64,000 nt of DNA from Saxidomus purpurata (Eukaryota > Mollusca > Bivalvia > Venerida > Veneridae): assembly GCA_022818135.1 (NCBI GenBank), contig JAFMSR010000002.1, forward strand, positions 45,211,699 through 45,275,698, written 5' to 3'. Positions within the stretch are counted from its first letter, which is position 1, and the number at the start of each line of letters is the position of its first letter. This document shows, piece after piece, positions 1-64,000 of this stretch. Position numbers and translations under genes: made by a program. The notes under the pieces were generated by a model. The model made no database searches and was not told the origin of the DNA. It worked only from the letters and a program-made list of their open reading frames with translations.

Positions 1-214
1 GGAATCCTGTATATATGCACACATTCGTGTCCAGACTAAAACTGTCATGCATTGAAGGATTTTAAAATAATTTGGCACAAATGTCTAGCACATCAAGGCG
101 ATGTGTCGCATGGATTTTAAAATTACATACCACAATTATTGAGCACATGGAGAGGACACAGACTGTGAGACACCTCTTTCGGGGGCATTCGTGACTTGTG
201 AGGGACAGCTCTTG
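1..214 (-). mobile_element. Helitron-like repeat, family H5, cut by window start
   Basis: This is the 3' part of the family seen in full at 12847-13746. It contains the same core (a TCCAGACTAAAACTGT-like segment, then TTGAAGGATTTTAAAATAA) and ends TTTCGGGGGCATTCGTGACT...GGACAGCTCTTG followed by TTT. The 5' portion lies left of the window. It sits in the intron before the first visible UBE4A exon. Confidence 0.7.
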
Positions 215-474
215 TTTATTGTTGAATAACACACAGTCATTGGTTCAGATGAGAAAAATTAAATTAAGTGATTTAATTACTACACATCCCAACGCCTGGC
301 TGTATTTTATTAAATGATAAAGTACAGGCACACATTCATTATTTCTTAAATGATACATCTTATTATCTTTATGTGAACATAACAAAGGTGACATAAGCTT
401 TCATGTTTTGTAAAATTGATGGTTTGGTCCTATTATTAAATGACTGATGTATAGATCTAGATTTTATATTTCAG

Positions 475-731
475 GAATGCAGATGTTCTTGTGCATTAAG
501 GCTGCACTGACTGAACCTCAACTGTTAGAAATGTCCATGAACTTTCACATAGCAACAGCTACCTGGTTGGTTCAAGTTGCGAGGGTGAATGAGGTCACAA
601 GTTTTGAACCAATCCAATTCCCTCTACCAGAAGATGTTCCTGTAGCACTTGGCTATGTGCCAGAATTTATCATGGGAAATGTGACAGACTTCACACTGTT
701 TCTGCATAGATTCAAGGATGAGATGTTTGCG
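475..731 (+). CDS. UBE4A: UBE4A exon a (first exon in window)
   Basis: The acceptor is TTTTATATTTCAG ending at 474; the donor is GCG|GTAACT at 732. The exon opens with the last two bases of a codon split by the preceding intron, then reads ATG CAG ATG TTC. The Met codons are internal, not starts. It encodes 85 residues of the Ufd2 core, including [36 protein letters not shown] and HRFKDEMFA, and ends on a complete codon. The open frame continues 96 bases past the donor, but that part lacks family resemblance. Confidence 0.92.
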
Positions 732-3700
732 GTAACTAGAGATGTACATGTACTCTTAGACAACGTAGGCCATGGTCTATGCAGACTGATCATGATTTTT
801 GTGTTGTTTGCTTTCCTGTTTAGTTGATAGTTGTTAGCAATTTTTGGAATATTACATGGTGCTGTTCACATTGAAAAGTTGACATGTTGATTTTAGGAAT
901 TTGCACTTGCTAGACAATAACTTTTACACAAGACTGTTTAATGTATAAAACTTCAAATAACTTTATAGTACACTCAGGACAGGGTTAGATAGATAGGTAG
1001 GGCAGGGTAGGGTAGGGTAGGGAGATTAAATTCAGCATAATGTATAAAACATTGTAAAACAAATTCACATACATGATAAAACAATATACATGTATGAGAA
1101 ATGAAACCATGTCAATAACATCATACCAAGGATTACACAAAAAAGAGAACAAAATCTCTTATTTCCATTGTGGTCCTTAGGGTTTGATGGTATTGACATT
1201 GAGAGGCATGAAATGAAATACCACAGTCCTAAATTAAGAAAGACATTGAGTACCTACAACATTGAAATGATATGACTGTATTAAAACAATAATTATGTGT
1301 TAAGCATATGACTTTTTACTGAAAATTTAAAATTACTTAACTTTGAAATGGTCCTTAGAGAAGAGGGCAATTTGTTCCACAGCAAGCAGCCATTATATGC
1401 AAAAGATTTAGCACAAAAACCCTTGACTTTGGGTAAAATATAACATCCACTTTCATTTGACCTAGTCTTATAAGAATGAATAGAGTCTAGGGAAATAAAG
1501 TTTTCACTCATATATTCTGGAGCAAGACCATTTTTATACTCCCAAAACGAAGTTTGGGGGGGTATGTAGAAGTCACTTGGTGGTTGGTCAGTCAATCGGG
1601 CGGTTGGTTGGTTGGTCGGTCGGTCAGGCGGTCTGTTGCATTTTCCTTGTCCGGATCATAACTTGAAAACTACTTGTAGGAATTCAATACAACTTCATAC
1701 AATGGTCAAGTACATTGAGAGGAAGCGCAGTGCACAGGAACCATAACTCTATCTTGACTCATTACAGAGTTATTGCCCTTTGTTTCTTTTCCTTGCAAGA
1801 AGCATTACTTGAAAACTACTGGTTGAAATTCAATACAACTACATACAATGGTCTAGCACAATGAGAGGAAGTGCAGTGTACAAGAACCATAACTCTATCT
1901 TGAGTATTTTCAGAGTTATTGCCCTTTGTTACTTTTCCTTGTCCGGAGCATAACTTGAAAACTACTGGTTGGAATTCAATACAATGGTCTAGCACAATGA
2001 GAGGAAGTGCAGTGTACAAGAACCATAACTCTTGACTCATTACAGAGTTATTGACCTTTGTTACTTTTCTTTGTCCGCAGCATAACTTGAAAACTACTGG
2101 TTGGAATTCAATACAACTTCATACAATGGTCAAGTACATTGAGAGGAAGTGCAGTGCACAGGAACCATACCTCTATTGTGACTCATTACAGAGTTATTGC
2201 CCATTTTTACTTTTCCTTGTCACACAGCATAACTTGAAAACTAGTGGTCGGAATGCAATACAACTTTATACAATGGTCCAGCACAATGAGAGGGAGAGTG
2301 CAGTGTACAAGAACCATAACTCTTTCTTGACTAATTACAGAGTAATTGCCAAGTACAATATCTCTATTTTAGTGTTTTTTTGCAAGGTATTCTGTTACTA
2401 CAAACTTCCTCAGTTTATAAAGTAGTCTTTCGGGGGTATTAATCACATTTAGTGATAGCTCTAGTTAATTTTAAAAACATTACAGAGGGTAATATGTTCC
2501 ACTCTATTTTTGACAGTTAACCAATTTAAAACCTTAAAATGTTCATTATCAATATGAGACCTATGACCAAGATTCAGAACAAACCTTATTAATTTATTCA
2601 TGGTGAGTTGAATTTTATCCTTCTAATACTTAGTAAGACCATGATACCAGAAACAACAAGAGTGATCAAAATGACACTGGATGACGGCCATAACCAGAAG
2701 TTTCTTAGTGTGGAATGTGAGAAAATCACGTTTCCTGTACAGAAACTTTAACCTAGCATTGGCCTTTTTTACAACAAAACTGGCCATGAATTCACCTGAC
2801 AGAGACTGATCAAGTGTAGCACCTAGATATTTGACAGATGAAGTTGACTGTTACAACTAACATTGACAGATGATCCTGACTTTAACCTTGGTTTAGAACC
2901 AAAAAGAATTGCCTCTGTTTTACCCAAAAGAAGAGATAATTTATTGTCAATTGACCATTGACTGACAGACTTACGTTCATCTGTCAGTTCTTTTTCGATG
3001 AAGGACCTGTCTTTCCCAGCAACAAGAATGGCAGAGTCATCTGCATACAGAAGAAGTTTATTTTTTACCACAGCCTGCATATCATTTACATACACTAAAA
3101 ATAATAGTGGCCCCAATATAGAACCTTGGGGAACACTACAAGTAACTTTACCATGAGAGGAAAAAGAACCAGACACATCCACAAGTTGTTGTCTATCTGA
3201 AAGATATGACCTAAACCATTGTAAAACATCATTACTAAGACCCATGGCTTCTAATTTCATAAGAAGAACTGAATAATCGACAGTGTCAAATGCTTTTTGA
3301 AGATCCATTAAAATCATGCTAACAAGGTGACCTTTATCCATTTGATATCTAATGAAATCTGATAGATAGGTAAAACAAGTATCTGTAGAAAAACCACCTC
3401 TAAATTCAGACTGAAACTTGTATAATATATCCTTTTCCTTCATAAAATAACAAATTATCTTGTTATAATCATTGACCTTCATGTTTTTGTACTCCTTTAC
3501 ATTTATACTCGATAAAATAAGAAAAGAAGGTAACTACTGAATAGCACAACCTTGTAAGGCTCCACAAAATAAAAGAAACCATAAACTTTACAAAAACAAA
3601 AGCAAGATACTTTCCTTCATCAGTAAAAGAAGACTGGTTTATATTTCAGACGGGAGGAAGCGGTCTGACATATTTTATGACCTTGATACTAGTATTTATG

Positions 3701-6700
3701 GGTAGTCAAGATCATATGAACAACCCTCATCTACGAGCGGAGCTGGCGGAGACCCTAGCAACACTGATGCCACCAGACTCGAGTAATGCCAGAAGAGGAT
3801 ATTCAACGTTATCAAGGTATGTGACTAATGAAAATGAGACGTGTATAAATGTTGCTGGATAAATTAGGTTTATTTAATTAATTTTCTCCTGACCCTGGTA
3901 GTTGGAAGCCGTTTTGCACTTCTATATGCGAGACCTTAGAGAAAAACGTGCCAGTCTTGTGCAAATGTCAAGTACAGTAAAACCTCGATAACTCGAGATC
4001 ACAAGGGGACGAATAAAATGCTCGAGTTATCCGGGTTCTCGAGTTATCCGAACCATGGAAATTTTACAAGTTTTTCTGCATAGGCAAAAGATAGCTATGA
4101 AACAGTTTTGAAACAAAGAAAGGGCACATTTCTTTCAGTCATGACCCTTTTTAACTTCAATGATGGCATTGTATTTAAACTCAATGGTCTTTGTCTCCAA
4201 CTTGCGTTTCGTTCTTTTTGGTTTTCTGCTTGTCAGATTTAGCTATCCCCCCCGAGATCGGGTCCTTCGCTAGATGTTTATTTCTATTATCTATTCATGT
4301 TTTTTTCTATAATTATAGAAAGAATATTATGCTGTTGGGATTTTTTCTCAAGCTTTATCATCAAAAGTCTACTAAGAATCGAAATTTTCATCTCATCATT
4401 AAGTTCTCGTAATTAAAAACTTGCAAACATAATTTCTTTAATAAATACTTTCAATATTCCTCAGGGAAATAATTTCATTATTTTCTTCTTATTCAGTAAA
4501 AGTAATAAGTGCCTGTAATTACACATGATTTAAGACGATTTAAATGTGCTAATAACATTTTATACACTTTAGCTACTGAACGGCCGATTAATCGATAATT
4601 AACGAGAACAATCAGTTAACAATAGAAATTTTTCCCATGACGTGTCAAAATAATGATGCGCCATCGGAGGTGAGAAAAATCTGATAATCAGTGACCTCGA
4701 GTTGCCGCAGGTAATTTAGTAAGAAATCTACCTGGTGAGACCACAGGTGTTCTTCGAGTTACCCGGTGTTCTCGAGTTATTGATGCTCGAGTTATCAATA
4801 GTATTTTCTGGTTAAACATATAGGCCAGATTGCCGGGACCGACAGAAGTCCTCGAGTTATCCGGGGTTCTCGAGTTATCGATGCTAGAGTTAACGAAGTT
4901 TTACTGTATAGAATTATTTTGTTGACAGACACCATGTTTCTGATTTTATTTTAATCAGTAAGAAAATCGGCAGCCACGTTTGCAATACACTAGCAGAACC
5001 TTAACTGATTACTGCTTTAATATAATTATACCCCCGAAACGAAGTTTAAGGGGTATATAGGAGACACCCGGTGGTTGGTTGGTCGGTCGGTCGGGTGGGT
5101 GGGCGGTCTGTTGCATTTTCTTTGTCCGGAGCATAACTTGAAAACTACTAGTTGGAATTCAATACAACTTCATACAATGGTCAAGCACATTGAGAGGAAG
5201 TGCAGTGCATAAGAACTATAACTCTATCTTGACTAATTACAGAGTTATTGCCCTTTGTTACTATTCCTTGTCCAGAGCATAACTTGAAAACTACAGGTTG
5301 GAATTCAATACAACTTCATACAATGGTCAAGTACATTGAGAGGAAGTGCAGTGCATAAGAACTATTATAACTCCATCTTGACTAATTACAGAGTTATTGC
5401 CCATTTTTACTTTTCCTTGTCGCAGAGCATAACTTGAAAACTAGTGGTCGGAATGCAATACAACTTCATACAATGCGGTCAAGCACAACGAGAGGAAGTG
5501 CAGTATACAAGAACTATAATTCTATCTTGACAAATTACAGAGTTATTGCCAAGGGCAATATCTATTTTTAGTTTGTTTGCAAGGTATTCTGTTACTATGA
5601 ACTTCCTCAGTTTATAAAGCAGTCTTTGGGGGGTTTTAATCATATTTAGTGATAGCTCTAGTTTTATTTGTAAGGAAACTGATATGGATAGGCTCTGGGA
5701 TGCTGAAAAGGGTACAAGTTTAAGATGATTTCTATCACAATTTGGCTATAGCAGCTTGTGAGACAACTTACTGGAATAACTGAATGCTATTGTATGATGT
5801 TTTAAATAACTGTAATTTTTAAATTTCGTTCCGTTTTGTGGTTTTTTAAAGGTCCATCTCCAATTGCTATAGGCATGAATGATGAGACCCCTGCATGCGT
5901 CCATCATGCCTCTTTATTGACGAAAGCAGGAGACACCTTTACAATCTTAATACAGTATTACCCAATAATAAATGAATCTGATTGGATGCCAAAAGTAGGT
6001 CACTCATGTTGACCAATGAGGTCTTAGGTGTGAGTGACCTGTATACATAATTCTTAAGTTAGACTGGATCTCTTGTTTATTGCAGGTATTACCTTGAACA
6101 GCTGTTTGAAGGCCATCCCCTGATAGACCATCTAGCAGAGAAATTGATACATGTGTTTGTAAGCATAGAGATGACCGGACAGAGTGTTGATTTTGAAGAA
6201 AAATTTAATTACAGGCGACCAATGTATAAAGTGCTACACTATATCTGGGAACAAGAAATCCACAGAAATTCTGTCAAGGTGATTTCTTTAAATATTTTAT
6301 TATGCTGCCAGAGCATATATATGTATTTGCAACTTTGGCTGTGCGTCCTTTCCATTTCTCAGCAACTACAGGCGGGATTTCAGTGAAACTTATTGTTTAT
6401 GTTCAGTACCAAAAGGAGATGCACATGTTGTCCGCATGTTCGATTAATTTTTACACAGTTTGGCCATTTGATTACTGCTGTATTGAAATTGTTCCGGGCT
6501 ATTTCTCAGCAACTACGCAAAATGCGCATATTATCAGCACTTCCCCGAACAGTTGTTTTTAGCTCAAGTGCCAGGGTTAGCTATTAGGATCACTCACCAT
6601 CCATCATACGTCCACAATTTCCTCCAAACAATAGCTAAAATAACTGGGCAAATTTTGATGAAACTTTGCAGGGATGTTCCTTGCATGAAGCTCTACCAAA

Positions 6701-9700
6701 GTTATGCAAAGAATTCCGTTCCATGCAGAACTCTGGTTGCTATGGCAACAAATAGGAAAAACTATAAAAACTCTTCTTCTCTACAACCACAAGGTCTAGA
6801 GCTTAGATATTTAGTATGTAGCATTGCTTAATGAACCTCTATCAAGATTATTCAAACTATGACTGCTGGGTCAATATTGATACTGCCTGGGGTGGCACTT
6901 ACTTTTACATAGGCTTATATAAGAGAAACTTTAAAAATCTTTTTCTCCAAAACCACAAGGCCTAAAGCTTCAAATTATGACCCTTGGGTCAAAATTGTCT
7001 TTTGATTTAACATATAGGAAAAACTTCCCCAGGGTGAGCTTTCTAACGCATGCATGGAGGGATTTTGATGTAACTTAGCACAAATGTTCACCACCATGAG
7101 CTACCCTTGTTTTAGCTCACCTGGCACAAAGTGCCAGATTGAGCTATTCGGATCACTCACCGTCCGGGGTTTATCGTCTGTCAGTCCGTTGTATGTCCGT
7201 CCGTCCACCATTTCCTTCAAACAACATCCCCTCTGAATCCACTGGGCCAATGTTGATGAGACTTTGCAGGAATGTTCCTTGCATGAAGCTTTATCAAAGT
7301 TGTTCAAAGAATTCATTCCATGCAGAACCCTGGTTGCCATGGCAACAAATAGGAAAAACTTAAAAAATCTTCTCTGAAACCACAAGGCCTAGAGCTTAGA
7401 TATTTGGCATGTGTCATAACCTAGTGGACCTCTACCAAGATTGTTCAAATAATGACCCCCAGGTTAAAATTGACACCACACAATAGTCTTAGTTTTGCAT
7501 AGGCTTATATAGGTACAACTTTTTAAAATCTTCTTCTCTGAAACCACGGGGCCTAGAACTTAGATATTTGGCATGTGGCATTACCAAGTGGACCTCTACC
7601 AAGATTGTTCAAATTATGACCCCCAGATCAAAATTGACCCTGCATGGGGGGTCACTTAGTTTTACATAGGCTTATAAAGGAAAAACTTTAAAAATATTTT
7701 TCTCTGAAACTACAAGGCCTAGAGCTTAGATATTTAGCATGTGGCGTTTTCTATTGGACCTCTACCAAGATTGAACAAATTATGAACCCTGGGTCAAAAT
7801 TGACCCCGCACGGGGGGTCACTTAGTTTTACATAGGCTTATATAGGAAAAACTTAAAAATCTTCTCTGAAACCACAAGGCATAGAGCTTAGATATTTAGC
7901 ATGTGGCATTGGCTAGTGGACCTCTACCAAGACTGTTCAAATTATTACCCACGGGTCAATTTGACCCAGCCTGGGGGTTACTCGGTTTTACGTTGGCTTA
8001 TATAGGAAAAACTTGAAACATCTTCTCTGAAACTACAAATATTCTGCATTTAGAAATGCCTAGTAGACCTCTTCTAAGATTGTTCAAATCATAAACCCCT
8101 TGTCAATCTTAACCCTCTCCGGGAATGGGGGAGGTCACTTGTTTTCATATAGGCTTATATAGGGAAAACTTTGAGCAACCACAAGGCCGACAGGTAGAGA
8201 ATAGATATTTGGAATGTTACTTAGTATTGTGTTGTGGTCCTCTACGAATTATTGTAGAATCATGACCCCATGTATTATAGCCAAGGTGGTCAGGTGAGCG
8301 ATATAGAGCCATCATGGCCCTCTTAGAATTACTTGTTGTTACTATAAATAGCTTATATTATAACTTTTCTGGCTCAATTGATTGGATCAATTGAATTTTC
8401 AATCGGTCCAATGTTAATAGAGTATAACGAGAGGCAAAAGTAGTCTAAGTGTATATGAAAATAGAAGCAGATAGGATAGTTTTGTGTAAGCTTCCATAAG
8501 GCCGAACGCTTTACATACAAACAAGTGATAATAATAATAATAATAAATTCTTTATTTTCAGTAGGTATAAACTCATTACGCATATACACCAAAATTAAAT
8601 TGAATTAAATGTACATACATATTTTCAATGAGGCCTTCTATAAAACGACAACATATCAACAAACATTGCATAGGCAAAAAATATAAAAAGATACATTACA
8701 CACACAAAAGAAATGAGCAGAACACCAGTGATTATAAAGCATATTAAACATTAAGCAGATACGTTTTGTATTGATTTTTGAAAGCATTTAAGGAACTGCG
8801 TTTCTAATGATTTCTGGTATAGAATTCCAAGTTTGCATAGCAACAACTTTAAATGACTGGTTAAGATATTCAGTTCGAGATCTAGTATGTGTTAACATAC
8901 CCATTGAGCTGGAACGTAAATGATACCTTTTATTTTCAGAAATACGGATAAATTCACATACGTACGAAGGTGCCATATTGTGATGAGCTTTATAAGTCAT
9001 TGTAGTCAATGTGAAACTTGTGACGATCTTGAACAGTTAACCACTTTAATTCTTTAAACAGTGGAGCCATCGGTGTTAACAAAGGCTTTAATAAGATCCA
9101 TCTTATGATACTTTTTTTAATACTGGCTAGTTTAAAAAGGAGCTGTTTTGTACAGTTACCCCATGTGATTGACCCATAGTCAAGAACAGGAAGAATATAT
9201 GCATTATAAAACATCTGTTTCATTTCTAGAGTGAGGTATTTGGATATTCTACAAAGAAGTGTAAATTTACTTGACAGTTTTATGCATAATTTCTCTATCT
9301 GTAGATTCCATTTTAAGTGTTGATCAACTTAAAACCCAAGTATCTTTTGACTTTCTACAACTTTTATAGGACAATCAAGTATGGTAAGCTCAAGGGGCTG
9401 AGATCTTTTCACATTATAGGGCAATCCAATAAGCATGCATGTAGTTTTGATTGGGTTTAGTGCCATGTTGTTCATAGAGCACCAGTTATTTATACTTCTC
9501 AATTCAGTCTGTTATTTCGTTTCAATTTGTGAAGAAGTTTTTCCTGCAGCGTATAAAGTAGAATCGTCTGCATACATATCTATTATTGCGTCTTCTGAAA
9601 CCCAAGGTATATCATTTACATATAAGAGAAATAAGAGGGGCCCTAATATCGAACCCTGGGGAACGCCTGTCTTTATGCTTTGTTCATTGGACTGACAAAC

Positions 9701-12700
9701 GCCAATTTTTACTATCTGGGTTCTGTTAGATAAATGTGAATGAAACAACTCTACGGTATCTGATGTAAAATGATACAATTCTAATTTATGCAGTAAAATA
9801 TCATGGTCTACCATATCAAAAGCCTTTTTGAAATAAAGAAAAACTGTGCCAATAAGATTACCAGGTGTTTATTCTAACCATTTACCTACTAGAAGTATTA
9901 GAGCGGTCTGACATGAATGGTTTTTTCGAAATACTGATTGAGCAGTTCCATATATTCAGTTGTTTTGAATTAAATTGTTGTTTTAAAAATTATATTATAA
10001 CAGATCTAAATAAAATAAAAACATTTCAGAATAGCATTATATTAAATTGTTGTTTTGTAACAACAAATAACCTAAAACTCAACGAGGTATCTGTTATGTA
10101 TAGAACTATTTTCCTAAGCAGTTTTGATCACAACAGTTTTCTAGTCAGACCGGAGATACTAGTTTAGTGTTTCCGCGAGAGCGCATTTTCTGCGTTTTTG
10201 ATGCACTCATTTTGTCAATGACGCAACAGAAATAGCAAAGAGCGTCTTCTATGATGCAATTAAAATGTTTATGATCAAATTACTACAAAAACAACATTTC
10301 AAAACCTCTCAAAAAGCTTTGAAATGCAAGATAAATTGTTAACAAAAAAAGCTTCCGGTATGGGATATGTCTAATTTTGACCCTATTCCGTTGTCCTTGT
10401 TGTCTGATTTCGGATCGACCCGCATTTTGTACCGGTTTGTTTTTGTGTGTATTGGTATGTATGATACAGTCATCATGGTATCGTAGAAGCATAACAAGAG
10501 ATGGTCGACGAACCTTAACATAAGAAACAAAATCGTCTTTTAATGATCATTTTGTAGTAATTTCGATCAGACTGTCACTGTTGAAAGGGGTTTCAGTTTG
10601 CCAAATGATATCAAAGTTTAATGTCCATGGTTGAATGCACTTATGAAAATTCGCTTGGTGGACAAAGTTGACTTTTGAGATGCAGTGACAAAATGGAAAG
10701 CATCCAAAGAGAAACACCTGTTGTCTTGCCAACCCTTTGATTACCCACCATTTTGTGATGTATCACATGCAGTTTTACAGATGTAAACTGAATAAAACTT
10801 CTGTAACATATAGTCATGCCTTTCAATTTTTGACCATAAAGAGTATGACTCTCGGAATTTCTAAATGACCCCCAAATTCTGATACAGGGAATTGGCACAC
10901 AGGGTCTTCCTCCTCCACGAAAGTCAGAAGTTGCAATATGACCTTAGCTGTTGAGTGTGATGTTAAATCCGAATTAATTGGCACAATACAATCAACCTTA
11001 TGAGCATATCCCATAACTTTTGAATGACATTAAAAGTTGTTCAAACTATGAATTTTCATACTTCATAGGGTAGTTGAACATAGTCACTGAATGACATAAT
11101 ATAAGCACATGGGTTCCTATAAGTAAAGTAAAGTTTACACAAATGGTTAAAGGTCAAAATTTGTGGACAGTTGTGTCTTTAGTTTATAACTTTACTCGTG
11201 CAAGGGTTGTCCTGATATTCACACATCTATGTGTACAGTCTATGTTGTCCTGATATTTACACATGTATGTGTGCAGACTGTGTTGTTCAGAGACAATCGA
11301 TCCTCCAGCACTTTCAGTCCTTTGATTATTACTTGTCGTAGAGTAAAATCGAGACCACTCTTCCGTGGTACAACATGCATGTTACATCCGATATTTAGGT
11401 GTATTTTTACCTATCTCTTATTGGTAAGGAGACAGCTGGCGGCTTCACATGTTGCACGTTGGCATCTAGTTTTACATAGGCTAATATAGGAAAAACTATT
11501 AAAATCTTCTTCTGAAACCACAAGGCCTAGAGCTTAGATATTTGGCATGTAGTATTGCCTAGTAGACCTCTTAAAAGTTTGCTCAAATTATGCCCCTTGG
11601 GTCAAAATTGACCTTGCCCCCCATGCCTTACAAAGACATATACGTGTATAGCAAAACCTATTTGTTATATAACATTGTCTAGTGATCTTCCACCAGGCAA
11701 GTGACTTGCCATCTTGGCCCTCTTGTCTCAAAAACAGGGTCACTTGGTGGTGAGGGGGGATGGGTCACTTGGTATAGGAAAAACTTTAAAAATCTTTGTT
11801 TCTAAAACCACAAGGCCTAGAACTTTAATACATGGTATATAACACTGTCTAGTGGTCTTCTACTAACTTTGTTCAAAATATGCCCCTGGGGTCTAAATTT
11901 ACCACACCCACCAGGTAATTGCACTGGTACTGGTGAGCGATACAGGGCCATTATGGCCCTCTTGTTCATGGAGTTATAGCCCTCTGTTTTTTGCTGTTAA
12001 CAGTGTTTAATTCAGATAATTCTTGTCCACTCTGTTTCTCAACATTCAATCATTGGAATTGAACAATACTTTATTGGAAGCTTATCTACTTAAAGAAGAT
12101 GCGCCTATTATCAGCATGGCCGAAAATGGTTGTTATAAATTAACTCATACCTCGTTTCCATGAATACTCTTGTTTACTTATGAAAAAAATTATGGTTTGT
12201 TATTAAGTTATAACAGAATGCATATTTTCTAGTCCAGAATATACAGGGTTTCCACTGGCCCTTAATTTTTTTTGGCCACAATTATTATATACAGCGTTAT
12301 GCAATATATACAGCGGTATGCAAGGGGGAGTTTCCGGGAGGGGTGTCCCCCCCCCTCCTCTTGGCTTTTTTTTAATTCACAGATAAACAAGACACCATTT
12401 GAAGTGTGCTGAATACCTGTATAAGCTGAATTACAACTTGTGTTAAGGCCAGATATACACTAATTTTTGTGGCCTTGGAAGCTAATAATGCCCTGTCATA
12501 TGTATTGAACAAGTTTTTTTTCTTAAAAAAATCAGTCTTCGTCCCTCGGAAGCGCCTGGAAGCAAGCATTTTAAACACATTTCAAAGCTTTTCCTGACAT
12601 GTAGTTTGACAAATAAAGAAGCAAAGTCTGTTGTACATGATAATTCGTTACAGTCATATCAGCATTTAATATTACTAGCTCTACCAACTGTATTTTAAAA

Positions 12701-15700
12701 TGTTTTTTTTTTTAAATATAAACACAGATAATTTATATAAATCATTTTATTTAAATATGTAGTAAAATACAGTCGTTAGCTGAAAACATCGTAATTATAT
12801 CTGTACTTTGAGTCTTTATAACACTGTTTTCTTTGAAGAAATAAAACAAGAGCTGTCCCTCCCAAGTGACGAATGCCCCCGAAAGAGGTGCCTCACAGTC
12901 TGTGTCCTCTCCATGTGCTCAATAAATGTGCTATGTAATTTTAAAATCCTTCCATGCATGACAGAGTAATCATGCATACAGTATTCCATTACTTTAAACA
13001 CTAAGTGTGACCTTGACCTTTGTGGTAGGGATGTGGGTCATGCACGCGACACGTCGTCTTGATGTGCTAGACATTTGTGCCAAATTATTTTAAAATCCTT
13101 CAAGGCATGACAAAGTTACAGTCCGGACACGAATGTGTGCATATATGCTTATATAGAGGAATCCATTACCTTCAAACTCTAAGTATGACCTTGACCTTTG
13201 AGCTAGGGACGTGGGTCTTGCACGCGACACGTCGTCTTGATGTGCTAGACATTTGTGCCAAGTTATTTTAAAATCCTTCAATGCATGACAAAGTTACAGT
13301 CCGGACACGAATGTGTGCATATATGCTTATATGGAGGAATCCATTACCTTCAAACTCTAAGTATGACCTTGACCTTTGAGCTAGGGACGTGGGTCTTGCA
13401 CGCGACACGTCGTCTTGATGTGCTAGACATGTGTGCCTAGTTATTTTAAAATCCTTCAATGCATGACAAAGTTACAGTCCGGACACGAATGTGTGCATAT
13501 ATAGAGGATTCCATAACCTTCATACTCCAAGTGTGACCTTCACCTTTGAGGTAGGGATGTGGGTCTTGCACGCGACACGTCGTCTTGATGTGCTAGACAT
13601 GTGTGCCAAGTTATTTTAAAATCCTTCAATGCATGACAAAGTTACAGTCCGGACACGAATTTGTAAGTGGGGATGCACAGACGGACGGACAGATGGACGG
13701 ACGGACAGACGGTGCGATTTTAATATGCCACCCTTCGGGGGCATAAAAAACGGGATCGCGAAAATAGGTGAAAAAACGATTTTCGTATCACAGTTTCACA
13801 TGTAACTTACCAAATAATCGCAAGAAATCATTCTGAAATGATTTAATTGATAGAAAGTTACGTTTTCCAAACAAGCTAACGGTACATTTATCAAATCTTC
13901 AAGTTTTTGTCAACTTTTCAAGGGAAAATTTTCCGTCAAACAGGACATTTTTGGATTACAAAAAAAGTGCCCTGTAACCTCTTTATGAATCTAACGATTT
14001 CTGATGCTCTAAGATTCTCAATATTAAACAATAAAATGCTTAAACTTGCTTGACAAAAGTTAATTAGTTTGTTTATTACGAAGAACATTCCCGTCCTCGA
14101 AGGCGGCACTTATTTCGGGCTTATTTAATTATAAGTATTGAGCTATTGTTCTTCGATTCGACTGCGAAAAATGGCCGAGAATTTTGCAAATAAATTTATT
14201 TAACTTTACAATATTATAACAAGACAATTTCCGTTGCGAACGTCCTTTGATTTAATTAATAATTAACTATTGATATTGGTACGCCTAGGGTTAATCATTG
14301 TTCAGACGATCCGACTGTGAGAGCTGCCGACAATTACATAAATGTCGGCAGAATTTTGCGTTAATCTTTGCTCCGCCCACACGAGGGCGTTACCGCGTCG
14401 ATGATTGGCGATGATGCAAGCATCAATTATTTTGACAGCTCGAGAGATAAAGTAGGTATCAACTTTTAATCCGTGTCAATTACATAACATACCGTGGTCA
14501 CGAGTTAGGTTGTATATTGCTATTTCCGGGCGCCCAATTATACGATTAGCGCATGGATAATATGCCTTGATGATATAGGTTTATTTTGTTTATGAAAAAA
14601 AAAAACGTTCGCCAGCGTAGAATTTTTTTTCGCCACGTTCATTTTTTTTTCGCCATTTTCGCGGAAACCCTGATATAGGAAGTCGTTTGTGTTACTTTTG
14701 CCAAAAAGTGTTAACCATTCCCCCAACATGTTTTAGAGAAAAAATCTGACTTTCTTTGAATGTACCTTTAGTTAATGAGTTTCTGTAATTTTACTTTCAG
14801 AGATTGGCTGTGTTTGCTGAAGAGAACATAGAAAACACTGACCCACCATTGTTTCTGCGATTTATCAACCTTCTGATAAATGATTTCAACTTCTTACTGG
14901 ATGAAGCCTTCAATGTAAGTACATGTATGTTGTTGTTGTAAGAGTTTAACACCTGTTCCAATTTTAACAGGTGGGCACTTTACCTAATGATCATTCCTGG
15001 GGAGGACCTTTACTAGACTCCTATCCTCCATTACAAACTGCCAACTTTCTCACAAAAAAAGACATAGTCAGTAGCAGGGCTCAGACCCATGATCCTCAAT
15101 CAGTGAGAGGTTACAGTGATTTCAAGCCAGCTACTCTAACCACTCAACCAGGGAGGTAGTTAGTACAATAAGCCACATATACTCCTTGATACATGTAGAT
15201 GTTGTTCAGTCCTAAATGTTAGTGGATGTCAGATTACTTGCTATAAGGATTTAAGACAGATGCTAGCTAATTACATTGCTGCTCATTTCTTAACTGTATC
15301 TTTGTTTTCCACAAATAACATGCTAATTTTCAAATGTGCCCATATGATGACTTACAGTCTGTTTCCAGATAAAGTACATGTAGTTTGTAAAAAGATTTGT
15401 AACTGGAATCTGACATGTTGTCTGCCACTGTCACCTTTGGATGGTGATAATGAAAATATGTCACTCATTATACCCCTGGTCAGAATTCACAAAGTGTTAG
15501 GGGGATATACTGGATTCAGCTTGTCTGTCCATCCGTCTGTTCGTCTGTCTGTCCATCTGTAGACAGAATCTTGTGAACACTAGATCTCCAATACCCCTGG
15601 TCAGAATTCAATGATACTTAACACAAGTGATAAGTACAATGCCTAGTTGTGCATGGTCCATATTTAGGGTCTCTAGGTCAAAGGTTAAGGTCACAGCAGC

Positions 15701-18700
15701 TCGGGATAGTAAAATCTTGTGGACGCTAAATCTCCAAAACCCCTGGAGAGAATTTTATGATATTTCACACAAGGGATAAGAACAATGCCTAGTTATACCC
15801 CTGAAACGAAGTTTGGGGGGGTATATAGGAGTCACCCAGTGGTTGGTCGGTCGGTCAGTCAGGCGGTCTGTTGCATTTTCCTTGTTCGGAGCATAACTTG
15901 AAAACTACTAGTTGGAATTCAATACAACTTAATACAATGGTCTAGCACTATGAGAGGAAGTGCAGTGTACAAGAACCATAATTCTATCTTGAGTATTTAC
16001 AGAGTTATTGCCCTTTGTTACTTTTCCTTGTCCGGAGCATTACTTGAAAACTACTGGTTGGAATTCAATACAACTTCATAAAATGGTCTAGCACAATGAG
16101 AGGAAGTGCAGTGTACAAGAACCATAACTCTATCTTGAGTATTTACAGAGTTATTGCCCTTTGTTACTTTTCCTTGTCCGGAGCATAACTTGAAAACTAC
16201 TGGTTGGAATTCAATACAACTTCATACAATGGTCAAGTACATTGAGAGAAAGTTCAGTGGACAGGAACCATAACTATCTTGACTCATTACAGAGTTATTG
16301 TCCTTTGTTACTTTTCCTTGTCTGGAGCATTAGTAGAAAACTACCGCTTGGAATTCAATACAACTTCATACAATGGTCTAGCACAATGAGAGGAAGTGCA
16401 GTGTACAAGAACCATAACTCTATTTGAGTATTTACAGAGTTATTGCCCATTTTTAGCTCGACTATTCGGAGAATATGGAGAGCTATTACAGTCACTTGTG
16501 CGTTGGCATCGGCGTTGCTTCTTTGGTTAAAGTTTTGCCTGCTAAGTACTATTATGCACATATCTCAGTAACCACTTATGATATTGACTTGAAACTTTGT
16601 TCATGTCTTTAGCGGTGTCATACAATCAAGTCAGATAACTCTTGTATAAATTTAGTACAAATTATGGCCCTTGTTTGACTTTGAAAATTTGGTTAAAGTT
16701 TTGCCTGCTAGGTACTATCATGCACATATTTCAGTAACCACTTATGATATTGACTTCAATCTTCATTAATGTCTCTAGGGGTGTCACACAGTCAAGTCAG
16801 ATAACTCTTGTATAAATTTTGTACAAATTGTTTGACTTTGAAAATTTGGTTAAAGTTTTGCCTGCTAGGTACTAAATTTGGTTAAAATTTTGCCTGTTAG
16901 GTACTATCATGCACATATCTCAGTAACCACTTATGATATTGACTTGAAACTTTGTTCATGTCTTAAGGGGTGTCACACAGTCAAGTGAGATAACTCTAGT
17001 TTAAATTTAGTACAAATTATGGCCCCTGTTTGACTTTGAAAATTTGGTTAAAGTTTTGCCTGCGAGGTACTATCATGTACATATCTCAGTAACCACTTAT
17101 GATATTGACTTGAAACTTTGTTAATGTCTTTCGGGGTGTCACACAGTCAAGTCAGATAATTCTTGTTTAAATTTAATGCAAATTATGGCCCTTGTTTGAC
17201 TTTGAAAATCTGGTTAAAGTTTTGCATGCAAGGTAGTATCATGCACATATCTCAGTAACCACTAATGGTAGTTATATCAAACTTGGCAATAGTGTTCAGA
17301 GGTACATTTTGTATCAAACAATTAATTTACCAAAAATTAATTATATTGTGATAGATTTTGACTTTTTTTATGATTCAACTTTCCTAGTTTATACTTAATA
17401 GTTAGCAGAATTTTGTTTTGCTATTATACTGATAAAAGTTTTGTTTTATTAGCAAACACCCACAATAGTCGAGCTTGCTGACTTATGGACAGCTCTTGTT
17501 ACTTTTCCTTGTCGCAGAGCATAACTTGAAAACTACTGGTTGGAATGCAATACAACTTCATACAATGGTCCAGCACAATGAGAGGAAGTGCAGTGTACAA
17601 GAACCATAACTCTATCATGACTAATTATACCCCCGAAACGAAGTTTAGGTCTGTTGCATTTTCCTTGTCCGGAGCTTAACTTGAAAACTACTGGTTGGAA
17701 TTCAATACAACTTCATACAATGATCAAGCACAATGAGAAAAAGTGCAGTGCACAAGAACCATAACTCCATCTTGACTTATTACAGAGTTATTGCCCTTTG
17801 TTAATTTTCCTTGTCCGGGGTATGACTTGAAAACTACTAGTTGGAATTCAATACAACTTCATACAATGGTCAAGCACATTGAGAGAAAGTGCAGTGCACA
17901 AGAATCATAACTCCATCTTGACTAATTACAGAGTTATTGCCCTTTGTTACTTTTCCTTGTCCGGAGCATAACTTGAAAACTACTGGTTGGAATTCAATAC
18001 AATCTCATAAAATGGTCAAGCACAATGAGAGGAAGTGCAGTGCACAGGAACCATAACTCCATCTTGACTAATTACAGAGTTATCGCCCTTTGTTAATTTT
18101 CCTTGACCGGAGCATAACTTGAAAACTATTGGTTGGAATTCAATACGACTTCATACAATGGTCAAGCACAATGAGAGGAGGTGCAGTGCAAAAGAACAAT
18201 AACTCTATCTTTACTCATTTCAGAGTTATTGCCCTTTGTTACTTTTCCTTGTCCGGAGCATAATTCAAAAACTATTGGTTGGAATTCAATACGACTTCAT
18301 ACAATGGTCAAGCACATTGAGAGGAAGTGCAGTGTACAAGAACCATAACTCTTTCTTGACAAATTACAGAGTTATTGCCAAGAACAATATCTCTTTTTAG
18401 TTTGTTTGCAAGGTATTCTGTTACTATGAACTTCCTCAGTTTATAAAGCAGTCTTTCGGGGGTATTAATCACATTTAGTGATAGCTCTAGTTACAGAGTT
18501 ATTGCCAAGAACAATATCTCTATTTGAGTTTTCTTTTGCAAGGTATTCTGTTACTACGAACTTCCTCAGTTTATAAAGCAGTCTTTTGGGGGTATTAATC
18601 ACATGAAGTGATAGCTCTTGTTCTGCATGGTCCAGGTTTCGGGTCTCTAGGTCAAAGGTCATGGTCACAGGGGCCACAGATGGTAAAATCTTGTGGATGC

Positions 18701-21700
18701 TAAATCTCCAAAACCCCTGGTCAGAATTTAATGATACTTCATAGAAGTGATAAGCACCATGCCTAGTTGTGCATGGTCCATGTTTCGGGTCACTAGATCA
18801 AAGGTCACAGGGGCTTGATATAGTAAAATCTTGTGTGCTTTTAATCTCCAAACCCGCTGGTCAAAATTTAATTATACTTCACAGAAGCCTTAAGTTGTAC
18901 AGGTTCAATTGTCAAAGCATCAAATATTACATAAATTTTAAATACTGTGTCAGTGGGGTGTTTCGGGGGGTATTCATCACCTTCAGTGATAGTTCTAGTT
19001 TGATATGAATAGTATATTTGCTTGAAGAATTACATTTTTCAGGCTCAGATAATCTTACTTCTTCAAGATGATAGCTACTCTTATCTTGTGGAAGCTAAAT
19101 CTCCAAAACCGCTGGTCAGAATTTTATGATACTTCACAGAACTGATAAGTACAATGCCTAGTTGAGCATGAGCAATGTTTCAGTCACTAGGTCAAAGGTC
19201 AAGGTCACAGGGGTTTGAGATAGCAAATTTTGTGAGCTTTTATCTCCAAAACCCCTGGTCAGAATTTAATTATATTTCACAGAAGCCTCACGTTGACTAC
19301 AGTATCAAATATTACATAAAATTTAAATACTGTTGTCAGTGGGGTGTTGGGGGTGTATTCATGGCATTCAGTGATAGTTCTAGTTGTTACAGTTAAAAAT
19401 ACCAAAACGAATACCGGTACTAGAAAAAGTGAGTTGAAATGCATGGTGATTTTGATACACAAGGGCAAGTTGATGTCTTGAGGCTGACTAACCTTTTCAA
19501 AAAGTTGTGAAACTAGCACAATTACTACAAATCATGGAATATTCCTGAGTACTTTATTTTTATTTTTTTTCGAGAGAGCACTTGGTTGATAATTCATTAT
19601 TTCGCTCATTCAAAATTCTCCCGAAATGAACATTTTCTGGAAACATATGAATTGACCAGGAGATCAAAATTTGTTAACTTTTTGTCTTGCGAATTCAAAG
19701 TGATTTACAGTGTTTTACTATCTCTGATAGAATATTGTCTGCTTCTCTCATAGTTCATGAAACAGTTGAAGGAGAAGCAGGCAGAGAAGGACGGCCAAGG
19801 CTGGCAGAACATGAGACCAAACCAGCGTCAGGAGTTAGAAAGTTACATCAGACAGATAGGTGATATGGCACGCTACCGTAATGTGTTGGCTAACATGACC
19901 ATCCTCAGTCTGGAGATGATCACACGAGAAATCAAAACAATCTTTTGTCATGAAGTGTTGGTTGAACGGATAGCAGTCATGCTCAACTATTTCCTTCTAA
20001 CTTTGGTAGGTTTACACTTTCAGACTTTTTTCTACATTTGTTAGGTTTACATCATGTATATATGTTACTTGACTGACATCAGGTCACATATTGTACTAGC
20101 TTGAATTATTTCTAAAGACATGCCAGTAGATTGTCATAAAAGTAGATCTGCACTGTTGAAACTATTGAAAATTATTTTCTGCCCGTCTGCTTCTCACACT
20201 TTCATATACTAGCGTATTGTTTTGTTACTTTGCACCAACAGAATTACAGTTCTCTATCAGAGGTTTGAGCAATCAAGTTTCCTTGAATTTGTAAGATTAA
20301 ACATGCAAAAAATCTAAAAACGTTTTAAAAGGCTTCATGCTATGGACCTACCTCTTCTTATTAGTGCCCTGATATTGTGCCTAAAATTATGATTTTATGC
20401 TTTTAAATCGGACATATTTATGTTTGGGTACAGTGACTTGTTTTGTTTTTCAGGTTGGTCCAAAGCAGAAAGATCTGAAAGTGAAAGATAAAAATGAATT
20501 TGAATTTAAGCCAGGACAATTGGTATCAGATATTACAAAAATATATCTCAATCTCAGTGACAATGAAGGTTTCTGCAAGGCCGTGTCTGGTGATGGAAGG
20601 TCGTACTCCGAGGAGTTGTTTCCCAAGGCCATCAATGTGCTGCAGAGAATTGGAAGTTCGCCAGGTTTACTTAGTGACTTTGAGACTCTCCACGCAAAAG
20701 TTTGTGTAAGTTTTCTGTGAAACGTTACCCTTTTGAAACTAACTCAACTAATACATTTTGGTCTCGGCTAAATTCAAAGGCAGTGGCTAGTTGGTTGGAC
20801 CTGGATACCTAGACTTTTGGTCTAGGTAACCAGCACTATATCTTATACGTATTTAAGCAGGCTCATTCTTGAATACATGAGAATTTCTCTGATACAATGT
20901 ATTAGATTAATTTTGAGTCAGGTGCTTGGAAATTAGAAATTATTCAGAAAATGAAATTTCTGCTTCATTTAGTCATTAACAGTGGAATTGTAGATTTTTT
21001 GTCACTGTCCAACATACAAACTACATGTGTTCAGTATTCTGAATAAATCTTAGAAAAGTCAATTTAAAAGTGAAATTCTGATAAAGCAATGAAGCAAATA
21101 TGCTGAACCCATTTGTACCTGGTGTCTATTAATACATACGCTTTCAAACATAAGGCAGAAAAAGTGTCAAGCGCTATATCAGCCGACAATCTGTATAGTA
21201 TTGGGGATTAGAAGTTAACGGAAACAACTATGGTTCGGTAGTATCCGTAAATAACGGACAGGGTCATAAATCATTGATTATCGATTGTACTTGAATATTG
21301 CCTAATGGAGATATAGAACTTGGCGTGTTACTTTTGAGTGTAAAGGGGATAATCTTCTGCTTAAATTTTACCATTTCTACCAGAAGATAAAGAACATTCA
21401 ACATTATCATTCACATTACTTGCAATTAATAATAATAATAATAACAATAATAAAAATAATTATAATGATAAAAACAAATAATAATAATAGAAATAATGAT
21501 AATAAAGATTTAACTAGAGAGCATTTCTTCTTAACAGTCACATGTTCAGTTATTAATAAATTTAATGTAAAATAACGGATGTTGAAAATAGAATTCATTG
21601 GAAGTAATTATTGACAATAGTCACAGATTAATCCAAAAGCTACAACACGATAATGGGAATGAATCTAGTGTGCACTTGATTTCTAGCTCAACTATTTGAA

Positions 21701-24700
21701 GAATAAGGAGACTATTGCACTCCCCCGGCGTCGGTGTCTGCGTTTGCGTTGGTTAAAGTTTTTAAAAAAAACAAATATCTTGAAAACTATCAAAGGTAAT
21801 GACTTTACACTCAACTTATATGTTTACCATCAATATCTACATCTGAGGAAACAATCCTCATAACTCTGTTTTGATTTTCAACAGATTTATGCCCCTTTTT
21901 ATACCCCCAAAGTTTAGGGGGGTATATAGGAGTCACCCGGTGGTTGGTCGGGCGGTCTGTTGCATTTTCCTTGTCCGGAGCATAACTTGAAAACTACTAT
22001 TTCATACAATGGTCAAGCACATTGAGAGGAAGTGCAGTGCATAAGAACTATAACTCCATATTGACTAATTACAGAGTTATTACCCTTTGTTACTTTTGCT
22101 TGTCCGAAGCGTAACTTGAAAACTACTGGTTGGAATTCAATACAACCTCATACAATGGTCAAGTACATTGAGAGGAAGTGCAGTGTACAAGAACCATAAC
22201 TCTATCTTGAGTATTTACAGAGTTATTGCCCTTTGTTACTTTTCCTTGTCCGGAGCATAACTTGAAAACTACTGGTTGGAATTCAATACAACTTCATGCA
22301 ATGGTGAAGTACATTTAGAGGAAGTGCAGTGCACAGGAACCACAACTCTTTCTTGATTCATTACAGAGTTATTGCCCTTTGTTACTTTTCCTTGTCCGGA
22401 GCATTTCTAGAAAACTACGGGTTGGAATTCAATACAACTTCATAAAATGGTCTAGCATAATGAAAGGAAGTGCAGTGTACAAGAACCATAACTCTATCTT
22501 GAGTATTTACAGAGTTATTGGCAAGAACAATATCTCTATTTTAGTTTTTTTTTGCAAGGTATTCTGTTACTAGGAACTTCCTCAGTTTATAAAGCAGTCT
22601 TTTGGGGGTATTAATCACATTTAGTGATAGCTCTAGTTTTAGTTGGTCAGCCCCGGGAATTGAACCCGATACCTCGAGATTACAAGTCTCGTGCTCTACC
22701 AATTGAGAGCTGACAATTATAAATTATGAGATATTTTTCTTTTTATACACAAAGTACTGCTTTAACAACAACCAATAAAATATATTTCTTAAAATACAGC
22801 TTTTGTTTTGACCAATCAAAGTTTTAGTTTTGAATTCAATTGTTTAAAAAACTACCAATGAAATTTGAAACATTATTTTTATGGCATGATGCACTTAACA
22901 AACATTCTAGCATAAAATGTGCTGTTTTTGCCCATTTTGCCGGTGTTTTAACAGGAGAAAAAACGTGTGTTAACGGGGAGATTCTCGCGCTCACGTGCCG
23001 TTATAACCCGTTTTTAATTATGCACGTTACAGGGCCAATGTAAATAATGGACGCCGTGTACATTCCTCTTTCAAGCAATTTCGGCCATTATCTGTAGAAT
23101 CACCATATCACATAATTGTTTATCCTTTCAGTTGTTTTATCCGGATATAATCCTTGAAACTGTAGATTAAATATTTTAACCGCACAAGATTCAACATGGC
23201 GGATCAGGTCAAATATTGTAAGGCCCCGGACACGCATAATTAAAACACGTATCCATAACGACACGAGATTCGGCTTCGTTTGCTTCCACCTATGATACAT
23301 TTAAAAAACAACTCTAGTGACTAGTCTATTTAAAAAGTTGATTTTTCTGGTTTTTTTTATGCTAGAATAGCGTTTACGCACGTTTATTCGTGTTATAACA
23401 TCTGCAGAATCCCTCGGGATTTGTTGGTGCCCTCGCCCTAACGGGCTCGGGCACCAACCGTCCCTTGGGATTCTGCAGATGTTATAACACGAAAAAACGT
23501 GCGTTAACCCTACATAATTATGGCATAAAAATGCAATACATGCATGTTGTTTTTCAAAACAAAGGAAGTCATGATGTGAGATTTCATACTCTGACTTGCA
23601 AGTTATTTTGTTTAGGTGATTGGTCATGATTAAAATAAAGAAGGTGCTAAAATGGTATAAACGCCTAAAATATTTTACCATTCAAAATCTGTTTGTAAAT
23701 ATTAAGACTGAGATTATACAAAAACATATTGCTATAATTCTTTTGAAAGCAAATACTTAACTAAAATTCTCTATTTGCTGAGTAGCATGAGAAATTATCA
23801 TCATTATTAAAAATATGTAGAAATCACAGAAGAAAAAAACATTTAGTTATTTTTAGGCTTCTTTATAATTCCCTTCTGCTTTTATTGTCATTATTATTAT
23901 CTTTTATCGTTATAAAACATAGCTTAAAAACTAGGGTTCTTTTACTATAGTTAATTTGTAGCGTGTATTCGCCCTGGCTGTGACACTTTTTCTGCCACAT
24001 GCAGATATGCTTAGAAGCAGATGACAAATACAATGCAGTCTGAATCACAATTCTGCAAAATACCCCTATTTAAGGAATAGATATACTTAAATTAGAAGTC
24101 AGAAGATCCCATTGTAAAATTCTAGGTAGAATGGGATAAAAGTCAGCCTATACATAACTATGTTACAAGCAACAGTTTGACTTTCTTAGTTACTCCCTAA
24201 GTTCCTTTGTTACAGGCAATAGGTCGAGCCCAGCAAGAGGATGAAGAACTTCTGGCTGATGCTCCGGACGAATATCTCGATCCTATTATGGGTACATTGA
24301 TGACGGATCCAGTCAAACTTCCAACTTCAGGAAATATTGTTGACAGAGCTATCATATCAAGGCACTTTCTCAGGTATCATTTCAGTGTTTAACTTTATTT
24401 ACCAGTAAATGTCTGAATTTAGCTTTAACCTGTTAAAGGTATATAATTAGAATTTGGCCATGTAACATATTTGTTTGAAACTTTAACATCTGATCATTAA
24501 CACTCATTTATATTCACTTGGCGCTTAATTCAAGTAAGATTTTCACTGGAGGTATTTTTAAAATTTGATTTCCCAATCCTGGTGTCCCAACCAAGATAGA
24601 GTTATTTTATCATAAGGCGTTAAAAAAAAAAAATGTTTTTTCAGGTTTCCCGACCTTCCCAATTTTTTTCCCCCGACCCTAGAACTTTTTTTGCGTTTTA

Positions 24701-27700
24701 AATTTTTTTAGCATAAATATATTCAAATTTATGTTGAATTTGGTTAGTTTGAGAAAAAAAAAAAAAAAAAAAAAATTCCCTACCTACCCTATTTTTTTTG
24801 GACATGAAACCTGAAACATTTGATACACATACTTTGCCCAAGGAAAGATATAAATATAAGACCTATTGTATTACATTTGTGAAATATTTGCATTAAAAAT
24901 TATATATTTAGATGGAATTCATTAGAAATTCAAGTTTGAAAAGATATTATTACCTCCCTTTATCTATCTTGGATGCGCAACCAAGATAGATTGGAAATAA
25001 AAGAATTCAGAAGCTACACATAGGTTTAAAACTTGCATTTTAGTTCAGAATGTTAAAATATTTGTATATCTATTCAATTCAAATGTAAAAGTAGAAATTA
25101 TATTGAAATAAAAAAGAAATACTCAACGTTTTAAATACTTTCATATTAAAGGGGAGTAATAACAAAATTTTATAAAAGTTAATAAAATGTAAATTTCTGA
25201 TAGGGATCTAACTCTATGTAATGGGTCTTTTTGTTCATTAAATAAATCCAACAGAATATACAAAAAGTAAAAATTGTCATAAAATGTTGCTTAAAAGTAA
25301 TTGACCACCTTAAAAGCTGCCTTACCAATGGCCCAAGTGTGGCAGGAGTCAGAACAAAGTTTAACCAATGCCATCTGTCACTGTTTGCGAGACATCTGTC
25401 ACTGCTTGTGAGATATCTGTCACTGCTTGTGAGGTATCTGTCACTGCTTGTGAGATATTTGTCACTGTGAGATATATGTCAGTGCGTGTGAAGTATCTGT
25501 CACTATTTGTGATAATTCTGTCACGGTGAGGTATCTGTCACTGCTTGTGAGGTATCTGGCACTGCTTGTGAGGTATCTGTCACTGCTTGTGAGATATTTG
25601 TCACTGCTTGTGAGGTATCTGTTACTGTTTGTGAGAATTCTGTCACTGCTTGTGAGATATCTGTCACTGCTTGTAAGGTATCTGTCACTGCTTGTGAGGT
25701 ATCTGTCAATGTTTGTGATAATTCTGTCACAGTGAGGTATCTGTCACTGCTTGTGAGGTATCTGTCACTGCTTGTGAGATATTTGTCACTGCTTGTGAGG
25801 CATCTGTTTCTGTTTGTGAGAATTCTGTCACTGCTTGTGAGATATCTGTCACTGCTTGTAAGGTATCTGTCACTGCTTGTGAGGTATCAGTCAATGTTTG
25901 GGAGGTATCTGTCACTGCTTGTGAGATATCTGTCACTGCTTGTGAGGTATCTGTCACTGTTTGTGAGATATCTGTCACTGTTTATGAGGTATCTGTCACT
26001 GTTTGTGAGATATCTATCACTATTTGAGAGATTTATAAAAGCTTCATTGAATATTTTAGCATGAAAAAACAGAACAGAAAGAGATTACATGGAAAAAAGA
26101 AAAGAGCAGTAAATCCATAGTTTAGGGTGATAGCAGCTAGTAGATACTGATTTATGACTTTAGGGTATTTATCTGTTTGTGACAGGAGCCGGTTTTCCAA
26201 ATGCTGTGCTAGAACAATTCTTGTATTATGGATTTGGGATGAATCTACATATGTGCAAACTAAATTATTTATGATACCTTGCTTTGTGCAAGGGGGTGGA
26301 GCTTTAAACTGTACTATGTCTGAAATAGAGAATAGTTTCAATAGAGTAGTATAGGAAATTGGACATGATACAAATCAGATAGAGAACTGTTTGCTAATTT
26401 ATGTTATTAGTGACCAAACAGTTCTCTATCAGTAATGATTATTCAATAATGTAATTATTCTCGCAAACAGTACTATATCTATTACATACTTGATTTATCT
26501 ATTTCAATTATATTTCCTCAAGCCATTTACCAAAAATAATAAATTTACACAGTGAAACCTGTCTCATCTGGAATCCTTTTAGACCACATTGCTATGCTGG
26601 TTGAAGCAGGTTTCTGGTTAAACTAGTGTTTCCATTATACAATACATTGTAGGGTTTAATGTTTTGTTATTTTTAGCTCACCTGGCACAAAGTGCCAGAG
26701 TGAGCTATTAGGATCACATTCCAGCCGCTGTCCGTCTGTGTACCATTTCCTTCAAATGACATCTCATCTGAAACCACTGGCTTATGTTGATAAAACTTTG
26801 CAAGGATGTTCCTTGCATGAAGCTCTATCAAAGTTGTTCAAAGAACTGCCTTCCATGCAGAACTCTGGTTGCTATGGCAACAAATAGGAAAACTTAAGAA
26901 TTCTTCTTCTCTGAAACCACAAGGCCTAGAGCTTAGATATATAGCATGTGGCATTGTCTAGTGGACCTCTACCAAGATTGTTCAAGTTATGACCCCAGGT
27001 CAAAATTGACAAATCCAAGGGGTCACTTAATTTTACATAGGTTTATGTAGGAAAAACTTTAAAAATCTTCTTCTGAATCGCAAGGTCTAGAGCTTAGATA
27101 TTTAGCATGTAGCATTGCCTAGTGGATCTTTACCAAGATTGTACAAATCATGACCCCCGGGTCAAAATTAACCCTTCCCATGAGGGGGGGGGGGGGTCAC
27201 TTGATTTCACATAGGCTTATTTAGGGAAAACTTTAAAAAACCACAAGGCCCACAGGCAGAGCTTAGATATTTGGAATGTTATTAAGCATTGTGTAGTTGA
27301 CCTCTAGAATTTTGTTAAAATCATGACCCCTTGTATTATAGTCAATGGTAGTCAGGTGAGCGATATAGGGTCATCTTGGCCCTCTTGTTATATTTGCGAC
27401 TGTATATGTAGTTTGCAAAAAATTGTATGATCCTTTACAGTAAACCCTGTTCTAACGCACAATGCTCTATAATGTAATCGTTACTGATCCTTCGATTTTT
27501 GCAACTTTATGTATGTTATTGAACTGTCGCAAATTTAAATGACGTAACCAGTCAGAAACGAAGTTACATTGATAGTGCGTTAAAATATATGTTACTGTGA
27601 CTTGAAGAATGTGGCGGATTGAGTTTTTCGTTAAAATCAGGTACCCAATAAGGCAGGATTTACTGTATTATTTTTACTCTGTTTAGCGACCAGCAGGACC

Positions 27701-27807
27701 CATTTACCCGCCAGCCCTTGACGTTAGATATGGTGATACCACAAGATGAACTCAAAAAGAAAATACACAGCTGGATTGAGGAGCAGAGAACTAGAAGATT
27801 ACAGTAA
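475..27807 (+). CDS. UBE4A: Ubiquitin conjugation factor E4 A (U-box E3/E4 ligase), C-terminal 503 residues in eight exons
   Basis: Join 475-731, 3650-3816, 6086-6278, 14801-14914, 19754-20005, 20454-20705, 24216-24373, 27687-27807. The family (yeast Ufd2, animal UBE4A/UBE4B) elongates ubiquitin chains on proteins handed to the proteasome: a helical Ufd2 core followed by a C-terminal U-box that recruits E2. The visible product covers the end of the core (residues 1-425, counting from Met at 477) and the U-box (about 427-500). Diagnostic blocks include [58 protein letters not shown] and [19 protein letters not shown]. These fit UBE4A rather than UBE4B, notably [14 protein letters not shown] and GRSYS. 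Reading phase agrees at every junction with no internal stop, so the gene looks intact. Animal UBE4A is about 1,070 residues, so roughly half lies upstream. Introns reach 8.5 kb because of mobile-element insertions. Confidence 0.96.
985..1022. repeat. GGGTA-type microsatellite
   Basis: Imperfect GGTAG/GGGTA units (AGATAGATAGGTAGGGCAGG, then three GGTAG units). The position fits the 3' simple-repeat tail of the minus-strand LINE. Confidence 0.7.
1534..2464 (+). mobile_element. Helitron-like element H1 inserted in the LINE
   Basis: Starts TTATACTCCCAAAACGAAGT, followed by a GGTTGGTCGGTCGGTC-type microsatellite. The core is tandem copies of about 146 bp (marker AACTTGAAAACTACTGGTTG). It ends with TTTCGGGGGTATTAATCAC...GTGATAGCTCTAG. 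ATACYCCCRAAA at the 5' end is the reverse complement of TTTCGGGGGTAT near the 3' end, and ATCAC-ATTTA-GTGAT forms a hairpin just before CTAG. LINE coding sequence resumes on both sides with no target duplication (TTT^TTAATTTT), as expected of Helitron-type insertion. Confidence 0.8.
2823..3490 (-). pseudogene. Reverse transcriptase fragment of the LINE (YADD catalytic box present)
   Basis: About 220 residues stay open on the minus strand. In order: the QSEFRGG/STDTCF motif, the AFDTVD block holding the first metal-binding aspartate, [14 protein letters not shown], the [20 protein letters not shown] motif B region, and the YADDSA catalytic motif C. Everything upstream (AP endonuclease, RT motif 0) is absent and the C-terminal part is separated by an insertion, so this is a dead copy inside a UBE4A intron. 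The surviving frame suggests moderate age. Confidence 0.88.
3650..3816 (+). CDS. UBE4A: UBE4A exon b
   Basis: The acceptor is TTTATATTTCAG ending at 3649; the donor is ATCAAG|GTATGTG at 3817. It starts in phase 0, matching exon a, and ends after two bases of an Arg codon completed by exon c. It encodes residues 86-140, with [20 protein letters not shown] and [16 protein letters not shown], the well-conserved UBE4A block preceding the long core helices. Confidence 0.93.
3975..4906. mobile_element. Non-autonomous pogo/Tigger-like DNA transposon
   Basis: The ends are CAGTAAAACCTCGATAACTC and, inverted, GAGTTAACGAAGTTTTACTG, flanked by TA at 3973-3974 and 4907-4908. The TA target and CAGT(A)AAACC ends suit the pogo/Tigger branch of Tc1-mariner. 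The 932-bp interior has no recognisable transposase. It carries extra copies of the CTCGAGTTATCCGG motif at about 4020-4052 and 4755-4875, so both subterminal regions are rich in a putative binding repeat. Confidence 0.82.
5026..5661 (+). mobile_element. Helitron-like element H1
   Basis: Starts TTATACCCCCGAAACGAAGT, has a GGTTGGTCGGTCGGTCGGGT microsatellite, three core repeats of about 140-146 bp, and ends TTTAGTGATAGCTCTAG followed by TTTT. Same terminal organisation as the copy at 1534. Lies in the intron between exons b and c. Confidence 0.8.
5662..6085 (+). other. Intron remainder before exon c
   Basis: No repeat family or coding segment recognised. It ends in the TTGTTTATTGCAG acceptor of exon c. 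Confidence 0.6.
6086..6278 (+). CDS. UBE4A: UBE4A exon c
   Basis: The acceptor is TTGTTTATTGCAG; the donor is GTCAAG|GTGATT at 6279. The first base completes the Arg codon of exon b; the exon then reads [20 protein letters not shown] and [20 protein letters not shown], followed by [20 protein letters not shown] and [12 protein letters not shown] is near-identical to vertebrate UBE4A. Ends in phase 0. Confidence 0.95.
6559..7109 (+). mobile_element. Helitron-like element H3, degenerate copy
   Basis: Begins TTAGCTCAAGTGCCAGGG and shares with the next copy the blocks GATGTTCCTTGCATGAAGCT and CACAAGGTCTAGAGCTTAGA. It ends in a degraded CCATGAGCTACCCTTG. It abuts the following H3 copy head-to-tail. 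Confidence 0.65.
7112..8326 (+). mobile_element. Helitron-like element H3, long copy
   Basis: Starts TTAGCTCACCTGGCACAAAG, with CCGTTGTATGTCCGTCCGTC near the 5' end. The core has five to six tandem units of about 165 bp (marker CATAGGCTTATATAGGAAAA; ACCACAAGGC.TAGAGCTTAG). It ends CAGGTGAGCGATATAGAGCCATCATGGCCCTCTTAG. GCTCACCTG at the left is the reverse complement of CAGGTGAGC at the right, and GGCCAT-C/ATGGCC-type pairing makes a terminal hairpin. Confidence 0.8.
8526..9960 (-). mobile_element. CR1/L2-like LINE remnant with TTATTA tail
   Basis: Minus-strand reading from about 9960: [20 protein letters not shown] (RT motif 1), then [35 protein letters not shown] and [14 protein letters not shown] (catalytic YADD, about 9570). 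Next come [15 protein letters not shown] (about 9170) and [15 protein letters not shown] with [13 protein letters not shown] (8788-8990). It closes with AATAAAG and a TTATTATTATTATTA tail at 8526-8548. In-frame stops (for example after GKWLE at about 9875) and frame changes at about 9230-9510 and 8990-9009 show it is inactive. The 5' end, endonuclease included, is missing. Confidence 0.83.
9512..9814 (-). pseudogene. Reverse transcriptase palm fragment
   Basis: One hundred open residues with the [16 protein letters not shown] region, the [20 protein letters not shown] motif and [12 protein letters not shown]. Part of the LINE at 8526-9960. Its sequence differs clearly from the RT at 2823-3490, so the two are separate LINE lineages or old insertions. 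Confidence 0.85.
9961..11469 (+). other. Intron sequence without recognised features
   Basis: I see no coding block, terminal repeat or tandem structure. Short open frames on both strands have no family resemblance. Confidence 0.5.
11470..11965 (+). mobile_element. Two H3 Helitron-like fragments
   Basis: H3 core sequence (ACATAGGCTAATATAGGAAA, ACCACAAGGCCTAGAGCTTA) is followed by one 3' end GCCATCTTGGCCCTCTTG at 11725. A second core piece then ends GTGAGCGATACAGGGCCATT ATGGCCCTCTTG at 11965. The AGGGCCAT-T-ATGGCCCT hairpin is perfect in the second. Both lack the H3 5' end. Confidence 0.75.
12847..13746 (-). mobile_element. Helitron-like (pearl-type) element H5, full length
   Basis: In minus sense it starts TTATGCCCCCGAAGGGTGGC, followed by a CCGTCCGTCCATCTGTCCGT microsatellite (13681-13712 as ACGG units). 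It then has four to five tandem units of about 180 bp (markers GACACGTCGTCTTGATGTGC and CAAAGTTACAGTCCGGACAC in plus sense), and ends TTTCGGGGGCATTCGTCACT...GGACAGCTCTTG. The ACGG tract beside a tandem core is the arrangement I know from bivalve pearl elements. Nested inside the element at 12244-14672. Confidence 0.8.
13681..13712. repeat. ACGG microsatellite of element H5
   Basis: GACGGACGGACAGATGGACG and continuing GGACGGACAGACGG units directly beside the tandem core. Confidence 0.85.
14801..14914 (+). CDS. UBE4A: UBE4A exon d
   Basis: The acceptor is TAATTTTACTTTCAG; the donor is AAT|GTAAGT at 14915. Thirty-eight codons in phase 0 at both ends encode [20 protein letters not shown] followed by [18 protein letters not shown], the conserved core block NPPLFLRFLNLL...DEA of Ufd2/UBE4 proteins. 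An 8.5-kb intron separates it from exon c. Confidence 0.95.
14915..15467 (+). other. Intron sequence, nothing recognised
   Basis: Short open frames on the plus strand (14971-15159, 15260-15562) have no family resemblance. No terminal repeats were seen before the H6 element at 15468. Confidence 0.5.
16453..17498 (+). mobile_element. Helitron-like element H2 inside H1
   Basis: Starts TTAGCTCGACTATTCGGAGA. The core has about five units of about 160-166 bp (markers GGTTAAAGTTTTGCCTGC and TCAGTAACCACTTATGATAT). The end is AATAGTCGAGCTTGCTGACT TATGGACAGCTCTTG. AGCTCGACTATT and AATAGTCGAGCT are perfect inverted repeats. The H1 phrase GCCCATTT|TTACTTTTCC is restored exactly when H2 is removed, so no target duplication was made. 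Confidence 0.82.
17625..18490 (+). mobile_element. Second H1 element inserted within the outer H1
   Basis: Starts TTATACCCCCGAAACGAAGT within the outer copy's ATGACTAA|TTACAGAGTTATTGCC and ends TTTAGTGATAGCTCTAG at 18490, where TTACAGAGTTATTGCC resumes. Spacing of the marker ACTTGAAAAC here is 146 bp (17679, 17825, 17971, 18117). Confidence 0.82.
18999..19383 (+). mobile_element. H6 3' fragment
   Basis: Core phrases TCTCCAAAACCGCTGGTCAG and TCACTAGGTCAAAGGTCAAG, then the 3' end GTGTATTCATGGCATTCAGT GATAGTTCTAG at 19383. The 5' part is absent. Confidence 0.65.
19384..19753 (+). other. Intron remainder before exon e
   Basis: No repeat family recognised; ends in TTCTCTCATAG, the acceptor of exon e. 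Confidence 0.5.
19754..20005 (+). CDS. UBE4A: UBE4A exon e
   Basis: The acceptor is GCTTCTCTCATAG; the donor is CTTTG|GTAGGT at 20006. Eighty-four codons in phase 0: [20 protein letters not shown], then [40 protein letters not shown] and [20 protein letters not shown], ending LLTL. The charged stretch followed by [11 protein letters not shown] matches the Ufd2 core segment where vertebrate UBE4A has AERIISMLNYFLQHLVGPK. Confidence 0.96.
20006..20453 (+). other. UBE4A: UBE4A intron between exons e and f
   Basis: A compact 448-bp intron without recognised repeats; acceptor TTTTGTTTTTCAG. Confidence 0.85.
20454..20705 (+). CDS. UBE4A: UBE4A exon f
   Basis: Eighty-four codons, phase 0: [88 protein letters not shown] directly continues ...NYFLLTL of exon e as in other UBE4 proteins, and GRSYS..LF is a family landmark. 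The donor is TTTGT|GTAAGT at 20706; a slip two bases upstream (GTGTAAG) would break the frame into exon g. Confidence 0.96.
21424..21508. repeat. AAT-rich microsatellite
   Basis: Imperfect AATAAT units, with AAC/AAA variants, within the intron between exons f and g. Confidence 0.8.
21686..21898 (+). mobile_element. H2-related 5' fragment
   Basis: Starts AGCTCAACTATTTGAAGAAT AAGGAGACTATTGCAC and contains GGCGTCGGTGTCTGCGTT and TTGGTTAAAGTTTT, matching the H2 5' region with divergence. It is cut by the H1 element starting at 21899; I did not find its right half. Confidence 0.55.
21899..22636 (+). mobile_element. Helitron-like element H1
   Basis: Starts TTATACCCCCAAAGTTTAGG, a GGTTGGTCGGGCGGTC tract, four units of about 146 bp, and ends TTTTGGGGGTATTAATCACA TTTAGTGATAGCTCTAG. 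The ATCAC-ATTTA-GTGAT hairpin is intact. Confidence 0.8.
22646..22714 (-). tRNA. tRNA-Thr(TGT)-like sequence, probably a pseudogene
   Basis: The minus strand folds as acceptor GTCAGCT/GGCTGAC, anticodon stem CGAGA-CTTGTAA-TCTCG with anticodon TGT (Thr), and T arm ATCGGGTTCAATTCCCG with a perfect B box GGTTCAATTCC. Length is 69 nt: about three bases are missing between acceptor and D arm, so the A box (normally TRGCNNARNNGG) lacks its first bases, and no CCA is encoded. It starts 9 bases after the 3' end of the H1 element. A decayed tRNA gene or the head of a tRNA-derived SINE are both possible. Confidence 0.6.
23349..23531. mobile_element. Foldback (near-palindromic) MITE
   Basis: The two halves are reverse complements over about 80 bases around a short centre at about 23434-23447. 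Left blocks: CGTGTTATAACATCTGCAGA and TTGGTGCC. Right blocks: GGCACCAACC and TCTGCAGATGTTATAACACG. Outer parts (TTTTTATGCTAGAATAGCGT versus ACATAATTATGGCATAAAA) also pair imperfectly. Similar GAAAAAACGTGTGTTAACGG and ATTATGCACGTTA phrases at 22957-23033 suggest a related second element nearby. Confidence 0.8.
24216..24373 (+). CDS. UBE4A: UBE4A exon g (first half of the U-box)
   Basis: The acceptor is CCTTTGTTACAG; the donor is CTCAG|GTATCA at 24374. Fifty-two codons plus two bases: [52 protein letters not shown]. From [12 protein letters not shown] onward this is the U-box N-terminal half, the E2-docking fold that resembles RING but uses no zinc. The conserved DPIM, DPV.LP and DR..I.RH positions are all present. 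The split codon (AG|C, Ser) is completed by exon h. Confidence 0.96.
25376..26040. repeat. 21-bp minisatellite
   Basis: About 30 copies of a 21-base unit, consensus GTGAGGTATCTGTCACTGCTT, with AGATAT, AATTCT and ATTTGT variants. The unit length is a multiple of three, so long open frames arise on both strands (TDTSQAV or RYLSLLV heptads) without being coding. It lies in the intron between exons g and h. Confidence 0.92.
26378..26430. other. Perfect 16-bp hairpin
   Basis: GATAGAGAACTGTTTG at 26378-26393 pairs exactly with CAAACAGTTCTCTATC at 26415-26430 across a 21-base AT-rich loop. It could be a relic of a small foldback element or a hairpin RNA; nothing else decides. Confidence 0.65.
26673..27387 (+). 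mobile_element. Helitron-like element H3
   Basis: Starts TTAGCTCACCTGGCACAAAG, with GATGTTCCTTGCATGAAGCT, three core units (CACAAGGCCTAGAGCTTAGA) and a 3' end CAGGTGAGCGATATAGGGTC ATCTTGGCCCTCTTG. The terminal hairpin has mismatches. Lies in the last UBE4A intron. Confidence 0.8.
27438..27665. mobile_element. pogo/Tigger-like MITE next to the last exon
   Basis: CAGTAAACCCTGTTCTAACG at the left and GGCAGGATTTACTG at the right are imperfect inverted repeats flanked by TA (27436-27437, 27666-27667). It is 228 bp long with no coding capacity. The right end lies 21 bases before exon h, so the branch point of that intron must fall inside or at the edge of the MITE. Confidence 0.75.
27687..27807 (+). 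CDS. UBE4A: UBE4A last coding exon (second half of the U-box, stop)
   Basis: The acceptor is TATTTTTACTCTGTTTAG. The first base completes Ser, then [20 protein letters not shown] and [19 protein letters not shown] precede TAA at 27805-27807. DPF.R.PLT and ELK.KI..W are the U-box C-terminal landmarks, so the domain is complete. The tail after the U-box is short, as in other family members. Confidence 0.95.
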
Positions 27808-29240
27808 ACAGTAAACCCTGATATTAGTGCATCAGTTGGTAAACATTCAATAAACAGACCTTGCTTTAATGTGATAAAGGACATAAAAAAGTGAACTGTG
27901 ATTCAAAGCAATGAATGTGACAAGAGTGGACACCAGCAGCTGCATAACTTTATTGGAACATATTTTGTAAATGTTGCGTTGGGCATATAGCACAGGTGGT
28001 GGTTGAAGCACAGTTGACATATGTTTAGAATCTATAACACATAAATCATTCCATTATTATTTCATTTTGGATTTTTTTTGTGCACAGCATTGGAAAGGAA
28101 TGTGATCGGGATAGTTTAGACCACATGATTAGTGCTGTCCTCATATCTGTAATCGTCAGTTTGGGTTAGAATCATGCTTGGAAAAGATGTGTGTTACAAT
28201 GTCCGCCCATTAAGGAAAAGATAAATTAGAACTAAAGATGCAGTGCTTTTTGTGATTTTGTCAACGAAGTAAGCAATAACCGTGATCTTAAATTGAAGGA
28301 TGTTGTCCTTCGGACAGGAACAGATACTGAAGTCAGATACTCTTGTTTAGATAATAGAGAATATACTTTGCATCTTCATATGTACAAAAATGCAGATGCA
28401 GTAGTTTCACAATCAACCCTTATTTTAACCTTAAAACGAGTATTTGTTAAAATAATTATTTATATGGAGATGTGTTAGTGTAACAAATAGATAGTTTAAC
28501 TCAGATTTATATAGGTTTGTTTATAAGTACATTATTGTCGCCGCACTGGAGTGTGGCGTACTGTCTGAAATGGGATTTTTTTTTGTATGTGGAGGGGCAC
28601 GTGACTTAAGTTTTTCTCAAGATTATTCGATGCAAGATAATTTTACCCACTGACAAAAAAGGTTTACAGAAAAAGTATTTGTAATATTTTTTTTTTTGTG
28701 TAAAATCTTTTAATTTATTCCCTCGTGTGGTGCACGATTCAAATGGTCAAGGTCTGTTTTGACTGATAAAATATTTGAAACGGGTAGTCTACGGAAAGTG
28801 AATCATAATTTATTTTTAGAAAGTTGAAAATAGTTCTCACATGATGTAAACAATATATTATATATTACTCTTCACCCTCATATTTTGATGGGTGAACTTA
28901 TTTATTATATATTCCTTATTACAATCTTTGTAACATGTTAATGCTCAAACACAATTTAACAGTATTATTAGTTTTGTATTACAAATAAAAAAAATCTACA
29001 TTTCCTTTACTCTTGTTCAATTCTTTAGCGGCGATCTTTGATGCTTTGCATCAGTCATTTTCTTGTTTATTTAATGTTAAAAGATTTTGTGCCAATCTGT
29101 ATATCAGACCAAAAGGTTGTTTATGTACATGTTTATACTTGGTTGAGATTATAGTATAAAATAATTGTTTTAATATATGTTGTTGTTTTTGCAACAATTC
29201 ATGTGTGATGCAAAAATAAATGAATGCTTACATTAGCTCT
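27808..29240 (+). other. UBE4A: UBE4A 3' untranslated region (probable)
   Basis: No coding resemblance follows the stop. AATAAA hexamers at 28984-28989 and 29215-29220 are the best polyadenylation signals in this AT-rich stretch, giving a 3' UTR of about 1.2 or 1.4 kb. The actual cleavage site cannot be read from sequence alone. Confidence 0.6.
29215..29220 (+). terminator. UBE4A: Candidate polyadenylation signal (distal)
   Basis: AATAAA in CAAAAATAAATGAATGC. A proximal alternative is AATAAA at 28984. Confidence 0.5.
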
Positions 29241-29883
29241 CGTCTACTTTTTTTTCCATGTGGCCCCAGATTATCTTTGTGTACATCTGTCTTTTCACAC
29301 ATATGATGAAGGAAAATTGGTTTGCAAAATGTGAATATGACTGCTTATGACACATCATGCCTATAGAACTTGTCTGTAACAGTTAAAGGCCCAGGAGCAC
29401 TTTGGATGTACAATTAATGTGGCTCTTATATCATAAAGAAAGATGTCATACTGGCAAAACTGACCTTTATTTGTCAGAAAAAAACATTCCTTTTAAATGT
29501 TGCTTTTTAAATCGGAAGTGCATGCTATCAGCATAGCGCAGTAATTTTTCAATGATATTGCAGAATATAAGTAGGCTGTCTGACAACACTTTTTTGTGAA
29601 GAAGCACCATAAAAATGAAAGAAATGTGTACCGGTACATCAACATTGATTTAGACTAAATTATAAAAAGAACACAGTTCTATCATTATTCAATCTGTGAA
29701 TTTATTATATCCTACAATGTATAAAGCACTAATTGGATTTTAACCAATTACAATAACTAGATTAATCCTAATGTCAAACTGTGTTTGTAGATGTACGATA
29801 AGGTACAAGTGGAAATTAACTTCGATATGTTATTTAAGAGCTTCTCGATTTAAAATGATTTTCCAACTTTGTAACAGCTAATT
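29241..29883. other. Intergenic sequence, nothing recognised
   Basis: AT-rich without coding resemblance or clear repeats. Confidence 0.5.
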
Positions 29884-30365
29884 TTAGCTATTAGGATCGA
29901 TGAATGTCCGTCGTCTGTCATCCGTCCACACTTAGTTCGTTAACACTCCAGTGGTCACATTTTTGCCTCAATTGTCACGAAACTTGGTCAGGATGTTTGT
30001 CCAAGTAATTACTCGGACGAGTCCAAATATGGGTCATCTCGGATGAAAAACTAGGTCACATGACCCAAAAATAGAAAAATCTTGTTAAGGCTCTAGAGGC
30101 TACTGTTTCAGTCCAAATATCCTGGCAATTTGTCAGAAAGGTTGTTTGGTTGATTTCTAGCTCAAGTTTTAATATGGGTCACCTGGGGTCAAAAACTAGG
30201 TCACACAGCCCAAATATGGAAAAACCTTGTTAACACTCTAGAGGTAACATTTTCAGCCCAAATATCCTGGAAATATGTCAGAAAGGTTGTTTCGATGATT
30301 TCTAGCAACTTTGTTAAAAGCAGTTGTACTCGGGTGAGTGATAAAGGGCCATCATGGCCCTCTTG
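29884..30365 (+). mobile_element. Helitron-like element H4, short copy
   Basis: Starts TTAGCTATTAGGATCGATGA with TCCGTCGTCTGTCATCCGTC. It has the leader TTAGTTCGTTAACACTCCAG and TGGTCACATTTTTGCCTCAA, and about two 145-bp units. It ends ACTCGGGTGAGTGATAAAGG GCCATCATGGCCCTCTTG. GGGCCAT-C-ATGGCCC is the terminal hairpin. Confidence 0.82.
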
Positions 30366-32498
30366 TTAGAGAGAAATTGAAATCTGATGCAATGTCGGTA
30401 TAGTGTTGCTAGCAAATTACAAATTCTTTGTCCACTTTAAGGATAACTTGATTTTGTGACATTTGTGAATGGGCAAGATGGAAAATTTTGGTCATTTTTC
30501 AACACAGAAGCAAACAAGTCTGTATTATTAGGAAGTTATTCAGTTGAAAGCCTTCCAGGTACACATATGTAAATGAAATACTTATAATCAAAGCGCCGTG
30601 AGTGCTGAAGGCCTGGGGCCTATAGGTTAACTCCCGAAAAACATCTTTTGACCTACGTGCTTTGCGCTGAACCTTACCTAAAGCGTGGGTCGAAATGTGC
30701 AGAGGACGAAATTCAATATATGACACAATGAATGATTCACAAATATATGGGTGGCAGGGAAGTTTGTTTTATTATAAAACGTACGTTAAATGAAAAATAA
30801 TCACATAGTCAACATTATAAATTGTTTAAGCCAATAAAAATAATTTGATCTGCGCTTTGTACAACTTCAAGCGATATGATCTGATGATGTGGATCAAAAC
30901 TTATTGTGTACCAAAGATAAGACCTTGAAACAGAAATAAACAAAGCAACACCAGCAATGAAATATAAATACAGTACTGTACAAAGTGTATAACAGAGAAA
31001 ACCAAAAATGATTTTGGGTTACCTTATAGTTGTAATCGGTGAAACCGATAAATGGCAGATGATTTTGATCACGTGAGTTCCTTCTCGGGAATGTACGTAA
31101 ATTATATCTTTTTTTAGAGAAATTTATTCAATTATTTTATTTTATTTATTTTATGTAATCGTTCGTAAATAACAAAGTTGTCAATGAAATAACATCTGAA
31201 ATTTGAAAATCAAACTACAAACTCTTATATCGAGCTCCGTACATTTCCGTAAATTTCTGTAATATCCGTACTTTTCCGTGATATGCATATGATTATCTTC
31301 CGTAATCAGCTAACAGCGCATTAAATTCTATAAAACAGAAAAAAATGTGTAATGCAGCCTGTAAGCTATATACCTTCCTGCAATCGTTTGAAGTTGTATG
31401 TACTCTTTTTATTTGTAATATGTTCTTATCATATGCGATATTCAAACAGAGGATTTATCTGGTCTGTCTTGCACTACTTTCCCATAGCGCATGTTTACAG
31501 TTGTTATTCGTACATAGCACAGTTAAATTCCTTGCAGTGTTTGAAATCTGGTATGCTAACTTAGGCCTTGGGGACTGTCAATACCCAGGCCAATAAAAAA
31601 TGTTTATCATTCATCAGGTAGTCCATAATTTTTAGTTTTTGAAACTGTTTATGGTGGCCATAATATTGTAGTATCTTACACTAGTAGGTTCTTGTGAAAA
31701 AGGTTAAGGAATCATACTAAAAAAACAGAAATTTGAGGAAAACACGAACTAAGACAAGTTACAAGAAACCGGTAAATGTTGCAATATCATATTGAAGGTA
31801 AAATATTATTCTTCGTGGCATCTAGCAGCAGTTTACTGGCCTTGCAACATATCCTTAAACAATTATTGAAGATCAAAGAAGTACGCTTTACTATGAATAT
31901 ACATTAAAACGTTCATAAAAATTATCATTTCCATTATCGAAGGCAAAATGGCACGGCAACATATGTATGAATGCATTTGGTATTACCTAAAAAGGGGGAC
32001 ATATGGAGGGAACTTACTTTCAATGCCATCTTTCCTGTTTACTTCTGCTTCTATCTGTATTGCAGCTAGTACATATACAGTGTCACTGGCCAATAAACCT
32101 TAAAATCAAGAACCAGCGGGGACTGGAATGCATGATTTTCACGACTTTTTTTATATTTTGCATCTCACTATACTGGTTCTAAACTACCAAACAGGGACGA
32201 CCATCAACCCGGACACTTGATTGAGGGGCAAAAAATAACCAAGTTATAGTAAAATATGTTAAAAAAGTGTCCGGTTATAGGATTCCGGCCAGTAGGCCTA
32301 TACATTGTAACAGTACATTATTTAAATGTGTAAAAGGCACACTAAGTACTTTCATCAGCATGCGACAGTGGTAAAGGTATACCCATTCAATACACAACAA
32401 AGAGGTACACACATTTTCAGCATATTTAATCAATTCATACTGTCCGAGGCCTTGTTGTGTTAAAATAACACAATAAACCAATGGTTTCTCTGGCCTTT
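30366..32498. other. Unassigned 2.1 kb between two H4 copies
   Basis: Two short overlapping open frames near 31345-31596 have no family resemblance. A cluster of TCCGTA motifs (31236-31285: CCGTACATTTCCGTAAATTT and following) resembles a decayed repeat that I cannot name. No gene called. Confidence 0.45.
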
Positions 32499-33861
32499 TT
32501 AGCTAGGATCGATGATTGTCCGTCGTCCGTCGTCTGTCATCCGTCGTCCGTCCACATTTAGTTCGTTAACACTCTAGTGGTCACATTTTTGCCTCAATTG
32601 TCACGAAACTTGGTCAGGATGTTTGTCCCAGTAATTACTCGGACAAGTTCGAATATGGGTCATCTCGGATGAAAAACTAGGTCACATGACCCAAAAATAG
32701 AAAAATCTTGTTAACACTCTAGATGCTACTGTTTCAGTCCAAATATCCTGGCAATTTGTCAGAAAGGTTGTTTGGTTGATTTCTAGCTCAAGTTTTAATA
32801 TGGGTCACCTGGGGTCAAAAACTAGGTCACACAGCCCAAATATGGAAAAACCTTGTTAACACTCTAGAGGTACCATTTTCAGCCCAAATATCCTGGAAAT
32901 TTGTCAGAAAGGTTATTTCTATGATTTCTAGCTCAAGTTCGAATATGGGTCATCTGGGGTCAAAAACTAGGTCACACAGCCCAAATATTGAAAAACCTTG
33001 TTAACACTCTAGAGGTAACATTTTCAGCCCAAATATCCTGGAAATATGTCAGAAAGGTTGTTTCGATGATTTCTAGCCCAAGTTCGAATATGGGTCATCT
33101 GGGGTCAAAAACTAGGTCACAGAGCCCAAATATAGAAAAACCTTGTTAACACTCTAGATGTTACATTTTCAGCCCAGATATCCTTGATATTTGTCAGAAA
33201 GGTTGTTTTGAAGATTTCTAGCTCAAGTTCGAATATGGGTCATCTGGGGTCAAAAACTAGGTCACAGAGCCCAAATGTAGAAAAACCTTGTTAACACTCT
33301 AGAGGTACCATTTTCAGCCCAAATATTCTGGAAATTTGTCAGAAAGGTTGTTTCGATGATTTCTAGCTCAAGTTCGAATATGGGTCATCTGGGGTCAAAA
33401 ACTAGGTCACAGAGCCCAAATGTGGAAAAACCTTGTTAACACTCTAGAGGTACCATTTTCAGCCCAAATATCCTGGAAATTTGTCAGAAAGGTTGTTTCG
33501 ATGATTTCTAGCTCAAGTTTCAATATGGGTCATCTGGGGTCAACAACTAGGTCACACAGCCCAAATATGGAAAAGCCTTGTTAATACTCTAGAGGTTACA
33601 TTTTCAGCCCAAATATCTTGGAAATTTGTCAGAAAGGTTGTTTTGATGATTTCTAGCTCAAGTTCGAATATGGGTCATCTTGGGTCAAAAACTAGGTCAC
33701 ACAGCCCAAATATGGAAAAACCTTGTTAACACTCTAGAGGTAACATTTTCAGCCCAAATATCCTGGAAATTTGTCGGAAAGGTTGTTTTGATGATTTCTA
33801 GCAACTTTGTTTAAAGCAGTTGTACTCGGGTGAGTGATAAAGGGCCATCATGGCCCTCTTG
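32499..33861 (+). mobile_element. Helitron-like element H4 with 145-bp tandem core
   Basis: Starts TTAGCTAGGATCGATGATTG followed by TCCGTCGTCCGTCGTCTGTC. The core repeats at exactly 145 bp: the marker GATTTCTAGC begins at 32778, 32923, 33068, 33213, 33358 and 33503. It ends ACTCGGGTGAGTGATAAAGG GCCATCATGGCCCTCTTG. No coding sequence. Confidence 0.9.
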
Positions 33862-33881
33862 TTTGATGGTGCTTTCCCATT

Positions 33882-35394
33882 TTAGCTCACCTGAGCTGGC
33901 TCAGGACGAGCTATTTGTATCGATTAATATCCATCGTCCGTCGTCCGTCCACATTTAGTTCGTTAACACTCTAGTGGTCACATTTTTGCCTCAATTGTCA
34001 CGAAACTTGGTCAGGATGTTTGTCCCAGTAATTACCCGGACGAGTTCGAATGAAAAACTAGGTCACATGACCCAAAATTAGAAAAATCTTGTTAAGGCTT
34101 TAGAGGTTACATTTTCAGCCCAAATATCCTGGAAATTTGTCAGAAAGGTTGTTTGGTTGATTTCTAGCTCAAGTTTTAATATGGGTCACCTGGGGTCAAA
34201 AACTAGGTCACACAGCCCAAATATGGAAAAACCTTGTTAACACTCTAGAGGTAACATTTTCAGCCCAAATATCCTGGAAATTTGAAATTTGTCAGAAAGG
34301 TTGTTAAGATGATTTCTAGCTCAAGTTCGAATATGGGTCATCTGGGGTCAAAAACTAGGTCACAGGGCCCAAATATGGAAAAACCTTGTTAACACTCTAG
34401 AGGTAACATTTTCAGCCTAAATATCCTGTAAATACGTCAGAAAGGTTGTTTTGATGATTTCTAGCCCAAGTTCGAATATGGGTCATCTTGGGTCAAAAAC
34501 TAGGTCACACAGCCCAAATATGGAAAAACCTTGTTAACACTCTAGATGGTACATTTTCAGCCCAGATATCCTTGAAATTTGTCAGAAAGGTTGTTAAGAT
34601 GATTTCTAGCTCAAGTTCGAATATGGGTCATCTGAGGTCAAAAACTAGGTCACAGGGCCCAAATATGGAAAAACCTTGTTAACACTTTAGAGGTAACATT
34701 TTCAGCCCAAATATCCTGGAAATTTGTCGGAAAGGTTGTTTTGATGATTTCTAGCTCAAGTTTCAATATGGGTCATCTGGGGTCAAAAACTAGGTCACAC
34801 AGCCCAAATATGGAAAAACCTTGTTAACACTTTAGAGGTAACATTTTCAGCCCAAATATCCTGGAAATTTGTCGGAAAGGTTGTTTTGATGATTTCTAGC
34901 TCAAGTTTCAATATGGGTCATCTGGGGTCAAAAACTAGGTCACAGAGCCCAAATGTGGAAAAACCTTGTTAATACTCTACAGGTTACATTTTCAGCCCAA
35001 ATATCCTGGAAATTTGTCAGAAAGGTTGTTTCGATGATTTCTAGCTCAAATTTTAATATGGGTCATCTGGGGTCAAAAACTAGGTCACAGAGCCCAAAAA
35101 TGGAAAAGCCTTGTTAATAATCTAGAGGTAACTTTTTCAGCCCAAATATTCTGGAAATTTGTCAGAAAGGTTGTTAAGATGATTTCTAGCTCAAGTTCGA
35201 ATATGGGTAATCTTGGGTCAAAAACTAGGTCACAGAGCCCAAATATGGAAAAACCTTGTTAACACTCTAGAGGTAACATTTTCAGCCCAAATATCCTGGA
35301 AATTTGTCAGAAAGGTTGTTTCGATGATTTCTAGCAACTTTGTTAAAAGCAGTTGTACTCGGTTGAGCGATAAAGGGCCATCATGGCCCTCTTG
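33882..35394 (+). mobile_element. Helitron-like element H4, longest copy
   Basis: Starts TTAGCTCACCTGAGCTGGCT with the complete 5' end, then CATCGTCCGTCGTCCGTCCA, about nine 145-bp units, and ends GGTTGAGCGATAAAGGGCCA TCATGGCCCTCTTG. It lies only 20 bp after the previous copy, in the same orientation. GCTCACC at the 5' end and GGTTGAGC at the 3' end are imperfect inverted repeats. Confidence 0.9.
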
Positions 35395-35679
35395 TTTTGT
35401 ATTATGTTCATCCAGAATGTGTGAAATACCCATTGTAAATAAGTGTACAGATTTCAGACAACAATATACATTATGTATATGCATGTATATGACAGCCTGG
35501 AGGTAAATTTATAAAGTTTACTGAATAAAATAGTTGATCTGTTTTTTCTTGATATAACAGGATTAAGAGGACAAGTGAGATGTATTCTCAAGTAATTGTT
35601 GCAAATGTTTACTGCTAAATTTTCTAACACAGTCAAGAGGTGAAGACTGAATAGAACATTTTTTTTATTCTTTATACAG

Positions 35680-35769
35680 ACATACAGAGTGAGGGAAGAT
35701 GTCAGAAGAGTTGATTTACCTGTTGGAGCTGAACACCAAAATTTTTTTAATGTGGACCCAAGGAACAAG
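35680..35769 (+). CDS. Possible exon of an unrecognised gene
   Basis: After TTATTCTTTATACAG the sequence reads TYRVREDVRRVDLPVGAEHQ and NFFNVDPRNK, with a possible donor AACAAG|GTTAAT at 35770. Both ends are in phase 0, as is the acceptor TACAG|AGT of the next candidate. An alternative donor (AAAGT|GTAAGT at 35889) keeps the frame open to 35888 but would not match that phase. The composition looks protein-coding, but I know no family for it. It could be part of a gene continuing to the right, or a relic. Confidence 0.4.
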
Positions 35770-36633
35770 GTTAATAAGCACTTTATTTATAAATGTTTTA
35801 GGATTAATGTCACTCTCAGACATCAGTTCTGTAAAGGGTTGTGGGATTTACTTGAAAACTTCAATAAAGTCTTCAGGGATATCAAAGTGTAAGTTACAAA
35901 ACTCTTGACTGAACATAGGTCTTATTTTAAAATGTTGCATGCATTAAATTTAAACTATGAAGGGATCCATGTGTTGGAAAAAGTTCAGTGTATTACCAGA
36001 GAATTGTGATCTTCTTGATCTTGATCTTGATTTTGATTGAATATGGTGATACATCTTACCGACATTACTTCACCTCGCTTGCATCAAGTGTTGGACTATC
36101 TATTCACTTTTTCTGATTTCCTGTAATTCTGTATAATTCCATGCGGTAGTAAATTACGATCCGGTATAGTGTTGGGTAAGAAGCTAAATTTAAATATATC
36201 TGTCCAAGCATAAATTAAGTTGAAATGTTCATTGTGTTTGTTCTTTGTAACACTTATAGGTTTAACAAGATTATTTACAGGTACCCTAGCAGTCTTATTT
36301 AAACCCTTGCAGGATAAAATAAGACGACTCTGTTTCCTCCTTCCATTTAAAGAATCTAGATTAACTTTTCTAAAATTTCAGTCATGCTTCCTGGATCAAA
36401 GTTGTAATTCGAAGTAATGAATTTTGCTGAGCGTTTCTGTACTGCTTTTAAATATAACCCCCCTCCCCCTGTATGTTCGTTTTCAGAATTGTGCTGTTAC
36501 ATGTACTTTGTTACTGAAATACATGGCATAGGGAGCACCTATGGATGCTTTTATGTACTCTATTTCTATTTTCAAGTTAAATTAAATGGGCATTCTGGTA
36601 ATTACTTACTACTTGTGATTAGGCAAAGTACAG

Positions 36634-36744
36634 AGTGGCGGAATGCTATGGTTTATCTGCCTGAGAATTGGTTCCATTGATCGAAGACTTGATCATCTTG
36701 ACAACATACAGCCACAGAGGACATGTACACGTGCAATGATACAG
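36634..36744 (+). CDS. Possible second exon of the unrecognised gene
   Basis: The sequence between a weak acceptor (GTACAG at 36628-36633; alternative ATTAG ending 36622) and a good donor ATACAG|GTAATG stays open in one frame. It reads SGGMLWFICLRIGSIDRRLD, HLDNIQPQRTCTRAMIQ. Other frames have stops. Phase 0 fits the exon at 35680. The residue mix (DRRLDHLDNIQ) looks genuine, but no family is recognised. Confidence 0.4.
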
Positions 36745-37139
36745 GTAATGTGTAGTTGTAGTTAATTTAAGAATGAAAACATAAACAGATTAAATAACAT
36801 TGAATAAGCGTAGAATATGATGTTTGTTCATATTGATATAGGCAGTCAACGTGTATGTAATCGTGCTTATCAGGTCCACCATCCTCTAAAGAGGCTATAA
36901 TTGGTGCGACCTGCCAGGCAGTCAACCCTGGTAACATAGATCATTTATGGAAGACCTGAAAACTGGTCTTAGTTTATAAGTGGTTTTCATTCACATGTGC
37001 TTTTACTCACATGTACATATCCCTTTTGATTATGATTTTAAAGTCTGTGAAGGTGGTTGTAAAACATTTATAGCTTTTTTCTAGTTTTCATACATTAATT
37101 GTGTGCAGTTGTGTGTCTTTTATGTGACAATTGTATTGC

Positions 37140-37470
37140 TATATCAATAAAGAAATACTAAATGAATAAATAATGAAAATAAATAAAATCAATATTAATA
37201 GATTTAACAATTAAAAACAAAATGAATTAATAAAAAACAATAAAAATAAAGAAATTTAATTAATTTATTTATTAATTTATTAATAAATCAATAAATTTAT
37301 CAATCAATAAGATTTAAATTAAGGTTTTAAGATAATAAATGAAAACTAATATTAATGAGTAATTAATATAAAAAAATAAATGAATTAATCAATTGAGTAA
37401 TCAATCAATTAATTGATTTATTGATTAATTAGATTTAAATTAAGGTTTTAAGATAGTTGCTATAAATTAA
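37140..37470. repeat. AT-rich, AATAAATT-type low-complexity tract
   Basis: Dense AATAAAT, ATTAAT and AATCAAT motifs. The phrase AGATTTAAATTAAGGTTTTAAGATA occurs twice (37310 and 37431 regions), so part of it is a duplicated segment of about 120 bp. Confidence 0.7.
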
Positions 37471-40400
37471 AACTAAAATGTAATTTACCAAAAAAAGGCA
37501 CTACAATTTTCACATAGAAAATGCACACCTGAAACAGTGTCATCAGTAGATCAAGTTGTGTTAAAGATCACTTTGATGGTAAAGGTTATACCTAGGGCTC
37601 AAAATGTGATAAAGGGTTATATACCAGTATTTCGTGTATTAATATGTCCTCTTGTTTTTATTATTGTTGGAAAAACTTCAACTGCTCATTTAAGTTTTTC
37701 TCAGCATTCAAGGTGGTCCAAGGAAGGCAGTGTTTGCTTGTGTAAGTTTTTTGGGTTCATTGACAAAACATTTCAGGCAATGTCATTAATGTGAATCATA
37801 ATGCAAAATTGTATGTAAATCCCTTTTGTCTCTTGACCTTATACTCACACACTTTGTTTTATTGTTTCTGTTAGTCTGTTTCAAGCTTGGGTATACCCAG
37901 CAGGCTTTCAAGTTCAGTCAAAGTCAAGACAAAAATTTCACATTAACCAGTAGGTTCATTTAGAGGACTGTTTGGGCCAATCATTTTTGACAAAAATTTC
38001 TGTGAAGACAAAACCTAGGTTAAGATAAATTTCCTTTAAGTACCATTTCGGCCAATCATTTTTGACAAAAATTTCTGTTAAGCTGCAAGTTTATTTCATT
38101 ATAAGGACTGACCTAAAAATTGATTAACAAAGTGTTTTCATAAAAAAAGGATATAATATGTGCTTTGAAGGAGTTATACCTTCTAAAAAGATGTTTAAAA
38201 GTAGGCATTTTATGTAAGTGTACTTGGAACAGTTCCTATTATTTCAATATCAGTTCAGAATTTTATGCCTTTCATTTGTACAATGTAGTCAGTAACTATA
38301 GGTCTTAACACTAATTTGTGACTAAATGGGTTTCCTGCTTAATGTTTGTTAAATATTTTGACATGCTCAACACAAATGGTAAAGCCTTTACATCCCCTTC
38401 ATTTGATTGTAAGGATTGTTCCTGCAACTTCTTTTTGACAAAAACTTCTCATAGGGTATAAGGTTCATTTTAAGGGACTGTTCTGACTCATTGCTTTTGA
38501 CAAAGACTTCTTGTAGTTTAGAAAAGTCATAATAAGACCAAGTTATTTTTGCAAAAAGATCCTGTAAGGAACATAATTCATTTTAAGGACAGTTTATTTC
38601 AATCATTTTCAACAAAATCATACTATGTAGCCAGTAAATGCTTTTGTGTACATGAGCCTTAGTTGGCCTTTGGTTTCTCGTCATTGAAAATTATTCATCT
38701 TCAACTTTAATTAGCAACAAAATTTGAACATGTTAATATTTTGTGTGTGCCTTTTTGTACAAATATTAGAACATCTAAAACTAGCAAGCTTTTTGGGTTA
38801 GGCACAAGTTAAGTGCCTTAGAGAAAGATAGCTAGTGGTTAGCATCTTATAAACTGTGTGCACAAAAATAGTGGATGGTTTTTAGGTCAGTCAGTGTACA
38901 AATGTTTTGATCTTTTGTAAATTTTTTAAAAAATGTAGAGATATTTATTTGTAGGTCTGTAATCTCGATCCTTGCTTTTGCTAATTTTTGTTTGTCATCC
39001 CCTGAATACTCCATCTGAATGTGCTTTATGGTAAGTCTGTCTTCAAGTTGGCTATGCCAAGCAGGCTTCCTAGGTTAGGCACAAATTTAATATCTTGGTA
39101 ACAGGTTTTAAACTGAGATATACCCAGTAGGCTGTCCAATATATTAATTTTCCAGTATCTTAGTGTTTTGAAGAGAGAAAGCAAGTGGTTGAGATTATAT
39201 ATATAATAGTCAAATGGCAAGATAATTTAATTGTTGCAGAAACTAAAGCATTTATGCCATTTGAATACTCCTGTTAGGACAGTTTTAGGCAAATCATTTT
39301 TAACAAAAGTTTCACATTAACCAGTAGGATCATTTAGAGGACTGTTTGGGCCAATCATTTTTGACCAAAATTTCTGTGAAGACAAAACCTAGGTTAAGAT
39401 AAATTTCCTTTAAGTACCATTTCGGCCAATCATTTTTGACAAAAATTTCTGTTAAGCTGCAAGTTTATTTCATTATAAGGACTGACCTAAAAACTGATTA
39501 ACAAAGTGTTTTCATAAAAAAAGGATATAATATGTGCTTTGAAGGAGTTATTCCTTCTAAAAAGATGTTTAAAAGTAGGCATTTTATGTAAGTGTACTTA
39601 GAACAGTTCCTATTATTTCAATATCAGTTCAGAATTTTATGCATTTCATTTGTACAATGTAGTCAGTAACTATTTCTTAACACTAATTTGTGACTAAATG
39701 GGTTTCCTGCTTAATGTTTGTGAAATATTTTTGACATGCTCAACACAAATGGTAAAGCCTTTACATCCCCTTCATTTGATTGTAAGGATTGTTCCTGCAA
39801 CTTATTTTTGACAAAAATTTCTCATAGGGTATAAGGTTCAATTTAAGGGACTGTTCTGACTCATTGCTTTTGACAAAGACTTCTTGTAGTTTAGAAAAGT
39901 CATAATAAGACCAAGTTATTTTTGCAAAAAGATCCTGTATGGAATATAATTCATTTTAAGGACAGTTTATTTCAATCATTTTCAACAAATCATACTATGT
40001 AACCAGTAAATGCTTTTGTGTACATGAGCCTTAGTTGGCCCTTGGTTTCTCATCATTGAAAATTATTCATCTTCAACTTTAATTAGCAACAAAATTTGAA
40101 CTTGTTAATTTTTTTGTGTGCCTTTTTGTACAAATATTAGAAAGTCTAAAACTAGCAAGCTTTTTGGGTTAGGCACAAGTTAAGTGCCTTAGAGAAAGAT
40201 AGCTAGTGGTTAGCATCTTATAAACTGTGTGCACAAAAATAGTGTGATGGTTTTTAGGTCAGTCAGTGTACAAATGTTTTGATCTTTTGTAAATTTTTAA
40301 AAAAATGTAGAGATATTTATTTGTAGGTCTGTAATCTCGATCCTTGCTGTTGCTGATTTTTTGTTTGTCATCCCCAGAATACTCCATCTGAATGTGCTTT

Positions 40401-40830
40401 ATGGTAAGTCTGTCTTCAAGTTGGCTATGCCAAGCAGGCTTCCTAGGTTAGGCACAAATTTAATATCTTGGTAACAGGTTTTAAACTGAGATATACCCAG
40501 TAGGCTGTCCAATATATTAATTTTCCAGTATCTTAGTGTTTTGAAGAGAGAAAGCAAGTGGTTGAGATAATATATATAATAGTCAAATGGCAAGATAATT
40601 TAATTGTTGCAGAAACTAAAGCATTTATGCCATTTGAATACTCCTGTTAGGACAGTTTTAGGCAAATCGTTTTTAACAAAAGTTTCACATTAACCAGTAG
40701 GATAATTTAGAGGACTGTTTGGGCCAATCATTTTTGACCAAAATTTCTGTGAAGACAAAATCTAGGTTAAGATAAATTTCCTTTAAGTACCATTTCGGCC
40801 AATCATTTTTGACAAAAATTTCTGTTAAGC

Positions 40831-41062
40831 TGCAAGTTTAACAAAGGTTTCACATTAACAAAAGTTTCACATTAACCAGTAAGATCATTTAGAGGACTGT
40901 TTGGGCCAATCATATTTGACAAAAATTTCTGTGAAGACAAAACCTAGGTTAAGATATAATAGTCAAATGGCAAGATAATTTAATTGTTGCAGAAACTAAA
41001 GCATTTATGCTATTTGAATACTCCTGTTAGGACCATTTTAGGCAAATCATTTTTAACAAGTT
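40831..41062. repeat. Rearranged partial unit in the array
   Basis: The marker TTCACATTAAC appears three times within 220 bases, followed by a jump from AACCTAGGTTAAGAT to ATAATAGTCAAATGGCAAGA, normally more than 1 kb away in the unit. This records unequal exchange or a deletion leaving about 378 bp of a unit. Confidence 0.8.
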
Positions 41063-44000
41063 TCACATTAACCAGTAGGATCATTTAGAGGAATGTTTCG
41101 GCCAATCATTTTTGACAAAAATTTCTGTGAAGACAAAACCTAGGTTAAGATAAATTTCCTTTAAGTACCATTTCGGCCAATCATTTTTGACAAAAATTTC
41201 TGTTAAGCTGCAAGTTTGTTTCATTATAAGGACTGACCTAAAAACTGATTAACAAAGTGTTTTCATAAAAAAAGGATATAATATGTGCTTTGAAGGAGTT
41301 TTTTCTTCTAAAATGATGTTAAAAGTAGGCATTTTATGTAAGTGTACTTAGAACAGTTCCTATTATTTCAATATCAGTTCAGAATTTTATGCCTTTCATT
41401 TGTACAATGTAGTCAGTAACTAGGTCTTAACACTAATTTGTGACTAAATGGGTTTCCTGCTTGATGTTTGTTAAATATTTTAACATGCTCAACACAAATG
41501 GTAAAGCCTTTACATCCCCTTCATTTGATTGTAAGGATTGTTCCTGCAACTTATTTTTGATAAAAACTTCTCATAGGGTATAAGGTTCATTTTAAGGGAC
41601 TGTTCTGACTCATTGTTTTTGACAAAGACTTCTTGTAGTTTAGAAAAGTCATAATAAGACCAAGTTATTTTTGCAAAAAGATCCTGTAAGGAACATAATT
41701 CATTTTAAGGACAGTTTATTTCAATCATTTTCAACAAAATCATACTATGTAACCAGTAAATGCTTTTGTGTACATGAGCCTTAGTTGGCCTTTGGTTTCT
41801 CATCATTGAAAATTATTCATCTTCAACTTTGATTAGCAACAAAATTTGAACATGTTAATATTTTGTTTGTGCCTTTTTGTACAAATATTAGAAAATCTAA
41901 AACTAGCAAGCTTTTTGGGTTAGGCACAAGTTAAGTGCCTTAGAGAAAGATAGCTAGTGGTTAGCATCTTATAAACTGTGTGCACAAAAATAGTGGATGG
42001 TTTTTAGGTCAGTCAGTGTACAAATGTTTTGATCTTTTGTAAATTTTTTAAAAAATGTAGAGATATTTATTTGTAGGTCTGTAATCTAGATCCTTGCTTT
42101 TGCTAATTTTTGTTTGTCATCCCCTGAATACTCCATCTGAATGTGCTTTATGGTAAGTCTGTCTTCAAGTTGGCTATGCCAAGCAGGCTTCCTAGGTTAG
42201 GCACAAATTTAATATCTTCGTAACAGGTTTTTAACTGAGATATACCCAGTAGGCTGTCCAATATATTAATTTTCCAGTATCTTAGTGTTTTGAAAGCAAG
42301 TGGTTGAGATTATATATATAATAGTCAAATGGCAAGATAATTTAATTGTTGCAGAAACTAAAGCATTTATGCCATTTGAATACTCCTGTTAGGACAGTTT
42401 TAGGCAAATCATTTTAAACAAAAGTTTCACATTAACCAGTAGGATCATTTAGAGGACTGTTTGGGCCAATCATTTTTGACAAAAAATTCTGTGAAGACAA
42501 AACCTAGGTTAAGATAAATTTCCTTTAAGTACCATTTCGGCCAATCATTTTTGACAAAAATTTCTGTTAAGCTGCAAGTTTATTTCATTATAAGGACTGA
42601 CCTAAAAACTGATTAACAAAGTGTTTTCATAAAAAAAGGATATAATATGTGCTTTGAAGGAGTTTTTTCTTCTAAAAAGATGTTTAAAAGTAGGCATTTT
42701 ATGTAAGTGTACTTGGAACAGTTCCTATTATTTCAATATCAGTTCAGAATTTTATGCCTTTCATTTGTACAATGTAGTCAGTAACTATAGGTCTTAACAC
42801 TAATTTGTGACTAAATGGGTTTCCTGCTTAATGTTTGTTAAATATTTTGACATGCTCAACACAAATGGTAAAGCCTTTTCATCCCCTTCATTTGATTGTA
42901 AGGATTGTTCCTGCAACTTATTTTTGATAAAAACTTCTCATAGGGTATAAGGTTCATTTTAAGGGACTGTTCTGACTCATTGTTTTTGACAAAGACTTCT
43001 TGTAGTTTAGAAAAGTCATAATAAGACCAAGTTATTTTTGCAAAAAGATCCTGTAAGGAACATAATTCATTTTAAGGACAGTTTATTTCAATCATTTTCA
43101 ACAAAATCATACTATGTAACCAGTAAATGCTTTTGTGTACATGAGCCTTAGTTGGCCTTTGGTTTCTCATCATTGAAAATTATTCATCTTCAACTTTGAT
43201 TAGCAACAAAATTTGAACATGTTAATATTTTGTTTGTGCCTTTTTGTACAAATATTAGAAAATCTAAAACTAGCAAGCTTTTTGGGTTAGGCACAAGTTA
43301 AGTGCCTTAGAGAAAGATAGCTAGTGGTTAGCATCTTATAAACTGTGTGCACAAAAATAGTGGATGGTTTTTTAGGTCAGTCAGTGTACAAATGTTTTGA
43401 TCTTTTGTAAATTTTTTAAAAAATGTAGAGATATTTATTTGTAGGTCTGTAATCTCGATCCTTGCTTTTGCTAATTTTTGTTTGTCATCCCCTGAATACT
43501 CCATCTGAATGTGCTTTATGGTAAGTCTGTCTTCAAGCTGGCTATGCCAAGCAGGCTTCCTAGGTTAGGCACAAATTTAATATCTTCGTAATAGGTTTTT
43601 AACTGAGATATACCAAGTAGGCTGTCCAATATATTAATTTTCCAGTATCTTAGTGTTTTGAAAGCAAGTGGTTGAGATTATATATATAATAGTCAAATGG
43701 CAAGATAATTTAATTGTTGCAGAAACTAAAGCATTTATGCCATTTGAATACTCCTGTTAGGACAGTTTTAGGCAAATCATTTTAAACAAAAGTTTCACAT
43801 TAACCAGTAGGATCATTTAGAGGACTGTTTGGGCCAATCATTTTTGACAAAAAATTCTGTGAAGACAAAACCTAGGTTAAGATAAATTTCCTTTAAGTAC
43901 CATTTCGGCCAATCATTTTTGACAAAAATTTCTGTTAAGCTGCAAGTTTATTTCATTATAAGGACTGACCTAAAAATTGATTAACAAAGTGTTTTCATAA

Positions 44001-45632
44001 AAAAAGGATATAATATGTGCTTTGAAGGAGTTATACCTTCTAAAAAGATGTTTAAAAGTAGGCATTTTATGTAAGTGTACTTGGAACAGTTCCTATTATT
44101 TCAATATCAGTTCAGAATTTTATGCCTTTCATTTGTACAATGTAGTCAGTAACTATAGGTCTTAACACTAATTTGTGACTAAATGGGTTTCCTGCTTAAT
44201 GTTTGTTAAATATTTTGACATGCTCAACACAAATGGTAAAGCCTTTTCATCCCCTTCATTTGATTGTAAGGATTGTTCCTGCAACTTATTTTTGATAAAA
44301 ACTTCTCATAGGGTATAAGGTTCATTTTAAGGGACTGTTCTGACTCATTGTTTTTGACAAAGACTTCTTGTAGTTTAGAAAAGTCATAATAAGACCAAGT
44401 TATTTTTGCAAAAAGATCCTGTAAGGAACATAATTCATTTTAAGGACAGTTTATTTCAATCATTTTCAACAAAATCATACTATGTAACCAGTAAATGCTT
44501 TTGTGTACATGAGCCTTAGTTGGCCTTTGGTTTCTCATCATTGAAAATTATTCATCTTCAACTTTGATTAGCAACAAAATTTGAACATGTTAATATTTTG
44601 TTTGTGCCTTTTTGTACAAATATTAGAAAATCTAAAACTAGCAAGCTTTTTGGGTTAGGCACAAGTTAAGTGCCTTAGAGAAAGATAGCTAGTGGTTAGC
44701 ATCTTATAAACTGTGTGCACAAAAATAGTGGATGGTTTTTTAGGTCAGTCAGTGTACAAATGTTTTGATCTTTTGTAAATTTTTTAAAAAATGTAGAGAT
44801 ATTTATTTGTAGGTCTGTAATCTCGATCCTTGCTTTTGCTAATTTTTGTTTGTCATCCCCTGAATACTCCATCTGAATGTGCTTTATGGTAAGTCTGTCT
44901 TCAAGCTGGCTATGCCAAGCAGGCTTCCTAGGTTAGGCACAAATTTAATATCTTCGTAACAGGTTTTTAACTGAGATATACCAAGTAGGCTGTCCAATAT
45001 ATTAATTTTCCAGTATCTTAGTGTTTTGAAAGCAAGTGGTTGAGATTATATATATAATAGTCAAATGGCAAGATAATTTAATTGTTGCAGAAACTAAAGC
45101 ATTTATGCCATTTGAATACTCCTGTTAGGAGAGTTTTAGGCAAATCATTTTAAACAAAAGTTTCACATTAACCAGTAGGATCATTTAGAGGACTGTTTGG
45201 GCCAATCATTTTTGACAAAAAATTCTGTGAAGACAAAACCTAGGTTAAGATAAATTTCCTTTAAGTACCATTTCGGCCAATCATTTTTGACAAAAATTTC
45301 TGTTAAGCTGCAAGTTTATTTCATTATAAGGACTGACCTAAAAATTGATTAACAAAGTGTTTTCATAAAAAAAGGATATAATATGTGCTTTGAAGGAGTT
45401 ATACCTTCTAAAAAGATGTTTAAAAGTAGGCATTTTATGTAAGTGTACTTGGAACAGTTCCTATTATTTCAATATCAGTTCAGAATTTTATGCCTTTCAT
45501 TTGTACAATGTAGTCAGTAACTATAGGTCTTAACACTAATTTGTGATTAAATGGGTTTCCTGCTTAATGTTTGTTAAATATTTTGACATGCTCAACACAA
45601 ATGGTAAAGCCTTTTCATCCCCTTCATTTGAT

Positions 45633-45636
45633 TGTA
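45633..45636. other. Left target-site duplication TGTA
   Basis: TGTA precedes the 16.6-kb element and is repeated at 62257-62260. The uninterrupted array units have a single TGTA in TTGATTGTAAGGATTG. Confidence 0.88.
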
Positions 45637-45976
45637 AAGGCCTTCCAGAATAAAAAAGGAAATTCCATTTGTCCTTTTTCCGGGGGTACATTGAAAACCA
45701 AAGGCAACAGTACTTGGTCAGAGAAAGAGGAATATTCCTCTTTCTTTAGCACATAGAGTAACATTCCCCTATCTTTCACACATAGAGTAACATTCCTCTA
45801 TCTTTCTCATCTGATACATTTTTCTAACATAGAGGAATATTCCTCTTTCTTTCTTGTCTGATATATTTTTCTAACATAGAGGAACATTCCTCTATCTTTC
45901 TTGTCAGTTATACTTTTCTAACATAGAGGAACATTCCTCTATGTTTGTTTCAGATATATTTTTCTAACATAGAGGA
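45637..45976 (+). repeat. Left terminal inverted repeat with palindrome array
   Basis: The outer 83 bp are identical to the right end. Then come about seven copies of a unit of about 48 bp, TTTTTCTAACATAGAGGAAC ATTCCTCTATCTTTCT, with palindromic core AGAGGAAYATTCCTCT (variants TAACATTCCTCT). Such arrays often serve as transposase binding sites (inference). Confidence 0.9.
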
Positions 45977-47580
45977 ACTCATGAATGCTAAATTAAAGTG
46001 TTTTCTTAATGTTTTCAATATAGCACATAGCCATTAGAAATAAGTTCTGTGTAAGTGGTTAATAATTTTTAAAAGACATTTTAATTGTATTTCAAAACTT
46101 TTCAAAATTTATTGAATAGTCAAAATGATATTAAGAATACAAGACTCTGATTGTATATACAACTATTGTAACAGCATTGCTATTGCAAACCAGATAATGG
46201 ATATTACATTATGACCTTTGTTGTATATCATCCTTTTGTACCTAAAAATGAGCCACAGAATATTTTTCTTCACATGTTTATCATGTCAAATAAACCTTCT
46301 ATTTGATTTATTTGTCACTATCTCATATGCTTTATTTTACCATTTTATACATATATGCCAGTTACTTCATATCAAAGACCTATATGTCAGACCAGATATG
46401 AATTCAGTGGAAGAAAACATTTGTGACACTGGTGACCAGTGTTTTAAACAATATAAAAAACTATATGAAAAATCTAAGAGGAAAACCAAGCTGTTCTCAA
46501 AGTAGAGTTTGTATGATTTTTGTTGTTGTTGCAAGATATTTGTGCAACTTGCCCCATAAAAGAAAATTCCTCTAGTGTGTGTTATTACAGATCCTTTGTC
46601 ACATATTTGATCACAACATTAAAAGTTATTTTCATTTGTGTTGATTATCCTAGAATTATGGGTCTTTTGGTTTGGTCTTCTAGACTTTTGGTTTGGTCTT
46701 CTGTTTCCTATTCTTAGATGTCACTAAAATCTGCAATAAAACCAAACAAAAAGTAGTTAGATATTTTACTAGATAAATACTTTACTTTATACGACTTTTC
46801 TATTTGAAATACCATCACAATACGATTCTGACTACATTTTCCTGTATTCGGCAGTGTGATATATGACCTTGTTTGCTCGAGTGGTTACCTCAAAATGTTA
46901 CAAGATGGGTAGTATTGCACTTGTTGTCAGTGTAAATACATATTTCAAATCACCCTTTCATGTCATGCGACTAAGACTTTACATATTCAACTTGATCAAT
47001 ACAAGCTATCAGAACAATGAAATTATGTAATATACCCCATATATATAATATGGACAAATATCAGTATATTCTGTTGTACTTGGAAATGAAAAATAATACA
47101 CATTATTATATAGCTATAATCGAACCCAAGTGTTCATTGTACTTAGAACCAGCCACATGAGTATATTATACATACCACTTAAAAATATTTAAATCATATA
47201 AGGCAATCTGTAACGATCCTCCAGATATTAACTGAATGTGCACTTTCAGCTCGTCTATCAAAAATACCATGGTGTAGCGTTTAAATATCTTTCAGCCAGT
47301 CCTAGACTATTTTACTTTTTGTTAATTTTTTATTAAAATTACTTTATGCTAGTGATCCAACATTATGATATGCAGAACTAAACTTTATATTGCTTCCTGG
47401 AAAGTTTAATGATAATCCAGCAAAGGGTTTTGGAGAAGACTCACAGACAAGATTTTCTGTTTTCAGGTCTCTGTGACCGTGACCTTGTAACTAGTGACCG
47501 CAAATTATTATACGCACAACTAGACTTCGTGCTTATTCTTCCTGCAAAGTTTTATGATATCAAGCAAGGGGTATAAAAGA
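45977..47580. other. Interior of the element, left 1.6 kb
   Basis: A plus-strand open segment at 46359-46505 follows ATATGCCAG and reads LLHIKDLYVRPDMNSVEENI, CDTGDQCFKQYKKLYEKSKR, KTKLFSK, then stop. It is lysine-rich at the end and looks like a possible terminal exon, but no family is recognised. The rest shows nothing. Confidence 0.35.
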
Positions 47581-47735
47581 AGTTGTCAAGATAAACTTTG
47601 TACTTGAATAGATAGACTGACAAATAGCACAAAGTCAATATTTTCCCACACCACTTCATTGTGGAAGACATGAATATTTGAATGAGGACTGACATAGAAG
47701 ACAATGTCATGTAAATGATCTATTATAAACATTAC

Positions 47736-47990
47736 CTGATGATGATCTAGCTCTTTATGTAGCATTTCTGTCAGATATGGTTTTACTTTATCCTGGACAG
47801 GACTGCTTTCCAATTTTATATAAGCTTTCAATTTGGGCAAGATCCACACTGCTTCATTTGCTGCATAGTCTTAAATGTTTGTTTTGTTAGTTTGAATGTT
47901 GTGTTTTCCATCAATGAAATGCTGCCACCACCAAAATTCGTGCAAATGGTAGTCTCAACATTACTACTGGTAAAGCTGCAAGCTGAAACA
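47736..47990 (-). pseudogene. Possible minus-strand exon of an unknown element gene, frame broken
   Basis: On the minus strand an acceptor-like TTTTATGTTTCAG (about 47980-47995) is followed by an open segment with TSSNVETTICTNFGGGSISL and TFKTMQQMKQ, ending in a stop at about 47828. An overlapping frame continues with WILPKLKAYIKLESSPVQDK and VKPYLTEMLHKELDHHQ to a good donor CATCAG|GTAATG (47735). The two halves read like one protein with a one- or two-base frameshift near 47850. Read from 48034 the first frame also begins like a signal peptide (MKNIFFIISWSFVFYVSA), which may be chance. No family recognised. Confidence 0.35.
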
Positions 47991-48039
47991 TAAAACACGA
48001 AACTCCAGGATATGATGAAGAAAATATTTTTCATGCATG

Positions 48040-51000
48040 AAGAGCATTCTGGTCATTAATTTGACATTGTAATGCTTTGTCCACGGTAGGATATATGTAT
48101 TTTGGAAAAACATTATACAGTAAGTTCACATTAATTTTTGTGACAAAGCTATTGAGTTTTGTGACAAACGAAGCTGGCACGTTCGGGTGCTCTACTGTTT
48201 TATAAACATTTACTGTCTGGTGTATTTGATTAACCCATACATGACTTATTAATACATGTATGTAAAGTAGAGTTGAGTACCAATTTTGGCAGTTCCGCTT
48301 GAAGTGTATAAATAGATGTTAAGTAAAATATTGCTTACTGAATAACAGTGTAGATCAGACTACAGTCTAATCATGATATGAACTAGTCATACATGCAAAC
48401 TTGCTTGCCATTTGCAGGATAAAAGCTTAGATTTGTAATAAATTTTGTATTAAAACATGAGTAAATTTTTAAATACTTACAAAACATACTGTTTTGTTAC
48501 AAGCAGAGACTTATGCTTCCTGTACCTCATGTAAAATGTTTGGACAGCTTAGTATGACTTATCAGTTATCACTAGCTACGGCTTATCAGTAATGCCATCA
48601 TGGATAATTAATGTGCATGTCTCATAAAACCTGAAAACCTGCTGTCTCACAATAATTGTCTGCCAATTGACCTTATCTTGCACTTGGCACTGACCACATA
48701 TTTTGTTGCACAAAGTAGAGTTTCACTTCTTGTTACTTTGAAATATAAATAATTTTGTAGTTTTTGTTGAAATAGTTTTTTGAATGTTTCTAAAGAATTG
48801 TTTCAAAAAATGTAAATTTTCAATAGGTATAGGTAATCATCATACTTGTATTTTCCTCGCAAACTATGGTACATTGTATATTATTTAGTAATAGAAAACC
48901 TAGTAAATTAATTAGCCAATAATAATACTATAAAACTAAACAATGTTTTTTGCAATACTATAAAGACTGTATAACTAAAACTTACAATGTGTTTCTGATA
49001 AATCAAAGATCGTTTAAAAGACAAATAATCATCATTATTGAATAGAAATACTTTGATGCCCAAAGGAGGTCATATTGTTAAAAGTACCAGAAGCTAGGAC
49101 CTGGCAGCAAGTGACTCTGCCTGTGTGACTATTGCAGATCATGATCACCCCGCACATCCCATCCTCATGCATCAGTGGTTTGCCAACCTTTCAGACAAAC
49201 ATGAACTTATGTAATGAATGCTCTGGATGACGAGAATGGCACATCCGAGCAGTCTAATAATAATTTGCACTGTTTGCTAGAAGAATATATCAAAAGTAAT
49301 CGATTGAGGGAGGACTGTGTTTAGTATGGAAAATATGGTTCAAATTGTATGTGTCCTCTAGGCAGACAGACTGATATCAAATCGATATTGAACAATATGA
49401 AAATTGTAGTTATCACAATAAGTACATATTTTCCATGGCGGTAGAGGAAAAAGAAAGGTTAGGAGACGAGATATGCAGATGTGCGCACTACATTTTACCT
49501 TACCCTTTTCGCATTTCTCATCATTTTTTTTTTTTTTTTTTTTTTTTGAATAAATACCATGGTAACTATACGCATTTCCAAAGTGCCAGGTGAGCACTTT
49601 TTTTTTACAAAAACCCATCCTTCTGTATGTTATTTTATTAATGAAGGACTTGAATGTTAATTAATAGTCGGCATTTGTCACCAATTAAACAACACATTTC
49701 TTACTCTGTACCCACTAATGTAACAAGATATTATTTAAAAATTACTGAATTCTGTTCTTCAATATAAATTATAAAGTATTATAATGTAATTCAAGGATTG
49801 ATGTGATATTGTAGCTGTCATACTTTCCCTGGGGTTTCTTGAATTTCATCCACCTTTAATCTTTCTTTTTTATTTATTCACTATCATTATTGCTATGAAG
49901 TGACTGAGTAGGAGCAGATTTATATAGAAACATCAAACATCAGTGATACACAGTAATTTATGTTCTAAGCTTATTACTTTAGAATTTAGATATACATGTA
50001 GTCCCAGATAGATAAATGATACGCAGGTTATGCATTCTCTGCAAAAGAGGATACAAAATTTAATTACACAAAAAATGTTAAATAAATTGTTTACTTACCA
50101 AATCAGTCTTTGGTTTTTATTCCAACTTTCAAATATGAATTAACCGGTAAACATTACAAAAACAATTCTTATAACTTTCATTACATTTGTAAAAGAGTAA
50201 AATGATCCAAATATAAACCACATTCCTGTTAGGTCAGACCAGGGCTTATCAACAATAAAGTCACACCTGTTTTGAGGAAAAGGGAACTCGCATGTAATTA
50301 CTGCAGTTAATCAAACAGGCAACGAGAGTTCATCACCTGCAGTGATTATAGCTGATAAAAATCGGCTGTATCCTTGGTTTTCAGGGGATTTTCTGTAACT
50401 GTTATGGAAGTACATTTTGTATAGAAAAGTAGTGTACACTTCTATGCATAGGAGCTTCCATCTGTTTGACAGATACATATACAAAAGAGATTTAAAGCAT
50501 GCTATTGTAATTTCATGCCTTGCATTAACCTACTGATAAATTCTGGGGAAAATAGAAATCTTCAATGATCAGTAACCATGTAGTGGCCAGTATAGTTATC
50601 AACTCTGCATGTATCCTATCCCAGCTTATCAAATTAATTGGCCATAAAAATAAATAGTGGTCAGCCTCACATCATGGGGGCTAATTAGATTGTAATATAA
50701 TCTGTTATGTGCTCTGTGAGAATAAAATTATAAAGAAAGCAAGAAAAGTTGAGTCAGTTAAGCATTTAATGTGTCTATTATTACTGGTACATGCATAATG
50801 TAATAAACGGTGTTTAAAATATTTATTTATTGTGACTTCTTTTTTTAATGTGTTATACTGCTCATCAGTTTTCTATCATCACTTACAGATGTATTTCTTG
50901 ATGGTTGAAATAATGAAATAAAAAAAGTTCTATTTCATGAATTGGTTTTCTTGTGAGAACAAAGTTTTTTTGCACGATACTTAATAAAATGTAGTTTAAT

Positions 51001-52400
51001 TATTGTTGAAATTCGCAAATCTATCACATTATAGAATAAGTATACAGGAATATCTTGCAACATTTTGTTCAGTGATTTATTCAGTCTAACCCGTGTCTGT
51101 AAAGCAGTGATCCAAGCAACTAAATCAAAGTGACCAAAATAAACAGGTGACCGTTATGCAGGTTTTCAAATTCAGACATAAAGCATTCAGAAATCCCAAC
51201 CGAATTTATAATAACTTATTAAAATAACTCTAATAATACTATATCACATATAAGACACATTTAATAAAAGTATATTTTTTAAGGTGATACAAATACGTCA
51301 TTCATACTGTTTGGTAACTGCCAAGTAAAGGTGACTCTGTCTGCTAGCCGCATTAGACAGATCACACTATATACAAGTGACTGTTAAAATATATGTATGA
51401 AAAATATACTTCATGTTTCTGTTTGCAAGTCTTAAAAAAGAATATAAAGAATTCAGGTGAAGAATAATTAAACAAACCAGAGATAATTCACAAACAGTTA
51501 TCACAGTAGGTTATGAAAATATCAAATGTCAAGCTTACTATGCAATCCTGAATATCAGTACTAAACCTTTTATTTGTACATGCAAATTATATCGAGCTAC
51601 TTCGAAATGAAAATATACACACACATTGAGTGAATTCTCAATTTTTTGAAGATAGTCAACAATGTTTTTCATGGTGTAACACTATGTATAAGTTAGAGTT
51701 TATTAAGTCATATTTTAAAAATTAAGAAACCCAATAATCTACTGGTACATGTAACTACATTGCCCGATTTTTTAAAGTTCTTCAACAAAATAATTTAAAA
51801 CATAATTTACAAAAATCATACTCACATTTTTTGTTTATTTGGTAGAACCCCATCACCTCGGAAGTGTGCTCCCCACAATTCTTTTCACCTCATTTTGTGG
51901 TGATGGGGAGAGTTAACCACCCATGTAAAAGTTAAACACTGTAGTGTTTGATTTAAAAATCAATATCTAATGTGGAGATAATTACATGTATCTGTATTAT
52001 GCGGGTACAAACATGACGTTATCCTGAATTCTTAAACATTTTATAAATTACAATATTCTACATTATACGTGAGTGAAACTCAATTATAACACGATTAGCA
52101 CATTATCTAACACAAGCTATATAATTATCATATTAAATAAGGTGTCTTGTGTTCACCAGAAATCAATATCAGGTTAATACTTACCATTATAAATGTGCCA
52201 TAAAACACAATTCATTCATTTATTGATACAATGTAACCCATTTTTTCATTCTTTTATGTACATGTGTTAATAAATGCATACACTTACATGATGTTTCACT
52301 ATTCATTGTTCATTTTAGCTAATTAAAAAAAAACTTGAAAAGTTCGTGATATCGATATGCCGGTAAATAACACTGTCACACAGTGCTCTTTCTTTGTTTA
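48040..52400. other. Element interior without recognised features
   Basis: AT-rich, with a run of about 22 T at 49526-49547. A 10-bp inverted repeat CCCCATCACC...GGTGATGGGG at 51848-51910 is the only structure noticed. Short open frames have no resemblance to known families. Confidence 0.45.
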
Positions 52401-52619
52401 TAAAGCTGTGTCGAGGTAAATTTCGCTTTAGTTAAAAACCCACTTATTCAAAATCAAGAATATTAGAATCGCTAAAATAAAATCAGGACCAAAATCTTGA
52501 AATTTGAATGTACGCGAAAAAGAAAATATAATACAGTATTTCCTCAAATCATAGTCTTCTGTAAGGATATCATTTACAAGTAATATGCCAGAGAGAAACA
52601 TTCTTCCATATCTGATCGG

Positions 52620-52720
52620 CATTTCCGGTGATTTTGCCCATGCCGGAAAAACTGGTCTAGCACCCCTCCTACGCAGACGACTCTCGTAATGTTATAAACA
52701 TTGTGACGTCACTTTCTTAA
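52620..52720. promoter_or_regulatory. Promoter-like patch inside the element
   Basis: Within very AT-rich DNA this patch is richer in G+C and CpG. It has TTTCCGG at about 52622 and CCGGAA at 52643 (ETS-type sites in opposite orientations), and a full palindromic CRE, TGACGTCA, at 52704-52711. That is typical of CpG-containing TATA-less promoters, but no transcript or start site can be seen. Confidence 0.35.
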
Positions 52721-53287
52721 ACACAACGTCGGAAAATCGTTTGTTTTTCATGATAATTCATCATTTTGATAAGTTTGCTGTTAGAAATCTACTTTAAATT
52801 TCAAAACGGCATGCAAGAAACTTGGCTCAGATGGAAATATCGGTCACCACGGGTAACTATTTTGCGGGAAGTCGGCAGAGCCTCGTTCCCGCCAAAACAG
52901 TTACCTTCGGTGACGGATATTTGGATTTGAACCTCCTGCTCATGACATAAACTATTAATCCTCTGAAAATTGAATTGAAATTTTAAAATGTAACTTGTAG
53001 CTGCATGCTCTTGTTCACAGTTTCTGGTGTCATTGTAAATCATCAAAACTATATACATGTATATGAACATGTTTAAAAAATAAAGTGTAAAACTAAATGC
53101 TAGAATCAACAACATAATTGAAAATCAGTATAGCAATTTGAGAAAATCTGCAAAAAATGTTGGTGAGTAAAAGTAGTTTGACAGAACCGCTACACTATAT
53201 ATCTATATAAGGATATCAAAACAAACGATTTACAGTAGACGAAACGTAACAGTTAACTACACAATAAGCGATTCAGAATGATACACA

Positions 53288-53969
53288 ATATCTCGACTAT
53301 TCGGAGAATATGGAGAGCTATTACAGTCACTTGTGCGTCGGCGTCGGCGTTGCAGCTTTGCTTAAAGTTTTGCATGCTAGGTACTATCATGCACACATCT
53401 CAGTAACCACTTATGATATTGACTTGAAACTTTGTTAATGTCTTTAGGGGTGTCACACAGTCAAGTCAGATAACTCTTGTATAAATGAAGTATAAATTAT
53501 GGCCCTTGTTTGACTTTGAAAATTTGGTTAAAGTTTTGCATGCTAGGTACTATTATGCACATATCTCACTAACCACTTATGATATTGACTTGAAACTTCG
53601 TTAATGTCTTTAGGGGTGTCACACAGTCAAGATGGATAACTCAATTTAGTGCAAATTATGGCCCTTGTTTGACTTTGAAAATTTGGTTAAAGTTTTGCAT
53701 GCAAGGTACTATCATGCACATATCTCAGTAACCACTTATGGTAGTTATATCAAACTTAGCAATAGTGTTCAGGGGTACATTTTGTATCAAACAATTAATT
53801 TACCAAAAATTAAATATATAGTGATAGATTTTGACTTTTTTATGATTCAACTTTCCTAGTTTATACTTAAGAGTCAGCAGAATTTTGTTTTGCTATTATA
53901 CTGTTAAAGTTTTGTTTTATTAGCAAGCACCCACAATAGTCTAATTTGCTGTCTTATGGACAGCTCTTG
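53288..53969 (+). mobile_element. Helitron-like element H2
   Basis: Begins TATCTCGACTATTCGGAGAA, with three core units (TCAGTAACCACTTATGATAT) and the 3' end CAATAGTCTAATTTGCTGTC TTATGGACAGCTCTTG, where CTGTC-TTATG-GACAG is a perfect terminal hairpin. Shorter than the copy at 16453 because it has fewer core units. Confidence 0.82.
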
Positions 53970-54022
53970 TATAGTTTACCTGGCACAAGGTACAAGAGTC
54001 AGCTATTAGGAGCTATATATTG
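53970..54022 (+). mobile_element. H3 5'-end fragment
   Basis: TAGTTTACCTGGCACAAGGT ACAAGAGTCAGCTATTAGGA matches the H3 start with substitutions, directly abutting the H2 3' end. Confidence 0.5.
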
Positions 54023-54465
54023 CTGTTCGTATTTGTTACTTATTATTATTGAATATTTACTAAAGTATAAAAACACTTTCAAACAATATTTGATTATTCA
54101 CACATGATACTGGGTTTGGCAGACTGATTTGTGTATGCAAACGTATGAAAAGTCAGGTGAAGAGTCATCTTTAACTATACATGTATATATCACACTTTCA
54201 GGATTGTTATCTTACCAGCATGATGTCCCATTAAAAGTCGTGGCAAGTGAATAATATCTGATAAGCCAAGAAACAATGCAATATTATGCATCTGTGCTTT
54301 CATGTAGTCCTAGTTTTATAAACTGTTGATAAAAACAAACAAATAATGCCATTTATTAAACAAGAGGCCCAAGAAGCATTGCAAAACTAGTTCAAACGAG
54401 TTTTGTGAAAAAATTGACCTGTAGTGTTAAAAAAAGTTTCACAATAATTTGATACTTATTTTTTA

Positions 54466-54493
54466 TTCATTATTATTGTTATTAGTATTGTTA

Positions 54494-54527
<34 letters not shown>

Positions 54528-54612
54528 CACTTTTATTATTATCATTATTACTATTATAACTCTTGTTGTTGTCATTGTCATCATCATCACCATCATCATC
54601 ATTATTATTATA
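54466..54612. repeat. ATT/ATC trinucleotide microsatellite
   Basis: ATT units running into GTT, then ATC/ACC units. On the minus strand it produces Asn/Asp homopolymer frames that are not coding. Confidence 0.9.
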
Positions 54613-55940
54613 CTGTGAGGTCATGATTTGAATGAGATAATATAATGTTAATATGTGATGAGTTTTGATATTACTAAAACCACTAATTTTTCCTTTTAAA
54701 AAATGAAGTCGTTTTCCTGTTCTTGTAAACTTTTTGATAAATGCATGTGTATCAGGTAAAATACCATAGAACATTTTACAACAAGGAAATAATGAGCTGA
54801 TTTGATCATTCTCACATCCCTTCACCAATTTATGAGTAACACAAGATTATAGCTGTCACTGAGTAATTTGTTATAAGATAATATCACTAAACACCTGACA
54901 CTTGGGTTATTATCTCTAATTTGCCTGGCATGTGGTATTCTAAATGTTCTGCATGGTGGTACATTTTGTAATTATAATTATGTCTATGAACTGCTTTCCC
55001 TCCTTGAAATTATTTTATCACTCTTTTACAGGTCATCTTTAAATTGGATTGGGCACATCATTACCAAATTAATTTTGTCAGATGTAACTAGAATTGGAAC
55101 AAGTGCACAGATACTTTGCCCAAAAGAAATTAAAGGCTCAAATAATATACAACATACATCTTTATATCATATTAATTTTACTGCATCTATTTAATTATAC
55201 AATTCACTTAGTTGTTTGCATAGATTAATTAGGAAATCTCAGGAATGTCAACTGCCACTTTTACACAATGTACTGCCTTCATCAAGTTTTTAGTTTTTCA
55301 TCAAATTGCAGCACATTTTTTTAAGCCCTAGAAAGTGATATACTTAATGCTGCTGCATAGTTCTGAAACAATATTGCCGCTAATGGTCTATACTATTACA
55401 ATAATTTGCTATATTCAGTGCAAATACATTATGAGCCATAGCCATTTCGTTCAAAGCAATCTACTATTTTCTTGCTTCTTGTCGTGTTTTCACTGGTTTT
55501 AGCATGTAAGAACATGTCATGGGTTCGTTAGTGTTTTGTCGAATTAGGCATAGTTTATGTGTGAATTAGGCACAGTTTAACATTAGTAGCATGCTGGGAT
55601 AGGTATTGTCAGAAATTTGAATCGCGATAAATTACAATACAACGCAAAACTGTATTGCGATATGTATTGCAATATATTGAGAGTGAGTAACTCTTACAAA
55701 AATATATTTTTTAAGTTTTCATACTTGGTAATAATATGGTTATAAAGTAATTGAAACATTCCTGTGACAGAAAAGTCACTAATGTTTATTTGTTTACTTC
55801 TTTAGTTTTGAGATCGAATAATATGCCGCCCGTTATTACGATATCTAGTGTCCGTCATTGTCGTCACGGAAAAAGCACACAACTTATTCAAATTCAAGTT
55901 TCAGCTAATGAATGAAGGCGAAATTGCAGTTTTTATTTAC
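54613..55940. other. Element interior, nothing recognised
   Basis: No coding block, tandem repeat or terminal repeat detected. Confidence 0.45.
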
Positions 55941-55942
55941 AC

Positions 55943-56930
55943 AACAAGAGGGCCAAGATGACTCTGTATCGCTCACCTTAGTACAAGTCCACTTGCCTGG
56001 TGTGTGTGGTCAATATTGACCCAAGAGGCATAATTTGAACAAAGTAGGATGAAGACCACTAGACAATGTTATATACCAAAAAGGTTTTCCTATATAAGCC
56101 TATGTAAAACAAGTGAACCCCCGGTGGACCAATACTGACCCAAGGGGCATAATTTGATCAAACTTTGAAGAGGTGTACTAGGCAATGCTACAAGTCAAAT
56201 ATCTATATAACCTCTAGACATTGTGGTTTCAGAGAAGAAGATTTTAAAAGTTTTTCCTATATAAGCCTATGTAAAACTAAGTGACCCCCTGAGCGGGGTC
56301 AGTTTTGACCTGAGGTCATAATTTGAACAATCTTGGTAGAAATCCACTAGACAATGCTACATACAAAATTTCTAAGCTGTAGGCCTTGTGGTTTCAGAGA
56401 AGAAAATGTTTTAATTTTTTCTATATAATTAAGCTTATGTAAGACTAAGCGACCCCCGGGCGGGGTCAATTTTGATCCGGGGTCATAATTTGAACAATCT
56501 TGATAGAGGTTTACTAGACAATGCTACATGCTAAATATCTAAGCTCTATGTAGGCCTTGTGGTTTCAGAGAAGAAGATTTTTAAAGTTTTCCCTATATAC
56601 GCCTATGTAAAACTAAGTGACCCCCGAATGGGGTCAATTTTAATCTGGGGGTCATAATTTGATCAATCTTGGTAGAGGTCTACTAGGCAATCCTACATGC
56701 CAACTATCTAAGCTATAGGCAATGTGGTTTCAGAGAAATAAATTTTTAAAGTTTTTCCTATTTTTTGCAATAGCAACCAAAGTTCTGAATAGAATGGAAT
56801 GTTTTGAACAATTTGGTAGCTTCATGCAAGGAACATCCCTGCAAAGTTTCATCAACATAGGCCCAGTGGTTTCAGAGGAGATGTTATTTGAATAAAAAAG
56901 TTGACGGACGACGGACAATCATTCATTAGA
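55943..56930 (-). mobile_element. Helitron-like element H3, reverse orientation
   Basis: In plus sense it opens with ACAAGAGGGCCAAGATGACT CTGTATCGCTCACC (the reversed 3' end). It then has core units with TATATAAGCCTATGTAAAAC and TTGTGGTTTCAGAGAAGAAG, AGCTTCATGCAAGGAACATC, and finishes at the 5' region with TTGACGGACGACGGACAATC. The extreme 5' end is missing. Confidence 0.8.
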
Positions 56931-57962
56931 AATAACGCGGTACGGGGTGACATCATAACGTGAAATGCGATATACAGGCTGAGTATACCGGTTTTATTAC
57001 GCAACCCTAGTAGCATGTTTGTTTATAAGTTTCATTTTAGTTCTTTCCTGGTAGCATCAGTTTTGGACTATGATTGTATGAAACTGATTTAAAATCCAAA
57101 TCAAATACAACACTAACAAACGGACTACACACGGCAGTCACATGATAGATTGGTGTTTTACATTGCCAGACTTGTTTTACAGGCACTTGTTCTTATTAAA
57201 TACCCTGTTCCATTTCTGTTTTATCAAGACATCCTGCTTTCAATATGAACTCTCCCTTTTATAATGTGAATGGAAGTTTAATTTGCGTAAATGTATAGGG
57301 AAAATATTACCCCTTACCCTATTGATGGCAAATGATCCATGTAGTCTGATCATGATCTGCACTGTTCTTAGTCGGTCAATAGACTTTTACTTAGGACATC
57401 TAGCTTTGAACAATTAATGGTACTGTTCAAATTAAAAGATAGGCAAGTCTATTTTAGAAAATTAGCAATGCACTAATTTAAACTGCAACTGTCACCAATA
57501 ATAGTTACACTAGGTGATGCCATGATAGCACTGAAACCAGACGGAATTCAAAAGTAAGTCCCAAAAAATGTATTTTCTTTTCTGGGTGGACTCTAGCAAC
57601 AAGTTATGGGCGTTACAGAAGCTTGTGGACGGAATCTGGCACTTAGAAATTTTTGTGAGGCGTAATTATTGTCTTAGATTCTGGAAGTCGGTGGAATTCA
57701 GTGTGAGGTGGAAAATGGAACTTAGACACAAAGCAGTTTTGATGAGTTTCCAAGTATTTCATAAAAATCAGAAATAACAGGTGTATATTCAATGCAACTA
57801 AGATTACATGTCTGAATAAGATGGTACAAAACTATTCAATTTAATTTTTTCATCGTTGAATTTTAGATATAAGACTGTTATTAAACTTAGAAATTTTCCT
57901 GTTCTGTTTTAATCATAATTTGGGACTTAGAAAAAATTAACTTTGTTGTTGACTTAGTTGTA

Positions 57963-58094
57963 CATTCAAACCTGTGTCAAAGACCACCTCCAAACAAAGA
58001 CCAACCTTCGAATAACGACCAGTTTGGGGGGAACCATGCATTATTCAATGTTATGTAGACACCTGTGAATAAAGACCAATAAAAGGTTTGACTG
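57963..58094. mobile_element. Short pogo/Tigger-like MITE
   Basis: CATTCAAACCTGTGTCAAAG at the left pairs imperfectly with CCAATAAAAGGTTTGACTG at the right, with TA before it and TT after. Internal AAGACCACC and AAAGACCAAC motifs repeat. Confidence 0.5.
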
Positions 58095-58424
58095 TTAACA
58101 GTTTCAAAACTTATATAAATCAGAGTGAAATCTTAAAATGCTATAATATAATTTGACAATGCTTCAGAATAATATTTGGAAAATTGTGTACTGCCAACTT
58201 GAAAAAAAAAAAACATTGAAAAACAGTAACAGGTAACAAAAGTTGTGATATAATCATGCATTTCAAAATACAAAATTAAATACAAGTCATGTACTTCCAA
58301 ACTATTACAATTTTCTTTGTTCCTTTTACAATTGATAATTCAGTATAATCAGGACATGAGATTGGGGGAACCACATCATTAGTATAAGCATAATTTATTG
58401 CTATCAATTTCACAGGGTCATTAA

Positions 58425-58658
58425 TTAATTAGTCCCAACGTTGTGAAGCTCAGAGGCTTACCAGAGAGTGATTTTCAGCAGAAAGTACCCTTGTATAACA
58501 TAGTGTATACATTTCACAGACAGATAATCAGGAGGCGGGGTCATTCAGCGAACTTGATCATAAAAAAAATAGCATGCAAAGATAACACTCAACATCCTTC
58601 TCTGTACACCACCTGGAATCTCAATGAAGCAGGATTTATAAGCAAGGGGTCATTTTGA
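58425..58658 (+). CDS. Possible exon of an unknown element gene
   Basis: After TTAATTAG the plus strand is open for about 75 codons: SPNVVKLRGLPESDFQQKVP, LYNIVYTFHRQIIRRRGHSA, NLIIKKIACKDNTQHPSLYT, TWNLNEAGFISKGSF, then TGA. The composition (basic patch IIRRRGH, aromatic spacing) looks protein-like compared with shadow frames nearby. No family recognised. Boundaries are uncertain: a stop precedes at 58422-58424 and a better acceptor CACAG ends at 58415. Confidence 0.35.
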   Translation, partial: LISPNVVKLRGLPESDFQQKVPLYNIVYTFHRQIIRRRGHSANLIIKKIACKDNTQHPSLYTTWNLNEAGFISKGSF

Positions 58659-59136
58659 TTTGTTGATTCGAATGTAAGAGAGTATGTGTTTGTAAGAAAT
58701 GTTTACATGTGAAAGGAATACTTTCAGTTTTGTGAACTTTGTGCTGAGCAGGACAGTATCATTTGCATAAAAATGATTATTAATCTAAATATAAAATGAT
58801 GGTGCGAACTTAGGATTTGATAAATTAGCTTATGCTGTGCGGCAAAGGTATAATATTTTATTCATGTACTCTATGTATATTTTCTAGATTAGCAATTATT
58901 GAAGCTTTTAAGTAATATGTTTTCATTAAATAAAACCATAATTATTATACTAGAGATATAATATAATACACTGTAATATTGCAGTTTATATACATTTTTT
59001 GATGACTTAGATACTAAACAAAACTCATAATCTTTGAAATAATATGAAACTTTTGCCAGTAAACTTGATGACATTTTCACTCCCAGTGGGGATACTTGTG
59101 ACCTAATGTTGTAACCGCATGTATGGTCTTCTTCAG

Positions 59137-59251
59137 ACCAGGTTTCACCAAGCAGGAGCCTATATTCATGAGGGGGACTGGAAAAGGTAGACCAAAACCT
59201 GGAGATGAAAGCAAACCAGTCTTGGACCAGGACAGGCTTGTAGTATTATAA
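59137..59251 (+). CDS. Possible exon of an unknown element gene
   Basis: After GTATGGTCTTCTTCAG the frame reads PGFTKQEPIFMRGTGKGRPK, PGDESKPVLDQDRLVVL, TAA (59249-59251). A possible internal donor GAAAAG|GTAGAC occurs at about 59186. GKGRPKP resembles an AT-hook core, a weak hint of DNA binding. No family recognised. Confidence 0.35.
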
Positions 59252-59827
59252 TAAGAGGTATATAGTCTTCACCTTACTTTGAGTATAAACATTGATAACT
59301 ACAATTATTCATTCATAAGTTACAAAATAGTTGCTAATACAGGTATCAACAGTGTTTACTGGATTCTTCGACTAGAATAACCATAATAAGACTAAGTAGA
59401 AAAAAGTGTTTCAACATATTAAAGGTCCACTACTAAGCGAAAATTAATTGACAGTTATTTGAATGGCAAGTACATTACCTTATGCAAGACACTAAATAAT
59501 GAAGATTGGCACGTTGGAATTTACAGAAAGTGTTTGGAACACAAAGAAAAGTATGTGTATTATGTTGAAATCTCAGTAAATCGACAAAAAGACTACCCAG
59601 GTCTTTTTAATTTTCTTCATAATGCATAGAAAAATAATTGTACATGTACTGTGATTTATTTAGAATTTCTACATCCCAACTTTCATTTTTTATTTAAACT
59701 AACTTATTTCTGTGCTTTGTAAAGTATATTAAAATTTTCGCTTTCCTTAGTATTGGACCTTTAAAGGCAGTGTTTGTTTGCATTATGCATTTTCTTAGTA
59801 GAAACAAGTTTTTAATTGTTTTTTCAG

Positions 59828-59954
59828 AACATATGTTCAGCTGGGCTTGGAGACTGACCTTAATCATGCAGTTACAGAGCGAAAGCAACTGAAAAAACTT
59901 AAATGTGGAGATCAGATCTGTCATGTCTGTGTGGGAGTACAGGAAAATCTATAA
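59828..59954 (+). CDS. Possible terminal exon with Cys/His cluster
   Basis: After a strong acceptor (TTAATTGTTTTTTCAG) one frame reads TYVQLGLETDLNHAVTERKQ, LKKLKCGDQICHVCVGVQEN, L, TAA. C..x4..CHVC could be part of a zinc-binding knuckle. AATAAA follows at 59972-59977, 18 bases after the stop, as expected for a terminal exon with a short 3' UTR. Together with 58425 and 59137 it may belong to one plus-strand gene of the element. No family recognised. Confidence 0.45.
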
Positions 59955-59971
59955 GTAATTTTTTGCACAAT

Positions 59972-59977
59972 AATAAA
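59972..59977 (+). terminator. Candidate polyadenylation signal
   Basis: AATAAA in CACAATAATAAAGGACAGGC, just downstream of the possible terminal exon at 59828-59954. Confidence 0.45.
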
Positions 59978-60132
59978 GGACAGGCATTTTCCTTTTTAAA
60001 GCTATGTCTGCATTATATCTCTTGGGTGCAGTTTTGTACAGTGTGACTGAGCATTCTTTTTAATATTTGGTCATTTGAGGTACCTCAATTTGATGTAAAT
60101 ATGGAAGTTTCGTCATTTATATATTAATAATT

Positions 60133-60290
60133 CATTTATGAAATAAAAGCCGTTCCAGCGGTGTTCATCGTTTAATAAACAATGATTTGGAGTACTGATA
60201 CGCATTGGTTAATAACTGCCCATCAGTACAATAAATTATTGTTTATTAAACGATAAAAACGCTGAAAAGGATGTTATTTCGATTCTAACA
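60133..60290. mobile_element. Foldback MITE-like inverted repeat
   Basis: TTCATCGTTTAATAAACAAT on the left pairs with ATTGTTTATTAAACGATAAA on the right; the outer GAAATAAAAGCCGTTCCAGC and GCTGAAAAGGATGTTATTTC also pair imperfectly. The arms of about 50 bp surround a loop of about 50 bases. Confidence 0.7.
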
Positions 60291-60789
60291 TGACCATATA
60301 TTACAAAAGGTGAATAAATGCAAAGCGTTATTTTCTATGCGAACGCTCATTAACGTCATGCGGCGCAATATGTTTACAGCATATCGGTTCCCGCGTTGTT
60401 TATGGTTTAATATAACATAATTTTTCTACTCTTTGTATATAGAGACAAAATCGGGAGTCATGTTACAATAACATATAATACAACTACATGTAGGAATAAA
60501 ATGTTTTCTTTGTTTAATACATGTGTAACATTGTCCAGAAGGTAATTAATACTACGATAATTTTTCCAGGGTTCCCATGATCAACTTTGGGCCTAAAAAG
60601 GAAAAGAGAAATCATCAGCGGAAAGGTAGTATGATTATGCTATTTAAAGAGGTCGTCTATTTTCTAAATGCTCATAAAATAAATATGGAAATCCAGTAAA
60701 ATGTTAACCTGTATATTTATTAAATTATAATCTGTTACAGTATATGTACACATACTTAACTAAAATAATATGTGCCTTAAAATTATAAG

Positions 60790-61056
60790 ATGCACAATGC
60801 TAAAGACTGCTTACGCTTGACGAAGTTTATTGACGTTAGCAGGTTGGTTGGGACAACGCCTCACTTGTCTGTCAAGAATGTCCTAGACCTGCTTGAGTCA
60901 TCGATGAAATTAATCTTATTTGTTGTAAGAAAAATTGCAGTGTCTTTAGCTGATCTCCAACAGAACAATATTCCACCGACAGAAACCAACACTTTAGTCA
61001 ATTATATGCGCCGCCATTTTCTGTTAACCTTTAGCCATAATTTTTGCACTAAATGA
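60790..61056 (+). CDS. Open segment of an unknown element gene
   Basis: Eighty-eight residues from ATG: MHNAKDCLRLTKFIDVSRLV, GTTPHLSVKNVLDLLESSMK, LILFVVRKIAVSLADLQQNN, IPPTETNTLVNYMRRHFLLT and a short tail. It is leucine-rich with plausible amphipathic helices, denser and more balanced than nearby shadow frames. A short open stretch at 60571-60626 (VPMINFGPKKEKRNHQRK, between TTTTTCCAG and a GGAAAG|GTAGTA donor) could be an upstream exon. No family recognised. Confidence 0.35.
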   Translation: MHNAKDCLRLTKFIDVSRLVGTTPHLSVKNVLDLLESSMKLILFVVRKIAVSLADLQQNNIPPTETNTLVNYMRRHFLLTFSHNFCTK

Positions 61057-61241
61057 TGCATCATGGAACACTCTTAAACGCATAAGTAACAATGATTCCC
61101 GGATTTATTTTCATCCAGCTAAGCTGTGTTCAAGCAAACTTAGCAGAAGTTTCTTATTTTGTTTAGTATATGTGTATGTAATTGATGGAATAATTGATAT
61201 TCTGTAATGCATATATAGGTGATAGTTTACACATTTTGCAG

Positions 61242-61563
61242 GAAAAAGTTGATCCGGCTCTCGTTGAATACAACATGGGGGAAAATGTATTACGTCCAGA
61301 TAATAGCAAAAACAGTGATTTACTGCTTCAAACCAATAGGGCAGATAAGAGAGAATACCTTCCTACATCAGCAAACACAACAGTCATTCATACCAAATAT
61401 GAAAGACATTCAGGAATTTGATGAAAAATTCATCATTTGCTATATGATGGGAATTTGTAATGGTATACAAATAGTTGTAGACAAGACATCCATGGGTATG
61501 CCTGACCAATTGTCTGTGATTAAAGATTACATAAACATTTACACAAAACCGATTGAATTGTAA
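61242..61563 (+). CDS. Possible exon with two long overlapping frames
   Basis: The acceptor is ACACATTTTGCAG. One frame (EKVDPALVEYNMGENVLRPD, NSKNSDLLLQTNRADKREYL, PTSANTTVIHTKYERHSGI) stops at 61421. The other continues to 61563 (MKDIQEFDEKFIICYMMGIC, NGIQIVVDKTSMGMPDQLSV, IKDYINIYTKPIEL). A frameshift near 61400 would join the better-looking halves, so this may be a decayed exon. AATAAA occurs at about 61820. No family recognised. Confidence 0.35.
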
Positions 61564-61879
61564 TTCCAGTAAAGTCTAAGTTTCGGCCTTGAGCTACGAC
61601 CTTTTCGTGTTCCTCGATTTGTTCTGTTGTTTTACAATTAGCCAATAGTACATTCACGGCTCAGTGCTTGAAATCGGACTTTTAATACGCACACTTTCGA
61701 TAGATCTAGCCATTTTATTAATTAACATATATAAAAATGTACACACATATATCACTTTTTCAGTTTAAGCTCCATTGAGCACATAAGACTTAGCAAATGA
61801 AAATATGTGTTACCTTTGAAAATAAATATCTTATACATTTTTATTATTTTACTGTTGCCTTCTTGAGTTTTCTTGGTGA

Positions 61880-62256
61880 CGAGATAGAGGAATGTTCCTC
61901 TATGTTAGAAAAATATATCGAACAAGAAAGATAGAGGAATGTTACTCTATGTTAGAAAAATGTATCAGATGAGAAAGATAGAGGAATGTTACTCTATGTC
62001 AGACAAATGTATCAGACAAGATAGAGGAATGTTCCTCTATGTTAGAAAAAATACATAAAATGAGAAAGATAGAGGAATGTTACTCTATGTTAGAAAACTG
62101 TATCAGACAAGAAAGATAGAGGAATGTTACTCTATGTGTGAAAAATAGAGGAATGTTCCTCTTTCTCTGTTAAGACCAAGTACTGTTGCCTTTGGTTTTC
62201 AATGTACCCCCGGAAAAAGGACAAATGGAATTTCCTTTTTTATTCTGGAAGGCCTT
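61880..62256 (-). repeat. Right terminal inverted repeat with palindrome array
   Basis: Mirror of the left end. About eight units of GATAGAGGAATGTTCCTCTA TGTTAGAAAAATGTATCAGA with GTTACTCT variants are followed by the outer 83 bp, identical to the left outer end. Unit number and variant order differ between the two ends, so the arrays evolve by gain and loss while the outer 83 bp are conserved. Confidence 0.9.
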
Positions 62257-64000
62257 TGTAAGGATTGTTCCTGCAACTTATTTTTGATAAAAACTTCTCA
62301 TAGGGTATAAGGTTCATTTTAAGGGACTGTTCTGACTCATTGTTTTTGACAAAGACTTCTTGTAGTTTAGAAAAGTCATAATAAGACCAAGTTATTTTTG
62401 CAAAAAGATCCTGTAAGGAACATAATTCATTTTAAGGACAGTTTATTTCAATCATTTTCAACAAAATCATACTATGTAACCAGTAAATGCTTTTGTGTAC
62501 ATGAGCCTTAGTTGGCCTTTGGTTTCTCATCATTGAAAATTATTCATCTTCAACTTTAATTAGCAACAAAATTTGAACATGTTAATATTTTGTTTGTGCC
62601 TTTTTGTACAAATATTAGAACATCTAAAACTAGCAAGCTTTTTGGGTTAGGCACAAGTTAAGTGCCTTAGAGAAAGATAGCTAGTGGTTAGCATCTTATA
62701 ATCTGTGTGCACAAAAATAGTGGATGGTTTTTAGGTCAGTCAGTGTACAAATGTTTTGATCTTTTGTAAATTTAAAAAAAAAATGTAGAGATATTTTTTT
62801 GTAGGTCTGTAATCTCGATCCTTGCTTTTGCTAATTTTTGTTTGTCATCCCCTGAATACTCCATCTGAATGTGCTTTATGGTAAGTCTGTCTTCAAGTTG
62901 GCTATGCCAAGCAGGCTTCCTAGGTTAGGCACAAATTTAATATCTTGGTAACAGGTTTTAAACTGAGATATACCCAGTAGGCTGTCCAATATATTAATTT
63001 TCCAGTATCTTAGTGTTTTGAATAGAGAAAGCAAGTGGTTGAGATTATATATATAATAGTCAAATGGCAAGATAATTTAATTGTTGCAGAAACTAAAGCA
63101 TTTATGCCATTTGAATACTCCTGTTAGGACAGTTTTAGGCAAATCATTTTTAACAAAAGTTTCACATTAACCAGTAGGATCATTTAGAGGAATGTTTGGG
63201 CCAATCATTTTTGACAAACATTTCTGTGAAGACAAAACCTAGGTTAAGATAAATTTCCTTTAAGTACCATTTCGGCCAATCATTTTTGACAAAAATTTCT
63301 GTTAAGCTGCAAGTTTATTTCATTATAAGGACTGACCTAAAAACTAATTAACAAAGTGTTTTCATAAAAAAAAGGAAATAATATGTGCTTTGAAGGAGTG
63401 ATTCCTTCTAAAAAGATGTTTAAAAGTAGGCATTTTATGTAAGTGTACTTAGAACAGTTCCTATTATTTCAATATCAGTTCAGAATTTTATGCATTTCAT
63501 TTGTACAATGTAGTCAGTAACTATTTCTTAACACTAATTTGTGACTAAATGGGTTTCCTGCTTAATGTTTGTGAAATATTTTTGACATGCTCAACACAAA
63601 TGGTAAAGCCTTTACATCACCTTCATTTGATTGTAAGGATTGTTCCTGCAACTTCTTTTTGACAAAAACTTCTCATAGGGTATAAGGTTCAATTTAAGGG
63701 ACTGTTCTGACTCATTGTTTTTGACAAAGACTTCTTGTAGTTTAGAAAAGTCATAATAAGACCAAGTTATTTTTGCAAAAAGATCCTGTATGGAATATAA
63801 TTCATTTTAAGGACAGTTTATTTCAATCATTTTCAACAAATCATACTATGTAACCAGTAAATGCTTTTGTGTACATGAGCCTTAGTTGGCCTTTGGTTTC
63901 TCATCATTGAAAATTATTCATCTTCAACTTTAATTAGCAACAAAATTTGAACATGTTAATTTTTTTGTGTGCCTTTTTGTACAAATATTAGAAAGTCTAA
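62257..64000. repeat. Tandem array, unit about 1.37 kb (right part, runs off the window)
   Basis: Starts with the duplicated TGTA and continues the unit interrupted at 45636 (GGATTGTTCCTGCAACTTAT). The next marker TTCACATTAACCAG is at 63161. The phrase CTATTTCTTAACACTAATTT here matches the unit at 39661-39690 rather than its neighbours at 42-45 kb, so unit subtypes are interspersed. Confidence 0.93.

Follow-up and report, generated by a model that had tools for sequence, protein, structure and literature searches.

The locus considered here raises the question of whether a 16.6-kb segment with matching inverted ends, lying inside a satellite array of the bivalve Saxidomus purpurata, is a discrete transposon and, if so, how so long a stretch of apparently non-coding DNA could be moved. 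Positions refer to the window, the whole stretch of 64,000 nt that was analysed (assembly GCA_022818135.1, contig JAFMSR010000002.1, positions 45,211,699–45,275,698, forward strand).

Boundaries and target site of the window copy

The features of the copy are listed in Table 1. The left terminal inverted repeat (TIR) and the reverse complement of the right one agree at 83/83 positions, as the first-pass annotation of this DNA had reported, and the TGTA that it described as duplicated is found on both sides of the element. Its claim that excision of 16,624 bp restores an array period of 1375 bp also holds: with the element and one target-site duplication (TSD) removed, the units at this point are spaced 1372–1376 bp apart, and the remaining spacings are 1364–1374 bp, with one exception of 1749–1752 bp. 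The joined 120-bp junction is identical (120/120) to nt 42841–42960 and 44209–44328 and is close to three more array units. The neighbouring units provide a clean empty site for this copy, and the original observation is confirmed to the base level.

Since the site, TTGTAA, is palindromic, duplications of 2, 4 and 6 bp all fit the window copy taken alone, and it is the other genomic copies that settle the length at 4 bp. With this reading the termini are AAGGCC...GGCCTT, and the ends of the family carry AAGGCCTT.

Table 1. Features of the window copy and its surroundings
Feature	Position (nt)	Strand	Remarks
Whole element: one copy of a giant TIR transposon, no genes detected	45637–62256	.	16,620 bp
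Left terminal inverted repeat	45637–45719	+	83 bp; begins AAGGCCTTCCAG
Right terminal inverted repeat	62174–62256	-	83 bp; identical to left TIR
Target-site duplication TGTA, left copy	45633–45636	.	
Target-site duplication TGTA, right copy	62257–62260	.	
Satellite array left of element	37929–45636	+	target site intact in its units
Same satellite array, resuming right of element	62257–64000	+	
Subterminal tandem repeats at left end (units of 29 and 47 bp)	45726–45978	+	6 dyads of pattern AGAGKAANNTTMCYCT
Subterminal tandem repeats at right end (units mainly of 47 bp)	61882–62162	-	7 dyads; inverted relative to left
Host-type tandem repeat inside element	53357–53981	+	166-bp period over 53357–53740
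Host-type tandem repeat inside element	56081–56910	-	167-bp period
Nested short element, 338 bp	59423–59760	.	AGGTCC...GGACCT ends; TTAA either side

Copies in the genome

Exact matches to the 23-bp tip number 99 in the genome, which totals 1.135 Gb and has 19 long contigs (C1–C19); the reversed pattern as control gave 0. With up to three mismatches allowed the tip is found at 121 places (control, 5). Exact tips pair into 36 elements of 16.6–30.1 kb, mostly 17–20 kb, and one of 130 bp, with 25 tips left unpaired; no exact-tip pair has a size between 130 bp and 16.6 kb. Among the 36 giant pairs none is shorter than the window copy, and giant size is the norm of the family rather than a peculiarity of this copy. 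The first-pass annotation had staked its reading on the existence of other copies with the same ends bounding a discrete segment, and dozens of such segments are present.

Interiors of different subfamilies are 84–87% identical over 10–12 kb, and at the other extreme one pair of copies is 99.4% identical. An interior unrelated to the others was suspected in the copy on C124, but this copy belongs to the same family in inverted orientation and shares long blocks, mostly 94–97% identical, with the copy on C7. A search of viral contigs with a 25-base tip gave 0 matches, as did a genome search for diverged relatives with the pattern AAGGCCTTCCAGAATB (control, 0).

Target-site duplications

The earlier suggestion to look for TGTA or other 4-bp duplications was borne out, with a perfect 4-bp TSD in 33 of the 38 large copies examined. 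Because the copies on C116 and C124 have flanks in common, this corresponds to 32/37 independent insertions. The five copies lacking a TSD are C8:18.997M, C391, C4:32.0M, C15:42.1M and C6:0.65M. The 130-bp copy has a 4-bp TSD of its own, ATAT. Across 33 sites (32 large copies and the 130-bp copy), A or T accounts for 112/132 TSD bases (p = 8e-7 against the window composition), the commonest duplications being ATAT (5) and AAAT (3). The base adjoining the TSD is a pyrimidine on the left and a purine on the right in 81%.

Maverick/Polinton elements combine giant size with inverted ends, and carry genes for a protein-primed polymerase and a retroviral-type integrase. A non-autonomous derivative of such an element was the initial idea drawn from the window site, which taken alone permits a 6-bp TTGTAA duplication with AG...CT ends, and the 16.6-kb size and inverted ends are in keeping with it. 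Polinton TSDs, however, are given as 6 bp (PMC10045372), whereas among 28 copies measured for shared-flank length the value was exactly 4 bp in 24, 0 or 1 bp in four and 6 bp in none, and the termini are then AA...TT. Pfam searches of the window copy also returned no Polinton protein, neither polymerase nor integrase. Contradicted by the 4-bp TSDs of the other copies, a Polinton origin is extremely improbable.

Empty sites and recency of movement

Empty sites, which the first-pass annotation had proposed to seek, were found for two copies: the array units serve the window copy, and for an 18.5-kb copy on C13 a precisely matching unoccupied site exists elsewhere (121/121, TAAT present once). 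The filled and empty sites of the C13 copy are on one scaffold, some 458 kb apart. Their flanks are 99.8% identical over 977 bp, which indicates recent movement. For two further copies, each search for an empty site returned only the copy's own flanks.

Recent movement had been proposed from the identical ends and the perfect duplication. Recency itself stands, on the C13 empty site and the 99.4% identical pair, but identical ends are no proof of it: between subfamilies with interiors 84–87% identical the tips are 96–100% conserved, so the identity of the ends reflects constraint, not youth.

The assembly seems to contain duplicated sequence, as the common flanks of C116 and C124 and the nearby position of the C13 empty site suggest, and false joins or duplicated haplotigs might in principle create apparent boundaries. 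At 33/38 places, however, the boundaries are alike to the base and come with a 4-bp duplication. This recurrence at other loci speaks indirectly against the assembly joins that the first-pass annotation had named as a refutation, and an assembly artefact has next to no likelihood as the explanation.

Search for coding capacity

No signature protein had been noticed in the first-pass annotation, and a Pfam search of all six frames of the whole window copy likewise returned no family below E 0.5. Eighteen translations from three parts of other copies gave no family. An intact reverse-transcriptase frame was recognised by Pfam, which serves as a control of the library and not of stop masking. Interiors were read in 11 of the 38 known large copies, plus 8 kb of a twelfth (the full Pfam search covering the window copy), and no transposase was seen in the 11. 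Stop-free stretches of at least 150 aa were absent from eight of nine copies scanned; apart from tandem-repeat frames, the C8 copy has one open frame of 158 aa. One of 209 aa in C6:0.65M gives no Pfam match, and in C4, C7, C124 and C25 stops or frame shifts break it. These two frames count to some degree against a gene-less reading.

Comparison with C7 or C4 covered 188 window-copy frames of 35 codons or more, and not one shows the behaviour of coding sequence. Substitution periodicity against C4 reached a chi-square of 12.3 in 1/192 overlapping windows, which was taken as chance, and indels in multiples of three (25/246, 38/322 and 25/164) are not in excess. In the parts tested, profile searches, frame scans, substitution periodicity and frame conservation gave no coding signal and speak against a coding interior. 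The 30.1-kb copy on C25, a hoped-for autonomous element, contains nested retroelement frames that by eye look BEL/Pao-like and DIRS-like. No autonomous partner was found among the matches listed (100 of the 121 tip places with up to three mismatches).

The family could nevertheless be autonomous, with a transposase divided among numerous small exons or so diverged that Pfam misses it, and the copies read could be decayed or unrecognised. The uniform giant size and the gap in mid-size pairs suggest that the interior matters, and with interiors read in 11/38 large copies and part of a twelfth, a coding copy may exist; introns and low transposase conservation are said to hamper detection (PMC12477816). 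Against this stand the Pfam result for the window copy and, for frames of at least 35 codons, the 0/188 with coding conservation, which make an autonomous element unlikely.

Mode of transposition

Very probably the copies form a family of giant cut-and-paste elements that are apparently non-coding and would be mobilised in trans, by a transposase making a 4-bp stagger. The first-pass annotation had suggested that the element may belong to a new family of giant DNA transposons or be a large derivative that is non-autonomous, which accords with the 36 giant pairs, the TSDs at 33/38 copies and the 11 interiors in which no transposase was seen. A DDE-type enzyme encoded elsewhere would recognise the approximately 80-bp tip of each end, cut the element out and insert it at an A+T-rich, weakly palindromic site, the 4-bp stagger producing the 4-bp duplication. 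The transposase or a host factor may bind the phased dyads of the subterminal repeats. These tandem repeats, present at both ends (nt 45726–45978 and 61882–62147; the right-hand span in Table 1 runs to nt 62162), did not figure in the earlier account of the locus.

Non-autonomous families usually include many internally deleted copies. A 130-bp pair with nothing else up to 16.6 kb is not predicted by simple mobilisation in trans. Tips of 130 bp are enough for an insertion with a regular TSD, and yet mid-size exact-tip pairs are lacking. It is conceivable, if improbable, that the family depends on its giant length and keeps some 16–20 kb of non-coding sequence for a function. On this reading the body might work in cis or as an RNA (in replication, in chromatin, or as long or small non-coding RNA); alternatively, the transposition route may favour long DNA.

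Internal parts and possible origin

The interior contains host-type tandem repeats: nt 53357–53981 are 91.6% identical to nt 16877–17509 outside the element, and nt 56081–56910 are 81.8% identical, in inverted orientation, to nt 7198–8014. The limits of the nested 338-bp element were set by eye from the letters, the computed alignment gap being nt 59426–59760; it is missing at the same place in copies C6:13137826, C13:17522968 and C2:53612348.

Host-type repeats within the interior favour a composite (macro-transposon) origin, in which two copies of a small element once trapped host DNA and the block then moved. The 130-bp tips-only element with its own TSD also fits, and implies that short tips are probably sufficient in cis. 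Each end of the window copy, however, is a single end and not a complete small element, and the block has diversified into subfamilies 84–87% identical over 10–12 kb, so that composite formation is not ongoing in these copies. Such an origin is unlikely; it concerns origin only and is compatible with mobilisation in trans of a non-coding family.

Comparison with known transposons

Kolobok and piggyBac are rejected, as a TTAA-specific TSD is expected of them and TTAA is the TSD at 1/33 sites here; Ginger1/Ginger2 and IS481EU would have TGT... termini in place of AAGGCC...GGCCTT. Academ and Chapaev have TSDs of 3–4 bp, with which the 4-bp length here is compatible. Sola2 has A+T-rich 4-bp TSDs of the form AWWT (ATAT, AAAT, ATTT) and TIRs of 12–21 bp (PMC3627910). 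The family resembles Sola (Sola1/Sola2) in its A+T-rich 4-bp TSD, and AWWT is enriched (8/33; background 0.049, p = 1.6e-4) but a minority, the remaining 25/33 not being AWWT; the TIRs of 83 bp also differ from those of Sola2, and the general Pfam scan of the window copy gave no Sola transposase. Assignment to Sola is only a lead.

The first-pass annotation had remarked that few cut-and-paste families make elements this long. In a study of Ectocarpus (PMC12477816), giant KDZ, EnSpm and Sola-1 DNA transposons are generally >10 kb and some >30 kb, most giant families contain nested insertions of other transposable elements, and several show no homology to a transposase and are taken to be wholly non-autonomous. 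The Saxidomus family is similar in size, in nested insertions and, as in several of those families, in the absence of transposase homology from the parts tested. The Ectocarpus giants carry genes, whereas none was found here in the parts tested, and the host is different; a common superfamily is at most a candidate.

MITEs, which are likewise non-coding, TIR-bounded and moved in trans, are usually small (PMC10294476), whereas 36/37 exact pairs here measure 16.6–30.1 kb and 1/37 is short (130 bp). Large retrotransposon derivatives (LARDs), named in a review (PMC6431247), are also non-coding blocks between terminal repeats moved in trans, but the analogy is one of life-style only, since LARDs have LTRs and use reverse transcription and this family has inverted ends and a 4-bp TSD. 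Galileo, placed in the P superfamily (PMC3573991), and Foldback elements share internally repetitive terminal regions, although here the repeats lie internal to the 83-bp tips and the TSD has a length of 4 bp. In the literature searched, where the comparison was by description, no published family was found to combine these features, and the present one is provisionally regarded as new.

Significance

DNA transposons that depend on an enzyme supplied in trans usually shrink and are normally short, and greater length is expected to reduce transposition. A family with dozens of copies, mostly of 17–20 kb, in which no gene was detected and of which one has a 99.8% identical empty site, runs contrary to this expectation. 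It becomes testable how a transposase can carry nearly 20 kb of non-coding sequence and what accounts for the missing mid-size deletions. The family supplies a handful of components for such work, namely an 80-bp tip that is conserved, dyads in phase and a 130-bp copy that arose naturally, and the copy within satellite DNA has built-in empty sites alongside.

Boundaries and Anatomy of the Window Copy

The two 83-bp ends (tips) of the window copy are perfect inverted repeats of each other (83 of 83 positions) and TGTA adjoins the element on both sides, so that the limits, identical ends and duplication reported in the first-pass annotation are exact. When the flanks are joined through a single TGTA, the resulting 120 bp are the same, base for base, as those of array units at 42841–42960 and 44209–44328, and the local unit spacing after excision is 1372–1376 bp, which bears out the claim that excision restores the array period. 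As the joined flanks are identical to neighbouring units, the satellite array serves as its own empty-site control. Because TTGTAA is palindromic, a 2-, 4- or 6-bp duplication is indistinguishable from this copy alone.

Inward of each tip lies a tandem-repeat block (29- and 47-bp units) containing near-perfect dyads of the type AGAGGAANNTTCCTCT (six left, seven right); the pattern used matched 13 times in the 64-kb window, always within these two subterminal blocks. Eight further copies have 4–8 detectable dyads per end, mostly spaced at 29 or 47 bp or multiples of these. The interior carries tandem repeats also present elsewhere in the window. A nested short element, absent at the same place in three sister copies, resembles a Kolobok-type non-autonomous element in its TTAA flanks and AG..CT ends. 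Elsewhere in the window, the match of five ordered plus-strand frames to successive parts of one domain argues for a UBE4-like gene with a ubiquitin elongating factor core.

Features of the window
Feature	Position (nt)	Strand	Remarks
Predicted UBE4-like gene	444–20720	+	five open frames in order, successive parts of Ufd2P_core (PF10408)
Reverse-transcriptase fragment (RVT_1)	2823–3533	-	
Reverse-transcriptase fragment (RVT_1)	9512–9868	-	
Satellite array	37929–45636 and 62257–64000		unit spacing mostly ~1.37 kb; one spacing ~1750 bp
Window copy	45637–62256		16,620 bp
Nested short element	59423–59760		338 bp; AGGTCC ends, TTAA on both sides

Copies and Target-Site Duplications

The assembly surveyed (G000) comprises 1.135 Gb in 4232 contigs (C1, C2, etc.), with the window at G000:C2:45211699-45275698. 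An exact 23-bp tip pattern matched 99 times, 46 on the forward and 53 on the reverse strand (0 for the reversed control), and with up to three mismatches 121 times (100 of the 121 places listed) versus 5 for the control. Neighbouring exact tips that face inward across less than 40 kb make up 37 pairs: 36 span 16,620–30,132 bp and one spans 130 bp, with none found between 130 bp and 16.6 kb; 25 exact tips, several on short contigs, were unpaired. The same ends thus bound other discrete segments of the genome, and among the 36 giant pairs none is shorter than the window copy (median length of pairs above 1 kb, 18.9 kb). Two more copies (C15:18605129 and C391), each with at least one inexact tip, bring the known large copies to 38. 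The 30.1-kb copy (G000:C25:940170-970401) is an element of ~19 kb with two inserted blocks carrying retroelement-like frames, named by eye as BEL/Pao-like and DIRS-like, while the 130-bp copy (G000:C19:3094943-3095372) consists of two tips alone, without 47-bp repeats, and is flanked by ATAT at either end. On one chromosome-sized contig, a stretch of 340 kb (G000:C6:12.89-13.23 Mb) holds four large copies, a grouping for which short-range hopping may be responsible. By eye, in 50-bp flanks, the copies on C436 and C1527 appear to lie inside other tandem repeats (146-bp and 166-bp families).

Both ends of all 38 large copies, including the window copy, C1358, C6:13137826, C13:17522968, C2:53612348, C7:22183642, C124, C8:18997411, C4:39263906 and C25, were inspected for target-site duplications (TSDs). 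Perfect 4-bp TSDs were present in 33 of the 38 (absent from C8:18.997M, C391, C4:32.0M, C15:42.1M and C6:0.65M). The insertions on C116 and C124 have identical flanks on two contigs and are probably one insertion on uncollapsed haplotypes, so the independent insertions number 37, 32 of them with a 4-bp TSD. Shared flank length, measured in 28 copies, was exactly 4 bp in 24 and 0 or 1 bp in four. Over 33 sites (32 large copies and the 130-bp copy), 112 of 132 duplicated bases (85%) are A/T, and AWWT occurs at 8 (background 0.049, p = 1.6e-4). Outward, there is a weak target preference, Y-WTAW-R; the symmetry of this profile is imposed by two-strand counting, which does not impose its 81% Y/R bias.

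Coding Capacity and Relation to Known Transposons

Stop-free stretches in the window copy do not exceed 127 aa. A six-frame Pfam search of its whole length, with X at stops, returned one sub-threshold match only, to NOA36 (E 0.5; 10.1 bits versus a cut-off of 32.6), overlapping an Asn/Asp codon run, in agreement with the earlier failure to see signature proteins. Eighteen translations from three parts of other copies gave no Pfam match; in this series Pfam did recognise an intact reverse-transcriptase frame taken from another part of the window, a control for the library and not for stop masking. Interiors were read for 11 of the 38 large copies and 8 kb of a twelfth. Eight of nine fetched copies lack stop-free stretches of at least 150 aa; in C8 the long frames are those of tandem repeats, apart from one of 158 aa, and the long frames of C25 lie in its two inserted blocks, plus one of low complexity. 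A 209-aa frame in the twelfth copy was rejected as a gene, being interrupted in four relatives and without a Pfam match. Among 188 window-copy frames of at least 35 codons, seven entries stay in frame without stops in C7 or C4; of these, four lie in tips and subterminal repeats, and none shows a silent-change excess against C7 or C4 (803 silent, 4411 replacement codons overall).

In the portions of the literature consulted, Polintons have 6-bp TSDs (PMC10045372) and are ruled out by the 4-bp TSD of this family, as are Ginger and IS481EU by their TGT ends (AA...TT here) and Kolobok and piggyBac by their TTAA duplications. Sola2 TSDs are described there as 4-bp and A+T-rich, e.g., ATAT and AAAT (PMC3627910), the two commonest TSDs in this family, and Sola and Academ elements occur in bivalves (PMC10294476); kinship with Sola may be taken as a lead, not as membership. 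Ectocarpus is reported to have giant DNA transposons that are presumed to be entirely non-autonomous and that carry genes (PMC12477816), whereas no genes were found in the parts of this family tested. The giant pairs, their TSDs and this lack of detected genes uphold the original proposal of a giant DNA transposon family or large non-autonomous derivative.

Subfamilies and Age

On aligned blocks only, subfamily A (window, C1358, C6, C13, C15 and C2) shows 96.4–99.4% identity, with C15:18605129 and C2:53612348 99.4% identical over 19.3 kb. C8 is 92.3–93.5% identical to subfamily A, C7 and C4 are 84–87% identical to it and to one another, and C124 groups with C7. Five copies were profiled from an eight-copy alignment in which C8 is partly misaligned. 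Relative to the window copy, their tips are 96–100% identical and their subterminal blocks 90–93% (C7, C124, C4), 96–97% (C8) and 99–100% (C6); in the interior of C7, C124 and C4 no bin exceeds 93%, and there are unalignable parts. In eight of the nine copies compared, left and right tips of the same copy share 78–83 of their 83 positions; in C8, where a deletion shifts them, they share 46. Matching tips are expected from selection on a recognition sequence and do not date an insertion, so the identical ends, initially read as a sign of recent movement, lose that meaning.

For the 18.5-kb copy on C13, a perfect match to the joined flanks (121 of 121 bases) lies at 17999275–17999395 (minus strand) of the same scaffold, and a second place matches at 92% over 113 bases. 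The wider flank is 99.8% identical to the first place over 977 bp (one mismatch, one gap), after which similarity ends. This empty place is explained either by double placement of the other haplotype or by a very recent duplication, and on both accounts the insertion is judged young from these alignments. Searches for empty sites of two further copies recovered their own flanks alone.

Proposed Mechanism

Members of the family are probably moved by a DDE transposase supplied in trans, to judge from the 4-bp staggered cut with fixed tips, the A+T-rich target preference, the clean empty site and the failure to detect genes. The existence of a 130-bp copy that has a TSD of its own, a single case, suggests that an element may need nothing in cis beyond its tips, in which case the dyad blocks would be helpful rather than essential.
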